A stretch of 64,000 nucleotides of DNA from positions 1,178,001 to 1,242,000 of the forward strand of contig NZ_CP133267.1 of assembly GCF_030915465.1 (NCBI RefSeq), given 5' to 3'. The translations under genes and the position numbers were made by a program. The first letter of the stretch is position 1. Every line of letters begins with the position of its first letter. Under the pieces are notes generated by a model. That model searched no databases. It worked only from the letters and a program-made list of their open reading frames with translations, and had not been told where the DNA came from. This DNA is from Neobacillus sp. PS3-34 (lineage in GTDB: Bacteria > Bacillota > Bacilli > Bacillales > Cytobacillaceae). Below are positions 1 through 64,000 of this stretch, one piece after another.

Positions 1-1372
1 TCCCCAATAAATGCCCCAATTCCGATACGAGCATATTGTTTTTACCCGCTGATAGTTCCGAACTAATGATGTTTCCATAAGAAATAATTGCACCGGAAGA
101 AGTAATCGATGCCGTATTCACCGTTTTGTGAACGGTAATATCTCCTTCTGCTTCAACCACCATTCTTTCCTCTATTTCGCCAGTGATTTCGACATCGCCT
201 ATAAAACGAATATTTCCAGATTTTAAATTAACATCCCCGAAGTGCCTTAGCTTTGGAATGATGGAAGCTTTAACAAGCTGTCCTCTTTGTTCAATTTTAG
301 GACGACCTGGTTCTGTTGCGACAATTTTCCCGTCTGCAACCGCTACTCCTTTACCCGCCTTGATTACTAATGGCAACGTCTGCTTGGCAGGAATCGGTTC
401 ATTCGTAACAGTGTAGCCGATTTGACCTGGTGTAGGAGGATGGACAATTGCAATGACCTTTCCTCTTTCAGCTTTTGGAATGGTTTTGATTTCTCGAAAA
501 TCCACACGTCCATCCTCTTTTTCCCTCGGTCCTTCTTCTATCTCTGTTGCCACTTTAATTTCAATCCATCCGTCCTTGCCTTGTTTTGGTTTCATCCCAG
601 TAGCAATTTCAAAAGTGGTTGGTTCAGAAGCCTCCATTGCTTTGAGAATTTCATCTTGGTTAAAGCCGTGTATTACTCTTAAATCTTCCAGTTTTTTCAT
701 GACATCTGCATAATTAAGGACGTTATGAATCTCTTTCTTTTCTTCAACAATTATTTCGATATGATGGTCAGCGTTAATATCTGGCACACTTCTAATAATT
801 TTATAACCAGGCTCTACATATAATCGTACCTTTAACTTTTGTTCATCAATCGATACTTTCCAACCCGTTTCTTTTTCCTCGTTTTCTACTTTAATTTCAT
901 AAATGTCCTTTTCCGATAGGATTGCCGTTTTTTCTTTAACCATCTCATTGTTTCTGTAGAGCTTTATTCCTCTATTAATGGTTACCATTGGGAAATGCGT
1001 CGGGGAAGATTTGCAAAATAACTGTCCGTCTTTGATCCAAACTTTCCCTGCAAGTTCATCAGGGTAAATTTTACTTAAAGTATCTAGTTTAGGTGGATCG
1101 AGAATAATAGGGGAAGCATTTATTTCCGCTTCCTCTTTTTTAATTATCATGTCGAGAAGCTGAGATTCCAAATCACCAGTACTAAAAGTAATCGGAGCAT
1201 GCTCGCTTTTTGTAAGCTTAACAATAGCTTGCTTTGATCTAATCCCTAAAAAACCTTTCTCATCATGCTGCATTATTTCAATATTTACTTTTTCTTTTGT
1301 TGTCTCCAATATTTCCAGACCAAGACTAATAGCTTCATTAATATCTTTACCTTTTGAAACGATACTTTGCAT
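1..1372 (-). CDS. FapA/DUF342 protein with Jag-N-like N-terminus (partial)
   Basis: The reading frame is open from the ATG at 1372 to the window edge, so the C-terminus is missing. The first ~50 residues (MQSIVSKGKDINEAIS..., then GFLGIRSKQAIVKL) resemble the Jag-N domain found in KhpB/Jag and FapA proteins. From about residue 150 the protein matches the DUF342/FapA type, ending in the window with the start of a beta-helical repeat region (NIRFIGDVEITGEIEE). A strong GGAGGA ribosome site lies upstream, 12 bp after the phosphatase stop. FapA-family proteins are linked to flagella or polar localisation in other bacteria; the role here is unknown. It is the last visible gene of the c-di-GMP-riboswitch operon. 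Confidence 0.8.
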   Translation of the reverse strand, partial: MQSIVSKGKDINEAISLGLEILETTKEKVNIEIMQHDEKGFLGIRSKQAIVKLTKSEHAPITFSTGDLESQLLDMIIKKEEAEINASPIILDPPKLDTLSKIYPDELAGKVWIKDGQLFCKSSPTHFPMVTINRGIKLYRNNEMVKEKTAILSEKDIYEIKVENEEKETGWKVSIDEQKLKVRLYVEPGYKIIRSVPDINADHHIEIIVEEKKEIHNVLNYADVMKKLEDLRVIHGFNQDEILKAMEASEPTTFEIATGMKPKQGKDGWIEIKVATEIEEGPREKEDGRVDFREIKTIPKAERGKVIAIVHPPTPGQIGYTVTNEPIPAKQTLPLVIKAGKGVAVADGKIVATEPGRPKIEQRGQLVKASIIPKLRHFGDVNLKSGNIRFIGDVEITGEIEERMVVEAEGDITVHKTVNTASITSSGAIISYGNIISSELSAGKNNMLVSELGHLLG

Positions 1373-1384
1373 AACTCTATCCTC

Positions 1385-2236
1385 CTATCCCAATACCGGA
1401 GAATTTAGACTTGTAATATCGGCTTTTTGTTCAGTCACTTTTAAAAGAACCATCGTTATATCATCCTTTTGAGGGACACCTTCCGTGAACTGCTTTACTG
1501 AATCCATCACACATTTCTCAATTTCTCCAACACCCAATTCTTTGTTATCTAATAACGTTTGAATCAGGCGCCCTAATTTATACTGTTCTCCCTCTTTATT
1601 TTGCGCCTCTATAATTCCATCTGTATAAAAAAATATCGTATCCAGCTCTTGGAGTTTTACCGCTTCTTCTTTATAAACCTGATTTGGAAGCCCGCCTACC
1701 ATAATCCCCTTTACTTTAGGAAGTTCCTCAACGGATTTGCTTTTCCCCTTAATGAAGAGCGGTAGATTATGCCCTGCATTTGAATAAGTAAAAATCCCAG
1801 TCTGTGGATCCCAATCGGCACAAAATAGAGTAACAAAGGATTTTAAAGTTCTTAAATCATCGTAGATAGCCTGGTTCATGGCAGTTAAAGTTTCACCTGG
1901 CCCTTGAGTACTCTCTGCCGCACTTCGAAATGCTCCTCTCGTCAAAATCATAAGCATGGCAGCGGGAATCCCTTTCCCCATTACGTCACCAATCACAATA
2001 CGAATCTTTCCATTTACTAATGGATAAAAGTCATAGTAATCACCGCCAATTAACCTTGCAGGAAGGGAGGCCCCAGACACTTCTCCTCCTTCAAAGGTAG
2101 GGGTTTTACCATTTAACAAAGACGATTGAATATTCCTGGCTAAATTAATTTCACGTTGTAACGTTTTATCCATCATCTTTTGATCATCAGAAGCCGTTTT
2201 AGAAAATTGATAGGTGAGACTGTCATGGTACATCAA
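1385..2236 (-). CDS. PP2C-type (SpoIIE/RsbU-like) serine phosphatase
   Basis: This 283-residue protein is almost entirely a SpoIIE-type PP2C phosphatase domain. The metal-binding motifs are visible in order: IGGDYYDF, IGDVMGKG, FYTDGIIEA and QKDDITMVLL. Proteins of this family dephosphorylate STAS-domain anti-anti-sigma factors. Its start overlaps the stop of the STAS gene by 4 bp, which supports translational coupling and a direct enzyme-substrate pairing. No sensor domain is fused to it, so its input probably comes from another operon product such as the HAMP transducer. The start could instead be the next ATG, one codon in. Confidence 0.9.
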   Translation of the reverse strand: MMYHDSLTYQFSKTASDDQKMMDKTLQREINLARNIQSSLLNGKTPTFEGGEVSGASLPARLIGGDYYDFYPLVNGKIRIVIGDVMGKGIPAAMLMILTRGAFRSAAESTQGPGETLTAMNQAIYDDLRTLKSFVTLFCADWDPQTGIFTYSNAGHNLPLFIKGKSKSVEELPKVKGIMVGGLPNQVYKEEAVKLQELDTIFFYTDGIIEAQNKEGEQYKLGRLIQTLLDNKELGVGEIEKCVMDSVKQFTEGVPQKDDITMVLLKVTEQKADITSLNSPVLG

Positions 2237-2550
2237 ACAACCTCCTCTTGGATGGCATTCAATATCTGATATAAACCGACTGTCTCAAATACCTGGTGAG
2301 TTAGTTCATCAATCCCTTGAAGCTTTAAGGTGAAATTTTTCTCCTGAGTTAAATAGATCGCATTAATAATGGATCCAATCCCTGTCGAATCGATAAATTC
2401 CAATTCACTAAAATCCAAGACTAATATATTAATATCTCCAAGATCATCTAGATAGGGATCTATTACACTACTGGTAGAAATATCTAAGATTCCTTTAAGC
2501 GTGAATATTGTCGTCCCACCTTGAACGTCTTTTCTAACGGTTAAACTCAT
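2233..2550 (-). CDS. STAS-domain anti-sigma factor antagonist
   Basis: This 105-residue single STAS domain resembles RsbV/SpoIIAA. The conserved phosphorylatable serine is in FIDSTGIGSI, around residue 55. In partner switching a HATPase kinase phosphorylates this serine and a PP2C enzyme removes the phosphate. I chose the ATG at 2550 because a GGGAGGGA ribosome site lies just upstream; the longer open frame would run into the preceding gene. The gene sits between the transducer and the PP2C phosphatase. No sigma factor is encoded in this window, so the final target is unknown. Confidence 0.92.
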   Translation of the reverse strand: MSLTVRKDVQGGTTIFTLKGILDISTSSVIDPYLDDLGDINILVLDFSELEFIDSTGIGSIINAIYLTQEKNFTLKLQGIDELTHQVFETVGLYQILNAIQEEVV

Positions 2551-2566
2551 ATTGTTCCCTCCCTGC

Positions 2567-4135
2567 TTAAAGCTTAAATTTACCCATTTGTTCAAGTAAT
2601 GTATTGGATATCTCCGACAACTCACTTGACTGTTCATGCAACGATTTAAGTAAATCAGATAGGGTAATGGTTATTTCGGTTGTGGCATGTGTACGATATT
2701 GTGCCATTTCTCTCATATATTCTAATTGTTTCAGTATTTCCTGGACCTTTTCATTATGATTATTTGGTTGCAGAACCTGTCCAAGATCATCTAAAAACTC
2801 CATAATTTCGAATAATTGATCTCTTGCCAAAATGGTCGTTGTAGTAGAAAGATCATACATCCTTTCCACTGATTGCGATGCTTCTGCTTCCAATAACATA
2901 GAAAGCTTTTGTGTCTTAGTAGCTTGTTCTTGCGTATCCTTGACAAGATTATTCAGTTTGTCTACCATCCGATTCGTACTTTTAGAGAGCTTATCTAATT
3001 CACTACCATCATCAACCTTACTTTTTGCAGTTAAATCCCCGTCTTCTAATAATTTAATTTGACAAATAATCTTTTGGATATTTTCATAGATTTGATTAAA
3101 AAAACCGCCGTTAACAAGAAAAGGGCAATAAGAGAAACAAGTCCGGAAACAATTAATATAATAGAATGCCTATAAAGGGGCCACTCATTTTCCCATAATC
3201 TAAAGCCAAATAGATTACTCGATTTTCATCAAGAGGGAGAAACATTTTATATATTTTTTTCCCCTTTATGTCCTCAATAAAAGTTGCCTTTTTTATCGTG
3301 GGCATGGTTAGTAACATATTAAATTTGTCCGTTTCCAATTGAAAACTTCCAGCTTCAATCTTTTGTAGGGGAGGATATAACTTTTTTTCCAGCGATGGAT
3401 CTCTAAAAACTCTAGGATTTAACACTGCAATTTCTTTTACAATATTATTTTCTTTAACTAATTTATTAATGATTGTGTTGGCCCTGCTGTCTCTAAATAG
3501 TTATAAACCTCATTAGCTTCAATGTAGGGATTGATAATATAGTTTGTATTGGGAACATGATAATAAACATACTTAAAGAAAGCTGGCTTATCTTTATGTG
3601 AAGCAGATTGGGCGGTAGGAAGGACAACTAAATTTCTATCTGTAAAAGTTGCGCCTGGCAGGTCAGGTTTCTCGGTTTGAAGCAATACTTTACCAATTTC
3701 ATAGAAGCCTGCTTTCTTGAAACTAAAGCCAATTTCTTCCTTTTCTGTCGCTGCAAAACCTACAATATCGTCTTTGGACTTTGATTCAGCAAAAACAGTA
3801 ATTCCTGCTAATCCTAATTCTTTTTTAATTTTTTTGAGATCATCATTTGTAATTTCGTTCCTTTTTTTATCCTTTATCAAATCGGCAATATGTTTAGAAT
3901 AAGAAACTAATTTTAGGTCTATTTGATGTTCGATCGTTTTCGTTGCTAAGTCGGTTTCATTTATTCCACTTAATACATTACTTGCTACTGCATCTGCTTG
4001 TTGATATGTTTGCCTTTCTATCTGCCTTTTCATTAAATAAAGCTGAACAGCACCCGAACAAACAGCGATTGCTAATAAAATTGTAAGTATTTTTACAAGA
4101 AATTGTTTACGCAGTGTAAGATTATTCGTCATCAT
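2567..4135 (-). CDS. Membrane HAMP-domain transducer (three frameshifts)
   Basis: A membrane sensor of about 523 residues, broken into three pieces in the given sequence. Restoring one base at each of three homopolymers (a G run near 3476, an A run near 3190, a T run near 3095) gives one continuous frame. The order is: N-terminal membrane segment (~12-32), an extracytoplasmic sensor region of ~250 residues, a second membrane segment (IILIVSGLVSLIALFLL), a HAMP-like linker (KLLEDGDLTAKSKVDD) and a C-terminal coiled-coil region. It lacks the hairpin signalling motif of chemoreceptors. Its place directly before the STAS and PP2C genes suggests it feeds the partner switch. The three indels look like sequencing errors. 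Confidence 0.75.
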
Positions 4136-4155
4136 ATCTATTGCCCTCGCTTAAA

Positions 4156-5226
4156 TCAAAAATCATCGGAAAACCATTTTAAAGATATTTTCCGAATTTC
4201 ATCTAATTTGTTATTGCAACAATGCCCTTCTTCCTTGTATTCATGCAATGTTTTTTCGGTTGATAGTTGCTGAAATAATTCATACATTTCATCATTAGTC
4301 ACCATCATATCTTTGTTTCCATGAAAGACTAAAATAGGACATTGATAATGAATTGTTTTAAAGTCTGGAATCGTTTTTTGATCTGGCCCTAAGTCACAGG
4401 CAATACTCATTCTTTTTTCGAAATAGTGAGGCATATTCATCTTATTTAGTGCAACTGCAGGACTAACCGCTACCGCTTTCTTTACTTCTGGATGGCTGCT
4501 GCCCAGCAGAACCCAAGTTGCCCCTAAACTTGTCCCAAATAAATAAATCGGGAGCTGTGGGAACCTCTCTCTAGAATAATTAATTACCTTCATGATAAAA
4601 GTTTCCCATCTTGTCCCCGAACCAATTAATCCGTTTAATGTGTATGTCTCCCCTTGCCCTGGTCCATCAAAACTAAGTGTGACATAACCATTTTCCAGAA
4701 ATTCCATCTCGTATATAAACAACTCTTCTTTAGAGGAATCAATTGGGTTAATAATCAAGATACATCCTTTTGGTTCAGAAGGAATGCGAATTCTTCCCGC
4801 ACAAGGAATTCCATCAATGGATATAGATTCATATTCTGTGTTAAATTCAGAAAGTGAGTCAGCTATGTACATATATTTCAAACATTGATGATACCATTGT
4901 TGTTTTTCAATTGATCTCTCCGGATAAATCCAATAATTGAGATTATAATAGAGGGATGCTTGACGATATAAATATTCCGACCTATTAACTAAACCATTTT
5001 TTCCACAGAAAGAAGCTTTTTCCACCTTTTCCTCCGCCAGTGTTTCCCAGGATTGAAGCCATCCTTCGAGATTTTTTAAATGTGGCTTAACTGGCGTTAA
5101 ATCATCTGAGTCAATCCCATGAACGACCCATCTTTCCCAAAATAGATCAATTAGTTGTGCTGTTTTCAATGTTCTATGAATTGTTTTGGTTATTGTGTCT
5201 TGAATTGGCACTTCCAATTTGGTCAT
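4156..5226 (-). CDS. Alpha/beta hydrolase
   Basis: A 356-residue alpha/beta hydrolase fold protein. The nucleophile elbow is GTSLGA, the acid is probably in FHGNKDMMV and the histidine in EEGHCC. A long N-terminal helical region (~110 residues) comes before the catalytic core, as in FrsA-like and 2,6-dihydroxypseudooxynicotine-hydrolase-like enzymes. The substrate cannot be told from sequence. In B. subtilis the hydrolase RsbQ works with the PP2C phosphatase RsbP to sense energy stress, so a hydrolase in an operon with PP2C and STAS genes may make or recognise a signal rather than act in catabolism. That link is inference. Confidence 0.82.
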   Translation of the reverse strand: MTKLEVPIQDTITKTIHRTLKTAQLIDLFWERWVVHGIDSDDLTPVKPHLKNLEGWLQSWETLAEEKVEKASFCGKNGLVNRSEYLYRQASLYYNLNYWIYPERSIEKQQWYHQCLKYMYIADSLSEFNTEYESISIDGIPCAGRIRIPSEPKGCILIINPIDSSKEELFIYEMEFLENGYVTLSFDGPGQGETYTLNGLIGSGTRWETFIMKVINYSRERFPQLPIYLFGTSLGATWVLLGSSHPEVKKAVAVSPAVALNKMNMPHYFEKRMSIACDLGPDQKTIPDFKTIHYQCPILVFHGNKDMMVTNDEMYELFQQLSTEKTLHEYKEEGHCCNNKLDEIRKISLKWFSDDF

Positions 5227-5299
5227 CTCTTTTCTTATTTAAATGAAGTTATGATTTTTTAATTACTTAAGCCAAGTCCATATCCTAACCCTTAGAAAT

Positions 5300-6156
5300 T
5301 TATTTTTGATCCTTCTCCAGACTTGATTCAAAAGTTAGAATAATAGTCGATCCTTTAGGGGAAGTACATAATAAAACTTGTTTGGCCATTTTCATCATTA
5401 AAGTAAAGCCCTGGCCCATTGATTTTTTGGTGGAATACCCTTCCAATAAAGTGGTCTTAGGCAATTCCTGCAGGCAAAATCCCGCCCTCTATCTTCTATT
5501 ACAAAACGAATTTCACTATTTTGTTCGCTTTCTACTAACGTCATTTTTCCTTCTTCAGCGTGTTTAATCGTATTCGTAATTGCTTCGGACAAAACCAGCA
5601 GCCAGCTCATCACCTTCGTTTTATTGAAGCCCTTCAGCTCAAGACACTCCCTGGCAAGGTTACGGCATGCCGGTATATCAGAACGTTCTTTGATGATCCC
5701 TTCACAAAACACATTTCCTACTTTATATTTACTGGCTTCTATTTCTGAAATTAGTAAAAATCGGCCTTGTGTGGCAGCAAACATAACATCTCGATATACT
5801 TCCCACTTGCTTTGTTCTTGTTGAAATGGATCCTGGTTATCTTTTTTGAGAGATTGTGGCTGCCGTAAAAATAATTCCTTCTCATATGTGTGATATGCCT
5901 TTAACATCGAGTTTTGTAAATTATTTTTAATATTTAAACTGTTAATTTGATTAACAATATCCAATTGTTGTTCATTCCATTTCAGCATTAGCTCACTTAA
6001 ATGGAGTACAAACTCGATTTGATTTTCATCATTTGAATGAATAAATGATAGCTGAGTTAAGGATTGGTAGAACAATGTATCCCCTTCTGTAATGGTTAAA
6101 CCAAGATATTGGCTTATCTCTCTTGCAAGAAAACCTCTTCTAATTTTTATTCTCAT
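5300..6156 (-). CDS. HATPase-domain regulator, anti-sigma/serine-kinase-like (frameshifted)
   Basis: The C-terminal half is a GHKL ATPase domain: N box LSEAITNTIKHAEEGKM, then IEDRGRDF. The frame is then lost by one missing base in a C run near 5474. After correction it continues LQELPKTTLLEGYS and KSMGQGFTLMMK, completing the ATP lid, and stops at 5300. The N-terminal ~150 residues are helical and unrecognised. The 6156 start has no ribosome site. An AAGGAGG near 6235 and an overlapping frame suggest the true start is upstream with another indel. It is the likely kinase of the operon's partner switch, acting opposite the PP2C enzyme on the STAS protein. Confidence 0.72.
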
Positions 6157-6260
6157 TTCAGAATAAGATAAATCCGAAGGGAGGGACGGAAGTTGGTGCG
6201 AGTGGATTCAGAAAAATTTTTAAAAAAATTGAAGAACCGTCTCAACTCAATTTTGCCTCC

Positions 6261-6974
6261 TTACAAAATTCCTAGTGGCGGCATGATCGTTATTTCATCT
6301 ACATATGCCCCCGATGGTTGGTTAATCAGGTATAGCAAGTGCTTGGCCAACGTTTCCACTGGAATCATGTTTGACCTATGCGGTGCTGGCTCGATCCCGT
6401 CCCAGAAACTGCTGCTAACAGCACCGGGTACAACGGATGTAACTTGCACACCTGTTTGGCGAAGCTCAGCTTGTAATACTTTTGTAAGTCCCATTACTCC
6501 AGATTTTGAAGCCGAATATCCTCCACACCCTGGTAAAGCGGTTGTACCAGCAATCGACACCAAATTTAAGATATGCCCTTTTTTTCTTTCTACCATATGC
6601 CTTCCAAAATATTTGCAAGCAAGATACGTTCCGCGTAAATTAACGGCAATCATCCGATCAAAATCCTCAGTGGAGGAATCGATAACACTGGAAAAAGCTC
6701 CAACTCCAGCACTGTTAATAAGTACATCAATGGTTCCGAAGTGCTGTATAGCTTGTTCATAAAAAGCCTTTACGGACTCTTCAACGGTTACATCTAATGG
6801 TAATTCCAAAACATTTCCAATTAATTTCTTTTTATTGCCGCGTGCTCCTAAAACTAGATTTCCACCATAATTCTTTACCAGAGAGGCGATTTCCCTTCCA
6901 ATTCCTCTGCTTGACCCTGTAATGGCAATGGTTTTTCCACTTAGTAACAAATTTTCTTCCATTACTTTACTCAT
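6261..6974 (-). CDS. Short-chain dehydrogenase/reductase, sepiapterin-reductase-like role
   Basis: A classical SDR of 237 residues. It shows the NAD(P)-binding TGSSRGIGRE, the NSAG motif, a serine in NLVSIAG and the catalytic YSASK. The ATG overlaps the end of the PTPS gene by 8 bp, so the two are translationally coupled. SDRs have many substrates. The assignment as a pterin reductase rests on its position after folE and PTPS genes, because the same three enzyme types make tetrahydrobiopterin in animals and some bacteria. FabG-like or 3-ketoacyl reductase activity cannot be excluded from sequence alone. Confidence 0.85.
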   Translation of the reverse strand: MSKVMEENLLLSGKTIAITGSSRGIGREIASLVKNYGGNLVLGARGNKKKLIGNVLELPLDVTVEESVKAFYEQAIQHFGTIDVLINSAGVGAFSSVIDSSTEDFDRMIAVNLRGTYLACKYFGRHMVERKKGHILNLVSIAGTTALPGCGGYSASKSGVMGLTKVLQAELRQTGVQVTSVVPGAVSSSFWDGIEPAPHRSNMIPVETLAKHLLYLINQPSGAYVDEITIMPPLGIL

Positions 6975-7785
6975 TTTCTGGACCCAAATATTCGAAATAG
7001 TTCTTCTCCGTTTCGAATAAGCCAACCTTGAATAACTTAGGGAGTTTCGGCTCCAGTAAGTCCCAAATGACAACAGCCACGTTTTCAGAAGTTGGATTTA
7101 AATCTTTAAATTCTTCCGTATCGAGATTCAAATGCTTATGATCAAATTTCTGCATAATCTCCTGGTCAACGATTCGATCGATATCTGAAAGATTATCAAT
7201 CATCCCTGTTACAGGGTCAGGATTTCCGCTTACTGTTACCTCTAAATAGTAGTTATGCCCATGGCCGAATGGATTGTTGCATTTTCCGAAAATGGCAATG
7301 TTTTCTTCATTGCTAAGATGCTCGCTATGTAAACGGTGTGCTGTACAAAAATGATATTTTCTCGTTAATCGAACCATTGATGATCTCTCCTTCTCTGAAT
7401 ATAAGGAATCATTTTCTCTCAAACGGATTTTATGAAGATGACAGTTATCAATCTTTCCATCTATTGAATTCCAGATAAAAGTCGTGATATTTTCCGTTGT
7501 TGGGATATTCTTTTTGAAATAATCATTTTCCTTATTCAAAAATTTTCCATCTAATTCCTTTTGAACAAATTCTTTCACTACTTTATCGATATCGGTAATA
7601 TTCACCACAATGCCCGAGCTACGGTCGAGTTTTCCTTTTACCAAGACTTCCAGCGTATAATCGTGTCCGTGGCCATTTGAATTGCTACAAGCACCAAAAG
7701 CCTGCTTATTTTGTTCATCATCCCATTCATCAATTCGATAGGAATGCGCCGCTGAAAAGTACATTTTTCTTGAAAGATAGAGCAT
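6967..7785 (-). CDS. Tandem-domain 6-pyruvoyl-tetrahydropterin synthase
   Basis: 272 residues holding two consecutive PTPS/QueD-fold domains (about 1-130 and 137-272). The second is canonical: zinc histidines in TAHRLH and GHGHNY, catalytic cysteine in FGKCNNP, and Asp-His in FDHKHLN, strikingly like animal PTPS. The first keeps zinc ligands H14, H39 and H41 and Cys33 but has LDGKFLN, so the catalytic His is Gly80. Single-domain PTPS/QueD is usually ~120-150 residues. Neither queE nor queC is nearby, which argues against preQ0 synthesis. Gene order folE-PTPS-SDR suggests tetrahydropterin production. An AGGGGGA ribosome site supports the start. Confidence 0.93.
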   Translation of the reverse strand: MLYLSRKMYFSAAHSYRIDEWDDEQNKQAFGACSNSNGHGHDYTLEVLVKGKLDRSSGIVVNITDIDKVVKEFVQKELDGKFLNKENDYFKKNIPTTENITTFIWNSIDGKIDNCHLHKIRLRENDSLYSEKERSSMVRLTRKYHFCTAHRLHSEHLSNEENIAIFGKCNNPFGHGHNYYLEVTVSGNPDPVTGMIDNLSDIDRIVDQEIMQKFDHKHLNLDTEEFKDLNPTSENVAVVIWDLLEPKLPKLFKVGLFETEKNYFEYLGPENE

Positions 7786-7799
7786 AGATTTTCCCCCTA

Positions 7800-8369
7800 T
7801 TAATCTCTTAAGAGTGCTCGTTCAAATTCTTCCGCCAACGAGACAGTCTCCTTAAATGCACATTTTTTAATGGTAGTCACTGTAGAACTGCCTGGCTTTT
7901 TTACCCCTCTGGCACACATGCAAAGGTGCTGCCCTTCAACACTGACAATCACACCCTCTGGCTGAAGAACGTTCATGACTGCGTCAGCGATTTGCTGTGT
8001 CATTCTTTCCTGGACCTGCGGGCGCTGAGATACAAGCTCGACCAAACGGGCAAATTTGCTCAATCCTACAACTCTTCCATTCGGAATATAGCCAATATGG
8101 GCTTTTCCAAAGAATGGGATAAGATGGTGTTCGCAAAATGTATAATAATTAATATCTTTAACAACAACCATTCCCTCGTACTCTTCCGCAAATGTAGTGG
8201 TAAGAGCGGTTTCTGGATCAACACCCACTCCTGCAAATACTTCTCTGTACATTTTTGCTACTCGTTTTGGTGTATCCAGTAGTCCTTCCCTATCAGGATC
8301 TTCACCAATTAAATGTAAAATTCCACGTATATGTTCTTCTAATAATCCACTTTTCATTTCAACAGCCAT
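7800..8369 (-). CDS. folE: GTP cyclohydrolase I
   Basis: 189 residues, complete GTP cyclohydrolase I (type IA). The zinc and active-site motifs are FCEHHLIPFFGKAH and QHLCMCARGVKKPG, with SQRPQVQERMT between them. It converts GTP to 7,8-dihydroneopterin triphosphate, the entry step to folate and biopterin. Other folate genes are absent and a PTPS follows 14 bp downstream, so this is probably a specialised second copy for pterin synthesis. It is the first gene of the long operon and lies directly behind a c-di-GMP riboswitch and a terminator, so its transcription should depend on c-di-GMP. Confidence 0.96.
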   Translation of the reverse strand: MAVEMKSGLLEEHIRGILHLIGEDPDREGLLDTPKRVAKMYREVFAGVGVDPETALTTTFAEEYEGMVVVKDINYYTFCEHHLIPFFGKAHIGYIPNGRVVGLSKFARLVELVSQRPQVQERMTQQIADAVMNVLQPEGVIVSVEGQHLCMCARGVKKPGSSTVTTIKKCAFKETVSLAEEFERALLRD

Positions 8370-8400
8370 TTCAATGCCCCCGTAAAAATTATTCTGAAAA

Positions 8401-8429
8401 CAAAAAAGCTCACCAATAGATTGGTGAGC
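8401..8429 (-). terminator. Riboswitch-associated intrinsic terminator
   Basis: On the minus strand GCTCACCAAT and ATTGGTGAGC form a perfect stem followed by a T6 tract. It lies between the GEMM-I aptamer and the folE start and is the likely expression platform. Confidence 0.85.
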
Positions 8430-8481
8430 ACAATAAATACAGCTTCATAGACCTAATGGACTATTAAACTCTATTTATATT

Positions 8482-8585
8482 TTCCAACCCTTTTCGGTAA
8501 CCCGGCGATCATAGCTATTTCTAGCCTTAGACCCGTAGCTTTGCGTCCTTATCTTTCAATAAGTTTGCCATTATCGAAGGAATAT
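8482..8585 (-). promoter_or_regulatory. Cyclic-di-GMP-I (GEMM-I) riboswitch before folE operon
   Basis: The minus strand shows the GEMM-I hallmarks in order. There is a P2 hairpin closed by a GAAA tetraloop (CUUAUUGAAAGAUAAG), then the conserved GGACGCAAAGC, then GGGUCUAAGG leading into P3, and finally GCCGGGUUACCG, the tetraloop receptor side. P1 can form from flanking sequence. A terminator follows before folE. The combination indicates c-di-GMP-controlled transcription of the pterin/partner-switching operon. Whether ligand turns it on or off cannot be settled by eye. Confidence 0.9.
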
Positions 8586-8589
8586 CCTT

Positions 8590-8936
8590 ACAGATAATAT
8601 CGTCACAATTCCCCCAGCATGAACTGGTAAGTTTATCCTATGAAATACTTACTGGATATTGAAAGGGAATGAACCAATCGATAATGTAATATTCTTTTTT
8701 AAAAGTTATTCTATGTTGAGTTAATATCTAAACAATGCATTGATGTTTTAATTTCCAACTTACTGAAGTTGTTTGGCATGTTTAATAACTTTGTATTTCC
8801 ATTTTCTTATAAATGACTATTACCGTATATCACCAGTGACTCCTATTTTAGTCCTATTAAATTGAAGCAATAATATAGGAAGTACTTCCTATTAGAAGTA
8901 TTAAGTGGAAAACAAAACTCGGAGAGGAAAATTAAA
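8590..8936. other. Intergenic upstream region of the folE operon
   Basis: AT-rich stretch between the cheR operon terminator and the c-di-GMP riboswitch. It should hold the promoter for the folE operon, but I see no convincing -35/-10 pair and no ORF. Confidence 0.4.
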
Positions 8937-8967
8937 ATAAAAAACCCGAATCAAAAGATCCGGATTA
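8937..8967 (-). terminator. Intrinsic terminator after cheR
   Basis: Minus strand AATCCG / CGGGTT stem followed by a T tract, 18 bp after the CheR stop. It separates the two riboswitch operons. Confidence 0.8.
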
Positions 8968-8984
8968 ATGTCGGTTTCATACAG

Positions 8985-9839
8985 CTATTTTATCTTTTTA
9001 TATAATTTTTGATTTTCCGATATGTTTTCAAAGCGGTCACTAAATTTAGTATAAGAAATAGTTTCCTTATCACCAAGTCCAATAATGCCGAACATACCTA
9101 AGCTTTGGTAGAAAAGATCATGTACCTTCTCTTGTAATGTCTTATTAAAATAGATTAATACATTTCTACATAAAATAACATTAAACTCGTTAAATGACCC
9201 ATCTGTTACTAAATTATGCTGGGCAAATACTACATTTTTTAAAAGGTATGGGTGAAATTTGACCCTGCTATTTTCGGCATAGTAATAGTCCGAAAATGCG
9301 TTTTTTCCACCCGATTTGATGTAATTATTGGTATAATTTTTCATATTATCAAGAGGATACACCCCAGATTTCGCTATTTTTAACACATCTGCGTTTATGT
9401 CTGTAGCGTAAATCTTTGTCTTGTCGTAGACCCCTTCCTCTTGCAGTAAAATGGCCATTGAATACACTTCTTCCCCTGTGGAGCAGCCAGCATGCCAAAT
9501 ACGTATCGATGGATATGTACGCAATAATGGTACAACCTTTTCTCGAAAAGCTGCAAAAAACAATGGGTCCCGGAACATTTCAGTAACATTAATCGAAAAA
9601 TCAGCAATAAGCCTTTTTAAACATGAGGAATCATGTAAAATCTTTTCCTGAAGCCCAGTGATAGTTGATAATCTTTCTGCATGGACTCTATGCCAAATTC
9701 GTCTTTTTATCGAATTAAAGGCATAACTCCTGTAATCATAGCCGCACCATGCATACAACGCTTCTAATAATAGATTAATTTCTATTTTCTCAAGATCTTC
9801 ATTGTATGAATAAGGTAAATTATCATTCACCAGGCTCAC
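8985..9839 (-). CDS. CheR-type protein-glutamate O-methyltransferase
   Basis: 284 residues with both CheR domains. The N-terminal helical domain carries NVTEMFRDP. The SAM-binding domain has [17 protein letters not shown] and CRNVLIYFN. CheR methylates glutamates on chemoreceptors using S-adenosylmethionine. Its ATG overlaps the stop of the hybrid kinase by 4 bp and no chemoreceptor or CheB is nearby, so it probably modifies the operon's sensor kinase or its coiled coil rather than serving flagellar chemotaxis. The assignment of family is firm; the substrate is inferred. Confidence 0.92.
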
Positions 9840-12800
9840 CTACCCACTTTATCTGGATGCAGCCATACCTGCAACAAAGACGTGAGTTGATCAGGATTAA
9901 CCGGCTTAATAATATAATCAGATGCACCTGCCTCCATGCATCTCTCCCTGTCTTCCCTCATTGCTTTTGCTGTTAAAGCTATGATTGGAAGGTTGGTGAA
10001 TTTCGGTATTTCCCTTAGTCTCCGAATCGTTTCATATCCATCCATCTCTGGCATCATAATATCCATTAGAACGAGGTCAAAATCCGAAACCTCTTCAAGC
10101 AATTTAAGGCCTTCCAGCCATTTTCGGCAAATTGAACGATCATGCCATTCATTTCAAGCACGTTAGATAATGCATATACATTTCTGACATCATCATCCAC
10201 AAGAAGAACTTTTCTTCCTTTGAGACCACTAACATCTGTAATTTGTATATCCTCTTCTGTATCAAAATTTTGCAGGTCACTCCCAGAATTTAAGTACAAG
10301 CCCAGCTCATCCATTAACCTTTGCGGAGAATGTGAATCTTTAATAATAATTGTATGAGCGTGCTTTTTTAACTGTATCTCCTCTTTCAATGTTAAGTCAC
10401 GGCCTGTATAGATAAATATATCCAACTTTTCATTGAAAGGATTGGACATAATCTTGTCCAACAGTTCAAATCCATTCGTATCCGAAAGGCCTAAATCAAG
10501 GAGCATGAAATCAAATTGGCTAACCTTTAATTCTTCCAGTGCCTCAGCACCCGTCGAAACTGCCTTAATAATGACGTTCTTCTCTCCAATTAGCTCCATT
10601 AAGCTATTGCGCTGATTTCGATCATCATCCACGATTAAGAGCCGCTTGATGCCATAATTAGTTTCAAGGGAGGAGGACTGACTTTGTTCGATTATTAATT
10701 CTTCACTTAACTTTTTGTTTACTTTAGTCTCCAAAGAAACGGCAGCTTCGCCCAAGACTGGATAAATATCCTTGACTTCTTCCGATTCCTTATTGTCTCT
10801 TACAATAAAGGTAAAAGCACTTCCATTCCCCTCTTCACTTTCCACAAAAATTTCTCCACCGAGAAGAGATGCAATCTGGCGGCAAATGGACAATCCTAGC
10901 CCAGTTCCTCCATACTTCCGGCTCGTTGTGCCATCTGCCTGTTGGAAGGCTTCAAAAATGAGCTCCTGTTTCTCTTTAGGTATTCCTATTCCAGTATCAA
11001 TAATGGAAAAAGCCATCGCAGAACCGATGTTTGAATTATTAACAGAACCAATTTCCAAAGTGACTTTCCCTTGGGTAGTAAACTTAAATGCATTGGATAA
11101 AAGATTTTGCAGGACCTGCTGTAAGCGCTGAACATCACTGTTAAGCTGACTTGAAACGCCATCTTTTAATACAATGTTAAAGTCAATATTCTTTTCAGAT
11201 GCTATAGGTTTAAAACTTTTTTCCGCAAACTTCACTAAATCTTCTATATTAATCTGGCTTATATTGACTTCCATCTTGCCTGACTCGATTTTGGCTAAAT
11301 CCAGTATATCGTTTATAATAGTTAACAAATCACACCCGGAAGAATAAATGGTTCTTGAAAACTCGATTTGCTTATCTGATAGATTTCCATCATGGTTATC
11401 GGAAAGCAATTTCGACAAAATCAATAAACTATTTAATGGTGTCCGTAATTCGTGTGACATATTCGCGAGGAATTCTGATTTATATTTTGAATTCAGTGTA
11501 AGCTGTTTTGCTTTTTCCTCTAGTTCTGCGCGGGCTCTTTCCACTTCTTTGTTTGTAGCTTCAAATTTTTTATTTTGAATTTCCAAGATTTCTGCCTTTT
11601 CCCGTAACTCAAAATTGGTTTGTTCCAATTCCTCTTGTTGAAATTGCAGTTTTTCCTCGGACTGTCTGAGTGCTTGCGCTTGTACCTCCAATTCCTCATT
11701 TGTAGCTCTAAGCTCTTCCTGCTGTGATTGCAGCTCTTCTGACTGTGCCTGCAGTTCCTCCATTAAAACCTGGGATTCTTCTAATAGCTTTGCTAATTGA
11801 ATTCTTCCCATAGTACTATCCAGGATAATTCCCAGATTATTGACCAACTCCTCCAAAAGGTTTTGCTGATTCGTGTTAAAACGGACAAACGAAGCAAATT
11901 CAATTACTGCTATTACATCTCCTTTAAAGATTACTGGAAGCACATAAACATTCAGGGGAGTTCCTTGTCCCAAGCCAGATTTTATCCGAATATAGTCGGA
12001 AGGAACATCTGTAAGGAGAATAGGTGTTTTTTCAAGCGCCGCTTGACCAACAATGCCTTCCCCTAAATTAAACTGATTGGACAGGTGTTTCCTTTCCTTG
12101 AATGCATAAGAAGAAAGCAATTTAAAAACGGGCTCATTTTTCTGCTCATCTGCCTCTTTAATATAGAAAGCTGCTTGACATGCCTCCACTAAAGGAACAA
12201 CAACGGATAGGAATGTTTGAGAAATAGATTCTAATTCATGCATACCGCTCAAATCAGTTGTGATCTTAGCAATATTTGAATTGGCCTACGCCTGCTCTTC
12301 ATTTGCTTTGCTAAGGTTTTGTTCCTTAATCATCTGTTCCTCTAACGATTCCGCCATATAGTTGAAGGAGCGCCCAACCTCATCAATCTCATCATTCGAT
12401 TTAACTTCGATTCTCGTTTGCAAATCTGAACTTCCATTTGCGACATTACTCATAACATGTGACATTTTATTAAGTCTATTCGCGATGGTCCATACAGTTC
12501 TAAATAAATAGCCAACACCAATAATAATTCCAAGCAAAGAAAAAATGGTGCTTAAAGACATCTTCCACTGGAAATCGTTTTTCATCACGCTTAATGAGGA
12601 ATTCATATTCATTTCAAAAGTATCAGTTATCCTAGAAATAATGCTGAAAAATTCCTCCTGCATTTGATATCCATTAGTCATTACGATATTTTTGGCTTTG
12701 TCCTTATTTCCCGCATCTATTTGCTTCGTTACATCATTAATATAGTCATTAAATTTATCGTTTCGATCTTTTAAATCCTTTACGATAAGATTCTGTTCGG

Positions 12801-13110
12801 TGCTATTGACCAACGTTTCAAGAGAACGAATATCTTTTTTGACAGCAGCTCGTTCTTTTTCGATAGAGTCTAAATCTTTTTGAATCAAATCCTGATTACT
12901 AAAGGCAACGATATTCCTGAGGCTTATGGATTCGTCCTTCACTTCCCTCTGGATTTTAAAGGAAAGGGACGCTGTATCATAATTATGTTTTAGAAGATTA
13001 GCGTTATTATTTAAGCTAAATAACTGGTACCATCCGATGCCAATCAGAAAAAGGCAAAGAAGAATTAACATACTAAGTCCAAGTAGTAACTTAGTTTTTA
13101 TTTTCATCAT
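9836..13110 (-). CDS. Hybrid sensor histidine kinase with two receiver domains (disrupted)
   Basis: One kinase of ~1090 residues shown as three frames. Order: TM1 (~8-28), helical sensor, TM2 (~185-207), HAMP, GAF (~300-430), a long Gln/Glu-rich coiled coil, HisKA with SHELRTPLN (His ~554), HATPase with [11 protein letters not shown], then two receivers ([11 protein letters not shown] and [11 protein letters not shown]). An in-frame TAG at codon 275 replaces an expected tryptophan; it lies in the same frame as the downstream part, so it is a substitution. A missing C near 10110 shifts the last receiver. It sits between the GGDEF-EAL gene and cheR and is probably the partner of the N-terminal REC of the former. 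Confidence 0.85.
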
Positions 13111-13171
13111 TTGTGCTCCTATTCCGGGGAAAATCCCTAAAATTGATATCTAACTAGAACATGAGTATTCT

Positions 13172-15697
13172 TTACTGAATTAAAAGGTTTTGGCTTTCTT
13201 CTATGCATGTTTGATAGATGATGGCCATTGCCTGGAGACGATCTGAAACATTTAATTTTTGTAAAATACGAGTAATATGATTCTTCACTGTATGTTCACT
13301 AATAAATAACTTTTCTGAGATCTCTTTATTACTTAGACCATCGATGATTAACTTAAAAACCTCCATTTCTCGGGAAGAAATAGCGTACAAATCTTTTGTG
13401 CGTGAAAGTGCCCCATTAAGGATTTCCTGTTTTTGATCTGGATTCTCAATCTTTTTATCAAGACTATTCGGATTATTTACCCCATTAGGAAATGACTCTT
13501 TTTTAAGTGGTCCTTGTTGATCTGGCCTATTTAACATAAAAAGTTCGAATTCCTTTTCTGGAACAGGACGACAGATTAAATAACCTTGAATCTCCTTGCA
13601 ATGATGCGTTTTTAAAATTCCTAATTGTTCTTCCGTTTCAACACCTTCAGCAATGACCGACATATTTAAACTGTTGCCTATTGACAGTATCGTTGATACT
13701 AACGCGATGCTGTCAGGAGAATTGATTGAAATGTCTTGAATGAAAGACTTATCAATCTTTAACGTATGGACCGGCAGTTTCCTTAAATAGCTTAAGGAAG
13801 AATAGCCCGTCCCAAAGTCATCGATACTGATGGTAACTCCCATCTTTCTAATATCGTTTAAAACATTTATGATTCTTTCCTCGTTTTCCATTAACGTTGA
13901 TTCTGTTATTTCAATCTCTAACATTTTTGCACTAATACCAGTTTCACTTAAGATCGTTCTTATTTTATCTGTTAAATCCTTTTGTAAAAATTGCCTTGGT
14001 GAGAAATTTACAGCAAGACGGATTGGCGTTAATCCAATTTCCTGCCAGGTTTTAATTTGTTTACACGCAGCTTTTAAGACCCACTCGCCCATTTCGACAA
14101 TTTGCGCTGTCTCCTCAGCCAATGGAATGAATTCAGATGGTAATACGACTCCCCAATCCGGGTGGTTCCAACGTAATAAAACCTCAGCACTTGTAATGCT
14201 TCCTGTCTCAAGTTCAATTCTCGGTTGAAAGTAAAGAGTCAACTCATTGCCCTCAATTGCTTTTCTCAATTCGTTTTGCAGGATAAAGGATTTATATGAA
14301 TGAATATTCATACCAGAATGAAAAAATTTGAGCATGTTTTTGCCCTGCTCTTTTGCCCGGTATAATGCGGCATCAGCATTCTTAATTAATACAAATGCAT
14401 CCTCACCATCATACGGAAAAATACTGATTCCAATGCTTGTTGTAATAAATAATTCGTATTTATCAATGATAAATGGAATCTTAAAACCGTCCAAAACCTT
14501 CTCCGCAATCTCAATTGCACTCTCTCTATTTGTGTCGGGTAATATAATATTGAATTCATCTCCGCCTACTCTTGCAATCAAATCATTAGCACGCACATAT
14601 TCTTTCAATCTCTTTGACACTCCTTGAAGAAGCCTGTCCCCGATAACATGTCCAAGAGAATCATTTACAAATTTAAATCTGTCCATATCCAGATACAAAA
14701 TAGCTAATGGTTTATTTTGCTCTTTTGCATGTTTTAATTCCAAATTTAACTGATCGTTAAATAGCCGTCTATTAGGTAAGTTGGTTAGGCCATCATGATA
14801 GGCCATATGTGTTATTAATTCCTTATCCTGCTTTTTTTTCGTAACATCCCGAATGGTACAAGCGACAATGCACTTATTTTTAACATACTTTTTTCCGACT
14901 TGAAGATCTGCGAAAAATAATGTCCCATCTTTCCGCTTAACTTTAACTTCTTTTAAAATGGAGTTACCCATTATATCTTCCATATTATTTAAAGCTTCAA
15001 AAATATGTTTTACATGCTGCCTAGATTGTTCATTAGAAAAAAGCAGGTATATACTTTCACCCAATATTTCCTTTTTCGCAAATTGGAACATCTTCTCAAA
15101 AGCAGGGTTAATATTTAGAATGATTCCTTTGCTATCCATAATAATCATTGAATCGATAGAGGTTTCACTTATGACCTTTGCTAATGCTTCTGATTCACGC
15201 AATTTGGCAGTTTTATAGGAAAGTTCTTTATTTGCTGTCTCCAGCTCTTTTGTTTTCTCTATTAAAATATCTGTTTGATGAAGATTTTTTTTGTTGATTT
15301 TATACATTTTCACAAAAATTTCAATCTTGGCCTTTAAAATAAAGGGATCAAATGGCTTTAGAATATAATCGATAGCTCCTACAGAATAGCCTGTAAAAAT
15401 ATGTTTTGAGTCTATATTATTAGCTGTAATAAAAATAATAGGAATGTTTTTTGTCCTCTCCCGTGCTTTTATTATTTTGGCCGTTTCAAAGCCGTCCACT
15501 CCTGGCATTTGGACATCCATTAGGATGACAGCAAATTCATATTTTAATAAATGAATCAAAGCTTCCTCACCCGAAAATGCTTTAATAAGATTGTAATCAC
15601 TTCGCTCAATGATAGCCTCTAAAGCTAATAAATTTTCAGGACGATCATCTACAATCAATATGTTAACTCTTTCATTATCATTATCATGATCAATCAT
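13172..15697 (-). CDS. REC-PAS-GGDEF-EAL-LuxR response regulator for c-di-GMP
   Basis: 841 intact residues. Domains in order: receiver (1-130, phosphoacceptor Asp61 in LMDVQMPG), coiled coil, PAS (~165-290), GGDEF (RVGGDEF with an I-site RAND five residues before it), EAL (EVLLRW, NFSPRQF, ITES, DDFGTGYSS, KIDKSFI, AEGVET) and a C-terminal LuxR-type helix-turn-helix (SREMEVFKLI ... SNKEISEKLFISEHTVKNH). All catalytic motifs for both c-di-GMP synthesis and breakdown are present, EVL being a common EAL variant. A DNA-binding tail on such a protein is unusual. Its own mRNA carries a GEMM-I riboswitch, so product feedback is likely. Confidence 0.95.
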   Translation of the reverse strand: MIDHDNDNERVNILIVDDRPENLLALEAIIERSDYNLIKAFSGEEALIHLLKYEFAVILMDVQMPGVDGFETAKIIKARERTKNIPIIFITANNIDSKHIFTGYSVGAIDYILKPFDPFILKAKIEIFVKMYKINKKNLHQTDILIEKTKELETANKELSYKTAKLRESEALAKVISETSIDSMIIMDSKGIILNINPAFEKMFQFAKKEILGESIYLLFSNEQSRQHVKHIFEALNNMEDIMGNSILKEVKVKRKDGTLFFADLQVGKKYVKNKCIVACTIRDVTKKKQDKELITHMAYHDGLTNLPNRRLFNDQLNLELKHAKEQNKPLAILYLDMDRFKFVNDSLGHVIGDRLLQGVSKRLKEYVRANDLIARVGGDEFNIILPDTNRESAIEIAEKVLDGFKIPFIIDKYELFITTSIGISIFPYDGEDAFVLIKNADAALYRAKEQGKNMLKFFHSGMNIHSYKSFILQNELRKAIEGNELTLYFQPRIELETGSITSAEVLLRWNHPDWGVVLPSEFIPLAEETAQIVEMGEWVLKAACKQIKTWQEIGLTPIRLAVNFSPRQFLQKDLTDKIRTILSETGISAKMLEIEITESTLMENEERIINVLNDIRKMGVTISIDDFGTGYSSLSYLRKLPVHTLKIDKSFIQDISINSPDSIALVSTILSIGNSLNMSVIAEGVETEEQLGILKTHHCKEIQGYLICRPVPEKEFELFMLNRPDQQGPLKKESFPNGVNNPNSLDKKIENPDQKQEILNGALSRTKDLYAISSREMEVFKLIIDGLSNKEISEKLFISEHTVKNHITRILQKLNVSDRLQAMAIIYQTCIEESQNLLIQ

Positions 15698-15759
15698 AAT
15701 TCAGTCACCCACTAATTAGTTTTTCAAGGATAGAAATATAGATATTTTTATTACATAAA

Positions 15760-15787
15760 CAAAAACCACCCCGAATAAGAGGTGGCT
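15760..15787 (-). terminator. Intrinsic terminator of the second riboswitch
   Basis: Minus strand CCACCTC / GGGGTGG stem with a T5 tract, between the aptamer and the GGDEF-EAL start. The 3' strand of aptamer P1 (AGGUAGG) could pair with the 5' arm CCACCU, which would make ligand binding favour termination. Confidence 0.8.
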
Positions 15788-15792
15788 TTTAA

Positions 15793-15890
15793 CCTACCTT
15801 TCTTCGGCAACCTGGCAACCATTGAACAAAGTTCTTTCCGCCATAGCTTTGCGCCCTCAACTTTCGAAGAGTTTGCGGTATCGGAAGGTA
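15793..15890 (-). promoter_or_regulatory. Cyclic-di-GMP-I (GEMM-I) riboswitch before GGDEF-EAL gene
   Basis: The minus strand has a GAAA-capped P2 (CUCUUCGAAAGUUGAG), GGGCGCAAAGC, a P3 arm and GCCAGGUUGCCG, the GEMM-I signature. P1 pairs UACCUU with AAGGUA. It precedes the terminator and the gene for a c-di-GMP synthase/phosphodiesterase, giving a feedback loop. Confidence 0.92.
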
Positions 15891-15987
15891 TAAAATTTAT
15901 AAATAGACATTTAAAAGTAAACATAAATTTTTTTTATATTAGCAATGTAAAAACTTTCCTAATGACAACTTACTAGATATAATAACA

Positions 15988-16012
15988 CAAAAAAGTTCTC
16001 TTTTCGAGAACA
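15988..16012 (-). terminator. Possible terminator upstream of the GGDEF-EAL promoter
   Basis: GTTCTC / GAGAAC hairpin with a T6 tract on the minus strand. It may shield the riboswitch operon from read-through; no minus-strand gene upstream of it was found. Confidence 0.5.
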
Positions 16013-16088
16013 TTCTACCCGTTTTTCTGTTTATTGTCTGGCAAGGGGACACTTGCAACCTTTACTTATTTGGGAAGACCGATGAAGT

Positions 16089-16229
16089 GATGATTTTCAT
16101 CTCCCCGAATCAAGTGATAATTTGGAAATTATTGAAAAAGAAGTTTTACTGGAAGTCATAGACGTTTTAAGTTTGAACACTTATATTATTGATTTAGGGG
16201 ATAATTATATGATTTGGAATCAACTATAA
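16089..16229 (+). other. Open frame without a start, possible gene remnant
   Basis: A 46-codon frame (DDFHLPESSDNLEIIEKE..., ending in IDLGDNYMIWNQL) has protein-like composition but a TGA just upstream and no start or ribosome site. It may be the tail of a lost gene. I do not recognise the family. Confidence 0.2.
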
Positions 16230-16336
16230 AACTTCTTTGGTATCCCATAAATGTTTATGCTAAATTTTGAAAGTTTAAAAAATATGTTATACTCCATACG
16301 ATTAATTAAGAATAAATACAATATCCAACAAGAGGT

Positions 16337-16981
16337 ATGCAAGTGGAAAAAATAGTGCACTCACTAAAAAGTTTTCGATACACCAAGGAGATAAGGAAAA
16401 TCCTTTCTGAAATTCAACCAGGATTCAGAGACAAACACGATTTGAATTCCATTTTCAAAGACCTTTATGAAAAAAAAATCATCAGTGAAGCGGAATTCAT
16501 GGCTATGGAAACCAAGATGTTGTTGAACCGCTTCACCTTGTTAATGGAGCATCAATTTAATGATTTGAATTGTGGGGTTTATTTGTATGATGAAAAAGAA
16601 AAAAAGTTGTGGAATGGATCATCCTCGAGAGTTGAACCCTTATATAACGAATATTCCCATGGGCTTTCTGTAATAAATGATATTCCTGACGGCGATGATA
16701 TCCCCATTTATGGAAAAGGAGTCATAGCAATTACGAATGTGGAAAAAGGCGAAGACATCATATCACTCAATCACAAAAGAGATCTTTTAAAGTCTAGCTA
16801 TAAATCCATCTGTTGCTGTCCACTTCAGTATAATGATAAGATGATTGGACATACGGTTTTGTTTTCAAAAGAAATAAGGGAATTTACGCCAGATGATTTG
16901 AATTCTTTTAACCGGTACAACGAATTAATTGAAGAGAAATTAGCAAAGATGAAGGCTCATTTATTATCGGTCATAAAATGA
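16337..16981 (+). CDS. GAF domain-containing protein
   Basis: 214 residues. After a ~55-residue helical N-terminus the protein has a GAF-like fold (GVYLYDEKEKKLWNG ... KSICCCPLQYNDKMIGHTVLFS). GAF domains bind small ligands or redox centres; the CCC within the core strand is notable but its meaning is unknown. The AAGAGGT ribosome site is too close to the ATG at 16337 and better fits the GTG at 16343. It lies 21 bp before an XRE regulator and is probably co-transcribed with it, suggesting a sensor-regulator pair. Confidence 0.75.
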   Translation: MQVEKIVHSLKSFRYTKEIRKILSEIQPGFRDKHDLNSIFKDLYEKKIISEAEFMAMETKMLLNRFTLLMEHQFNDLNCGVYLYDEKEKKLWNGSSSRVEPLYNEYSHGLSVINDIPDGDDIPIYGKGVIAITNVEKGEDIISLNHKRDLLKSSYKSICCCPLQYNDKMIGHTVLFSKEIREFTPDDLNSFNRYNELIEEKLAKMKAHLLSVIK

Positions 16982-17002
16982 ATTTACATTAAAGGTGATA
17001 TT

Positions 17003-17359
17003 ATGTTTGGTTTTGGTGAGAAATTAAGGGAACTAAGGCTACAACACAAGTTAACAATAGAAAATGCGGCAAAAATAGTAGGAGTGGCTAAATCCACTTA
17101 TTCTGGATATGAATCTGAGTTTAGGCAGCCTTCTCTAGAAAAACTTGTCCAGTTTGCTAATTATTATCATGTATCGGTCGACTATCTTTTAAATGTAACT
17201 CCTTCAAGAGAAATTAACGTAGAAGATTTCCTTTCCAACAAAGAACTTCATTGGGAAGGTATTCGGTTATATGAAGAAGATTTAAAACAAATCAAGAACT
17301 TTTTGGATCAGATTGTTGAACAGTCTCCCAAAAAACATAAAGGGAACAAACTAGGGTAA
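17003..17359 (+). CDS. XRE-family transcriptional regulator
   Basis: 118 residues with an N-terminal Cro/CI helix-turn-helix (~7-62): LRELRLQHKLTIENAAKIVGVAKSTYSGYE, followed by the dimer-supporting YYHVSVDYLL often seen in SinR-like regulators. The C-terminal ~50 residues are helical and probably used for oligomerisation. An AAAGGTGAT ribosome site is present. It follows the GAF gene and is closed by a terminator, so the pair forms a small unit. Target unknown. Confidence 0.88.
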   Translation: MFGFGEKLRELRLQHKLTIENAAKIVGVAKSTYSGYESEFRQPSLEKLVQFANYYHVSVDYLLNVTPSREINVEDFLSNKELHWEGIRLYEEDLKQIKNFLDQIVEQSPKKHKGNKLG

Positions 17360-17498
17360 TCACTCTTGATGAAATTGAGATAAGTCTAGGCGTTAAGCGT
17401 CCTGCTACACCTTCAAATTGGTGTCTCTCTCTACCTTGACTATTCAACTTAAACTGGAAACCTCTAACTTATCGAAATTGAAAAGAAAAATAATAACA

Positions 17499-17538
17499 AA
17501 AATGTCCTTCCACATGGGGAGGACATTTTTGTTTTTTT
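17499..17538 (+). terminator. Intrinsic terminator after XRE gene
   Basis: AAAATGTCCT / AGGACATTTT stem followed by TTTTTGTTTTTTT on the plus strand. Confidence 0.85.
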
Positions 17539-17680
17539 AGAAAAATTTTTATTTATGTAAGAGCAATCTTAGGGGCGATTAGTCACACCTTGTAGATATT
17601 ACAAAGGTAAAAAAAATTTGTGCAATGAATGTGCAATTTTGAAAAAATGTTATCAAGGCAGCGAGAAATTCGAGGGAACG

Positions 17681-17722
17681 AAAAAAGCCTCAAACCCTTG
17701 ATTGACAAGGATTTAAGGCTTT
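17681..17722 (-). terminator. Intrinsic terminator after tRNA-Val
   Basis: Minus strand AAAGCCTT ... GAGGCTTTTTT hairpin with an internal CCTTG/CAAGG stem, just downstream of the tRNA. Confidence 0.8.
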
Positions 17723-17732
17723 CTATCTTTTA

Positions 17733-17804
17733 TGATCTGAGAGGGATTCGAACCCCCGACCCCTTCCCTGTCAAGGAAGTATTCTCCCGCTGAACTATCA
17801 GATC
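17733..17804 (-). tRNA. tRNA-Val (GAC)
   Basis: The minus strand folds as a full cloverleaf of 72 nt. Acceptor GATCTGA pairs with TCAGATC, the D stem is GTTC/GAAT, the anticodon stem CTTCC/GGAAG encloses TTGACAG (anticodon GAC), and the T arm has GGTTCGAATC. CCA is not encoded. It stands alone with its own terminator. Confidence 0.9.
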
Positions 17805-18066
17805 GCTTGTTTAAGTACATTACTTATTATATTAAAAACGGTGGAAAAGTCAATAGCTCCCTAAACTACTTTTTTCAAAAAGGACTCCATAATCACCTAA
17901 ATCCGAAGTAACCAGGACATTTCTAGGGACAAGCATGAGATGATTTTGTTACCTCACTTGATTCATCCCACTCCATAAAAAAATATTTTTATATTCCAAT
18001 TTATTTTTTGAATAAAGAACATTTGTTCGTATATACTAATAATAAACGAACAAAGAGGTGAAAATC

Positions 18067-18279
18067 ATGAATGGCTTAATACTCAGGTCAATCAGTGAAA
18101 ATCTTCCCTTGGAAGTGATTTATATATCCGAGAAGCAGGAGCTTTCCCATCGGAAGTTGATTATTAAAGAAATAAACGGGAGCACGGTTCGTGCATATTG
18201 CCTATTGCGCAGACAAATTCGTACCTTCCGTCTGGAAAATATATTATCCATCATGCCGGAAAAACAACCATTCCATTAA
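18067..18279 (+). CDS. Small WYL-like domain protein
   Basis: 70 residues from the ATG at 18067, favoured by the GAGGTG ribosome site six bases upstream (a GTG three codons earlier is also open). The sequence LEVIYISEKQELSHRKLIIKEI ... VRAYCLLRRQIRTFRLENIL follows the WYL-domain pattern of strands ending in an R-x-F-R-L motif. WYL domains often sense ligands in transcription regulators, but here there is no DNA-binding part. It stands alone before yjcH. Confidence 0.65.
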   Translation: MNGLILRSISENLPLEVIYISEKQELSHRKLIIKEINGSTVRAYCLLRRQIRTFRLENILSIMPEKQPFH

Positions 18280-18402
18280 GATTTCCTCTCTAAACATTCA
18301 CTTAAAATCTCCTTTAAGGTTCCTTGGAAAAAGCTTTTCCTTTCCGATTATGTTAAACTGCTTCTATATTAAACATTGTTGATGAAATGGTGGGAGACGT
18401 AG

Positions 18403-19125
18403 ATGCAATTTCCAAGAGGAACAATCAATGAAATTACTTTTGAAAGTAAAGCTCTCGGGGAAGAGATCGAAGTTCTTGTTTATCTTCCGGCTAACTTTTC
18501 GCCTTTATACAAATATTCCCTTCTTATAGCACAGGATGGCCGCGACTATTTCCAGCTCGGCCGGATAGGCAGGCTTGCAGATGAGCTCCTTTACGAGAGG
18601 GAAATTGAAAACGCTATTATTGTTGGTATTCCCTACAAAAATGTAAAGGACAGACGAAGAAAATATCACCCCGACGGTGAGCAGCATGAAGCATATATCC
18701 GTTTTTTGGCACATGAACTAGTACCTTTTCTAGATAAGGAATATCCTACCTATCACATGGGTTCAACACGTGCCCTCATCGGGGATTCTCTTGCAGCGAC
18801 TGTTTCATTGATGACAGCTCTGCAATATCCGCACACATTTGGAAAAGTTCTACTTCAGTCTCCATACGTCGATTCAAAGGTCCTTGAAGCCGTTAAAAGC
18901 TTTCGTGAACCGCAGCTGCTGGATGTTTATCATGTCGTTGGCAGCCATGAGACAGAAGTCCAGACTACCGATGGAAAAACAAGCAATTTTCTTGACCCGA
19001 ACAGGCAGCTTTCCGAACTCTTCAACAGCAGAGAGTTCACTTATTATTACGAAGAGTTTGCAGGTGACCATACATGGACATACTGGCAGCCAGATTTGAA
19101 ACGAGCGCTCCAGAAAATGTTTTAA
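18403..19125 (+). CDS. yjcH: Putative esterase, YjcH family
   Basis: 240 residues of alpha/beta hydrolase fold of the esterase D/enterochelin-esterase-like type. The elements are LLIAQDGRDYF, the nucleophile region ALIGDSLAATVS (GDSLA) and a C-terminal histidine in AGDHTWTYW. No signal peptide. The family is known from B. subtilis yjcH, which lies in the same yjcF-yjcG-yjcH order as here. The natural substrate is unknown. Confidence 0.85.
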   Translation: MQFPRGTINEITFESKALGEEIEVLVYLPANFSPLYKYSLLIAQDGRDYFQLGRIGRLADELLYEREIENAIIVGIPYKNVKDRRRKYHPDGEQHEAYIRFLAHELVPFLDKEYPTYHMGSTRALIGDSLAATVSLMTALQYPHTFGKVLLQSPYVDSKVLEAVKSFREPQLLDVYHVVGSHETEVQTTDGKTSNFLDPNRQLSELFNSREFTYYYEEFAGDHTWTYWQPDLKRALQKMF

Positions 19126-19277
19126 AGGTATTTTTGCTTATTTTGGGCCAATTGAGTAATATATTTAGAAAATTTGTTATAATAATAGTTGGCCTTTACT
19201 CTTGAGCCTGGAATTTTTCTATCTTGAAATATTTTTATATAATAGAAGAACAATACTTAAATCATGGAGGTAACTGT

Positions 19278-19799
19278 ATGAAATATGGAGTAGTCATTTT
19301 CCCATCTAAATCCCTGCAAGACCTTGCAAATTCCTACCGTAAGCGCTACGACCCTCATTATGCCTTAATCACACCGCATTTGACGTTGAAAAATTCCTTT
19401 GAAGCAACCGATGCTGAAGCAAAGGAACTGGCTGACAAGCTTCGCCATGTGGCCAAAAATTACAATCCATTTACCTTAAAGGCGACTAAAATCAGTTCCT
19501 TCTCCCCTGTAAATAATGTAATTTATTTAAAGGTTGAGCCTACTCAAGAACTCGAAGGACTCCATCAGGACATAAACCAGGAAATACAGCAGCCAGATAA
19601 CTCCATTGAATTTGCATTTGTTCCTCATATAACAATTGGGCAAAAGCTCTCGGATGATGAGCATTCTGATGTTTATGGATCACTAAGAATGCAGAGCGTT
19701 CAACACGAAGAAACAGTCGACCGTATCCATCTTCTTTACCAATTAGACAACGGATCCTGGACTGTATACGAAACATTCCGTCTTGGAAAGGATGCATAA
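19278..19799 (+). CDS. yjcG: YjcG-family 2H phosphoesterase (2'-5' RNA ligase superfamily)
   Basis: 173 residues from the ATG at 19278, chosen because GGAGG lies just upstream; the longer open frame has no support. The two H-x-T motifs of the 2H phosphoesterase superfamily are present: TPHLTLKN and VPHITIGQ. These enzymes handle 2',3'-cyclic or 2'-5' phosphodiester bonds. The physiological substrate of YjcG is not known. The gene is followed three bases later by yjcF. Confidence 0.9.
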
Positions 19800-19802
19800 G
19801 AA

Positions 19803-20225
19803 GTGAACGTTAAAATCGTTTCCTCTCAACAAGAATTAGATGACGCATTCTCCGTTCGGAAAAAGGTATTTATTGAAGAGCAGAATGTACCAGCCGAGGA
19901 AGAGATTGATCAATACGAAGATGACTGTGTGCACTTTGTCCTTTACAATGGAGAGCAGCCTTCAGGTGCCTGCCGCTTCCGTGTGGTAGATGGCTACGGC
20001 AAAGTGGAGCGGATATGTGTAATGAAGGACCAGCGTAAAAGTGGCGCAGGAAAAGCCATTATGAAAGCGATTGAAAAACATGCCCAGGAAAACGGCGTCC
20101 AAAGGTTAAAACTGAATGCACAGACACACGCAATACCATTCTATAGCGGTCTTGGCTATGATACTGTATCCGAAGAATTTTTAGACGCGGGAATCCCGCA
20201 TAAAACAATGGTGAAATCTATTTGA
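19803..20225 (+). CDS. yjcF: GNAT family N-acetyltransferase, YjcF type
   Basis: 140 residues, GTG start. A GNAT fold is shown by VERICVMKDQRKSGAGKAIM, the acetyl-CoA pyrophosphate loop being QRKSGAGKA, followed by LNAQTHAIPFYSGLGY. N-terminal FIEEQNVPAEEEID is typical of the YjcF/ElaA-like group. It ends the yjcH-yjcG-yjcF unit, with a terminator immediately after. Substrate unknown. Confidence 0.92.
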   Translation: MNVKIVSSQQELDDAFSVRKKVFIEEQNVPAEEEIDQYEDDCVHFVLYNGEQPSGACRFRVVDGYGKVERICVMKDQRKSGAGKAIMKAIEKHAQENGVQRLKLNAQTHAIPFYSGLGYDTVSEEFLDAGIPHKTMVKSI

Positions 20226-20230
20226 ACAAA

Positions 20231-20276
20231 ATGAAAAAAGCTCTTACCTGTTTTTAAAGGTTAAGAGCTTTTTCAT
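20231..20276. terminator. Bidirectional intrinsic terminator
   Basis: AAAAAGCTCTTA / TTAAGAGCTTTTT hairpin between the convergent yjcF and the minus-strand hypothetical gene, with T tracts on both strands. Confidence 0.85.
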
Positions 20277-20555
20277 TTAAACAGACTCATTAAACAGTTT
20301 TCCTTTTCCTGTCATTTCACTATATACTTTTTCGATTCGCTTTCTTTTATAAGTATTTTTTTCACCCTCAAGCGCACTTATCCCAAAAGAAGAGAAAATG
20401 CTGGCTGCTTCTTCTTTACGTGATACCTCTGTCCTTTTTTCAATCGGCTGCATTCTTTCAATTGGAATAATCTTAAAGGGATCATATTTCAATCCAATTT
20501 CTCTATTTTGGTATTGAGCATATTGATAATGATTAACAGGGGCTATATATCCCAT
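20277..20555 (-). CDS. Hypothetical protein
   Basis: 92 residues from the ATG at 20555, which has GAGGTG just upstream. It begins MGYIAPVNHYQYAQYQNRE and has a basic middle section (NTYKRKRIEKVYSEM). There is no signal peptide or membrane segment. I do not recognise a functional domain. It is divergent from the yjcD helicase gene. Confidence 0.65.
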   Translation of the reverse strand: MGYIAPVNHYQYAQYQNREIGLKYDPFKIIPIERMQPIEKRTEVSRKEEAASIFSSFGISALEGEKNTYKRKRIEKVYSEMTGKGKLFNESV

Positions 20556-20716
20556 CGCCAGCACCTCTTTCATCTCTTATGAAGAATTTTATGTATCTAT
20601 TTGTTGTTTTTATACCCCATTATCCGGGAATGAAACAGAAAGAATCCTTTATGGATGACATCATTTTTGTTATCATAGAGTTTGTGTTATTTTTCACGGA
20701 AAATGAGGGAATACCC

Positions 20717-23015
20717 ATGAAGTCTGCCAATTATCAAGGCCGCCTTATACATTTAAATAAACTCGGAAGAGATGAATATCAGAAACTATATTTAGCTGGA
20801 AAAAATGGAGAATTGGAGTGCCCTGTCTGTTCGGAAAAAGTTCGGCTTTATCTCGGGATCGAACAACTGCCTCACTTTTATCATATTCATAAGCTTGAAA
20901 AAAGTTGTCCTGAATCTGAATTAGAAATTGCCTCACCTAAAGCAATACAGGAAAGCGTTGAACGGGAAGGATTCATACTTCCCCAATCAAGGGCGGTTTC
21001 TGAAGTTGCAGCAACAGTATCCCCTTTTCAGCCAGCTAAGCGCATTCAGCCAAATATCCCATTGCCCGAAAGAACCGAAACAGCTCCTAGATCCTTCCCC
21101 TTGTATCTTGAAGAATTGAACAAAGCTGGGGTTAGCCTGGACTCCAGCCAGGCTGCTGCTGTTATGGAAACTGAAGGGCCATTGCTTGTTTTAGCCGGTG
21201 CGGGAAGCGGCAAAACGAGGGTTTTGACTGCCCGAACCGCTTATATGCTCGAAGCTAGGCATATTGATCCGAAAACGATGATGCTTGTCACTTTCACAAG
21301 CAAGGCTGCAGGCGAAATGAAAAACAGGCTGCACGCTTACCCCGGTCTAAGCAGGCAAAAAGTGAACCAACTCGTTGCCGGTACATTTCATAGTATTTTT
21401 TATCGAATTCTAATGTTCCACGAACCTGCAAAATGGTCTTCCGATAAATTGCTGAAAAAAGAATGGCAGAAAGAAAAAATCATCAAAGAAGCTGGAAAGC
21501 AGCTCGACTTATCGGAAAAAGATTTTGCTTTCGACCTTGTTCTTCAGCAAATCGGTTTTTGGAAAAATTCCATGCAGCTCCCACAAGACGTTAACCCGGT
21601 TTCTGAATGGGAGGAAAATGCCGTTTTCCTTTATGAAAAATACGAGGAATATAAGCAGCGTGAAGGCTTGTTTGATTTTGATGATATGCTGCTTGGATGC
21701 TATCGACTTTTCCTTTCCACCCCGGCTCTTCTGGAAAAATATCAGGATCGTCTTCAATATTTTTTGATTGATGAATTTCAGGATATAAACAAGGTTCAGT
21801 ATGAGCTGATCAAGCAATTGTCAGCTAAAAATAAAAACATTTGTGCGGTTGGGGATGATGACCAGAGCATTTATTCTTTTCGGGGCAGTGATCCTGCATA
21901 TTTGTTGGAATTTGAAAAAGACTTTCCGAATGCCAAATTGGTCATATTAGATGAAAATTACCGTTCATCCAATGAAATTGTGTCTGCGGCCAATCATATC
22001 ATTACCGCAAATAAGTGGCGGAGGGCAAAAAAGATGAAGCCGCAATTTGCAACCGGCGATGACCCTATCCTCTTTTTCCCATACGATGAAGAGGAAGAGG
22101 CAACGATCATTGTCACAGATATCCAGGAGAAAATTGCGAATGGAGCAAATCCTTCTGATTTTGCGATTCTTTACCGGACACATGCAGGATCAAGAGCTAT
22201 TTTTGAACGGCTTGCCAGCTCCAATCTTCCCTTCAGGCTGGAACAGGATGCGGAATCCTTTTATGAAAGAAGAACGGTTAAAAGCATTCTTTCATTTTTG
22301 AAAATAAGTTTAGATGAGGATGATCCTACAGCTCTTTCTTTTATACTCGGCCTTTATTCCTTCGGCAAAACGCGTTAAGTGACGTAAAGGCTGCAAGCAT
22401 TTTGCAGGATTGCAGTTTTCTGGAAGCACTTCTCCATTTAAAAACGGGACATGCCTTCCAAGAGAGAAAACTAAAGAATACAGTCAGTATTATCCGTTCA
22501 CTTAAGCATAAAGAACCGCTTAAAGCGATTGATGCAATTGAAAAGGAAATTGGATTTCAGGATTACTTAAAAAAGAGAGGCAATGAAGGAAATAAACTTG
22601 AAAAGGGATCTGATGATGTTAAGGATTTGAAGGTCGCAGCTAGAAATTTTGACTCCATACAAGCACTTTTAGAACATGCTGATCATATGGCCGCCATGAA
22701 TAAAGAAATTAAAAACCTGAGCAAGCATTTTCTTGACGCCATTACGCTTAGCACAATACATCGGTCAAAGGCATCGAATATAACACCGTTTATATCCTTG
22801 GTTCTGTGGATGGAAGCCTTCCGCATGATTATGCTCTTGAAAGCTTGCGTAACGGTGACAGTAAGCCTCTTGAGGAGGAGCGAAGGCTTCTCTATGTTGC
22901 CGTTACCCGTGCCAAACAAAACCTGTTCATTTCCGTTCCGGAAAATAGAAGAGGGAAAAAGGCGAACCGTTCGCGATTTTTGCAGCCAATTATGAAGCAT
23001 ACGAATCAAACCTAA
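20717..23015 (+). CDS. yjcD: UvrD/Rep-type DNA helicase, YjcD family (frameshifted)
   Basis: Superfamily 1 helicase of ~765 residues. The start at 20717 follows a TGAGGGA site. Residues ~1-75 form a zinc-type module (LECPVCSEKV ... HFYHIHKLEKSC) like the N-terminus of CoiA. Helicase motifs follow: GAGSGKTR, LIDEFQDIN, VGDDDQSIYSFRG and LDENYRS. The frame breaks near 22350 and again near 22770, where TCAAAGG lacks an A. Correcting this gives STIHRSKGIEYNTVYI and RLLYVAVTRAKQNLF, and the stop at 23015. Both breaks look like sequencing errors. The family is 3'-5' helicases, but the cellular role is unknown. Confidence 0.85.
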
Positions 23016-23065
23016 TCCATATTATTAACTTCTTGCCCATAATCTTGTTTTGAGGAAAAAAGAAA

Positions 23066-23100
23066 GGGGACCTGATGATTTCGGGTCCCCTCTCTTTATT
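23066..23100 (+). terminator. Intrinsic terminator after yjcD
   Basis: GGGGACC / GGGTCCCC stem followed by TCTCTTTATTT on the plus strand; it overlaps the end of the convergent spoVIF gene. Confidence 0.75.
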
Positions 23101-23350
23101 TCTTATTAATCATTTTAGAAATGGCATTGAAATCAAGCTGTTTTCCATCTTTGACTATCGATTGGACAATTTTATCTTCTGTTTCTTTTGGAACAGGCTT
23201 GTTAGCAATTTGCGAAACCCTACGGATCACATTACGGACCGTCTTCTCATCCTTGAAGTTCGCATTTTGCAATGAATTTGCCAAGTCGAATATATCCTTC
23301 ATATTTACGCCTGTTTTCTTTTCAATATTTTTAAAAAAGCCATTATCCAT
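23096..23350 (-). CDS. spoVIF: Stage VI sporulation protein F
   Basis: 84 residues, in line with B. subtilis SpoVIF (YjcC). It begins MDNGFFKNIEKKTGVNMKDIFDLANSLQ and contains RNVIRRVSQIANKPVPKE, characteristic of the family. SpoVIF takes part in spore coat assembly and expression of GerE-dependent coat genes. I use the ATG at 23350 rather than the GTG four codons earlier, which is too close to the GGAG. It lies upstream of other spore genes on the same strand. Confidence 0.9.
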   Translation of the reverse strand: MDNGFFKNIEKKTGVNMKDIFDLANSLQNANFKDEKTVRNVIRRVSQIANKPVPKETEDKIVQSIVKDGKQLDFNAISKMINKK

Positions 23351-23414
23351 ATGACTGATCACGCTCCTTCATAAACTACTTTATTCTATGAAGGAAGCAG
23401 CAAATGGTGAAACT

Positions 23415-23449
23415 GAAAAAAGAAAGAGGCTGTACTATTTAGCCAGCCC
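23415..23449 (-). terminator. Intrinsic terminator after yjcZ-like gene
   Basis: GGCTG / CAGCC hairpin on the minus strand followed by a pyrimidine-rich CTCTTTCTTTTTT. Confidence 0.7.
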
Positions 23450-23471
23450 CCTGTTCTTTTCCGGTTAATTA

Positions 23472-23606
23472 TTAAATGAAGCTTGCACCCACAATAATTA
23501 ACAGGATAAATAATACGACGATTAGTACGAAAGTAGAACCTCCTCCGTATCCATAGCCGCCGCCGTAGCCGTAGCCATAGCCACATCCACCGTAACCCCA
23601 GCCCAT
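23472..23606 (-). CDS. YjcZ-family tiny sporulation membrane protein
   Basis: 44 residues. The first half is glycine/tyrosine-rich ([18 protein letters not shown]) and the second is a single hydrophobic segment ([18 protein letters not shown]). This is the composition of the YjcZ family of very small spore-associated membrane proteins that are common in Bacillus. A GAGGTGA ribosome site is eight bases upstream. It probably sits in spore coat or membrane layers; the exact function is unknown. Confidence 0.88.
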
Positions 23607-23712
23607 AAGTACTCACCTCACTTTGGTTATCTCATTAATAACATATGAGACATAACAAAAATTGTATAGGCGAGCTCCCTAAACTTGAAAAAGTTTGGAT
23701 TGTTCCCTTCAC

Positions 23713-24069
23713 TTATCCTTTTGGTTTAAAGATTAGTGCTCCAATAAATCCAAAAATGATTGCGGCAGAAATACCAGAACTTGTTACTTCGAACATTCCT
23801 GTCAGGACTCCAACTATTCCGTGCAGCTTGGCTTCCTGCAATGCACCATGTACAAGGGAGTTTCCAAAACTCGTTATCGGAATTGTAGCTCCTGCACCAG
23901 CGAAATCGATAAGCGGTTCATATAATCCAAATCCGTCTAGAACTGCTCCAGCGACAACAAGAAGGCTCAGCGTATGGCCTGGTGTCAGTTTTGCGACATC
24001 AAATAAAAGCTGGCCGATGACACAAATAAGTCCTCCAACTACAAACGCCCAGAAAAACATCGCTAGCAT
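23713..24069 (-). CDS. spoVAE: Stage V sporulation protein AE
   Basis: 118 residues, a polytopic membrane protein with about four hydrophobic segments and the typical [18 protein letters not shown] start and [17 protein letters not shown] motif. SpoVA proteins form the channel that moves dipicolinic acid into the forespore and out at germination. The ATG at 24060 is an alternative start. It follows spoVAD by four bases and closes the spoVAC-spoVAD-spoVAE cluster. Confidence 0.93.
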
Positions 24070-24073
24070 CCAC

Positions 24074-25099
24074 TCACCCCTTTTCCCCCTGCATTTCTAT
24101 TGATACAGCATGGGCAATACATGGGATGCTTTCATTCTGCTGGAATGTCAGCGGAGACAGTAAAGCACCCGTTGCAACCACAAGAATCCTTTTAAAGGAG
24201 CCCCTTTTCATTTCATTTAATAGATGTCCATATAAGACTGTGGCGGAACACCCCGCGCCGCTCCCACCTGATTGGACTGGCTGGTCCTCTTTATAGATAA
24301 GCAGCCCGCAATCCTGGAATTGGCTGCGTTCAATCTTTAGACCGCTATTTGTTAACAATTCAAATGCGGTCTCCTGCCAATTCTGCCCAGGTCACCTGTA
24401 ACAATCAGATCATAATAGGAAGGCTCGAGCTCCATATCCCTAAAATGTGCCATAATGGTATCGGCTGCAGCAGGTGCCATGGCACCTCCCATATTAAAAG
24501 GGTCTGTCAATCCCATATCGATTACCTTTCCAATTGTAGCGGACGTGGTTACGGGATTTTGAGATGATCCATCGTTTTCACAGACGAGCGCAACTCCGGC
24601 GCCTGTTACGGTCCATTGAGCTGTGGGAGGCTTCTGCCCACCGTATTCTGTCGGATATCTGAATTGTTTTTCTACCGCGGAATTATGGCTTGATGCACCG
24701 GTTAGAATATGATGTGCTCCGGAATAATTAATAATAAAGGAAGCCAAGGCAAGGCCTTTCCATCGAGGTTGAGCAGGCGCCGAACAATCCAAAATACGGA
24801 ACCTGCATCGTCCTTGCTGCTAAGCTCGTGGGTGTAATCTGGTTAATTAAGTCTCCTGCCATAATAAACTGCACTTGTTCTTTTTGCAGGCTGCTTTTTT
24901 CCAAGGCGGTATGCATTGCTTCTTCTATCATTACCCGATGGGCCTTTTCGTAGGATTCCACTCCCATCCATAAATCCTCATGAAGTACATCAAAATCATT
25001 AGCCAGAAGACCATTTGCTTCAAATGGTCCGCCAGATACCCCTGTAGCCCTTATCATGGGACGGTTTTGAAAAATCCATGTTTGATGTCCCTTTAACAA
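24074..25099 (-). CDS. spoVAD: Stage V sporulation protein AD (two frameshifts)
   Basis: About 340 residues with a thiolase-like fold. The fragments read [16 protein letters not shown], then [15 protein letters not shown] after removing an extra A near 24760. They continue to [25 protein letters not shown] after restoring a G near 24375. The start is a TTG directly after the spoVAC stop. SpoVAD binds dipicolinic acid and is essential for its uptake into spores. The active-site-like cysteine region GACSTS is intact. The indels most likely reflect sequencing error, because both flanking spoVA genes are otherwise sound. Confidence 0.9.
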
Positions 25100-25575
25100 T
25101 TACAAAACCCCCCATATCACCAATAATGTTTTTATCAGTGCAACAACAAAAGCTGAAAAAACTCCAAATAGAATTACGGACCCTGCAAGCTTAAACATAT
25201 TGCCGCCGACACCTAATACAAACCCTTCTGTCCGATGCTCGATCGCTGCGGAGATAACAGCATTCCCAAAGCCCGTAACCGGAACTGCGCTCCCTGCTCC
25301 AGCGAATTGTGCAATACGGTCATATACTCCAAAACCTGTTAACAGCATAGAAAAGAACACCATTGTAGCAACTGTGGGATTCCCTGATGTCTGCTCGGTA
25401 AAATTAAAAAAGTAAATATAAAAATAGCTGACCGCCTGTCCAATTGCACAAATGATACCGCCGACTAAAAAGGCTTTTAAGCAGTTTTTCAAAACGGGCC
25501 TCTTTAATTCATGCTTTTGCTGCAGCTGCTGATATTGCTGCTGTGCAGGAGTTACCTTTTTTTCTTACTCGCCAT
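25100..25575 (-). CDS. spoVAC: Stage V sporulation protein AC (frameshift near the start)
   Basis: 158 residues if one A is restored in an A-run at 25557-25563. The start then reads MASKKKKVTPAQQQYQQLQQKHE and joins the clear SpoVAC body (VGGIICAIGQAVSYFYIYFF ... FAGAGSAVPVTGFGNAV). Without that correction the first ~27 residues are lost. SpoVAC is a mechanosensitive-type membrane component of the dipicolinic acid channel. It is the first gene of the spoVA trio, with spoVAD following without a gap. Confidence 0.93.
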
Positions 25576-25590
25576 TTTGCATCCCCTTCC

Positions 25591-26058
25591 TCATGCTGAT
25601 TCATCCTTCAGTTTGATGATTTTTTGTAATTCTTTTTCTGCTTTTTTCTTCGGCAATCCCTTGTCTTTGACTCGTTCCTTCAGTTTTACTGCCTCCAGAA
25701 AAATTTTATAATCGCTTGAGACTGTAAAATTCTCATCAGGATATTTCTCCTCCAGCAATTTGTTTATCTTCTTCTCAATGGCTTTCATCCGGAACCGCTG
25801 CAAATGCTTTACCTTATAAGCAACCAGAGTATCCTTTTTTCCTTCTATAACTGCGACATCATAAATTTCCGAAATCGAACTGATATCATGCTTTATATTT
25901 TCAGCATGATTTTTTTGCCCATTGGCAATATGAATTGGGGCTGGGTTCGTTACTTTAAGGAGTGCACTTTTACTTTCGTTCCCCTGGTTCGACTCACAGC
26001 CTGATAACAGAAAAATAAACAAAATCGTGATTTGGATTTGCCAATTTATTGCTCGCAT
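25591..26058 (-). CDS. YhcN/YlaJ-family sporulation lipoprotein
   Basis: 155 residues from the ATG at 26058 (AAGGTGG site). A lipoprotein signal peptide ends in LLSGC, so the mature protein is anchored at the outer face of a membrane. The body (HAENIKHDISSISEIYDVAVIEGKKDTLVAYKVKHLQRFRMKAIEKKI) matches the YhcN/YlaJ family of spore inner-membrane lipoproteins. It lies 15 bases upstream of spoVAC and may be transcribed with the spoVA genes. It ends in a charged lysine-rich tail. Confidence 0.88.
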   Translation of the reverse strand: MRAINWQIQITILFIFLLSGCESNQGNESKSALLKVTNPAPIHIANGQKNHAENIKHDISSISEIYDVAVIEGKKDTLVAYKVKHLQRFRMKAIEKKINKLLEEKYPDENFTVSSDYKIFLEAVKLKERVKDKGLPKKKAEKELQKIIKLKDESA

Positions 26059-26174
26059 ATTTCCACCTTCCCTGACCATCTTATGTATTATCACCTGCAG
26101 TTTATATTTTTATATTTCAACAATTGAGCTCAATATATGTACAATGTTTTTTTATATCCTTTTCGTAGAAATAA

Positions 26175-26208
26175 TAAAAAACCCGCCTATCCCAAATAGA
26201 CGAGTTTT
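26175..26208 (-). terminator. Intrinsic terminator
   Basis: Minus strand AAAACTCGTCTA / TAGGCGGGTTTT stem with G-U pairs followed by a T tract, after the short Cys/Gly-tailed ORF. Confidence 0.75.
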
Positions 26209-26219
26209 GAAATCTTTTT

Positions 26220-26357
26220 TTATCTTTTTTTACCGCAGCCACAGCCGCCTTTTTTGCGGCGCCTTTTGGTAGTTCCTTGAACTGCATTCATTTGTTTTGA
26301 ACTATCTTCTTTTTCCTGTTTTGGTTTAGGTTCTTTTTCCGATGGCGACTCATGCAT
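26220..26357 (-). CDS. Short Lys-rich protein with GGCGCG tail
   Basis: 45 residues (MHESPSEKEPKPKQEKED ... TTKRRRKKGGCGCGKKR). The highly charged disordered N-terminus and a C-terminal CGC flanked by lysines resemble small spore-coat-associated peptides. The ribosome site is weak (GGACTG) but a terminator follows directly. I do not recognise a named family. The location among spore genes is the only functional hint. Confidence 0.6.
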   Translation of the reverse strand: MHESPSEKEPKPKQEKEDSSKQMNAVQGTTKRRRKKGGCGCGKKR

Positions 26358-26442
26358 CTATAACAGTCCTTTCAATATTATTTTTCATCACATTATTTTA
26401 TGAATTTCAAAGGGATTGGTTTGTACAACAGCTGCGAAATGA

Positions 26443-26787
26443 TTAGTCTTTCGAAAAATGATATTGAATAATAGACGCGCATCCAGCGATCGCCAAAATT
26501 GTAATAACAGGAATTGAATAAAAAGGGATTAGTTTATAAGAACTATAAAGCACGACAGTACACCAAAAACCAGTACACCAATGACAGCTTAACAATTCAC
26601 CGATCCAGTATCGCAATCCTGTTCCCTTTATTTCAATGAACGTTTCTGTACTGCCATCAGGAAGGGTTTCTTCAATAGTTAAATGAAATGGCCGACGAAG
26701 AAATTCAGTTATCTTATCATATACGACCAGCCGTGTAAGCCGAAAGCTGGCAAAAATTAGCAGAACAAAATCCAGCCAACTATCCAT
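26443..26787 (-). CDS. yjcA: YjcA family (DUF1360) sporulation membrane protein
   Basis: 114 residues with two or three membrane segments. DUF1360 features are FASFRLTRLVVYDKI near the start and ELLSCHWCTGFWCTVVLY, whose CHWC motif is conserved. B. subtilis YjcA is a sigma-K-era spore protein of unknown activity. The ribosome site is AAGGAGG. It lies upstream of the small spore genes on the same strand. Confidence 0.9.
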   Translation of the reverse strand: MDSWLDFVLLIFASFRLTRLVVYDKITEFLRRPFHLTIEETLPDGSTETFIEIKGTGLRYWIGELLSCHWCTGFWCTVVLYSSYKLIPFYSIPVITILAIAGCASIIQYHFSKD

Positions 26788-26923
26788 CCTATTTCCTCCT
26801 TAAGGTTTTTTATACCACTCATATAAAAACATCACTCTATCCTATTCAAATGTGAATTTCTTGAATAGGCCACTTCTCTATTAAATCGTAGGTCCTTTAT
26901 TTTATAGACCTTTTAAATTCCGA

Positions 26924-26956
26924 TAAAAAAAACCCGCCTCATTATGAGACGGGTTT
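26924..26956 (-). terminator. Intrinsic terminator after fabI
   Basis: AAACCCGTCTCAT / ATGAGGCGGGTTT hairpin with a T8 tract on the minus strand. Confidence 0.88.
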
Positions 26957-26961
26957 GATCA

Positions 26962-27732
26962 TTATAGAATATGGAATCCAGAATCAACGTGGATGTTTTC
27001 GCCAGTGATTCCGCGAGATAGGTCGCTGAATAAGAATAATGCTGTATCGCCGACTTCTTCCGGTGTAGTTGGCCTTTTAAGAGGAGCTCTTTCTTCAATT
27101 TCTTTTAAAATTGAATTAAAATCGCTTACCCCTTTTGCTGATAAAGTACGGATTGGACCTGCAGAAATGGAGTTAACGCGGATTCCATTTTTTCCAAGGT
27201 CAGCTGCAAGGTAACGGACGCTTGCATCAAGGGATGCTTTCGCCACACCCATAACATTGTAATTTGGAATGGCACGCTCACCGCCAAGGTAAGTCAATGT
27301 GACAATGCTGCCGCCCTCTGCCATTAATTCCTTTGCTTCCTTTGCTACTGCTGTCAAAGAATAAGAGCTGATATTATGTGCAAGAAGGAAGCCTTCACGC
27401 GTGGTATTCATATAATCGCCATTTAGCTCTTCTTTGTTAGCGAACGCGATACAATGAGCCACTCCATGGATTGTTCCAACTTCAGCTTTAATATCTGAAA
27501 AGCATTTCGCAACATCTTCATCTTTTGTCACATCGCATGGCAATACAATCGTTCCTTCTGCTTCCAGTGAACCAGCAAGCTCCCGGACGCTGCTTTCAAG
27601 CCTTTCACCAGCGTATGTGAAAATCAGTCTTGCGCCAGCATTGTGAAGTGATCTTGCAATTCCCCATGCGATACTGCGTTTATTGGCAACTCCCATGACA
27701 ACATAAGTTTTTCCTGCTAAAGAAAGAGTCAT
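26962..27732 (-). CDS. fabI: Enoyl-ACP reductase I
   Basis: 256 residues, a FabI-type SDR. It has GVANKRSIAWGIA for nucleotide binding and the catalytic pair in YNVMGVAKASL (Tyr-x6-Lys). It performs the last reduction in each fatty acid elongation cycle, using NAD(P)H on trans-2-enoyl-ACP in the cytoplasm. A perfect FapR operator lies 30 bp upstream, so it belongs to the FapR/malonyl-CoA regulon like fabH-fabF at the right end. Monocistronic, with its own terminator. Confidence 0.97.
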   Translation of the reverse strand: MTLSLAGKTYVVMGVANKRSIAWGIARSLHNAGARLIFTYAGERLESSVRELAGSLEAEGTIVLPCDVTKDEDVAKCFSDIKAEVGTIHGVAHCIAFANKEELNGDYMNTTREGFLLAHNISSYSLTAVAKEAKELMAEGGSIVTLTYLGGERAIPNYNVMGVAKASLDASVRYLAADLGKNGIRVNSISAGPIRTLSAKGVSDFNSILKEIEERAPLKRPTTPEEVGDTALFLFSDLSRGITGENIHVDSGFHIL

Positions 27733-27761
27733 TATTAAATCCCCCTGTTATTACAAGTTAT

Positions 27762-27780
27762 TAGTAGTTGGTACTAATTT
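27762..27780. promoter_or_regulatory. FapR operator upstream of fabI
   Basis: The near-palindrome ATTAGTAGTTGGTACTAAT matches the FapR site. FapR represses fatty acid synthesis genes until malonyl-CoA binds it. Confidence 0.88.
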
Positions 27781-27829
27781 TACACTAACATCTTAAAAAT
27801 GAAAAGCCTGGTTCAACTTCTCTGCCTAT

Positions 27830-29685
27830 TTAACAGTTCTCGCAAAATTCCAATTTCCTTTTTAATTCATTAATATATTCCTTCGAACCGCTCACAATCA
27901 GGTGGTCTTCCAATTGCAGCTCCGTATCACCATGGGGAATGATGGAATCCTTTCCCCTAAAAATCCTTACGAAAATAATATCCCCGGTAAATGGAAATCT
28001 CCTTAATGACATTCCATCGAACTGTTTATTCTGCATTGAAATCTCGTATAATGCTGTTTCCTGATTGGTTAATAAATTTAGAATGCTTGGCGATTCAATT
28101 AAAGAGCGAAGCAATACTTTAGTGGACATGTAACGTGAGAATGTCTCGACTCCCTTTTCGCGCATATCTTCTTCCAATCGAGGTGTTTCTATGCGAGCAA
28201 TGACCCTCTCCACACCCTGATCTTTCATTTTTGCCGCCATTTCAGCATTTAATTCTTCATTACCTGTAGATATCACGGCAATATCACTTTGAAGAATATT
28301 TGTTTTTTCAAGGGTTTCTTTTGAGTAATCATTTATCTCGACAATGTCAAAAGCGGATTCTGATATTTGCTGATCAGATTTATCCATTTTCGTGTGATAA
28401 AGCACGGGTTCATATATGGATGATTTTAATTCCAAAGAAACAGGCAGTGTGACTTGATTGGCCCGATAAAAGAAACTTTGATTTTCTTTTGTGCTGCAGC
28501 TTCTTTTGGAAAAAGCTTTTTAAAGACAATCGGTGTGATAATAGAAGTAATGACAGCGACAAGTATAAGAGTTCCGCTCATCTGCGGAGTGATTACCTTC
28601 ATCCGCTCTCCGATTGTAGCGGCTGCAATAACAAGCGACAGAGTTGAAGTTAATAAAAAACCTGAAGAAATAACCGTTTTCGTATCATACCATCTTTTTA
28701 AAAGAAAGACGGGCACAAGCTTCGATAAGAGGAGCCCTAATAACAGCAGCGGTATGAGTAAAAGCAATTTTTTATCTCCAAATAGCGACAAAACATTCAG
28801 GTTGACACCTACCATTACAAAAAAGATTGGAATTAAAAATCCATATCCAAAGGAATCAAGCTTGTGGACAAGCTCCTGGTTAGGTGAAAGCAATGATACA
28901 AGAACCCCTGCAAGAAATGCACCCAGAATATTTTCCGCTCCGACCGTTTCCGAAAGGCCTACAAGGACAATAATCAAGGTAAAGACCGCCCGGGTGCCGA
29001 TTTGTATGGTACCTGTTGACATCGATTCAATGAAAGAGCGGTTTTTGAAACGTTTTCCTATAAAATAAAGGCCGATACCAGCAGCAAACAATACAAGCAA
29101 AAGCCATGTATTTCCGTGGCCTTTTTCGTTAAGCGACACAAATACAGCCAACAGAATCATCGTGGCCAGGTCTGCAATCACGGCGACAAGCAGTATGATT
29201 TGCCCGATTGCTGTTTTCATCAAATGTGCTTCTTTTAAGGTTGGAACGACTACTCCCAATGAAATTGTCGAGATAATTAAGGTCATTAAAAATGCATTAT
29301 GAATGAAACCTGCCATCACAAATAAATAAGAAAGCCCAAGTGAAAAGATAAAAATACCTGCAAAAATAAAGCTCGCTGTGGCAAAGGTATTTGGCTCCGT
29401 TTTTCCATTCGGAAGTTTTTCCGCCTTTTTGTTCCCGGTAAAAGCGGTAAAGTCTATTTCCAGACCGCTTAAAAACATTAAAAAAATGAACCCAAGAGTT
29501 GAGAGGGTATTGAGCCACACATCCTTATGGACGATGTCAAAGCCGCTTTTTCCAATAATAAGTCCCATAATGATTTCAGCAACAACCACTGGGATCATAT
29601 TTAGCTTTAATCTATGAAGCAGTATCGGCGTCAGAAATGCAAAAATAACGACAATCACCAGCGAAGCAACCGAAGAATGTTCCAC
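27830..29685 (-). CDS. yjbQ: Monovalent cation:proton antiporter with TrkA domain, YjbQ family (frameshifted)
   Basis: About 618 residues as one protein. The N-terminal ~400 residues are a CPA2/Kef-type antiporter with ~12 membrane helices (FLSGLEIDF, ENILGAFLAGVLVSLL). The C-terminal part is a TrkA-N/TrkA-C-like regulatory domain (DIAVISTGNEELNAEMAAKMKD, GDTELQLEDHLIVSGS). One missing base near 28457 splits it; corrected, the join reads VSFIGPNQVTLPVSLE. The GTG start has a GGGGG site. The family matches B. subtilis YjbQ, also near prpE and fabI. Its ion is probably K+ or Na+. Confidence 0.88.
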
Positions 29686-29854
29686 AGCTCATTCCCCCTT
29701 TAGGATTAATATTTCTCTTTCACATTAAATGTTTGCAATTATAAGGATTATATTTTTTGGTTTTGATTTCATTTCATTTTTGGTTTAAATTTTATTATAA
29801 ATAAGTGTGAAGCGAAAAACTAATGATAAGGATATGGAGGAAGGAGGGCCTCAA

Positions 29855-30597
29855 ATGAAAATCGACATAATCGGCGATATCCATGGCTGCCTTATGGAGT
29901 TTGAAGAATTGACCGTTAAACTTGGATATACCTGGAAAAATGGCCTTCCCGTCCACCCGGAGGGACGCAGGCTGGGGTTTGTCGGCGATTTGACTGACCG
30001 CGGTCCAGAGTCGTTAAAGGTTGCCGACATTGTATGGAGACTCGTTGTTCATGAAAAGGCAGCCCATTACGTACCTGGAAACCACTGCAATAAGTTGTAC
30101 CGTTTTTTTCTGGGAAACAAGGTGCAAATCTCCCATGGTCTGGAAACGACAGTGGCTGAGTATGAGAAACTTGATAAGAAGGAGCAAGGAGAAATACGCC
30201 GTAAATTTATCGAGTTATATGAAGCCTCACCTCTTTATCTGGTATTGGATGAGAAAAGATTGGTCATTGCACACGCCGGAATACGAGAAGATTTTATCGG
30301 TCAGTCCCACTCGAGGGTGAAGACATTTGTGCTGTACGGTGACATAACCGGAGAAAAGCATCCTGACGGCTCGCCTGTAAGGCGTGACTGGGCAAAATCA
30401 TATCGTGGTAATGCATGCATTGTTTATGGACATACACCGGTTGCAGAACCGAGGGTTACGAACAATACCTATAATATCGACACTGGCTGCGTCTTCGGGG
30501 GAAGCTTACCTCATTAAGGTACCCGGAAATGGAGCTTGTCTCTGTCTCATCATCCATGCCATTAGTAGAAGAGAAATTTAGAAAGATCGACGATTAA
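29855..30597 (+). CDS. prpE: Bis(5'-nucleosyl)-tetraphosphatase PrpE (3' frameshift)
   Basis: A metallophosphoesterase of ~247 residues. The metal motifs GDIHG, GDLTDRG and GNHCNK are in place, with IVYGHTP later. A missing base near 30509 ends the frame early; corrected, the C-terminus reads [21 protein letters not shown] and stops at 30597. The start at 29855 has AAGGAGG seven bases upstream. The B. subtilis enzyme hydrolyses Ap4A and can act as a protein phosphatase; it affects spore germination. Divergent from yjbQ. Confidence 0.92.
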
Positions 30598-30662
30598 TTA
30601 GTTTGATTGACGGAATAGCAGCCTACATCGTTTTCAAAGATTCGAATTGCCCGTACGGCTAT

Positions 30663-31149
30663 ATTGGACATTTTGCTGCTCTACTTAGGTGGCTTTGTCC
30701 AATAGACGGCTTTTATTGGACATTTTCCCGCTCCATCTAGATGGTTTTGTCCAATAGGCAGCTTTTATTGGACATTTTCCCACTCTACTTAGGTGGCTTT
30801 GTCCAATAGACGGCTTTTATTGGACATTTCCCCGTTCCCTCTAGATGGTTTTGTCCAATAGACAGCTTTTATTGGACATTTTGCTGCTCTACGTAGGTGG
30901 CTTTGTCCAATAGACGGCTTTTATTGGACATTTCCCCGCTCCCTCTAGATGGTTTTGTCCAATAGACAGCTTTTATTGGACATTTTGCTGCTCTACGTAG
31001 GTGGCTTTGTCCAATAGACGGCTTTTATTGGACATTTCCCCGCTCCCTCTAGGTGGCTTTGTCCAATAGACAGCTTTTATTGGACATTTTCCCACTCTAC
31101 TTAGGTGGCTTTGTCCAATAGACGGCTTTTATTGGACATTTTCCCACTA
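30663..31149. repeat. Exact 52-bp tandem repeat array with alternating unit types
   Basis: The word ATTGGAC recurs ten times at exactly 52-bp steps (30663, 30715 ... 31131), giving nine full units. Each unit holds the inverted repeat GTCCAATA ... TATTGGAC with a 9-nt loop. Units alternate strictly between a version with AGACGGC and one with AGACAGC or AGGCAGC, so the true period is a 104-bp dimer. It fills the space between convergent prpE and the pseudouridine synthase gene. Function unknown. Confidence 0.95.
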
Positions 31150-31228
31150 CACACGAAGGGTTCTGTCCTCATTAGGTCTTATTGAAAACAGTTTTCCACT
31201 TACCCAGGGAGCTTTTGTCTAATGAAAT

Positions 31229-31264
31229 AGAAAATGACGTATGGCAATCCATACGTCATTTTCT
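31229..31264. terminator. Bidirectional terminator hairpin
   Basis: GAAAATGACGTATGG / CCATACGTCATTTTC, a 15-bp perfect stem with CAAT loop and T tracts, after the repeat array and before the end of the minus-strand gene. Confidence 0.85.
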
Positions 31265-31326
31265 TTTTCATTTGAATATTGAGCATCTCTTGAAACGGGA
31301 CACTATTCCCATTGTTGAGGGCAGCT

Positions 31327-32226
31327 TTATTTTGCTGTAGACATGATTAAATCCATATCTTCCGGTAGAGGAGCCCTGAAAGACATTTCCTCATGCAGGA
31401 GTGGGTGTATAAATTTAATTTCCTTGCAGTGCAGTGCCTGACGGTTAATCAAATCCACATGGCCGCCGTAGAGGTCGTCTCCCAGCAGAGGATGCCCCAT
31501 AAAAGACATATGGACACGAATTTGATGAGTTCTGCCCGTTTCAAGCCGGAGTTCAAGATGTGTAAACCGATCAGATCGTTGTATCACGGTATAATGGGTA
31601 CAGGCATATTGCCCGTCTTCCCTAACTTCCCTTTCAATGATGCTGTCCGATTTTCTGCCAATCGGCTGAATGACGGTTCCGTCATCTTCCTTAAAAACCC
31701 CTTCAGCGAGCGCTTCATATGTTCTTTTCACCATACCGCTTTTCTGCTGTTTGCTAAGCAAATGATGGACGTGCCGATGCTTGGCCACCAGGACAATTCC
31801 TGACGTATCGCGGTCGAGACGGGTCACAATATGCGCTGTTGCCTTGATTCCCTGGCTTCCATAATAGCCAATTAGTGCGTTAGCCAGGCTTCCTGTTGGA
31901 TGTTCTCTGGAAGGAATCGTATTCATAGCTGAGGGTTTATTGACGACAAGCAGGTATTCATCCTCGAACAAAATGTTCAAAGGAATATTTTCACCCTTCA
32001 ATCCCTCTCCAGCTTCTTCGAGCGGAAAAATGACGGTCAGCTCATCCTCGGCTTGAAGAGGATAACGAACGTTAACATCTTCACTGTTTACAAGAATGCT
32101 TCCGCCTCTGAACTTGATATCTGTTAGTGCAGTTTTAGAGATTTCCTGTTCTTTTAAAAAATCCCTGATGATTTTTCCAGTATTCTCTTTTGAAATCTTC
32201 CATTCAATCCTGAAGCCTGGCCTCAT
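31327..32226 (-). CDS. yjbO: RluA/RluD-family pseudouridine synthase (YjbO)
   Basis: 299 residues. An S4-like N-terminal part (~15-75) precedes the catalytic RluA domain with HIVTRLDRDTSGIVL, in which the Asp is the nucleophile, and ETGRTHQIRVHM. It isomerises specific uridines in RNA, probably 23S rRNA. In B. subtilis yjbO follows nadF (yjbN) in the same order as here. The 23-bp gap suggests co-transcription with nadK and the small (p)ppGpp synthetase gene. Confidence 0.93.
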   Translation of the reverse strand: MRPGFRIEWKISKENTGKIIRDFLKEQEISKTALTDIKFRGGSILVNSEDVNVRYPLQAEDELTVIFPLEEAGEGLKGENIPLNILFEDEYLLVVNKPSAMNTIPSREHPTGSLANALIGYYGSQGIKATAHIVTRLDRDTSGIVLVAKHRHVHHLLSKQQKSGMVKRTYEALAEGVFKEDDGTVIQPIGRKSDSIIEREVREDGQYACTHYTVIQRSDRFTHLELRLETGRTHQIRVHMSFMGHPLLGDDLYGGHVDLINRQALHCKEIKFIHPLLHEEMSFRAPLPEDMDLIMSTAK

Positions 32227-32249
32227 AGTTCAACCTCAATTTCCACTCA

Positions 32250-33050
32250 TTAATCTGTATCTGAAATAAACGAATCATGCACCCGTTTCCAAAATGGAAA
32301 TGGCCTGAAACGGGCGAATCTGATTTTTTCTTCCGGAACCCTGAATTGAATCGACTTTACTTCTTTATGAAGAAGGGTCAGGTGATCCACAGTTACCTGG
32401 AAATCTGTGCGGTTTACCGGCTTCAGCATGCAGGTATGGTGAGCTGGTAAAATTAGCGGCGAGCCGACTGTCCGGAAAACACGGTTATTAATTGACGCCA
32501 TTTCCGCCACCTGGAGGGCCGCGATGGATGGATGTATAATAGCTCCGCCAAGGGCTTATTGTAGGCAGTACTACCGGACGGAGTCGACACACAAGCGGCC
32601 ATCGCCCCGGAAGCGTTCAAAATGCTGACCACGAATCTCCAAATCCATTACAAGTGTTCCGTCAATGCTTTTGACAGTCGATTCGTTCAAAGCGAGATAT
32701 CTGGATTCCTTTCCGCCATGCTGATAGCGAATAATCACTTCCAGAAGTGGATATTCAATCACTTGATATGGAGTCTTGGCAATCGCGATGACCAGCTTTT
32801 CGATTTCCTCGGGAACCCAATCGGCATAGAAACCAAGATGGCCTGTATGAATTCCGACAAATGCCGTTTTATCCAGCCGGCTGCTGTAGCGGTGAAATGC
32901 GTATAAAAGGGTGCCGTCCCCTCCTATTGAAACGACAATGTCCGGCTGGTCCTCATCGTAAACAAGATCAAAATCAAGCAAGTAGGTTCTCATTTTATGC
33001 ATCAATGTATTCGATTTTTGATCGCCCTTTGAGGTGATGGCAAATTTCAT
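32250..33050 (-). CDS. nadK: NAD kinase (two compensating frameshifts)
   Basis: 266 residues, the same length as the B. subtilis enzyme. The GGDGT motif lies in [13 protein letters not shown], with LNE following ([10 protein letters not shown]). Between ~32545 and ~32595 the frame shifts by one extra base and returns by one missing G. In the shifted frame the expected [13 protein letters not shown] and [18 protein letters not shown] are readable. It phosphorylates NAD to NADP using ATP. NAD kinase is essential in most bacteria, and the mutual cancellation of the indels points to sequencing error. Confidence 0.93.
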
Positions 33051-33092
33051 ACTTTCTAGCTCCTTGTTTTTAAGATTTAATCAATAAATTTT

Positions 33093-33731
33093 CTAACCTT
33101 TGCCTTCCTGCTTCTGTTCCTTTTTGCTCGTAAAAAAGGCTTGTGCATCCTGGATCTCCCCACGGATCAGAGACATTTCCTCATCCAGCCTGAATGCGGC
33201 TTCTGCTGCACGCTGCAGCCTCATTTGAATATCTTTAGGAAATGCGCCTTTATATTTATAATTTAGCGAGTGCTCAATCGTTGCCCAAAAATTCATTGCG
33301 AGGGTACGAATTTGTATTTCAGCGAGGATTTTCTTTTCGCCATTGATTGTCTGGACAGGATATCGGATAACGACATGGTAAGAACGGTAACCGCTCATCT
33401 TTTTATGGGAGATATAATCTCTTTCTTCTATGACTTCCAAATCGTTGCGGGTCCTTAAGAGCGCAACAACGGTATGGATATCATCCACAAATTGGCACAT
33501 CATCCTTAGGCCGGCTATATCCTGCATTTCCGACTCCAATTTGTCGAGAGGAATGCCTTTTTGGTTTGCTTTATCGAGGATACTGGCAATTGGCTTGACT
33601 CTGCCTGTTACAAATTCGATCGGTGAATGGGAAGAATCCATTTCAAATTGGCTTCGCATTCCTTTAAGTTTAATCTTTAACTCTTCAACCGCCTGTTTAT
33701 AAGGGGCTAAAAATTGATCCCAATGTTTCAT
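33093..33731 (-). CDS. relQ: Small (p)ppGpp synthetase, RelQ/YjbM
   Basis: 212 residues consisting only of a RelA/SpoT-like synthetase domain, with no hydrolase or regulatory domains, the usual size of SAS1/RelQ. Motifs: IAGLRMMCQFVDDI, KMSGYRSYHVVIRYP and EIQIRTLAMNFWATIEHSLNYKYK. It makes pppGpp/ppGpp from ATP and GTP or GDP. I use the ATG at 33731 behind GGGTGG; a GTG three codons earlier is possible. It starts the relQ-nadK-yjbO unit. Confidence 0.95.
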   Translation of the reverse strand: MKHWDQFLAPYKQAVEELKIKLKGMRSQFEMDSSHSPIEFVTGRVKPIASILDKANQKGIPLDKLESEMQDIAGLRMMCQFVDDIHTVVALLRTRNDLEVIEERDYISHKKMSGYRSYHVVIRYPVQTINGEKKILAEIQIRTLAMNFWATIEHSLNYKYKGAFPKDIQMRLQRAAEAAFRLDEEMSLIRGEIQDAQAFFTSKKEQKQEGKG

Positions 33732-33776
33732 CTCTACCACCCGGCCTTAATTCACAAAATCGTATCGGATGAGGTC

Positions 33777-34136
33777 TTAAAAAGTGCTTTCTACCTTCGT
33801 GACCATTTCATCACCGTAATTACTATTACCCTTAATATTGCTGATTAAATACTCAAGCTCTTCATAAAAATTAATAAGTTCAATCTTATTTTCTTCATTG
33901 GTTAAATACACAGGAAGTTTTTCTTCAAGGCCAGTTTTTAAAGCGGGCCATACCGGTTCAGGTAAAACCATATATGTATAATCTGTGTTACTCTCCAATA
34001 AGTAAATAAATGCAACCCCGTCAGAGTCAACCAGCATCTGTCCCGCTGGAGCCAGGCCATTGATTGCTTCATCGGCCACCAGCTGTAATTGACGGTCTTT
34101 AATCTCTGTCATTTGAATGTTTAGTTTCTTTTTCAT
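33777..34136 (-). CDS. yjbL: UPF0738 family protein YjbL
   Basis: 119 residues from the ATG at 34136, which has a GAGGTAGAAGAG upstream. It matches the UPF0738/YjbL family, conserved in Bacillus in this same position next to the relQ and CYTH genes. It appears soluble, acidic, and without known motifs (GVAFIYLLESNTDYTYMVLPEPVWPAL). Function unknown. Confidence 0.85.
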   Translation of the reverse strand: MKKKLNIQMTEIKDRQLQLVADEAINGLAPAGQMLVDSDGVAFIYLLESNTDYTYMVLPEPVWPALKTGLEEKLPVYLTNEENKIELINFYEELEYLISNIKGNSNYGDEMVTKVESTF

Positions 34137-34254
34137 CTCTTCTACCTCCATATACACTTCCCTATTTTAGCATAATCAGACCAAATCTCCCAGAGATTGC
34201 AGTCAATGACCAACAGAGGGATAATATAAGAACATTAGTCGGAAGAAAGGAAGA

Positions 34255-34845
34255 ATGACCTTGTCACAAAACATTGAAATCGAATTTAAGAATATGCTGT
34301 CAAACCAAGAGTATCTACAGCTAAAGGAATATTTTGGCCTTAAGGAGGATCTATTTTTCACACAGGAAAACCACTACTTCGATACCGAGGAATTTTCGTT
34401 AAAGGATAGAAGCTCCGCCCTGAGGATCCGCCAGAAAGACAATCATTTCGAGATGACTCTTAAACAGCCGCTGATAGAAGGGCTTCTTGAAACAAACCAG
34501 CTGTTAACCAGTGAAGAAGCTGAGGCCGCCTTCACTTCGGGCAGACTTCCTGCAGGAAAAATCAAGATGATTATTGAAGAATTAGGAATCCCTTTTGGAA
34601 AACTCCAATATTTTGGATCCCTTACTACTAAAAGAGCAGAATTTACATATGAAAATGGGCTTTTAGTTTTAGATTATAGTACCTATTTAAATACTGAGGA
34701 TTATGAGTTAGAATACGAAGTAGACAACTTTGAGACCGGCAGGGAAGCATTTACTGGCCTTTTGGATCAGTTTTCGATTCCCGAACGTAAAACAGACAAT
34801 AAAATTCGCCGTTTTTATCAACAGAAATACAATACACGCAAATAA
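34255..34845 (+). CDS. yjbK: CYTH domain protein (YjbK)
   Basis: 196 residues with the ExExK signature near the start (NIEIEFKN), then YFDTEEFSLKDRSSALRIRQK and LEYEV, forming the triphosphate tunnel fold. CYTH enzymes bind triphosphates and divalent metal, acting as tripolyphosphatase, thiamine triphosphatase or adenylate cyclase depending on member. The bacillar YjbK has an uncertain substrate. It is divergent from yjbL and next to relQ, which also handles nucleotides. Confidence 0.92.
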   Translation: MTLSQNIEIEFKNMLSNQEYLQLKEYFGLKEDLFFTQENHYFDTEEFSLKDRSSALRIRQKDNHFEMTLKQPLIEGLLETNQLLTSEEAEAAFTSGRLPAGKIKMIIEELGIPFGKLQYFGSLTTKRAEFTYENGLLVLDYSTYLNTEDYELEYEVDNFETGREAFTGLLDQFSIPERKTDNKIRRFYQQKYNTRK

Positions 34846-34900
34846 GAATCGGCACTGATGCTTATGAAATAGATTGGCCAGATAAGGAGCGATCTTATCA

Positions 34901-35533
34901 ATGAATGTAGATAAATTAAAAGCCATGCTTGAATTGAGAGCATTTCAGAACTTCAACACCTCTGCTCCATCAACTAACAATTCAAACATGTTTCAGGATA
35001 TTCTTAATGAAATATTAACGGATGAAGAGGTCTCAGCCCTTTCTATGCCCGTTTCCATGCCTATGCCCGTCAACGGCAAAACAGTAAGCAGCTTCAGCCT
35101 TCCATCATCTTCATCCACGCCGCCTCTTTCATTATTAAAAAATGAGGCTGCAAAGGATGGGAAAATTGATGATATTATTGAAAGAGCATCGCAGCTTTAT
35201 CAAATTCCGGCAAAATTGATTCGATCTGTTGTACAGCATGAGTCAAATTTTAATCCCAATGCGGTCAGCCGCTCAGGAGCGACCGGTTTAATGCAGCTGA
35301 TGCCCGCCACTGCGCGTTCAATGGGTGCAGAAAATGTTTTCGACCCCGAACAGAATATTCTCGCGGGGAGTAAATATTTGCGCGAGCTGATGGATAAATA
35401 TGATGGAAATATTGGCCTTACACTCGCTGCATATAATGCCGGGCCAGGAAATGTAGACAAATTCGGAGGAATCCCTCCCTTTAAAGAAACCATGAATTAT
35501 GTAAAAAAAGTAACCAGCACATTTAATGCATAA
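34901..35533 (+). CDS. yjbJ: Lytic transglycosylase (YjbJ)
   Basis: 210 residues. The last ~110 form an SLT domain: RSVVQHESNFNPNAVS with the catalytic Glu, SGATGLMQLMPATA, and LTLAAYNAGPGNV. The N-terminal part is low-complexity and Ser/Pro/Met-rich, with no obvious signal peptide, as in other YjbJ proteins. It cleaves peptidoglycan glycan strands. Terminator directly downstream. Confidence 0.92.
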   Translation: MNVDKLKAMLELRAFQNFNTSAPSTNNSNMFQDILNEILTDEEVSALSMPVSMPMPVNGKTVSSFSLPSSSSTPPLSLLKNEAAKDGKIDDIIERASQLYQIPAKLIRSVVQHESNFNPNAVSRSGATGLMQLMPATARSMGAENVFDPEQNILAGSKYLRELMDKYDGNIGLTLAAYNAGPGNVDKFGGIPPFKETMNYVKKVTSTFNA

Positions 35534-35541
35534 AATATAAG

Positions 35542-35577
35542 AAGCCGCCCATTTTACTAAAGGGCGGCTCTTTTTTT
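35542..35577 (+). terminator. Intrinsic terminator after yjbJ
   Basis: GAAGCCGCCC / GGGCGGCTC stem followed by T7. Confidence 0.9.
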
Positions 35578-35691
35578 GAATAAAATACACCTTTTTATAA
35601 CATTTTCTTTTTTTGCAGGACTATTTATTTGAGATATAAAAAGGGCATTGCTAAAATAAGACATACAAAACTCATTAAAGGAGTTGTCAAC

Positions 35692-36099
35692 ATGATCGAG
35701 AAAATGCCTACTCCATTTGAGGCTATCGGTGAAGCAACGCTTCATAAGCTGATTGATACATTTTATGGACTGGTTGCACAGCATCCAGATCTTTCACCAA
35801 TTTTTGGCGATGATTTTTCTGAAATTGCCCGAAAACAAAAACAATTTTTAACACAATATTTAGGCGGTCCTGCTTTATATACAGAAGAACATGGACATCC
35901 CATGATGCGTGCCCGCCATTTGCCTTTTCCAATTACACCAGTTCGTGCGCAGGCATGGCTGAGCTGCATGAACCAGGCAATGGATACAGTTGGCCTCCAA
36001 GGTCCACTTAGGGATGAATTTTATGCAAGGCTTTTGCTAACTGCCCAGCATATGATAAACACTCCGGATGAAGATAGCATTCCGGGTGAAAACCAGTGA
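35692..36099 (+). CDS. yjbI: Truncated haemoglobin, group II (YjbI)
   Basis: 135 residues from the ATG at 35692 (AAAGGAG site). Group II features are [17 protein letters not shown], the proximal histidine region [16 protein letters not shown], and [11 protein letters not shown]. It binds haem and oxygen. In B. subtilis yjbI is coupled to yjbH (spxH), and YjbI has been tied to repair of oxidised protein on the cell envelope. Here its stop overlaps the spxH start. Confidence 0.95.
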
Positions 36100-36974
36100 T
36101 GGAACAGGAAAAGCTCACAAACACGACATCACAGCATCATTGCCACGGCAATGAAAAAAAACCGATCGAAATTTATATTTTTGTCGATCCTCTCTGTCCT
36201 GAATGCTGGGCGCTTGAACCTATATTAAAAAAGCTGCAAATCGAATATGGCCGGTATTTTTCTATCAGACATATTTTGAGCGGCAGGCTTGCGATGTTAA
36301 ATATGGGAAAGAAGAATAAATATGAAAACATCGCTGATTTATGGGAAAAAACAGCAAGCAGGTCCGGGATGTCATGCGATGGAAGTCTTTGGTTTGAAAA
36401 TCCAGTATCCTCCCCCCATATTGCCTCTATCGCAATTAAAGCGGCAGAGCTCCAGGGAAGGCGGGCAGGGCTGCGCTTTCTACGTAAGCTCCAGGAGGTT
36501 ATGTTTTTAGATAAACAAAACATTTCCAGCTTCGATGTGCTAAAAAATTGTGCTCGAAGCATCGGACTTGACGTCGAGGAATTCATTACTGATATCCATT
36601 CCGATAGTGCCGCCAAAGCCTTTCAATGTGATCTTAAGATTACTTCTGAAATGGATGTTAAGGAAATACCGACACTCGTCTACTTTAATGAAAATGCTGA
36701 AGAAGAAGGAATTAAGATTGCCGGAACGTATCCGTATGAGGTCTATGTACAAATTCTAGAGGAAATGCTGATGGAAAAACCGCTTAAGGCTCCCCATCCT
36801 CCTCTCGAATCCTTTTTAAAGTATTTTCGTTTTGTTGCATCTAAAGAAATTGCCGTAGTCTACAATATGTCAATTTCTCAAGTTGAACGGGAAATGAAAA
36901 AACTTTTATTAAAGCAACAAGTAGAACAGATTCATGCAAAACACGGAAGCTTTTGGAGATATATTGAAACATAA
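36099..36974 (+). CDS. spxH: ClpXP adapter SpxH (YjbH)
   Basis: 291 residues. A histidine-rich N-terminus (HHCHGNEKK) precedes a DsbA-like thioredoxin fold with [14 protein letters not shown]. SpxH binds Spx and delivers it to ClpXP, keeping Spx low until disulfide stress aggregates or oxidises the adapter. The substrate Spx is encoded 7 kb downstream in this window. The ATG at 36099 overlaps the yjbI stop, as in B. subtilis; a GTG one codon earlier is also possible. Confidence 0.95.
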
Positions 36975-36976
36975 GC

Positions 36977-37010
36977 CGAATCCAATAAAACGGATTGGGT
37001 TTTTTTTTAG
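36977..37010 (+). terminator. Intrinsic terminator after spxH
   Basis: AATCC / GGATT hairpin followed by GGGTTTTTTTTT. Confidence 0.85.
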
Positions 37011-37124
37011 TAAATGAAAAGGAAAAGTGTAGGGCTATATAGCGCTAAGGCTTTTCTCTATAAATACGAACAAAGGGGATGGGAGAAATCTTTCACGGTC
37101 AAACAAAGGGGTATATGTTTGGTT

Positions 37125-37140
37125 TGTGATCAACTTCACG
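37125..37140. promoter_or_regulatory. Crp/Fnr-like box 1
   Basis: TGTGA-N6-TCACG, one base off the Bacillus Fnr consensus TGTGA-N6-TCACA, upstream of the small membrane protein at 37274. Confidence 0.45.
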
Positions 37141-37181
37141 TATAAAATATATCACGATAATTAACCCTTTGACAATTAGTT

Positions 37182-37197
37182 TGTGCTATATTTCACA
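37182..37197. promoter_or_regulatory. Crp/Fnr-like box 2
   Basis: TGTGC-N6-TCACA, 57 bp from box 1 and overlapping a TTGACA region. Two similar boxes in front of one gene favour real regulation by an Fnr-type factor. Confidence 0.45.
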
Positions 37198-37273
37198 ATA
37201 TTGTCATATTCATATAACCGAAAAAGCTACAATACTATATTTTTAGGAAGTCCTAATTAAGGAGACAAGAAAA

Positions 37274-37447
37274 ATGAAAAAATTTTTTAACGGATCGCTG
37301 GTTATATTGCTCATTGTTGCGTTCTTTATTCACCTGCTTGCCCTTATGAAGCTGGTCCCTTTCCTCCTGAGTGTACCGCTGCTATTTTTTTCGATTTTCA
37401 TCCTCATTGTAAACATTAATGAACGGAAAAGATTCAAGGGCTTCTAA
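37274..37447 (+). CDS. Small two-helix membrane protein
   Basis: 57 residues (MKKFFNGSLVILLIVAF ...) with two hydrophobic segments (~8-28 and ~30-48) and a positively charged C-terminus (NERKRFKGF). The AAGGAGAC ribosome site is well placed and a terminator follows. No family recognised. Two Crp/Fnr-type boxes upstream suggest control by oxygen or redox state. Confidence 0.7.
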   Translation: MKKFFNGSLVILLIVAFFIHLLALMKLVPFLLSVPLLFFSIFILIVNINERKRFKGF

Positions 37448-37462
37448 GAGATATCCTGATCT

Positions 37463-37498
37463 AAAAAGGAACGGAGCCATTGGCTCCGTTCCTTTTTC
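37463..37498. terminator. Bidirectional intrinsic terminator
   Basis: AAAAAGGAACGGAGCC / GGCTCCGTTCCTTTTT, a perfect 16-bp stem between the small membrane gene and convergent pepF. Confidence 0.92.
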
Positions 37499-37503
37499 TG
37501 TTC

Positions 37504-39321
37504 CTATGACAAAAGCTGTTCCATTTCATTCAGTTTTTCTTCAAATACCTTGAGGGCGTCTTCGATTGGCTGCGTGCTTGTCATATCAACGCCAGCTTTT
37601 TTCAGTACTTCGATTGGATAATCTGAGCTGCCGGATTTCAGGAAGTCGATATAACGTTTGACCGCAGGCTCGCCTTCCTCAAGTATCTGCTTGCTTAGTG
37701 AAGTAGCTGCACTGAAGCCGGTTGCATATTGATAAACATAGTAATTGTAATAGAAGTGAGGAATCCTTGACCATTCTAAGCCAATTTCTTCATCAATGGT
37801 AATATCTTCTTCACCAAAGTATTTTTTATTCAAATTATAGTATTCCTGAGTCAGCAATTCTGCAGTCAAAGGCTCATTATTTTGGGCTTTTTGATGGATT
37901 AAATGCTCGAATTCAGCAAACATGGTCTGGCGGAAAACCGTTCCTCTGAAGCCTTCAAGATAATGGTTCAAAAGGTAAAGGCGCTTCTGTTCATCGTCAA
38001 TTGTTTTTAGCAAATAATCATTCAATAAAGCTTCGTTGCAGGTTGAAGCCACTTCAGCAACAAAAATTGAATAGTTTCCATACGGATACGGCTGTGTTTT
38101 ACGTGTATAGTAGCTGTGGACTGAGTGCCCGAACTCATGGGCAAGCGTAAACAAGTTATTCACATTGTCCTGCCAGTTCATTAAAATATACGGATTAGTG
38201 CCGTATGTACCAGAAGAATAGGCTCCGCTGCGTTTTCCTTTATTCTCATGAATATCAACCCATCGATTTTCAAAGCCTTCCTTGAGAACCTCGATATATT
38301 CTTCTCCAAGCGGTTTAAGTCCCTCTAAAATCATATCCTTCGCTTCTTCATATTTTACTTCCATTTTTACATCCTTCACTAGAGGAGTATAAAGGTCGTA
38401 CATATGGAGTTCCTGTAGCGCAAGAACCTTTTTGCGCAGCTTTATATAACGGTGCAGCAAATGAAGATTGTCGCTAACCGTGTTCACAAGGTTATCATAA
38501 ACGCTCTCAGGGATATTATTGTCAGCCAATGCTGCTTGTCTGGCAGAATCATATTTGCGGATACGGGCATTGAAATTGTCTCTTTTTACATTTCCACTTA
38601 ACGTACTTGCAAATGTATTACGGAATTTTCCGTATGTATCATAAACAGCTTTAAAAGAGTCATGGCGGACACGCTGGTCTGCGCTTTCCAGGAACCTGGA
38701 GTACCTGCCATGTGTTACTTCGACTTCCTCCCCATTTTCGTCTTGAATGGTTGGAAATTCTAAATCGGCATTATTCAGCATCCCAAAAGTATTGCTTGAA
38801 GAATTTAGGACTTCAGAAGCTTCGGCAAGCAATGCCTCCTGTTCAGCCGAAAGCACATGGGGCCTTTGCAGGTTGATTTCCTCAAGTGCATGCTCATACA
38901 ATTTCAATTCAGGTTTTTCTGACAGGAATCCTTTGATTGTATTTTCATCTACTGAAAGGATCTCAGGAACAATATATGCCAGTTGGCTTCCTGCCTGTGA
39001 ATACAGGCTTTTCACCTTTCCATCCAAGCCTTGATAAAAGGAATTGGTCGTATCCTGGTCGTATCTCATATGTGCATAGGTATAGAGCTTGCTAATACGC
39101 TCAAGAAGCCTGTCTTGATACTGAAGGGCATCAAAAAGGACTTGGGCACTCTCTCCAAGTTTCCCTTGAAATTCTTTTATACCAGGAATCAGCTCTTTTA
39201 CCCCATTAAATTCTTTTTCCCATTCTTCATCACTTGAAAAAATATCCTCCAGGCGCCATGTATCCTCAACCGGGATTTCCTTACGCACAGGCAGAGATTT
39301 TACCGCTGTTTCGTTTGCCAT
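37504..39321 (-). CDS. pepF: Oligoendopeptidase F
   Basis: 605 residues, M3 family zinc metallopeptidase. The HExxH motif is in FTLAHEFGHSVHSYY, with the third ligand in FVAEVASTCNE. It cleaves short peptides in the cytoplasm, consistent with flanking oligopeptide transporters and with yjbG/pepF of B. subtilis at the same site. The start at 39321 is preferred over 39327 because GGAGG then lies six bases upstream. Confidence 0.96.
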   Translation of the reverse strand: MANETAVKSLPVRKEIPVEDTWRLEDIFSSDEEWEKEFNGVKELIPGIKEFQGKLGESAQVLFDALQYQDRLLERISKLYTYAHMRYDQDTTNSFYQGLDGKVKSLYSQAGSQLAYIVPEILSVDENTIKGFLSEKPELKLYEHALEEINLQRPHVLSAEQEALLAEASEVLNSSSNTFGMLNNADLEFPTIQDENGEEVEVTHGRYSRFLESADQRVRHDSFKAVYDTYGKFRNTFASTLSGNVKRDNFNARIRKYDSARQAALADNNIPESVYDNLVNTVSDNLHLLHRYIKLRKKVLALQELHMYDLYTPLVKDVKMEVKYEEAKDMILEGLKPLGEEYIEVLKEGFENRWVDIHENKGKRSGAYSSGTYGTNPYILMNWQDNVNNLFTLAHEFGHSVHSYYTRKTQPYPYGNYSIFVAEVASTCNEALLNDYLLKTIDDEQKRLYLLNHYLEGFRGTVFRQTMFAEFEHLIHQKAQNNEPLTAELLTQEYYNLNKKYFGEEDITIDEEIGLEWSRIPHFYYNYYVYQYATGFSAATSLSKQILEEGEPAVKRYIDFLKSGSSDYPIEVLKKAGVDMTSTQPIEDALKVFEEKLNEMEQLLS

Positions 39322-39428
39322 TTTCATCCTCCATTCAGTATTTCGTGTATCGAAAAAAATCGCATATTGATTATATTCTACTTTTCTAAAGATATTCCTC
39401 CTGTTTTCTAGAAAAAGGAATGATTTTA

Positions 39429-40637
39429 TTATGCCCGGCTTTCTAATTCCTTCTCTATTATTCCCCAGTAATTATGATAAAAAGTATTCTCCATGTCCTG
39501 CTGTTCACACATAGAATTTGGAATTTCCAAGCTTTTATTCAATTGGTAAAAACCCATTTTTTTACGAGTTAATAATCCAATTGCAGTTAGAGTTTCCATA
39601 TAATGAAATACTGCAGACCGAAAATCAGAATGGCCTGCTTGCGGCAGGAAACGGAGAGCAACATCCTTTCTCTTAATACGGTGCTGGATTGTCTGATTCG
39701 CAGCAGCAAGCGAGAGTATTTCTCCTGGCCTCTTGTGGCGAATATAATCAAGATACAAATAGGATTGCCATACGATAGGTGAAGATTCTATATATGGGGC
39801 ATCTTTGACGGGAAGTCCAAGAACAGGCGGCAATAAAAAGAGGTTTAAGTGGTTTTGATACATTTCATGGATAAATGACAGTGACTTTGCATTATGGTAA
39901 TGAACAAAATTCTGTTTAACCGTTTGGATCGCTCTTTTCCACACATTTAAAGGAACATGGAAGCTATGAGAAGGGGCTAACAAGGAATTCAAGGTCATTT
40001 TTTCTTCTTTTCTGATGGATGTATTCGCGATGGTATTTTTAGAGGAATAGGGGTGAAGGCAATTTGTTTGGATAAATATCCGATTTTCAGGACAATAATA
40101 GGGAATTGTCCATTCGGAATTTTTTTTCTGTAAAAATAAATACTGGAATTTTGATAAAACAACCGAGTGTTGATTTTTTCGATGAAAATGCATGGCGCCA
40201 AGTATCCAAATCGGGATATAGTTGTTCCTCAAATAGGATTGGGTCCGCTTGGAAACAGCCTCCTGCGATATCTGGGAGCACTGGAATTCCAAAGCATATC
40301 TCTGTCCATTTAATAAAAATATTATATCTGGGCGCTGGCGGATTTCTTTAATATAGAACTCTAACTCGGCAATTATTTTTTGTTTTCTCAGCCATTGATA
40401 TAGCTGCTTTTTACCCTGCAGATGGTATTCTGTTTCACCCTCAAAATAATCCTGACATGATCCTCCTTTTAAATGGGAAAAATGATAAATTTTTTTGTCA
40501 CCCAGCTTTAAAATCACTGGTTCACCACAGGCAGGACAGTGAAATTTTTCTCTGCTGCGAAAATATAACAGGCTTTCTTTTTTATAATGATTACCCAGGC
40601 AAAGCTTTTTCCCATCTTTTGTATATGCGGTCAACAA
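39429..40637 (-). CDS. coiA: Competence protein CoiA
   Basis: 402 residues, TTG start behind AAGGAGGGA. The N-terminal zinc-type module reads FHCPACGEPVIL ... HFSHLKGGSC. It is followed by a nuclease-like region, RQRPDIIFLLNGQRYALEFQCSQIS, with the PD-(D/E)xK pattern. CoiA promotes recombination of incoming single-stranded DNA during transformation. In B. subtilis it is ComK-controlled and adjacent to mecA, as here with an IS remnant and cls in between. Confidence 0.93.
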   Translation of the reverse strand: MLTAYTKDGKKLCLGNHYKKESLLYFRSREKFHCPACGEPVILKLGDKKIYHFSHLKGGSCQDYFEGETEYHLQGKKQLYQWLRKQKIIAELEFYIKEIRQRPDIIFLLNGQRYALEFQCSQISQEAVSKRTQSYLRNNYIPIWILGAMHFHRKNQHSVVLSKFQYLFLQKKNSEWTIPYYCPENRIFIQTNCLHPYSSKNTIANTSIRKEEKMTLNSLLAPSHSFHVPLNVWKRAIQTVKQNFVHYHNAKSLSFIHEMYQNHLNLFLLPPVLGLPVKDAPYIESSPIVWQSYLYLDYIRHKRPGEILSLAAANQTIQHRIKRKDVALRFLPQAGHSDFRSAVFHYMETLTAIGLLTRKKMGFYQLNKSLEIPNSMCEQQDMENTFYHNYWGIIEKELESRA

Positions 40638-40696
40638 TTTTCTTCCCTCCTTTATAGAAAATTTCGATGTAAAGCATAAAAAATCCTTTTTTAAAA

Positions 40697-40728
40697 GAAA
40701 AAGCTCTTATGCATAAAGAGCTTTCAGA
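40697..40728 (-). terminator. Hairpin terminator containing direct-repeat copy 1
   Basis: AAGCTCTTATGCAT / AAAGAGCTT hairpin with a T tract on the minus strand. TTATGCATAAAGAGCTTTC at 40707-40725 recurs at 41667-41685, flanking the IS remnant. Confidence 0.7.
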
Positions 40729-40732
40729 TTGT

Positions 40733-40778
40733 CGACAAAGGCTGCGAGACAACTCTCGCTGCCTTTGATTTTTTAAAA
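40733..40778. terminator. Hairpin at the left border of the IS region
   Basis: CAAAGGCTGCGAGA / TCTCGCTGCCTTTG with one mismatch, followed by ATTTTTT on the plus strand. Confidence 0.6.
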
Positions 40779-40789
40779 AAATTCATTTG

Positions 40790-40925
40790 GATGGTGTGAT
40801 TTGCGCTCCAGGTGCTTGCTTTCCGGGGGGCGTTCGTCGAGCCTCCTCAGCGCAAGAGAGCGCTTGCGGGGTCTCGACTGGAACGCTGATCCCCCCAGGA
40901 GTCAAGCACCTTCCGCTCCAATCTA
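40790..40925 (-). repeat. GC-rich dispersed repeat, copy 1 (minus orientation)
   Basis: On the minus strand it starts TTGGAGCGGAAGGTGC, contains GTCGAGACCCCGCAAGCG and GAGGAGGCTCGACGAACG, and ends CCGGAAAGCAAGCACCTGGAGCG. It is the same family as 41398-41586 and 55022-55212 and abuts the IS1182 remnant. Confidence 0.85.
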
Positions 40926-41309
40926 CTAGCACCGTTACCCTCAGAACGATATACCAGATCATTGGTGCTTTAGTCGCCTTTTTAGGCATCTGCCATGTCC
41001 AGGTGGCCAGTTTCTTCAGATTCATGGCAACAAACGTAAGCATCGCCTGCATGGACAATTTTTTTAGCCCCCTAAGGGTTGTCCATCGCATGCCATGCTT
41101 TTCCTTCGCATCCGCAAAGGCACGTTCGATCTCTTCCTTGCGTTTGGCTGGATGAAGACCATCTTGAACAAAACGACTGGATCGATACTTAGACGGCCAA
41201 CCCCCGAATAGAGGTGCTCCACCAATGGGTAAATAAAAGAGAAGTCGATGGCCGGCTTGAGCTTGCGGACTAAATGGTCTTCAGGGACCAGTTGATCAAT
41301 CCTAAGCAT
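40926..41309 (-). mobile_element. IS1182-family transposase remnant with internal deletion
   Basis: The N-terminal part LVPEDHLVRKLKPAIDFSFIY ... GRLSIDPVVLFKMVFIQ is typical of IS1182-family transposases. At about 41152 it jumps, with a frame change, directly to a C-terminal section (AKRKEEIERAFADAKEKHG, then MRWTTLRGLKKLSMQAML). The central DDE catalytic region is missing, so the element cannot move by itself. Several hundred residues are lost relative to full-length family members. Confidence 0.85.
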
Positions 41310-41397
41310 CTCTATTTATCACGTTCGTTGGGTTGGTTCTGGTCATCATCGTAGTTCACCTCATAGTCGTTTTAAAAAGAAGTGCCTGAAACCCAGT

Positions 41398-41586
41398 TGA
41401 TTGGAGCGGAGGGTGGCGACTCCTCGAAAATGCTATCGCATTTCCTTCGTGCGTGGGCGGATTCAGGGATGCTATTCATTGTCCTGCGGGATCAGCGGGA
41501 TAGGTGAGACCCCACAGCCGCTTTTAGCGGCGAGGAGGCTCACCGCCCGCCCCGTGGAAAGCGTCCACCTGCAGCGGAAATCAACG
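41398..41586 (+). repeat. GC-rich dispersed repeat, copy 2
   Basis: Begins TTGATTGGAGCGGAGGGTGG and ends CACCTGCAGCGGAAATCAACG. It shares CTCCTCGAAAATGCT, GGTGAGACCCCACAG and GAGGAGGCTCACCGCCCG with copy 3. The GC content contrasts sharply with its surroundings. Confidence 0.88.
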
Positions 41587-41620
41587 AGTCTTTTACTTAA
41601 TTACATTTTAAAAAGAAGAA

Positions 41621-41690
41621 AGACTGCAGGCAAACTCGAAAGAGTTTGTCTACAGTCTGAAAGTTTTTATGCATAAAGAGCTTTCTCGTA
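41621..41690. repeat. Hairpin plus direct-repeat copy 2 at the right border of the IS region
   Basis: GACTGCAGGCAAACTC GAAA GAGTTTGTCTACAGTC is a hairpin (41621-41656) followed by TTATGCATAAAGAGCTTTC (41667-41685). The latter is identical to 40707-40725 and probably also terminates cls on the minus strand. Confidence 0.75.
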
Positions 41691-41730
41691 AATAATTTTA
41701 TATTTAATATTATCATGCCCCTTAAAGTGG

Positions 41731-43249
41731 TTAAAGGAGGGGCGACAACAGTCTTGAGGTCGACTCCAGCAGACGGTAGCCCAGATGCCTTTTATTAAAT
41801 GATTTAAATTCCAGCTCTCTGGAAAAATCGAGGTCATTTAAATATTCATCAACAAGCTTTTGAGTGCTTTTTGTTCTATACAAGAAGGCATTGACTTCAA
41901 AATTCAAATGGAAGCTGCGCATATCCATGTTGGAGGTTCCTATGGATGCCAATTCATGATCAACAATGACCATCTTGCTGTGCATGAAGCCATTTTCATA
42001 CTCATAAATTTTGACCCCAGCCTCTAACAGCTCTGGAAAATAGGAGCGGGAGGCATGGAAAACAATTCTTTTGTCAGGCTGTTAGGAACAAGCAGCCTGA
42101 CATCAATTCCACTCAATGCAGCAACCTTAATCGCTGAAAATATATCCTCATCAGGGATAAAATAAGGAGAAGCAATCCACACTGATTCCCGCGCAGACGT
42201 AATCATTGAGAAAAAAATATTCTTAATAACACTCCACTCATTATCTGGACCACCCGCTATTAGATGTACTCCACCATGGCTTAGCCCATCGATTTCAGGT
42301 GACAAATACTCATCTGTTAAAAAACTATGATTCGTTGTATAATACCAGTCCTGCAGAAAAATCAGCTGAAGTGTCCTTACCGCTTCACCCTTAAGCATCA
42401 AATGAGTGTCTCTCCAAAACCCAATGCTTTTGTCGCGTCCCAGATATTCATCCCCAATATTAAGCCACCCACAAAACCAACTGTTCCATCGATTACAATA
42501 ATTTTACGGTGATTGCGAAAATTAAATTTGTTATTTAGGAATGGCAGCCTAACCCGCCCAAAAGCAATTGTTTCAATCCCTGCATTTTTCAATTCTGAAA
42601 TGTATTTCTTTGAAAGTTGCCACGAGCCAACTGCATCATATAAAAAACGAACTTTGACTCCTTCGTGCGCCTTCTTAATCAAAACATCCTTAATTTCTTT
42701 GCCGATATTATCATGGCGGACAATATAGTATTCAAGATGAATATGGTGTTTTGCCTTTTTTAACTCATTTATGATATGCTCAAACGTTTCTTGCCCGTTT
42801 GTCAATGTTTTGGTGGAAGTATCAAAGGAAATAGGACTGTTCCCAAGCCTTTGTGCCAAAGAAAACAAACTTCGCTGATGGATGCCGAGCTGTTGAATTT
42901 TTTCTTCGTTTCGCCGGTCCTTATCCCCCTCGACAGTAAGAAATGCCTGTTTATCAAGAAAGTATTTTTTTCTGTACATTCTTTCCTTTCGGTAACTTCT
43001 GCCGAATAACAGATAAAAAATGAATCCAACGAGCGGAAAGCTTCCTAGCACCACAAGCCAGGTTAAAGTCTGGGTTGGATGCCTATTTTCAAAGAAGATA
43101 ACAAAGCTAATAAATATGACAGAAAGCGTTACAAAGACACTCAAAAAACTGACTACTCCGCCTTCCAGCTTAGCTCTAAATATAAAGAAAAAAACAGAAA
43201 GGAACAAAACAAAAAGAATGACCCTAAAAGTATTCTTCAAAAAAATCAC
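41731..43249 (-). CDS. cls: Cardiolipin synthase (multiple frameshifts)
   Basis: About 505 residues over three fragments. Two N-terminal membrane helices (VILFVLFLSVFFFIF, FLSVFVTLSVIFISFVIFF) and a nuclease-linker PLDNc part precede two phospholipase D motifs: FRNHRKIIVIDG and FMHSKMVIVDHELASIGTSNMD. Missing bases near 42475 and 42080 break the frame. Corrected joins read GGLNIGDEYLGRDKSIG and LVPNSPDKRIVFHASRSYFPE. The enzyme condenses two phosphatidylglycerols to cardiolipin. Probably intact in the real genome. It separates coiA and mecA, which are adjacent in B. subtilis. Confidence 0.88.
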
Positions 43250-43286
43250 CCGCCGCCAAATGCTGTTAAACCTGTAAGTAAATCAT

Positions 43287-43322
43287 GTTAAAAAAAGACC
43301 GATTTCATGAATGAAATCGGCG
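43287..43322 (-). terminator. Intrinsic terminator after mecA
   Basis: CCGATTTCATTCATGAAATCGG stem on the minus strand followed by T tract. Confidence 0.88.
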
Positions 43323-43327
43323 CGCTT

Positions 43328-44002
43328 TTAACCAAAATGCTTTCTTAATTCTACAAAAACATGTTCAGAAATTATTTCTTTTCCATATTCCTCAATTCGG
43401 TATATTGAAACCTGTGTCTCAGAACCGTACTCTAGAAGAATGCTTAAAATGTCATCAATCTGATCTTCTTCAAAAACATCTTCTGGGAACTCTGCATAAA
43501 GATAGTATTTTCCTTCAAAGTGATAAAGCTTGGTGATCAGCTCATCCAACCCCATACGGTTCGATAAGGAAAGTATATCTTCAAAGTCGCTAAACGCCAG
43601 CAGGAATTCGAGTGTTTCTTCTTCTAATAAATCTTCTTCCTGTATGCCGGAACGCGGATTAAATTGCTGATCCAGAAGTTCTTCAATTTTTTCATCAACA
43701 GGAATGTCCTTTAATTTGTCATTTGGTATCGGCAGCTCGAATTTTTGTCCATCTTTAGACAACTGGGCTTTTGTTACCAGTACTTCCAAGCCTTTATCTA
43801 ATGCCTGAACTTGAATCCATAGCGGTCCCTCGACTGCAAATTCCTCTTCCTGATGTACCTCATCCATCATTTCCCAAAATAACTCTTCGCTCCGCTCACG
43901 GTTATACCATATTTCTTCGCGATCGAATCCTCTTTCCTCTATATCAATATATGAGATATAAAACTTAACAGTGTGTTCATTTATACGTTCAATTTCCATC
44001 AT
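43328..44002 (-). CDS. mecA: Adapter protein MecA
   Basis: 224 residues. The N-terminal ComK/ComS-binding region is MEIERINEHTVKFYISYIDIE. A central acidic linker follows (IQEEDLLEEETLE), then the C-terminal ClpC-binding domain (KYYLYAEFPEDVFEEDQIDDI). MecA targets the competence activator ComK to ClpCP for degradation and affects sporulation. The ATG at 44002 is eight bases from GGAGG; the next ATG is one codon in. Its neighbours coiA and spx match the B. subtilis order. Confidence 0.95.
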   Translation of the reverse strand: MMEIERINEHTVKFYISYIDIEERGFDREEIWYNRERSEELFWEMMDEVHQEEEFAVEGPLWIQVQALDKGLEVLVTKAQLSKDGQKFELPIPNDKLKDIPVDEKIEELLDQQFNPRSGIQEEDLLEEETLEFLLAFSDFEDILSLSNRMGLDELITKLYHFEGKYYLYAEFPEDVFEEDQIDDILSILLEYGSETQVSIYRIEEYGKEIISEHVFVELRKHFG

Positions 44003-44265
44003 CAATACTCCCTCCCTTTCCAGAATTGAAGGGACAAATTACCCCTAAGAAGATGATATTTCTTTATCTTTTACCCAAAATGATGCCCTTTATTCCTCTA
44101 CATCAAGTTGGTTAGTTATTGCCTTGTACTTATATTTTATGATAAAAAAAAGAATATGGGAAATAAAATATCAATTAATGGCAAAAACAGTTATTCGCCT
44201 AATGATATTCCTTCATTTTACCAAATCCTTTAATACTGTACAATTTTATTGTCTTCAAAAAACAG

Positions 44266-44297
44266 CAAAAAAGCCTTCAAATTTTCATGAAGGCTTG
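44266..44297 (-). terminator. Intrinsic terminator after spx
   Basis: AAGCCTTCATG / TTGAAGGCTT hairpin with T6 on the minus strand. Confidence 0.88.
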
Positions 44298-44305
44298 TGA
44301 AATAA

Positions 44306-44701
44306 CTAATTTACCATACGCTGCGCTTCTCGAAGCTGGAATGTGCGTACCTTCCTAGGAAGGAATCGACGTATCTCATCTTCGTTATATCCTACCTGCA
44401 GACGCTTTTCATCTATGATGATCGGCCTACGGAGCAACCCTGGATTATCTTTAATTAATTCAAATAAATTTTGCAGTGGCATTGCTTCTAAATTAACATC
44501 CAGCTTTTGAAAAGTCTTCGATCTGGTTGAAATAATTTCGTCAGTTCCATCCTCGGTCATACGAAGTATTTCTTTAATTTCATCAATTGACAAAGGTTCA
44601 GAAAAAATATTTCTTTCTGAATATGGGATTTCATGTTCTTCTAACCATGACTTTGCTTTACGGCATGATGTACAACTTGGTGAAGTGTATAGTGTTACCA
44701 T
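44306..44701 (-). CDS. spx: Global redox regulator Spx
   Basis: 131 residues of the ArsC-like Spx family, with the redox CxxC at Cys10 and Cys13 ([10 protein letters not shown]), [10 protein letters not shown], and [15 protein letters not shown]. Spx binds the RNA polymerase alpha subunit under disulfide stress, activating thioredoxin genes and interfering with activators. It is kept low by ClpXP with SpxH, also encoded here. The C-terminus (AQRMVN) differs from the B. subtilis LAN-type tail but ends similarly. Monocistronic, long upstream region. Confidence 0.96.
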
Positions 44702-44702
44702 T

Positions 44703-45141
44703 AGGTTTCACACTCCTTATTTATTGTCATTCCATATATAAGAAATAAAAACTTAGCAGTTAAAATTAAGGCCTAAATTAAAATTAGTTTAAATAAGTAA
44801 TTTCTATCATTTATTATACACTACATTTTTTTAAAAAGGTATATCTTTTTTTAAAACGCAGGTCTGCTATAAGAATAAACTTTTCTCTGTATTAGACGAA
44901 CAAATCCCTAAAAAGTTTCATTTTTTTCGAAAAGTTTATTGTTTTACTCCCTCCTTAAAATACATATAGTATATAATTCGATTTTAAGGCGAAATTTTAT
45001 GTAGGTTGGAGTAGGATAAATTTCAAAAAATTATTTCTTTGTTTTTATTTACCCGCTTTTTCAATACATAAACATTTTTTTATATTTTTTTATTCTCATT
45101 TATAAAAATATAATGAAAACGTTTCATTACCTCTTTTCAGC
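44703..45141. other. Long AT-rich region upstream of spx
   Basis: About 440 bp without an ORF, expected to hold the spx promoter(s). A cre-like TGAAAACGTTTCA occurs at 45114-45126 but is one base short of the consensus. I see nothing else I can support. Confidence 0.4.
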
Positions 45142-45719
45142 CTATTTCTTTATTTCGTCCATTAGGTCTCCCCTTCCCTCGTTTTTATCAAATGTTAAAA
45201 CCTCTTCCACCGGCTCGTAGGAATCACCATAAAAATGCTTATCTTTATAAGTATGAATCATATTGTAAGTAGTTTTCATTGCTTCATAAATATTCTCCTC
45301 AGATTCATTCCCCGGTGACCAATATAAAATTTCCATTTGGTTTATCTCGTTTGTAGCCAAAGATTTCCGTTGGTATCCTATTGACTTGGCATGCTCAAAA
45401 CCTTCTCTTTTATAAAAACGCAATCGCTTTTCAGTATCTGTGTCTTCATAATTAATCGGTTCCACCTCGAGAATAATCGGTTTTCCCTTTTCCTTAAGCT
45501 TTTCAAGCAGCTTATGTCCCACTTGCCCCGTGAATCCTTTGAAACATATAAATAATCAATAAATACAAAATGATCCAGTTCCGCATACATCAAAACATGA
45601 TGCGGTCCTTCGTCCTTGGTGTAAATATCACTCTTTTCTGTAAGCAAAGTTTCTATATGCTCTTTGGACTTCATTTCTTCTATTGGAAAGTATTTATTTA
45701 ATTTTTCATACCAGTTCAT
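45142..45719 (-). CDS. yjbC: GNAT acetyltransferase, YjbC family (frameshifted)
   Basis: About 192 residues from the ATG at 45719 (GAGGAGG site). A missing G near 45522 splits the frame. Corrected, the acetyl-CoA loop region reads VSKDSRGKVGHKLLEKLKEKGKP, followed by ILEVEPIN and LRFYKREGF, typical of GNAT folds. In B. subtilis yjbC sits directly before spx and is transcribed with it, as the orientation here allows. Substrate unknown. Confidence 0.85.
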
Positions 45720-45917
45720 CAATATATCCTCCTCAAATTTTCTCTGTACGGTTTTTACCCTATTAGTAACAAAAAACACATAAAAATCTCATTTTTAAAA
45801 GTATTTGTGGATTGACCTCTTTCAATACAGCAAAAGTTCTTTTAAAATGTAAATAGAGATTAATGAATTTCGGCTGGCGATCCTCACAAGCCTGCCTGAA
45901 AAGAATGGAGGATTATC

Positions 45918-46103
45918 ATGGGTGGATACATATTTGATTTAACTGTTGTAGCACTGTTAATCGTTGGAATTACCGCTTTAATGGGTGTTATTACAAACGG
46001 GATCGGAGAAAATCTGTTCGGAGGAAAGAAACGATCTGAATTCGTTGATCAGTCAGCAAAATATCAGACAGGCTGGAAAGCTGTTGGAGGCAATAAAAAG
46101 TAA
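45918..46103 (+). CDS. Small single-helix membrane protein
   Basis: 61 residues. One hydrophobic segment (IFDLTVVALLIVGITALMGVI) is followed by a soluble basic tail (GKKRSEFVDQSAKYQTGWKAV). The ribosome site is AATGGAGGAT. No named family recognised. It is between yjbC and oppF and ends before a bidirectional terminator. Confidence 0.75.
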   Translation: MGGYIFDLTVVALLIVGITALMGVITNGIGENLFGGKKRSEFVDQSAKYQTGWKAVGGNKK

Positions 46104-46141
46104 ACGGCTCCATTCTCTAAAATAAATGTGAAAACTAAAGC

Positions 46142-46180
46142 AAAAAAAGACGATCTCAGAAGTTGAGATCGTTCTTTTTT
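46142..46180. terminator. Bidirectional terminator after oppF
   Basis: AAAAAAAGACGATCTCA / TGAGATCGTTCTTTTTT stem, serving the opp operon and the small membrane gene. Confidence 0.88.
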
Positions 46181-47113
46181 AGTCTCTATAAGTCATTTTA
46201 AGCTGTTCAAATTCTTTAAGTGAGCAGTATACAAAATGGCCAGGTCTTACTTCACGCATTTCGAGTTCTTCACCTTCAGCGTAATTATGGACGCTTGGAT
46301 TATAAGAAACGCGTTTCCGTGTACGCTCTGATTCCGGATCCGGAATCGGAATAGCTGAAAGCAATGACTGTGTATACGGATGCAGTGGATTCTTATAAAG
46401 ATCTTCAGCAGGTGCAAGCTCCACAAGCTTACCAAAGTACATAACACCGATACGGTCACTAATGTATTTTACCATTGATAAGTCGTGGGCGATGAATAGG
46501 TATGTTAATCCCTTTTCACGCTGCAGTTTCTTCATTAGGTTTACTACCTGTGCCTGAATTGAAACGTCAAGTGCAGAGATTGGTTCATCAGCTATGATGA
46601 ATTCAGGTTCTACAGCAAGTGCTCTTGCAATTCCGATACGTTGCCTTTGTCCGCCTGAGAACTCATGCGGGTAACGGTTAGCATGCTCTTTATTTAATCC
46701 AACTGTTTCAAGCAGCTCATATACGCGCTCCATACGGGCCTTTTACTTTTTGCGAGGCCATGGATATCTATACCTTCTGCAATGATATCTGCTACAGTCA
46801 TCCTTGGATTAAGGGAAGCATACGGATCCTGGAAAATCATTTGCATTTTCCGGTTAAATTTCTTAAGTTCCTTGGCAGATTTCTGCCCATGAACATTTTC
46901 GCCATCAAAAAATACCTGTCCATCCGTTGCATCATAAAGACGAATGATCGTACGGCCTGTTGTTGATTTACCACAGCCTGATTCACCAACAAGTCCAAGA
47001 GTTTCTCCCTTATAAATGTCAAAGGATACCCCATCAACTGCTTTAACCAGATTGGGTCTGCCAACGTTAAAATGCTGCTTTAAATTTTTGATTTCTACTA
47101 ACTTTTCTGCCAT
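46179..47113 (-). CDS. oppF: Oligopeptide ABC transporter ATPase OppF (frameshifted)
   Basis: About 311 residues. Walker A is GESGCGKST, the signature is [14 protein letters not shown] and Walker B is [13 protein letters not shown]. One A is missing in an A run near 46743; corrected, the join reads [19 protein letters not shown]. It has the OppF/DppF C-terminal extension with [12 protein letters not shown]. With OppD it powers peptide uptake through OppB-OppC. Last gene of oppABCDF, 2 bp after oppD. Confidence 0.93.
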
Positions 47114-47115
47114 GA

Positions 47116-48183
47116 CTATTTACCCTCCTGAACCAATACAGGCTTATTAAATGTAGAGGATAATTGCCGGATCCGCTTTTTAACTGATTCTGGCGGCTCT
47201 ACCTGCGGTGCGTCTGGATGCAGAAGCCATGTCTTTGCAAAATGGGTTTCTGAAATTTGGAACATTGGTGGTTCTTCTTCAAAATCAATCGCCATTGCAT
47301 ATGGATTTCTGGCTGCAAATGCATCTCCCTTTGGAGGATTCGTTAAATCCGGAGGCGTACCAGGAATCGCAGCAAGTTCCGATTTGTCATCACTATCAAG
47401 GCTTGGCATAGATGCAAGCAAACCCCAAGTGTATGGATGGCGCGGATCATAGAAAATCTCGTCTACAGTGCCCATCTCAACAATCTGGCCGGCATACATA
47501 ACGGCAACTCTGTCAGCTACATTGGCTACAACACCCAGGTCATGAGTAATGAAGATAATGGAAGTATCCATTTTTGATTGTAAATCCTTCATCAATTCAA
47601 GAATCTGAGCTTGAATGGTAACGTCCAATGCAGTTGTAGGCTCATCCGCGATTAATAGCTGAGGATTTGCAGCCAGCGCAATAGCAATCATCGCACGCTG
47701 CCTCATACCACCAGAGAATTCATGCGGATACTGATTAACACGCTTTTCGGGCATTGGAATGCCAACCAGACGCAAAAGCTCGATTGCACGCTCCTTGGCT
47801 GCCGATGATGACATATTCTGATGCTTTGTAAGCACCTCTGTGATTTGGCGGCCGATTTTCATCGTTGGATTCAGGGAAGTCATAGGATCCTGGAAAATCA
47901 TGCTGATTTCTTTTCCCCTTATCTTTTCCATTTGCCTTTCACTTTTCGGCACAATATCATTGCCATTAAAAAGGATTTGTCCACCTTTAATTTTTCCTGG
48001 CGGCATTGGAATCAATTTCATTATCGTTTGTGAGGTAACACTTTTTCCAGAACCTGATTCACCAACAATTGCAAGAGTCTCACCCTTATGAAGGTCAAAG
48101 CTAACTCCCCGGACTGCTTTTACTTCTCCCCCATACGTTTGGAATGAGACTTCTAAATTTTTTACTTCGAGTAATTTTTCCAT
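47116..48183 (-). CDS. oppD: Oligopeptide ABC transporter ATPase OppD
   Basis: 355 intact residues. Walker A GESGSGKSV, signature FSGGMRQRAMIAIAL, Walker B LLIADEPTTALD, and switch histidine in FITHDLGVV. The C-terminal oligopeptide-transporter extension (HPYTWGLLASMP ... AIPGTPPDL) is present. It couples ATP hydrolysis to import of oligopeptides, nutrients and Phr-type signals in Bacillus. In the opp operon after oppC. Confidence 0.97.
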   Translation of the reverse strand: MEKLLEVKNLEVSFQTYGGEVKAVRGVSFDLHKGETLAIVGESGSGKSVTSQTIMKLIPMPPGKIKGGQILFNGNDIVPKSERQMEKIRGKEISMIFQDPMTSLNPTMKIGRQITEVLTKHQNMSSSAAKERAIELLRLVGIPMPEKRVNQYPHEFSGGMRQRAMIAIALAANPQLLIADEPTTALDVTIQAQILELMKDLQSKMDTSIIFITHDLGVVANVADRVAVMYAGQIVEMGTVDEIFYDPRHPYTWGLLASMPSLDSDDKSELAAIPGTPPDLTNPPKGDAFAARNPYAMAIDFEEEPPMFQISETHFAKTWLLHPDAPQVEPPESVKKRIRQLSSTFNKPVLVQEGK

Positions 48184-48194
48184 ATTCTCACTCC

Positions 48195-49109
48195 TTATTT
48201 ACGTAGTCGTGGATCCAGCGCATCACGTAAACCGTCGCCAATTACGTTAAACGCAAAAATAGTTAAACAGATAAACGTCGCAGGGAAGAACAAGCGCCAT
48301 GGATAATATTTAATAGCAGGCAGTCCATCGGATGCCATTGTTCCCCAGCTCGCCATTGGAGGGGTTAACCCTAATCCAAGATAGCTCAAGAATGATTCTG
48401 TAAAGATTGCTGACGGAACAGTTAAAGTCATGGTAACCAGAATTGGCCCCATCGTATTTGGAATTAAATGTTTTCCCATAATTCTTGGAAGTCCTGCTCC
48501 CAGAGTTCTAGAAGCTAATACATATTCCTGGCTCTTAAGTGACAGTACTTGTCCACGTACTATACGGGCCATATTAATCCACCCTGTAATCGTCATCGCC
48601 AGGATCATCGTGCCAAGGCTTTGTCCCAAAACGACCATCATAAGAATAACGAGAAGAAGATATGGAACACCCCAAAGAATATCTGCAGTACGCATCATAA
48701 ATTCATCAGTACGTCCACCTTTATAACCTGCGAATCCTCCATAAAATACTCCAATAAAGAAATCTACAAGCGCCGCAGCAACACCGATAAAGAGGGAAAT
48801 CCTTGCACCTTCCCATGTACGTGTGAACACGTCACGGCCTAAGTCATCTGTGCCGAACCAATGTACACCGTTTGGTGCTTTATTTGTATTCATAAGGTCG
48901 TTAGTACGGTAATCAAACTTCGTCATATATGGTCCAAAGATTGCCATGAAAATGAGGAGAATTAACAGCACAACACCGAACATGGCAAGCTTGTTTTTTC
49001 GAAAACGAATTGAAACATCCTTCCAGAATGAAAGGCTCGGTTTAGAGATTTTCTCTGCATCTGCTTTTTTAGTGCCAACCAATTGAAATTTTTCTTTTGA
49101 AATCTGCAT
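48195..49109 (-). CDS. oppC: Oligopeptide ABC transporter permease OppC
   Basis: 304 residues with six predicted membrane helices. The N-terminal cytoplasmic part is followed by NKLAMFGVVLLILLIFMAIF and the characteristic HWFGTDDLGRDVFTR. The EAA coupling loop is YVLASRTLGAGLPRIMGKHLIPN. It forms the membrane pore with OppB. Two bases separate its start from the oppB stop. Confidence 0.96.
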   Translation of the reverse strand: MQISKEKFQLVGTKKADAEKISKPSLSFWKDVSIRFRKNKLAMFGVVLLILLIFMAIFGPYMTKFDYRTNDLMNTNKAPNGVHWFGTDDLGRDVFTRTWEGARISLFIGVAAALVDFFIGVFYGGFAGYKGGRTDEFMMRTADILWGVPYLLLVILMMVVLGQSLGTMILAMTITGWINMARIVRGQVLSLKSQEYVLASRTLGAGLPRIMGKHLIPNTMGPILVTMTLTVPSAIFTESFLSYLGLGLTPPMASWGTMASDGLPAIKYYPWRLFFPATFICLTIFAFNVIGDGLRDALDPRLRK

Positions 49110-49111
49110 GT

Positions 49112-50046
49112 TTATTCTCCTTTCTTCCCGCCGGTTAGTTTAATACGCGGATCGATAAATCCGTACGCAATGTCGACAAGGAGAATAGCTGAAAGCAAAA
49201 TGATACTATAAAATACTGTAACACCCATGATGACTGTGTAATCACGGTTTGAAATCGACATTACAAAGTGTGAACCAAGTCCTGGAATTCCAAAAATCTT
49301 TTCAATAACGAAACTTCCTGTAATGATACCTGCTGAAAGCGGTCCCATATACGATACGACTGGAAGAAGAGCGTTTCGGATGGCATGTTTTACTGTGATA
49401 GCACCCTGTCCAAGCCCTTTTGATTTTGCTGTTCTAATGTAGTCATTCGAAAGAACCTCAAGCATGCTTGAACGAGTCAAACGAGCGATAAACGCCATTG
49501 GTGTTGATGCCAATGCCAGCGCAGGCAGGACCGTATGCATGAATGTTTCCCAACGAGCTACCGGGAATATATGAAATTTAATGGCAAGGAAATATTGAAG
49601 AACAGTAGCCATGATAAAGGATGGTACGGAAATTCCAAGTACTGCAACAATCATCGCACTGTAGTCCTGCCACTTATTATGCCTCAATGCCGCAATAATT
49701 CCTAGAATAACTCCAAGTGCCAATGCGATAAAAATAGCTTCCATTCCTAGAAATAATGAAACAGGAAAACCATCATTAATCAGGTCATTAACTGTTCTGG
49801 ATTTATATTTAAATGATGGGCCAAATCCCACTGGGCAATTTTTACTAAATAATCACCATATTGTACATACCATGGCTGGTTTAAGCCATAATGCTCATTT
49901 AGTGATGCCTGGATCTCTGGTGGCAATTGTTTTTCCCCTGTAAACGGATTCCCTGGTGCAATACGCATTAAGAAAAATGTTGCTGTTATGATGAGATAAA
50001 GCGATAGCAGCAAGTATAATAAACGTTTCGTGATGTATTTTGCCAA
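49112..50046 (-). CDS. oppB: Oligopeptide ABC transporter permease OppB (frameshifted)
   Basis: About 311 residues. The TTG at 50046 is used because GGAGGTG lies six bases upstream. One G is missing near 49822; the corrected join is [18 protein letters not shown]. Features: six helices, MRIAPGNPF near the start, and the EAA loop [16 protein letters not shown]. It forms the pore with OppC. Located 87 bp after oppA, with a stable stem-loop in between. Confidence 0.92.
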
Positions 50047-50090
50047 AATGCACACCTCCAATTTTTACTAACAACTCTTATTCAGAAAGG

Positions 50091-50124
50091 AAGGTATATG
50101 GGAAACGAAAGCCCATATACCTTG
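50091..50124 (-). terminator. Stem-loop between oppA and oppB
   Basis: AAGGTATATGGG / CCCATATACCTT perfect 12-bp stem without a strong T tract. It may stabilise or partly terminate the oppA message, giving excess binding protein over the permease. Confidence 0.65.
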
Positions 50125-50147
50125 TATTTTTGCTATTAAAATCTAGA

Positions 50148-51794
50148 TTATTCGAAGTGAGCCCATTTCAGCTGAACATCACCAAGACCAGATGTTACAA
50201 CGTCCTTCAGGTTGTCTTTCTTTACCCATACGTTAGTGTAGAAGTAAATAGGAGCAACAGGCATTTCATCCATGAAGATTGCTTCAGCTTTCTTCAGGAT
50301 TTCAAGACGTTTTGCTTGATCATTTTCTTTTGCTGAGTCAGCAAGCAGTTGCTTGAACTCTGGATTTTCCCACTTAGTATCGTTGTTTCCGCCATCTTTA
50401 TCACGGAACAATTCAAGGAAGTTGATTGGATCGTTAAAGTCACCTAACCAGCCCATACGGCCAACCATGTAGTCGCCTTTGTGAAGCTTGTCGATGTAAA
50501 CTTTCCACTCAGAGTTGTCAAGCTTGATATCAACACCAAGATTTGTTTTCCACATATCCTGGATTGCCTGAGCAATCTTTTGGTGTGCTTCGCTTGTGTT
50601 GTAAGATAGTGAGATTGGAGGTAGTTGTGATGCATCCTTTAATCCCAGCTCTTCTAAACCTTTTTTCAAGTACTCTTTTGCTTTTGCTGTATCGTTATCT
50701 GAGAAGTAACCTTTTTCATTTTCTTTAATCATGGAAGGAGGAACAGCTGCCATTGCTGGAATTTGTCCGCCTTGAGTGATATTTTCAACTACAGCCTTAC
50801 GGTTGATCGCGTAAGCTAGAGCTTTACGAATGTTTTTATTGTTTAACGGCGGCTTTTCAGTATTAAACTTGTACCAGTAAGTACCAGCAATTGGTTTAAC
50901 ATTGAGGTCGCCCTGATCTTTCAATTGTTTTAAAGCATCGGTAGGAAGTGTTCCGAAAGGAGATCCAGCCCAATCAAGTTCGCCATTGTCGAACATTGAT
51001 AGTTCAGTGTTAGGATCGTTGATCATGAACATTTCAACCTTTTTAAGTTTTACACTGTCCGCATCCCAGTATTGGTCATTCTTTTCAAGAACGATTTTGT
51101 CCTGGTGAGACCATTGAGTCATTTTGAAAGGACCGTTTGAAACATAATTTGGTCCAGCTTCAGTGTGCCAATTTGGATTAGCTTTTGCAATTTTGCTGTC
51201 AACCGGGAAATAAGTATAGAACGCTGTCAGCTCCAAGAAATAAGGAGTTGGGTTCTCTAATTGTACTTCTAATGTTTTATCATCTACTGCTTTAATTCCA
51301 AGAGTATCAACTCCGGCTTTGCCTTCGTTAATAGCCTGTGCACCTTTTACATAGTAAAGCTGGTAAGCATATTGAGATTCATTTTTAGGATCAAGCGCCC
51401 ATTTCCAAGCGTAGACAAAGTCTTCAGCTGTAACAGGGTCACCATTTGACCATTTTGCATCACGAAGCTTGAATGTGTAAGTCTTCAAGTCGTCAGATGG
51501 AGTAATTTCTTCAGCCATAGCCGGCTGTGGTTTGCCACTCTTGTCAATACGTGTTAAACCTTCAAATGTTTGAAGCAAGACACCGCCGGAAGTTGCATCA
51601 TTTGCAAGTCCTGGGTTTAAAGAGAATGGCTCTGAATTGATGTTAACGCGCATTTCTTGAGGTACGTCAGATTTTTTGCTGTCGCCCTTTTTGCTGTCAT
51701 CGCTTGCCTTGTCCTTGCCTAAGCCGCCGCAACCAGCCAAGATCACGCTTAGTGCAAGAAGCATGCTAAAAAAGATCGAAAATCTTTTTTTCAC
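50148..51794 (-). CDS. oppA: Oligopeptide-binding lipoprotein OppA
   Basis: 548 residues, GTG start. The lipoprotein signal MKKRFSIFFSMLLALSVILAGC shows the lipobox LAGC. The body is a family 5 solute-binding protein (ATSGGVLLQTFEGLTR, TFKLRDAKWSNGDPVTAEDFVYAWK). It captures peptides outside the membrane and passes them to OppBCDF. It heads the opp operon, with a large AT-rich upstream region. Confidence 0.96.
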   Translation of the reverse strand: MKKRFSIFFSMLLALSVILAGCGGLGKDKASDDSKKGDSKKSDVPQEMRVNINSEPFSLNPGLANDATSGGVLLQTFEGLTRIDKSGKPQPAMAEEITPSDDLKTYTFKLRDAKWSNGDPVTAEDFVYAWKWALDPKNESQYAYQLYYVKGAQAINEGKAGVDTLGIKAVDDKTLEVQLENPTPYFLELTAFYTYFPVDSKIAKANPNWHTEAGPNYVSNGPFKMTQWSHQDKIVLEKNDQYWDADSVKLKKVEMFMINDPNTELSMFDNGELDWAGSPFGTLPTDALKQLKDQGDLNVKPIAGTYWYKFNTEKPPLNNKNIRKALAYAINRKAVVENITQGGQIPAMAAVPPSMIKENEKGYFSDNDTAKAKEYLKKGLEELGLKDASQLPPISLSYNTSEAHQKIAQAIQDMWKTNLGVDIKLDNSEWKVYIDKLHKGDYMVGRMGWLGDFNDPINFLELFRDKDGGNNDTKWENPEFKQLLADSAKENDQAKRLEILKKAEAIFMDEMPVAPIYFYTNVWVKKDNLKDVVTSGLGDVQLKWAHFE

Positions 51795-51809
51795 GGTATT
51801 ACCCCCCTA

Positions 51810-52340
51810 TGTTTTGTCCGCAAACGCCCTTTTATTATTGTCCGCCATAGCTGATACAAATGTACGCCTTGGGTATATTTAACAAATAGTCTGTCAATTT
51901 AATTTATGGAATTGCCGGACTATTTAAACAAAATAAAAAAGCAAGTTTACCATTTTAAGAGAACATTACATGTTCAAAAAAGACATAATAATCCCTTAAA
52001 CTGTAAGTTAATAAACTTACCCGTTTTTTATTTCCCTAAGAGTACAATGGATTTGTTACTAATGTGACAAATTTGTTAAAAGTTCGTTTGTTATATTTAT
52101 TATAAATAGTTTAAATATTTAAAGCAAGTACGATATATGCAATAATTATTTTTATAGCTTAATAATTAGCTTGAAAACCCTATGAATAGCTGATTTTTCT
52201 GTCTATTTAACCTTTTAAAAAAATATTTTTCTAACTTTTTTCTCATAAATTTTCAACTTTTTCCTTTCTTAAAATAGTTTTATTTTTTCCTTCTTGCTTT
52301 TTTTCGTTACTTAAGATATCTTATTTATACAAAAATGAAA
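51810..52340. other. AT-rich region between oppA and the trpS leader
   Basis: About 530 bp with no ORF. It should hold the oppA promoter (minus) and the trpS promoter (plus). AT content is very high and I see no recognisable operator. Confidence 0.4.
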
Positions 52341-52344
52341 TCAA

Positions 52345-52606
52345 GAAATGCGACGATAAAGAATAGTACTTTCGCTCCATGGATTCCAGAGAGTTTGTGG
52401 CCGGTGTAAACAAACATCCAGGGCGTTAGGAATGGACTTTTGAGCTCTGGGAAGGAATTGCTTAACATGCATGTATTTCCCGGCGTTTGCCTGACGTTAA
52501 GATGGCCCCCGATTGCACAGGGGAAGTGAGAGGCTCTTTACTGAGCAATTAGGGTGGCACCACGGACCATTCGTCCCTATTTTTTAGGGGATGAATGGTC
52601 TTTTTT
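52345..52606 (+). promoter_or_regulatory. T-box leader (Trp) of trpS
   Basis: The T-box sequence AGGGTGGCACCACGG is at 52551-52565. The specifier codon is probably TGG at 52433-52435, in the GGAATGGAC context usual for T-box specifier loops. A terminator (GACCATTCGTCCCTA / TAGGGGATGAATGGTC, then T6) ends at 52606. Uncharged tRNA-Trp would stabilise the antiterminator and switch trpS on. Confidence 0.93.
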
Positions 52607-52622
52607 GTATTTAAAAAAATAA

Positions 52623-53624
<1,002 letters not shown>

Positions 53625-53629
53625 AGTGC

Positions 53630-53661
53630 AAAAACCGGACAATTCTTGTCCGGTTTTTTTG
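53630..53661 (+). terminator. Intrinsic terminator after trpS
   Basis: AAAACCGGACAA / TTGTCCGGTTTT stem followed by T. Confidence 0.92.
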
Positions 53662-53669
53662 ATTTTTTT

Positions 53670-53790
53670 ATTATCCCGCCGACTTTGCCATTTTTCTCGC
53701 GAAATTTTTTATTTATTTCGCGTGTTTTTGAAATAATCTCGCCCGTTTTCGGATTTATTTCGCGGATTTTCACTTTATTTTCGATCATTT
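53670..53790. repeat. Degenerate GCGAAATAAAT repeats
   Basis: On the minus strand, GCGAAATAAAT occurs twice with a third variant (GCGAGAAAAAT), interleaved with GGCGAGATTATTTC-like pieces at ~22-bp spacing. If translated it gives repeated REIN-K-x-GEII words, but there is no ribosome site and no family match. Confidence 0.5.
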
Positions 53791-53821
53791 AAAAAGCCTG
53801 TTCCCCTAGGGGACAGGCTTT
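53790..53821 (-). terminator. Intrinsic terminator after yjbA
   Basis: AAGCCTGTCCCC / GGGGAACAGGCTT hairpin with T5 on the minus strand. Confidence 0.88.
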
Positions 53822-53824
53822 AAT

Positions 53825-54565
53825 TTACCCTTGGCGGTGCTCCATTTCCCATAGTTTCTCAAAAAATGGCTGCCCTTTAATTATGTTCTCACAAAAATGT
53901 TCGTGCTTTTTGGACCAGCCAAATTTTGTTTCTTCAAATAGACGCTCCCAGGCATCGCGGAAACTCATTTCCTGGATGTCAGAGTACTTTTCAGGGCACC
54001 ATTCTGTAAACCAATACCTAATTTCAGCCTCATTATCCGAAGATTGGAGCTGATCCAATGCCATAAATAATAGCTGTTTAAGCTGCCTTTCTTTCCTGGT
54101 CAGCCCCGCCATGAGCACTGGCTCCGGTGACAAAATGTGAAAATCCTTTTCAATAATATGCTGCTGGAAGTGGTAGGCAGTATTTTCGTTATTTTCTATC
54201 ATCTCGTAAACGAGTTGTTCCTGGCGTGGAATAAGCCGGCTTTTCCTGATCGGAATATTGTACCCAATGGTATCAACAGCCAGTATTCCTATTCCATCCG
54301 TAACGACAAAGCAATAATCCAGCTGAACTCTCTCATGATTTTTTCTTAAATAGGCTTTTTGGAAAATATCATCAAGGAGCTGTTGCGGCAGTTCTGAAAG
54401 ATCGTTCTCAATATAGTTGAACAACACGGTATCTATTTTCAGCAGAGGCACCTGGTCTAGCAGCTCGACGCCATCATCTTTCCGCCATTCATGAAAGTGG
54501 CAAATATTGTAGCCATTCTCTTCGCCTTCAAACCAGTTAACCCAGACATCATGAAGATACAACAT
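53825..54565 (-). CDS. yjbA: YjbA family protein (UPF0736/DUF3603)
   Basis: 246 residues from the ATG at 54565 (GAGGGG site). It belongs to the YjbA/UPF0736 family: [46 protein letters not shown], and a C-terminal [10 protein letters not shown]. Soluble and acidic, conserved in spore-forming bacilli, function unknown. It sits between trpS and the app operon as in B. subtilis. Confidence 0.88.
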
Positions 54566-54649
54566 CGCATAACCCCTCACTTCACGAACTATTTATCCCT
54601 CAGTATGGTCAGTAAGCAGTTAATTTATTCCTTTTTCTGTTCTTTTGCA

Positions 54650-54868
54650 CTACGAATCGAGTTTATTTTTTGACGGATAGAAAATACTTGCTGACACGAT
54701 TACAATTCCAATCGGCAGGAGAATGCATTCCGGCTTTCCTGAAATATAAATGATATATTCAACAAAATCCTGCCCTGCGGTTATTATATTCAAATAGGCT
54801 ATTGTACTTATCCCGCCCGATACAGCCAGTCCAAAACCAATGAGCCAAAAAAAAAGCCTAAATAACAT
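54650..54868 (-). CDS. Small two-helix membrane protein
   Basis: 72 residues with two hydrophobic segments (LFRLFFWLIGFGLAVSGGIS and CILLPIGIVIVSASIFY). No recognised family name. The ribosome site is weak (GGGTG). It lies 84 bp upstream of yjbA on the same strand and may be transcribed with it. Confidence 0.7.
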   Translation of the reverse strand: MLFRLFFWLIGFGLAVSGGISTIAYLNIITAGQDFVEYIIYISGKPECILLPIGIVIVSASIFYPSKNKLDS

Positions 54869-55021
54869 GGCTGACACCCGTATTCATTTTCCATCACCCT
54901 TAAACCTGTCCTATTTTTTCCTATGTATATGATTAGTAAAATAAATTAGAACAAATAACAAGGCTGTTTTCTAAGAGATTGCTGTTTTGTAAATAGGTTT
55001 TTAAAAGCAAATCTTTGAAAA

Positions 55022-55212
55022 AAGTTGATTGGAGCGGAAGGTGCGAGCTCCTCGAAAATGCTCTCGCATTTCCTTCGTGCGGTGTTGATTCTAGGAAGCT
55101 GATTCAACGTCCTGCGGGAGCAGCGGGACAGGTGAGACCCCACAGGAGCTGTGCGACGAGGAGGCTCACCGCCCGCCCCGCGGAAAGCGAGCCTCCTAGA
55201 GTGGAAATCAAC
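55022..55212 (+). repeat. GC-rich dispersed repeat, copy 3
   Basis: Begins TTGATTGGAGCGGAAGGTGC and ends CTAGAGTGGAAATCAAC. It contains CAGCGGGACAGGTGAGACCC and GAGGAGGCTCACCGCCCG, with large potential for stem formation. Same family as 40790-40925 and 41398-41586. Confidence 0.88.
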
Positions 55213-55254
55213 TACTCCTTATAAAGCAACAACGTATACGAAAACAGCCAATAA

Positions 55255-55289
55255 CAAAAAGAGATGATCCACTAGGGACCATCTCTTTT
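55255..55289 (-). terminator. Intrinsic terminator after appA
   Basis: AAAAGAGATGGTCC / GGATCATCTCTTTTT stem on the minus strand. Confidence 0.85.
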
Positions 55290-55301
55290 CTTCTTTAGAT
55301 A

Positions 55302-57092
55302 CTATTCTACATCTGGAGTGTCGCTTGAAACGCCGACTTCAGACCATACAAAGCTTGAATCTTTAGGTTCTACTGAGAAGTTTGTAACACGTTTGTTTAC
55401 TGCCGTGATTTCATAACGGAATAATGTAGGAATCAAAGGCATTTGGTCATTCATGTACTTTTGCCACTCATCGTACGTTTTCTTACGGAAGTCTTGGTCA
55501 AAGGCTTTTTCTGAATGTCCATCTTTTAACAACTGATCGTTCTTGTCACTTACGAAGTGAGTATAGTTATACGGAACGTCCCTGCCATATAGTCCGTATG
55601 GATCTACGTCAGTACCAGTTCCCCATGCACCAGCAAATAGGTCAACCTTTGGATCATCTTCTTCTACCATTTTATAGAATGAGTTAAATTCAGCTAAGCG
55701 TCCATCAACAAGTCCTACATCTAAACCTACGTTTTTCCAGCTTTGCATGTAGAACTTAGCAAGTGGCTCAGCAATATCTCCACCGCTCATTGCCAAATAG
55801 TTAATGTGGAACTTCTTGCCGCTTGGATCTTCACGAAGGCCATCTTTATCTACATCTTTATAGCCAGCTTCGTCCAATAATTTTTTTGCTTTTTTCGGAT
55901 CGTAACCAATTGAATCTGCATCTTTGCTATAATAAGTTGCAAATGCAGGCGGAATTAAAGATGTTGCTGGAGTTCGTAAGCCATTGTAAATTTTATCTCC
56001 AACCGCTTTTTCATCTAAAGCATACGCCATAGCCTTCCGTAGACGCACATCTTTGAATTTTGGATTATCCATTACGTTTTCGTTTTTCTTTGCATCCCAA
56101 TGTCCTAATTTGAAACCGATATAGCTGTAAGCTAATCCGTTTTTCCCTACGAATTCGAAGTTTTTAGAGTCCTTCGCTGCTGGGTATTGATCTGTTGGGA
56201 ATGTTGCAAGATCAACATCGCCTTTTTTCAATGACTGTAAAATTACCTTAGGGTTAACAACTTTTAATACTAAAGATTCTAATTTTGCTTTTCCATGGTA
56301 GTAATCATCGTTACGTACGAATTGTACAGATTCTCCAGGAACGATCTTAGCGATCTTGAATGGTCCAAAACCAATTGGGGTTTTGTGAACTTTATCATTT
56401 TTGGCTAGGTCTTTGATCGCAATATCGCCAAGGTAATGCTTAGGCATTGCATACGGCCATAAACCAGTTAATAAAGAAGGGTTTGCTTCTGTGAAAGTAA
56501 TTGAAAGTGTTTTGTCATCAAGGATTTTAATACCAGAAATGTTCTTTGCTTTGCCTTCATGGTAGTCCTTCATACCCACGATGCTTTGGATAATTGCATC
56601 ACCATAGCGGACGCCTGTATAGTCCTTGCTGCCAATTACTAGGAATGAATATTCATAGTCTTCAGCTTTTACCGGCTGACCATCTGTCCAGTTTACATTG
56701 TCCTTAATCTTTACAGTGATTGTCTTGTTGTCATCTGACATTTTGTAAGATGCTGCACCATCATTTGTAAAGCGATAGTCACCATCTGTTGCGAATAAAG
56801 GCTCGTCAAAAAATTGAAGAACTTCCGCATCCGGTTGACCAGTATAGTATGCATAGTTTAGTGTTCCTTCGAATGGAGTATCCGAAACTAATGCATAGTT
56901 AAGGCTGCCTTTATCGATTGCTTTCTTTGAATTCTTTACTTTGAATGCAAACAGCTTGCTTGCATCTTCAACTTTCTTAGTGCTTGAAGATGACGTCTTG
57001 CTGCTGTCTCCTGTTGTACCGTTACATGCTGATAACAGTAACCCCAGAGCAACAAAAGGAGTTGCATACTTTAATACTTGCTTTTTCTTCAT
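55302..57092 (-). CDS. appA: Peptide-binding lipoprotein of the App transporter
   Basis: 596 residues. The signal peptide ends in GLLLSAC (lipobox). The family 5 binding protein body has VKIKDNVNWTDGQPVKAEDYEYSF and a long C-terminal lobe. It delivers larger peptides to the App permease. In B. subtilis the order is appD-appF-appA-appB-appC; here appA comes last, 108 bp after appC, so the binding-protein gene has moved. The start has AGGGGAAAAG upstream. Confidence 0.9.
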   Translation of the reverse strand: MKKKQVLKYATPFVALGLLLSACNGTTGDSSKTSSSSTKKVEDASKLFAFKVKNSKKAIDKGSLNYALVSDTPFEGTLNYAYYTGQPDAEVLQFFDEPLFATDGDYRFTNDGAASYKMSDDNKTITVKIKDNVNWTDGQPVKAEDYEYSFLVIGSKDYTGVRYGDAIIQSIVGMKDYHEGKAKNISGIKILDDKTLSITFTEANPSLLTGLWPYAMPKHYLGDIAIKDLAKNDKVHKTPIGFGPFKIAKIVPGESVQFVRNDDYYHGKAKLESLVLKVVNPKVILQSLKKGDVDLATFPTDQYPAAKDSKNFEFVGKNGLAYSYIGFKLGHWDAKKNENVMDNPKFKDVRLRKAMAYALDEKAVGDKIYNGLRTPATSLIPPAFATYYSKDADSIGYDPKKAKKLLDEAGYKDVDKDGLREDPSGKKFHINYLAMSGGDIAEPLAKFYMQSWKNVGLDVGLVDGRLAEFNSFYKMVEEDDPKVDLFAGAWGTGTDVDPYGLYGRDVPYNYTHFVSDKNDQLLKDGHSEKAFDQDFRKKTYDEWQKYMNDQMPLIPTLFRYEITAVNKRVTNFSVEPKDSSFVWSEVGVSSDTPDVE

Positions 57093-57200
57093 CCTGCTTT
57101 TCCCCTCTTTTTCGCTATTCAGAATTTACATACATAAATTCTAAACGCATAAGTTCAACTGCGCCTCTGTCTGAGCCTAATGGCACGCCAGTCGGCGAGT

Positions 57201-58109
57201 TTATCCTAACCTTTGTCTTGCATCGGCCGCGCGTTTTAATGCTTGCCCGATAAAATTTATACACAGCATCAATACTAAAATGAGCACAGATGCGGGTAAC
57301 CAGATCCACCACTTATTTTGAAGAACATCCGGATTGGATGCATAGCTTACGAGAGTACCCAAACTTGGAGTACTTTCCGGCAAACCAAACCCTAAATATG
57401 TTAAACCTGACTCGATTCCAATGTTTCCAGCAAGGTTTAGCGTTAAGTTAACGATGATAATGGAACTCATATTAGGCAGAACTTCTCTGAAAATAATTTT
57501 CCAGTCAGGTGTACCCAATGTTTTGGATGCATTTACATAATCGAGTTCTCTTTCCGCAAGGGTCTTAGATCTTATTAACCTTGCTTTGCCCGTCCACAAA
57601 AACGCACTCATTATCATAATAAAAGAATAGACATTGTATTTTGGTGCGATTGTAACAAAAACGATAATTAACATTAATGTTGGCAGGATTAATACGAAAT
57701 CGATAATACGCATGATGATATTATCAACCTGTCCGCCAAAGTAGCCGGAACATAGGCCTATACAAAGACCAATACAGCCTGTTATTAATGTGATAAATAA
57801 TCCAATTGTAAATGAGTTCTTGGCACCGATAATCAATTGTCCAAGTATATCTCTTCCACCGTAATCTGTTCCAAGTAAATGTTGGGCAGATGGAGGATTG
57901 TAAATTGACAATAAATCTACCGTTACGATTTTCTCTTGATCTAGCAATAGGGATGCTCCGTAAACAATAATTAGGATTATTCCTAAAAGGATTAGTGATC
58001 CTATTGCAAGTTTATCTTTAACAATTTCCCGCCACATAATTGAAAATGCGCCCGAGCTTTTGGTACTCTTAACTTCTAGTGTATTCGGTTTAGCAATTTC
58101 GACTTTCAT
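57201..58109 (-). CDS. appC: App/Opp-type peptide permease, C subunit
   Basis: 302 residues, six helices. It has the OppC hallmark HLLGTDYGGRDILGQLIIG and an EAA loop near ELDYVNASKTLGTPDWKIIFREVLPN. It pairs with the B subunit encoded 21 bp upstream. RBS GAGAGGAGG. Confidence 0.93.
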   Translation of the reverse strand: MKVEIAKPNTLEVKSTKSSGAFSIMWREIVKDKLAIGSLILLGIILIIVYGASLLLDQEKIVTVDLLSIYNPPSAQHLLGTDYGGRDILGQLIIGAKNSFTIGLFITLITGCIGLCIGLCSGYFGGQVDNIIMRIIDFVLILPTLMLIIVFVTIAPKYNVYSFIMIMSAFLWTGKARLIRSKTLAERELDYVNASKTLGTPDWKIIFREVLPNMSSIIIVNLTLNLAGNIGIESGLTYLGFGLPESTPSLGTLVSYASNPDVLQNKWWIWLPASVLILVLMLCINFIGQALKRAADARQRLG

Positions 58110-58130
58110 AATTGTCCTCCTCTCATCTCG

Positions 58131-59099
58131 TTATTCAATTCTGATTCGCGGATCTACAGCACTTAAGATGATATCGGACAGTAATGTGCCAATAAGTGTA
58201 GCCAAACCAGATATCATAACAAGAGCAGTAACGACACTAAAATCACGCTGTGCAATAGAGGAAAGGAACAACTGCCCAATTCCTGGATAACCATAGATGG
58301 ATTCTAAAAAGACGGATCCACCAATTAAATAGACAATTTCATAACCTAGAAAAGCTGCAATTGGTAACAATGAATTCCTAAAAATATGGTGTGTATACAC
58401 TTTAGATTCATTAACACCCTTTGCTCTGGCGGTTTTAACGAAATCTTTTATTTTTGTATCGATAATTTCATTACGCAAATATTGAATCGTTACGGTCGTA
58501 CTTACTATAGCGCCTGAGAATGCTGGGAGTATAAGGTGATTTAATTTACTCATATAGTAAGCAAAAGAGCCGTCTTCAACTCTTATGTCAACACTTCCAC
58601 CACTTGGGAACCATCCTAGTACAAATCCAAAAACAAACAATACTAATAAAGCAAAAATGAACAATGGGGTTGCAAAAGTTAAATAATTGTAGCCTACGAT
58701 CATTTTATCGGCCAATGAATTAGTCCATCTTCCCCCTACAATCCCAAGAGGTATCGCTATAAGATAACTCAGGATAAGGACGGCAAATGATAAAGTAAGC
58801 GTGTTTCCGATTCTGCCCGCCAATAAATGTGTTACCGGCGTTTGATGCATGACTGACATTCCTAAATCTCCATGCAGGAGCCCTTTTATCCATCTTAAAT
58901 ATTGGACATAGGGGGGGTCGAGCAGCCCTAGCTTTTGTTTTAACTCCATAATAGTTTGAGCATCCATTTTAGGATTACTTGCCAATTGGCCTGTTAGTGC
59001 GTCACCTGGCATTGCTTTAGCCATGAGAAAAATCAGGATACTTAAAATAAATAGCTGAGGGATCATGACTAAGAATCTGCGCAATATAAATTTCAACAT
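58131..59099 (-). CDS. appB: App/Opp-type peptide permease, B subunit
   Basis: 322 residues, six helices. N-terminal MLKFILRRFLVMIPQLF and MAKAMPGDALTGQ are typical of OppB/DppB, and the EAA loop is KDFVKTARAKGVNESKVYTHHIFRN. It lies between the ATPase and C-subunit genes. Confidence 0.93.
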   Translation of the reverse strand: MLKFILRRFLVMIPQLFILSILIFLMAKAMPGDALTGQLASNPKMDAQTIMELKQKLGLLDPPYVQYLRWIKGLLHGDLGMSVMHQTPVTHLLAGRIGNTLTLSFAVLILSYLIAIPLGIVGGRWTNSLADKMIVGYNYLTFATPLFIFALLVLFVFGFVLGWFPSGGSVDIRVEDGSFAYYMSKLNHLILPAFSGAIVSTTVTIQYLRNEIIDTKIKDFVKTARAKGVNESKVYTHHIFRNSLLPIAAFLGYEIVYLIGGSVFLESIYGYPGIGQLFLSSIAQRDFSVVTALVMISGLATLIGTLLSDIILSAVDPRIRIE

Positions 59100-59117
59100 T
59101 TTTATTTAATCCCCTTT

Positions 59118-60043
59118 CTATGGCAGCGCAACTGAATGTGTATCGGAAATTGGTTTGAGCTTATAAACTTTGCCCTCAGCATTAAAATATTTATCGTATG
59201 ACAGCTTATATTCCGCACTTATTTCTTTTCGAAGTTCTGCCTGTTTTACTCTATTTTCCGGATTAATATCTGGAATAGCCGAAATTAATCTTCTTGTATA
59301 GATATGCTGTGGATTGGAGTATATTTCTTTACTTGTCCCTTGCTCCACAAATTGGCCCGGTACATAATGCCCATACGGTCGCACATATGTTGAATAATGC
59401 CTAAATCGTGACTAATGAATAGATACGTTAAATTAAACTCTTTCTGGATATCCTTCATAAAGTTCAATACTTGGGCTTGGACGGAAACGTCCAATGCAGA
59501 TACTGGTTCATCGGCAATAATCAATTTTGGCTGCAAGGTAAGAGCACGTGCAATTCCAATCCGTTGTCTCTGTCCGCCTGAAAATTCATGCGGATATTTA
59601 TAAATCGATTCAGGATTTAAACCGACTTTCTCAATGTAATACTGAACCTTTTGCCTTTCTTCTGTTGCTGACAATCTTTCGAAGTTCCTTAGTGGCTCTG
59701 CAACTATATCCAATACACGCTTTCTTGGGTTTAAGGAAGAATAAGGATCCTGGAAAATCATCTGGATATCACGTCGATATTCGTGATATTCACTGCGGCT
59801 TAGTTTTGTAAGATCCTTACCTTGATAGATTATTTCTCCAGAAGTCGCTTTATTGAGGCCTATTATGGTTCTTCCTGTAGTTGTTTTTCCACAACCGGAT
59901 TCCCCAACGAGACCATAAGTTTCTCCCTGTTTTAATTCAAAGCTGACATCATCCACGGCTTTTACATGATCAACTACTCTTCTAAAGAAACCACCGCGTA
60001 TCGGATAATAAACTTTGAGATTATTTATTTTTAGATATTCCAT
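59118..60043 (-). CDS. appF: App peptide transporter ATPase F (frameshifted)
   Basis: About 308 residues. Walker A GESGCGKTT, signature [15 protein letters not shown] and Walker B LIIADEPVSALD. A missing G near 59360 breaks the frame; corrected, it reads MGIMYRGQFVEQGTSKEIYSNPQH. The rest of the OppF-type C-terminal tail follows. It works with AppD as the ATPase pair. Confidence 0.9.
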
Positions 60044-60055
60044 AGTTCATGTCTC

Positions 60056-61050
60056 CTATCCCTGTTCTGGAAAGTGAAAGTTCTTATAACATGTACAACG
60101 TACAAAGTGGTTTGGCTCAACCTCTCGTAAAACCGGGTTTTTTTCATGCTCGTCTTCGGGCATCCAGCTAATACGCTCTTTAAAACGGCACCCTTCTCTA
60201 GGCAAATTTTGCAGAGATGGGACTATTCCTTTTATTACATGCAGTTTCTCTTTGGCTGTTGTAGTGGATGGTATGGAGTTTAGTAGTGATCGTGTATATG
60301 GATGTAATGGATTTTTAAATAATGTGTTTACATCGGCCATTTCCACTATTTCTCCAGCATACATAACCGCAACACGGTCTGCCATTTCCGCAACTACACC
60401 AAGGTCATGTGTAATAAGAATGATCCCTGTCTTCATTTGCTGTTGGAGTTCTTTTAATAAATCCATTATTTGGGCTTGTATTGTCACATCTAATGCTGTT
60501 GTCGGCTCATCTGCGATGACTACGGAAGGATTGCAAGCAATAGCGATGGCTATTACAATACGTTGACGCATTCCGCCCGATAATTCATGCGGATATTGCT
60601 TGTATGTACGCTCAGGATTAGGAATTCCTACTTTTTGCAATAGTTCAATCGCTTTTTCTTTTTTTGTGAACTAGATAACTTGGTATGGTAGGTCATGCTT
60701 TCTTCAATTTGATTTCCACACGTCATCAATGGATTAAGCGCTGTAAGTGGATCTTGAAATATCATACCGATATCTTTCCCACGAACTTTATTCAGTTGTG
60801 ATGTGGATAGAGCTAGCAGGTTTCGGCCATTGAAGTTAACATTACCTTGTAATTTTGTTCTCTCTTGCGGGTGCAAGCCCATAATAGAAAGGGCTAATGC
60901 GCTTTTCCCACATCCGGATTCACCTACTATAGCAACCACTTCATTTTGATTAACTGTTAAACTAACATTGTCAACTGCAGCGAAATAGTCACCCTGTATA
61001 CGAAATGAAGTATGTAGGTTCTCTAATTGTAATAGTGGCTGATTACCCAA
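60056..61050 (-). CDS. appD: App peptide transporter ATPase D (frameshifted)
   Basis: About 331 residues. Walker [10 protein letters not shown], signature LSGGMRQRIVIAIAI and Walker B VVIADEPTTALD. One A is missing in an A run near 60665; corrected, the sequence is SSSQKKEKAIELLQKVGIPNPE. First gene of the app operon, with AGGGGGA upstream and a 400-bp AT-rich leader. Confidence 0.9.
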
Positions 61051-61059
61051 TTTGAATCC

Positions 61060-61430
61060 CCCTAATAAACATTTATATCAAATCAACTTTCAATAAAATC
61101 GTAGATTAATATATTGAAATGGTGAGATAATTGATATTTTTAAACAATTAAACTTTTCTTGAATTATGGTAATAAATAAATCATTGAATGTCAAATTTAC
61201 CATATTTGTAATAAAAAGTATTACCAATTTCATATAATCTGAAATTGGTTACATCATAAGCCTGAGAAAAAATACTTAGTTTAAGAGGTATATCAGTACA
61301 TTTTGCGTGATTTCTTTCTTTTTTGTATTATTCTTTCTTTTCTCTATATTTAAATAGTATATTATTGCAGTTTTATTACAATTGCAAGATTTTTTTACAA
61401 ATTATCAACATTCAAACTATTAAGAAATAG
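61060..61430. other. AT-rich region upstream of the app operon
   Basis: About 370 bp without an ORF; it must contain the appD promoter. I see no distinct operator. Confidence 0.4.
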
Positions 61431-61459
61431 AAAAAAGCCTAATAAATCAGGCTTTTTTT
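61431..61459. terminator. Intrinsic terminator after yjaZ
   Basis: AAAAAGCCTGATTTATTAGGCTTTTTT hairpin on the minus strand. Confidence 0.88.
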
Positions 61460-61484
61460 AACAACAATTAATTTAAACAGTTGT

Positions 61485-62261
61485 TTAGAATTTCTTTAGA
61501 AAAACGTTGGAAGAAAGTGAGAAAGATTTTTTTATTGAAAAAGGATTTGTCTGGTAATGTTTTTTTACGAGGTTCCATCCTGCTGCATAGCCCAGTAGTG
61601 TTGGCACTGCCCTTTTCCCAAACAATAAATCATCATGGCTTTTTTCTCGTTTCTTTATTTCAAGTTTATCTTTTAAAAATTTATCCCAATACTGCATTAA
61701 TTCTTTTTCCGAATACTGTCGGCACCATGGGGCCAGATAATCTTCACCACATGAAACTGATACCGCATGTTCTGCAAGGCCTTCTAAAATCATAGAATCC
61801 AATAATGTATTTTCTTCCATTTTATTTTTCATTTCGTTTAGCCGACAGACATGATGGTACTCATGGACAAATAAGGCTTCCAATTCCTTCGGGTCATCAA
61901 GTTCTGGTATAAACAAGAACAACTTATCAGGATAGGAGACACCTGACTTTCTTTGTGTATTCCTACGAAAGAGCATCCCGCCTGCATTCACCGGAAAAAT
62001 GAAAACCGGTACTTCCTTCCCTTCCCATTTAGACTTGTACTTATGATAAAGTCTATCTACTTTTTCCCATATGATTTTTTTTTGCAGGGTTTTGAATACA
62101 TTTTCTGCTTCCCTTGTCGGCTTGTACATACCAAAGTTAAGTAATTGTTCATATATTCTATTTGGCTTCTGGCCGTTGAAATATGCTGTCAACCGATCAC
62201 ATATTTTGACTGGCTGATAAAAATCCTCCTCAAGCCACTGGTTTGTTGGTACCACTCCCAT
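61485..62261 (-). CDS. yjaZ: YjaZ family predicted zinc protease (DUF2268)
   Basis: 258 residues. The HEYHH motif in ALFVHEYHHVCRLN with a downstream glutamate in ILEGLAEHAV is the zinc-binding pattern of DUF2268 putative peptidases. No signal peptide, so probably cytoplasmic. B. subtilis yjaZ lies between fabF and the app operon, as here. Substrate unknown. Confidence 0.9.
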   Translation of the reverse strand: MGVVPTNQWLEEDFYQPVKICDRLTAYFNGQKPNRIYEQLLNFGMYKPTREAENVFKTLQKKIIWEKVDRLYHKYKSKWEGKEVPVFIFPVNAGGMLFRRNTQRKSGVSYPDKLFLFIPELDDPKELEALFVHEYHHVCRLNEMKNKMEENTLLDSMILEGLAEHAVSVSCGEDYLAPWCRQYSEKELMQYWDKFLKDKLEIKKREKSHDDLLFGKRAVPTLLGYAAGWNLVKKHYQTNPFSIKKSFSLSSNVFLKKF

Positions 62262-62400
62262 AACCCCACTCCTTCCTCATGATTTTCTTTCTGCAGTTTA
62301 TGAGAACGGAGGCAATGGGTTCCTAATTTAAGAATACTCGCCGATTGACGAGCCTTTTGGGGCGAAGACAGAGGCGTAGTTACCCTCTTTATGTGTAATA

Positions 62401-62444
62401 AAAAAAGGCAGGCACTAGGATATGAAGCATCCCGATGCCTGCCG
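62401..62444 (-). terminator. Intrinsic terminator after fabF
   Basis: GGCAGGCATCGGGATGC / GCATATCCTAGTGCCTGCC-type stem on the minus strand followed by T6. Confidence 0.88.
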
Positions 62445-62460
62445 CTTATATTCAATCAGC

Positions 62461-63699
62461 TTATTCGTATTTTTTAAAGGCAATTGTTGCATTATTGCCG
62501 CCAAATCCAAGAGAGTTGCTGATGGCTGCTCTGATTTCCTTTTGGCGGGAAGCATTTGGAACATAGTCCAAATCACATTCCGGGTCTGGTGTTTCGTAAT
62601 TGATAGTCGGCGGCAATACGCCTTCCTTCATCGCTAAAACCGTAAATATGGCTTCTACACCACCAGCTGCGCCCAGAAGGTGTCCTGTCATCGATTTTGT
62701 TGAGCTTACTGCCAGCTTATAAGCATGTTCTCCAAACACTTCTTTAATAGCCATTGTTTCATATTTATCATTGTAGTCTGTAGATGTTCCGTGTGCGTTA
62801 ATGTAATCGATCTCCTCCACTTTAAAGCCGGCGTCTTCGATTGCCATTTTCATTGCACGGGCACCGCCTTCTCCTCCGGGAGCTGGGGCAGTGATATGGT
62901 AAGCATCGCCTGTTGCTCCATAACCTACGATTTCTGCATATATTTTAGCACCGCGTGCCAATGCATGCTCAAGTTCTTCCAGTACAACTATTCCTGCACC
63001 TTCGCCCATGACAAAGCCATCGCGGTTCTTATCAAACGGGCGACTAGCTGTGTTCGGGTCAGGATTCGTTGATAATGCAGTATTTGCGCAAAAACCTGCA
63101 ACGGCCATTTTTGTAATAGGTGCCTCCGCACCTCCTGTTACCATTGCATCAGCATCCCCTCGCTGGATTACTTTAAAGGCGTCTCCAATTGAATTTGTCC
63201 CTGTAGCACAAGCCGTGACAGTACAGGAATTAAAACCTCTAGCTCCAATCGTTATAGAAACCTGGCCAGTTGCCATATCAGGAATCATCATCGGAACAAA
63301 GAATGGGCTTACTCGTCGGTATCCCCGATTTAAAAAAGTTTCATATTGCTGTTCAAATGTTTCCATACCGCCAATGCCGGAGCCAATCCACACACCAACA
63401 CGAGGAGCATTTTCTTCGTTTATAATTAGCCCGGAATCTTTGACAGCCATTAATGAAGCAGCAACAGCATATTGAGTAAAGCGGTCCATTTTTCGGACAT
63501 CCTTTTTTTCAATAAACACTTCTGGATTAAAATCTTTTAACTCTGCAGCAACCTTTGCGGGAAATTCTTCTGCGTTTATCCTCGTTAATGGGCCAATTCC
63601 TGATTTTCCTTCAATAATGTTCTTCCAGCTTGTTTCAATATCGTTGCCAAGCGGAGTTACTGCTCCGACACCTGTTACGACTACCCTTCGCTTGTTCAT
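62461..63699 (-). CDS. fabF: 3-oxoacyl-ACP synthase II
   Basis: 412 residues, KAS II. Active-site cysteine is in [12 protein letters not shown], with histidines in [11 protein letters not shown] and [13 protein letters not shown]. It elongates acyl-ACP by two carbons using malonyl-ACP. It follows fabH, and this pair is under FapR control in Bacillus; the operator would be upstream of fabH, beyond the window. Confidence 0.98.
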
Positions 63700-63791
63700 A
63701 TATGTCCATCTCCTTTTTCATTCGGATATTCTGTGCTTATAAAAATTGTTTAATTCCCGGTAACATACAAGGGAATATTATTCAAAAAAAA

Positions 63792-64000
63792 TTACCTGCC
63801 CCAGCGAATCGCTATGGCTCCCCATGTTAAGCCTCCCCCAAAGCCTACCATAACAATGAGGTCGTCATCTTTTATCTTTCCTGCTTCCAATTCTTCTACT
63901 ATTGAAATAGGGATAGAAGCCGCTGATGTATTTCCATATTTATTTACCGTTTTGGACATTTTTTCAGGCGGCAGTTCAAGCCTTTGACGGGCTGCTTCCA
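63792..64000 (-). CDS. fabH: 3-oxoacyl-ACP synthase III (3' end only)
   Basis: The last 68 codons are present. The catalytic-asparagine region [19 protein letters not shown] and the conserved C-terminus [18 protein letters not shown] identify FabH. It starts fatty acid synthesis by condensing acyl-CoA primers with malonyl-ACP. The start and active-site cysteine lie outside the window. Confidence 0.95.

What the first reader, a model, noticed from the sequence alone, without database searches (positions are those of the whole stretch)
1..8585. c-di-GMP riboswitch gates an operon joining tetrahydropterin synthesis to a partner-switching module
Seen: a GEMM-I aptamer and terminator directly before folE, then tandem PTPS, SDR, HATPase, alpha/beta hydrolase, HAMP transducer, STAS, PP2C and FapA genes, all on one strand with short gaps or overlaps. 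Known: folE, PTPS and a reductase make tetrahydropterins; GHKL kinase, STAS and PP2C form partner switches; in Agrobacterium a pterin (PruA/PruR) controls the c-di-GMP enzyme DcpA. Inference: c-di-GMP controls production of a pterin that is sensed by, or modifies, this signalling module. I know of no described system with this combination.
Basis: partly seen in the sequence, partly recalled or inferred. Interest (0 to 1): 0.88.

Follow-up and report, generated by a model that had tools for sequence, protein, structure and literature searches.

The report
Riboswitch-gated pterin signalling operon in bacilli
In many Bacilli one operon, usually headed by an RNA element of the c-di-GMP riboswitch family, carries both genes predicted to make a biopterin-like molecule and a receptor-kinase-phosphatase relay that would likely read that molecule, which, if confirmed, would give Gram-positive bacteria a dedicated pterin signalling circuit.

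Summary
A c-di-GMP-I aptamer (92.7 bits, cut-off 35) and a terminator precede folE. The tandem PTPS is one fused gene. The terminator scan finds no intergenic terminator between the pterin and signalling genes. The operon runs past the window into a second STAS gene and two GGDEF genes.

It is a conserved locus, not chance. Of 39 distinct tandem-PTPS loci found, 31 also carry SDR, SpoIIAB-like kinase, dCache-HAMP receptor and a PP2C; SDR and kinase are adjacent in 30 of 30 fetched loci; 25 of 31 have the riboswitch. In the other 8 a GGDEF-EAL gene adjoins the synthase; 6 of these carry the same receptor domain.

In 15 loci with the kinase but without pterin genes the receptor is full length in 3, against 31 of 31 pterin loci. 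So the receptor, more than the rest of the relay, tracks the pterin genes. Against this, the same domain also sits in many orphan GGDEF-EAL proteins away from folE and PTPS.

Most likely a self-contained circuit: c-di-GMP gates synthesis of a biopterin-type molecule, perhaps a conjugate where carrier protein and ligase are present (19 of 31), read by the receptor and passed to the partner switch. Ligand, riboswitch direction and output are inferred.

The parts
8493..8579 (-). c-di-GMP-I (GEMM-I) riboswitch aptamer
   Evidence: Rfam RF01051 92.7 bits, cut-off 35; best of 15 in the genome; an aptamer heads 25 of 31 homologous operons, each above its Rfam cut-off
8484..8490 (-). GGGTTGG segment just 3' of the aptamer, complementary to 8418-8424 in the terminator 5' arm; candidate antiterminator strand
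   Evidence: complementarity above shuffles in 22 leaders (0 of 300 shuffles as high) but not above swapped leaders, so no covariation proof
8408..8429 (-). intrinsic-terminator-like hairpin with T-tract between aptamer and folE
   Evidence: a hairpin of this kind in 22 of 22 leaders examined
7800..8369 (-). folE, GTP cyclohydrolase I (189 aa)
   Evidence: Pfam PF01227 242.6 bits
6967..7785 (-). fused tandem 6-pyruvoyl-tetrahydropterin synthase (272 aa); domain 2 has the full catalytic set, domain 1 has lost the dyad His
   Evidence: Pfam PF01242, two stretches; domain 2 closest in the PDB to 3i2b and 1b66; residue counts over 38 homologues
6261..6971 (-). short-chain dehydrogenase/reductase, candidate sepiapterin-reductase-like step
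   Evidence: Pfam PF00106 156.4 bits; adjacent to PTPS in 30 of 30 fetched operons
5320..6245 (-). SpoIIAB/RsbW-type HATPase (switch kinase) with a helical N-terminal part; reading frame shifted near both ends in this assembly
   Evidence: intact about 319 aa in relatives; fold search of the L040 model
4156..5226 (-). alpha/beta hydrolase (356 aa)
   Evidence: Pfam PF12146 57.7 bits; the L040 homologue is closest in the PDB to 2,6-dihydroxy-pseudo-oxynicotine hydrolase, then AntI and a yellowish-green-1-like protein; present in 30 of 31 operons
2567..4135 (-). membrane receptor: dCache-like extracytoplasmic domain, HAMP, output coil; split into three frames in this assembly
   Evidence: one ORF of 521-559 aa in the 30 other operons; AlphaFold model of the L040 homologue pLDDT 88
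2233..2550 (-). STAS anti-sigma-antagonist-like switch protein
   Evidence: Pfam PF01740 46.3 bits
1385..2233 (-). SpoIIE/RsbU-type PP2C phosphatase
   Evidence: Pfam PF07228 167.8 bits
1..1372 (-). FapA-like protein (Jag_N, FapA_N, FapA); 5' part, the gene ends 698 bases beyond the window
   Evidence: L056

Best explanation
This is one operon, found at 31 loci of Bacilli and headed by a c-di-GMP-I-family riboswitch aptamer at 25 of them, that is predicted to make a biopterin-type tetrahydropterin and likely passes it, as an extracellular signal, to the dCache-HAMP receptor and partner switch encoded by the same operon. Steps. (1) Shown: aptamer, terminator and gene order; inferred: one transcript, and c-di-GMP controls read-through, more likely as an OFF switch, because the segment that could form the antiterminator follows directly on the last aptamer strand. 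(2) Predicted from sequence: FolE makes dihydroneopterin triphosphate, PTPS domain 2 makes 6-pyruvoyl-tetrahydropterin, and the SDR reduces it to a tetrahydrobiopterin-like compound. (3) Inferred: in 19 of 31 operons a carrier protein, an AMP-forming ligase and the hydrolase add or trim an acyl group; the window's own operon keeps only the hydrolase. (4) Inferred: the product leaves the cell and binds the membrane-distal dCache lobe. (5) Inferred from family knowledge: the HAMP coil biases the kinase (HATPase) against the PP2C phosphatase, setting the phosphorylation of the STAS proteins. (6) Inferred: the STAS proteins act on c-di-GMP enzymes, such as the two GGDEF proteins encoded just downstream, closing a loop back to the riboswitch.
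For: Unit: of 39 distinct tandem-PTPS loci, 31 have PTPS, SDR, HATPase, receptor and PP2C on one strand (each 31/31), folE, hydrolase and FapA 30/31, STAS 29/31. SDR and HATPase lie within 400 bp in 30 of 30 fetched operons, median gap 13 bp, and HATPase and hydrolase in 28 of 29, so biosynthesis and signalling genes are interleaved. Riboswitch above its Rfam cut-off in 25 of 31; terminator in 22 of 22 leaders examined. Enzyme type: PTPS matches 6-pyruvoyl synthases 3i2b and 1b66 at E 1.5e-39 and 4.4e-39 against 1.6e-7 for the best 6-carboxy-tetrahydropterin synthase; domain 2 has the first His, Cys, HGH histidines, Asp-His dyad and C-terminal Glu at 38 of 38. Receptor link: full-length receptor in 31 of 31 pterin loci (the window's own in pieces) but 3 of 15 loci that keep the kinase without pterin genes; those 15 need at least 4 separate changes on the kinase tree. 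Second context: in 8 of 8 other tandem-PTPS loci a GGDEF-EAL gene is the immediate same-strand neighbour, and in 6 of these it carries the same receptor domain, E 3e-45 to 1e-53 among the ORFs of the fetched loci. Fold: the top Foldseek match of the receptor model is the periplasmic domain of Chlamydia RsbU, E 1.5e-6. Not for known cofactor users: Biopterin_H in 5 and NO synthase in 16 of 36 tandem-PTPS genomes, 18 have neither.
Against: The receptor domain is not private to pterin loci: 47 of 193 family genomes have it, only 8 of them with tandem PTPS. Of 18 such stretches outside the operon that I fetched, 16 hold an intact orphan sensor-GGDEF-EAL-type protein, one a broken one and one a 619-aa protein; none has a folE or PTPS match nearby, six have a distant SDR match. 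One pterin-minus locus (L095) keeps a 49% identical receptor and two keep a 25% one. Four of the 31 (L086, L087, L088, L090) have PP2C, FapA and STAS genes only 27-36% identical to the reference and placed upstream of folE, so the partner-switch half is not the same set everywhere. The 15 pterin-minus kinases are 36-59% identical to L040, and some may be paralogues. 6 of 31 operons lack a visible riboswitch, and 5 of 15 pterin-minus modules have one (3 of these also by Rfam), so it may belong to the module rather than to the pterin genes. None of the 8 type B loci has one directly upstream. The swapped-leader test shows no covariation for the proposed antiterminator, and the 5' extension pairing is not above shuffles (38 of 300 as high), so ON or OFF is unproven. 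The top structural match is modest (TM 0.40); many Cache domains match about as well. Two genes are frame-shifted in the window itself. No pterin exporter was identified (none was searched for).
Confidence: 0.48

Rival explanations
1. The operon makes a secreted pterin natural product (antioxidant, metal binder or antibiotic-like), and the receptor-partner-switch module regulates its making in response to some other ligand; the pterin is an output, not the signal.
For: Carrier protein plus AMP-forming ligase in 19 of 31 operons and a hydrolase related to AntI and a yellowish-green-1-like enzyme look like secondary metabolism. Pepteridines are a known carrier-protein-dependent pterin product (PMC5384830, abstract and two sections). 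The receptor domain occurs without tandem PTPS in many genomes.
Against: The receptor is the part most often lost or altered when the pterin genes are absent, while kinase, FapA and mostly PP2C stay; type B loci place the synthase next to a GGDEF-EAL gene, 6 of 8 with the same receptor, without kinase, STAS or PP2C.
Confidence: 0.25
2. The operon supplies tetrahydrobiopterin as an ordinary cofactor for an enzyme elsewhere in the cell, under c-di-GMP and stress control.
For: FolE, 6-pyruvoyl-type PTPS and SDR are the classical cofactor pathway. The window's genome has a Biopterin_H protein at G000:C1:1820905-1821714, and 16 of 36 tandem-PTPS genomes have NO synthase.
Against: 18 of 36 genomes have neither enzyme; the kinase gene lies between SDR and hydrolase in nearly all fetched operons, which a housekeeping cofactor does not need.
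Confidence: 0.15
3. Two independently acting c-di-GMP-regulated gene sets are merely stacked in one transcript, with no pterin-to-switch signalling.
For: The switch kinase and partners exist without pterin genes in 15 loci, 5 of them with the riboswitch. Such stacking can arise by shared regulation.
Against: Tight interleaving of SDR, kinase and hydrolase, the repeated receptor loss, and the type B loci.
Confidence: 0.12

Closest known systems
PruA-PruR-DcpA pterin control of c-di-GMP in Agrobacterium (review PMC13259868: abstract and section 9 read)
   Same: A dedicated pterin pathway tied to c-di-GMP turnover; extracytoplasmic sensing; type B loci pair tandem PTPS with a GGDEF-EAL protein.
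   Different: There a pteridine reductase makes a tetrahydropterin (thought to be a monapterin derivative) and a separate periplasmic protein PruR binds it. Here the pathway is biopterin-type, no PruR-like domain was seen in the operon, the candidate receptor is a dCache domain, the output in type A is a partner switch, and a c-di-GMP riboswitch usually heads the operon.
RsbQ-RsbP sensing module of Bacillus subtilis and relatives (PMC3183031: abstract and outline read)
   Same: An alpha/beta hydrolase encoded next to a sensor with interchangeable outputs (phosphatase, histidine kinase, diguanylate cyclase); here hydrolase and receptor sit in one operon, and the receptor is seen with a switch, with histidine kinases (P0165, P0183) and with GGDEF-EAL.
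   Different: RsbP senses with a PAS domain fused to its phosphatase; here the receptor is extracytoplasmic, the phosphatase is a separate protein without PAS, the hydrolase is nearest to 2,6-dihydroxy-pseudo-oxynicotine hydrolase, and a complete pterin pathway is present.
SiaABCD of Pseudomonas aeruginosa (PMC7647112: abstract and outline read)
   Same: A PP2C against a kinase setting the phosphorylation of a switch protein in a pathway with a diguanylate cyclase; SiaB is among the fold matches of the kinase.
   Different: SiaA carries its sensor and phosphatase in one protein (recalled); here receptor and phosphatase are separate genes, the switch proteins are STAS, and there is a pterin pathway and usually a riboswitch.
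Pepteridine cluster of Photorhabdus luminescens (PMC5384830: abstract and the sections on locus and biosynthesis read)
   Same: FolE- and PTPS-type genes with a carrier protein; [quoted passage not shown]
   Different: That cluster uses a thiolation-condensation-dehydrogenase E2 fusion; here a discrete carrier protein and AMP-forming ligase (absent in the window), no condensation domain seen, and receptor and kinase genes inside the operon.
Chlamydia trachomatis RsbU (6MAB; title seen)
   Same: Best Foldseek match of the receptor domain; periplasmic domain of a partner-switch phosphatase.
   Different: There sensor and phosphatase belong to one protein (recalled); here they are two genes.

Membership tests
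c-di-GMP-I riboswitch (RF01051) | aptamer above the Rfam gathering score | tested here: met
   92.7 bits against 35; 25 of 31 homologous operons at or above the cut-off of RF01051 or RF03167
c-di-GMP-I riboswitch (RF01051) | expression platform next to the aptamer | tested here: met
   terminator-like hairpin at 8429-8408 and in 22 of 22 leaders examined; competing antiterminator only suggested
c-di-GMP-I riboswitch (RF01051) | binds c-di-GMP and changes transcription | not testable with these tools
   needs in-line probing and reporter assay
6-pyruvoyl-tetrahydropterin synthase, biopterin type (PTPS-I) | C-x5-HGH, zinc histidines, Asp-His dyad and C-terminal Glu in the active domain (motif definition recalled) | tested here: met
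   domain 2: first His, Cys, both HGH His, Asp, dyad His and C-terminal Glu each at 38 of 38; domain 1 keeps Cys (37 of 38) and the histidines but has Gly for the dyad His in 37 of 38
canonical partner switch (kinase, STAS, PP2C) | SpoIIAB/RsbW-like kinase fold with N-box | tested here: met
   fold matches 1tid, 1til, 6m36 of the L040 model; N-box and DxGxG patterns in 30 of 30; the window's own copy is frame-shifted
canonical partner switch (kinase, STAS, PP2C) | STAS protein with a Ser/Thr in the D-x-x-G loop | tested here: met
   18 DSTG and 7 DFSG of 28 first STAS proteins, the other 3 lack it or no motif was found; 26 of 26 second STAS proteins
canonical partner switch (kinase, STAS, PP2C) | PP2C phosphatase with metal-binding Asp motifs (patterns recalled) | tested here: met
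   four motif patterns in 27, 30, 26 and 29 of 30
canonical partner switch (kinase, STAS, PP2C) | phosphotransfer between the proteins | not testable with these tools
   biochemistry needed
PruR-DcpA | PruR-like pterin-binding protein encoded in the operon | tested here: not met
   no such domain in the Pfam scans of the operon proteins and neighbours; the rest of the genome was not searched
RsbQ-RsbP | PAS-coiled-coil-PP2C partner of the hydrolase | tested here: not met
   the PP2C gene has only the SpoIIE domain
RsbQ-RsbP | hydrolase orthologous to RsbQ | tested here: inconclusive
   five PDB matches of the L040 hydrolase at E 1e-3, none named RsbQ; sequence only
SiaABCD | sensor and PP2C in one protein (recalled) | tested here: not met
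   receptor and PP2C are separate genes in the 31 operons
dCache sensor | long N-terminal helix and Cache/PAS-like lobes | tested here: met
pepteridine-type NRPS-pteridine hybrid | carrier protein fused to condensation and dehydrogenase E2 domains | tested here: not met
   discrete carrier protein of about 80 aa and ANL ligase; both absent in the window's operon

The most novel reading that the evidence does not exclude
Bacilli possess a dedicated pterin hormone system: a biopterin-type molecule, often a carrier-protein-made conjugate, is synthesised from an operon gated by a c-di-GMP riboswitch, released, and read by a new class of pterin-binding dCache receptor that is plugged either into a partner switch or directly into a GGDEF-EAL enzyme, so that c-di-GMP and the pterin control each other in a closed loop.
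Probability: 0.38. Interest if true: 0.92.

Novelty: new variant of a known kind. Interest (0 to 1): 0.78.

Why it matters
Pterins as bacterial signals are documented, in the review seen here, for Agrobacterium with similar genes in other Proteobacteria. This locus would extend the idea to Gram-positive bacteria through a different synthase, a different receptor and a different output, and tie it to c-di-GMP at the level of transcription. It gives three directly testable predictions (riboswitch response, a defined pterin product, a purified receptor domain that binds it) and a candidate ligand class for a dCache-like domain without a Pfam match that also sits in orphan GGDEF-EAL proteins of many genomes of the family. 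It would also offer a natural case of a metabolite pathway that co-travels with its receptor while the relay behind it is reused.

Tried and rejected
Receptor as a private pterin sensor: first suggested by locus L057, then weakened by the family-wide search, which found the domain in 47 of 193 genomes, mostly in orphan GGDEF-EAL-type proteins in the stretches fetched. I kept the weaker claim (receptor tracks the pterin genes within this operon family).

Covariation of P1 and antiterminator: tested on 22 leaders; both pairings are no better than swapped leaders, so no structural proof is claimed. Minimum-energy folding contains the terminator in 17 of 22 leaders by my count (not in L040, L048, L061, L062, L071) and does not settle ON or OFF.

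Pterin for NO synthase or aromatic hydroxylase: rejected as a general explanation, 18 of 36 genomes have neither.

Pseudogene reading of the window's receptor and kinase: not adopted, because the neighbouring kinase gene and another conserved gene of the genome are split too, which suggests assembly indels; not proven.

Operon split by promoters: the promoter scan found 54 sites against 55.6 expected by chance, so it says nothing.

Literature: the searches listed no paper that describes this combination; two searches returned none, only PMC7288161, whose passages concern GTP cyclohydrolase III, only papers on cyanobacteria (listing seen). The library lacks most subscription papers and all preprints.

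Full report
WHAT WAS CHECKED. The aptamer is real: Rfam c-di-GMP-I at 8493-8579 on the minus strand, 92.7 bits, the best-scoring of 15 in the genome. A terminator-like hairpin lies between it and folE (8429-8408). Pfam finds folE, a single gene with two PTPS domains, SDR, HATPase and HAMP (both weak in the window's broken copies, clear in L040), alpha/beta hydrolase, STAS, SpoIIE-type PP2C and Jag_N-FapA. On this strand the terminator-like sites between folE and base 1 fall inside the SDR and FapA genes, none between genes. A terminator-like site at 8966-8943 follows the upstream CheR gene. Beyond the window the operon continues with the end of FapA, a second STAS protein, a 1220-aa PAS-GGDEF-EAL-PAS-histidine-kinase protein and a 570-aa PAS-GGDEF protein.

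BROKEN FRAMES. In this assembly the receptor gene is split into three frames and the HATPase is shifted near both ends. In relatives they are single ORFs of about 522 and 319 aa. The neighbouring GAF-histidine kinase gene, one 1095-aa ORF with its HAMP and receiver parts in L042, is also split here. I treat these as probable assembly indels.

HOW COMMON IS THE ARRANGEMENT. The tandem PTPS was found in 14 named loci, 8 of 193 family genomes, 22 of 397 order genomes and 9 of 398 class genomes (the samples overlap and the order and class samples are drawn from larger groups). I hold the surroundings of every one. They fall into two kinds. Type A, 31 loci, in the usual order: folE, PTPS, SDR, HATPase, hydrolase, [carrier protein, AMP-forming ligase], receptor, STAS, PP2C, FapA, second STAS. 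Presence on the PTPS strand within 12.5 kb: PTPS, SDR, HATPase, receptor and PP2C 31/31; folE, hydrolase and FapA 30/31; STAS 29/31; second STAS 27/31; carrier protein and ligase 19/31 (L042 lacks FapA only because the stretch ends there, its duplicate L063 has it). The window, L039, L040 and L043 are among the 12 without carrier protein and ligase. Departures: in L086, L087, L088 and L090 the PP2C, FapA and STAS genes are only 27-36% identical to the reference and lie upstream of folE; L041 and L064 have another order; L042 has a TRAP-type transporter and L041 a DNA methylase inserted. Median gaps are 14, -1, 13 and -14 bp along folE-PTPS-SDR-HATPase-hydrolase; SDR and HATPase lie within 400 bp in 30 of 30, HATPase and hydrolase in 28 of 29 (the window itself not counted). 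Type B, 8 loci (L051, L058, L072, L074, L080, L083, L084, L091): the immediate same-strand neighbour of PTPS is a GGDEF-EAL gene in 8 of 8. Genomes G503 (L049, L083) and G383 (L039, L084) have both kinds.

RIBOSWITCH. 25 of 31 type A loci have it: directly before folE in 22, before PTPS in L078 (no folE there), and in L088 and L090 before the STAS-PP2C-FapA-STAS genes that precede folE (for the fetched loci, for the window). All 25 reach the Rfam cut-off of c-di-GMP-I or, in L040, L062 and L087, of its GGC variant. Missing: L047, L052, L064, L065, L077, L086; in L064 the operon head may lie outside the stretch, in L047, L052 and L065 an EAL-like gene lies directly upstream of folE. None of the 8 type B loci has one directly upstream. 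Kinase modules without pterin genes have it in 5 of 15 (own model; L093, L095 and L105 also by Rfam). 22 of 22 leaders examined have a terminator hairpin (L087, L088 and L090 were not examined). The segment directly after the aptamer is complementary to the terminator 5' arm: mean score 13.3 against 10.2 (sd 0.46) for shuffled segments, 0 of 300 as high, but swapped leaders do as well, and the 5' extension pairing is not above shuffles (38 of 300 as high). So complementarity is conserved without covariation. An OFF switch is the more likely reading but is inference.

WHAT THE PTERIN WOULD BE. The PTPS protein, through domain 2, matches the 6-pyruvoyl synthases 3i2b and 1b66 (mammalian, recalled) at E 1.5e-39 and 4.4e-39, and 6-carboxy-tetrahydropterin synthases at best at 1.6e-7. 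In domain 2 the first His, Cys, the HGH pair, Asp-His and C-terminal Glu are invariant in 38 of 38 homologues; domain 1 has Gly in place of the dyad His in 37 of 38 and may bind rather than turn over. With folE and an SDR this predicts a tetrahydrobiopterin-type product. The hydrolase of L040 is closest to 2,6-dihydroxy-pseudo-oxynicotine hydrolase, then AntI and a yellowish-green-1-like protein; that the latter act on polyketides is recalled. Together with the carrier protein (serine motif pattern in 17 of 19) and the ANL ligase this suggests acyl conjugation in 19 operons. Known biopterin users do not explain it: Biopterin_H in 5 of 36, NO synthase in 16 of 36, neither in 18 of 36 (the 36 handles are all tandem-PTPS genomes).

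AGAINST. The receptor domain is found in 47 of 193 family genomes, 8 of them with tandem PTPS. I fetched 18 such stretches outside the operon: 16 hold an intact orphan protein of 841-867 aa with a GGDEF-EAL match, one a broken copy (the window's genome), one a 619-aa protein; none has a folE or PTPS match, six have a distant SDR match. So the ligand could be a common pterin, or something else. Of 16 positions conserved in both pterin-linked groups, one (Ser175 of L040) is Ala in most orphans; this was noticed after the fact.

KINASE. The L040 HATPase model (pLDDT 86.6, pTM 0.56) matches SpoIIAB (1tid, TM by target 0.78), RsbW and SiaB. Its N-terminal helical part was not searched separately.

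COMPARISON AND NOVELTY. The pieces resemble PruA-PruR-DcpA (PMC13259868, abstract and section 9), RsbQ-RsbP (PMC3183031, abstract and outline), SiaABCD (PMC7647112, abstract and outline) and pepteridine synthesis (PMC5384830, abstract and two sections), but membership fails for each on a defining feature. The searches showed no description of this operon; subscription papers are mostly not covered. I rate it a new variant of a known kind (partner-switch and pterin/c-di-GMP signalling) with an unusual, well-conserved combination.

Noticed in passing
window 15803-15887 (-), with genes 8985-15697: A second c-di-GMP-I aptamer (46.8 bits) followed by a terminator-like hairpin (15791-15760) heads an upstream gene row: REC-PAS-GGDEF-EAL-LuxR protein, 4HB-HAMP, GAF-histidine kinase-receiver and CheR genes, with a terminator-like site at 8966-8943 after CheR.
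   Followed up: partly
window 2567-4135, 5320-6245, 9836-13110: Several conserved genes are split by frame shifts in this assembly while intact in relatives; probably an indel-rich assembly.
   Followed up: partly
L106-L123; G000:C1:1699703-1700600: An orphan sensor-GGDEF-EAL-type protein of about 845 aa with the same receptor domain is widespread in the family; the window's genome has a broken copy.
   Followed up: partly
L061 (G031:C3): The operon lies on a 137716-base contig; a receptor and a PTPS from a contig of that length are labelled Bacillus methanolicus plasmid, so it may be plasmid-borne there.
   Followed up: no
L039:8454-8756: A 100-aa ORF between a GGDEF-EAL gene and the riboswitch is 59% identical over 54 residues to the middle of the switch kinase: a kinase fragment or paralogue.
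   Followed up: no
L064: Two hydrolase genes and a second ligase (cut by the stretch end) in one extended gene row, as if the biosynthetic part were duplicated.
   Followed up: no
P0165, P0183: Two histidine kinases (Bacillus taeanensis, Halalkalibacter flavus) carry the same receptor domain; whether tandem PTPS genes lie near was not checked.
   Followed up: no
G000:C1:1820905-1821714: A Biopterin_H protein (aromatic amino acid hydroxylase family) in a 585-aa frame of the window's genome.
   Followed up: no
window 52344-52581 and 37022-37139: T-box leader and an RsaE/RoxS small RNA above their Rfam cut-offs.
   Followed up: no
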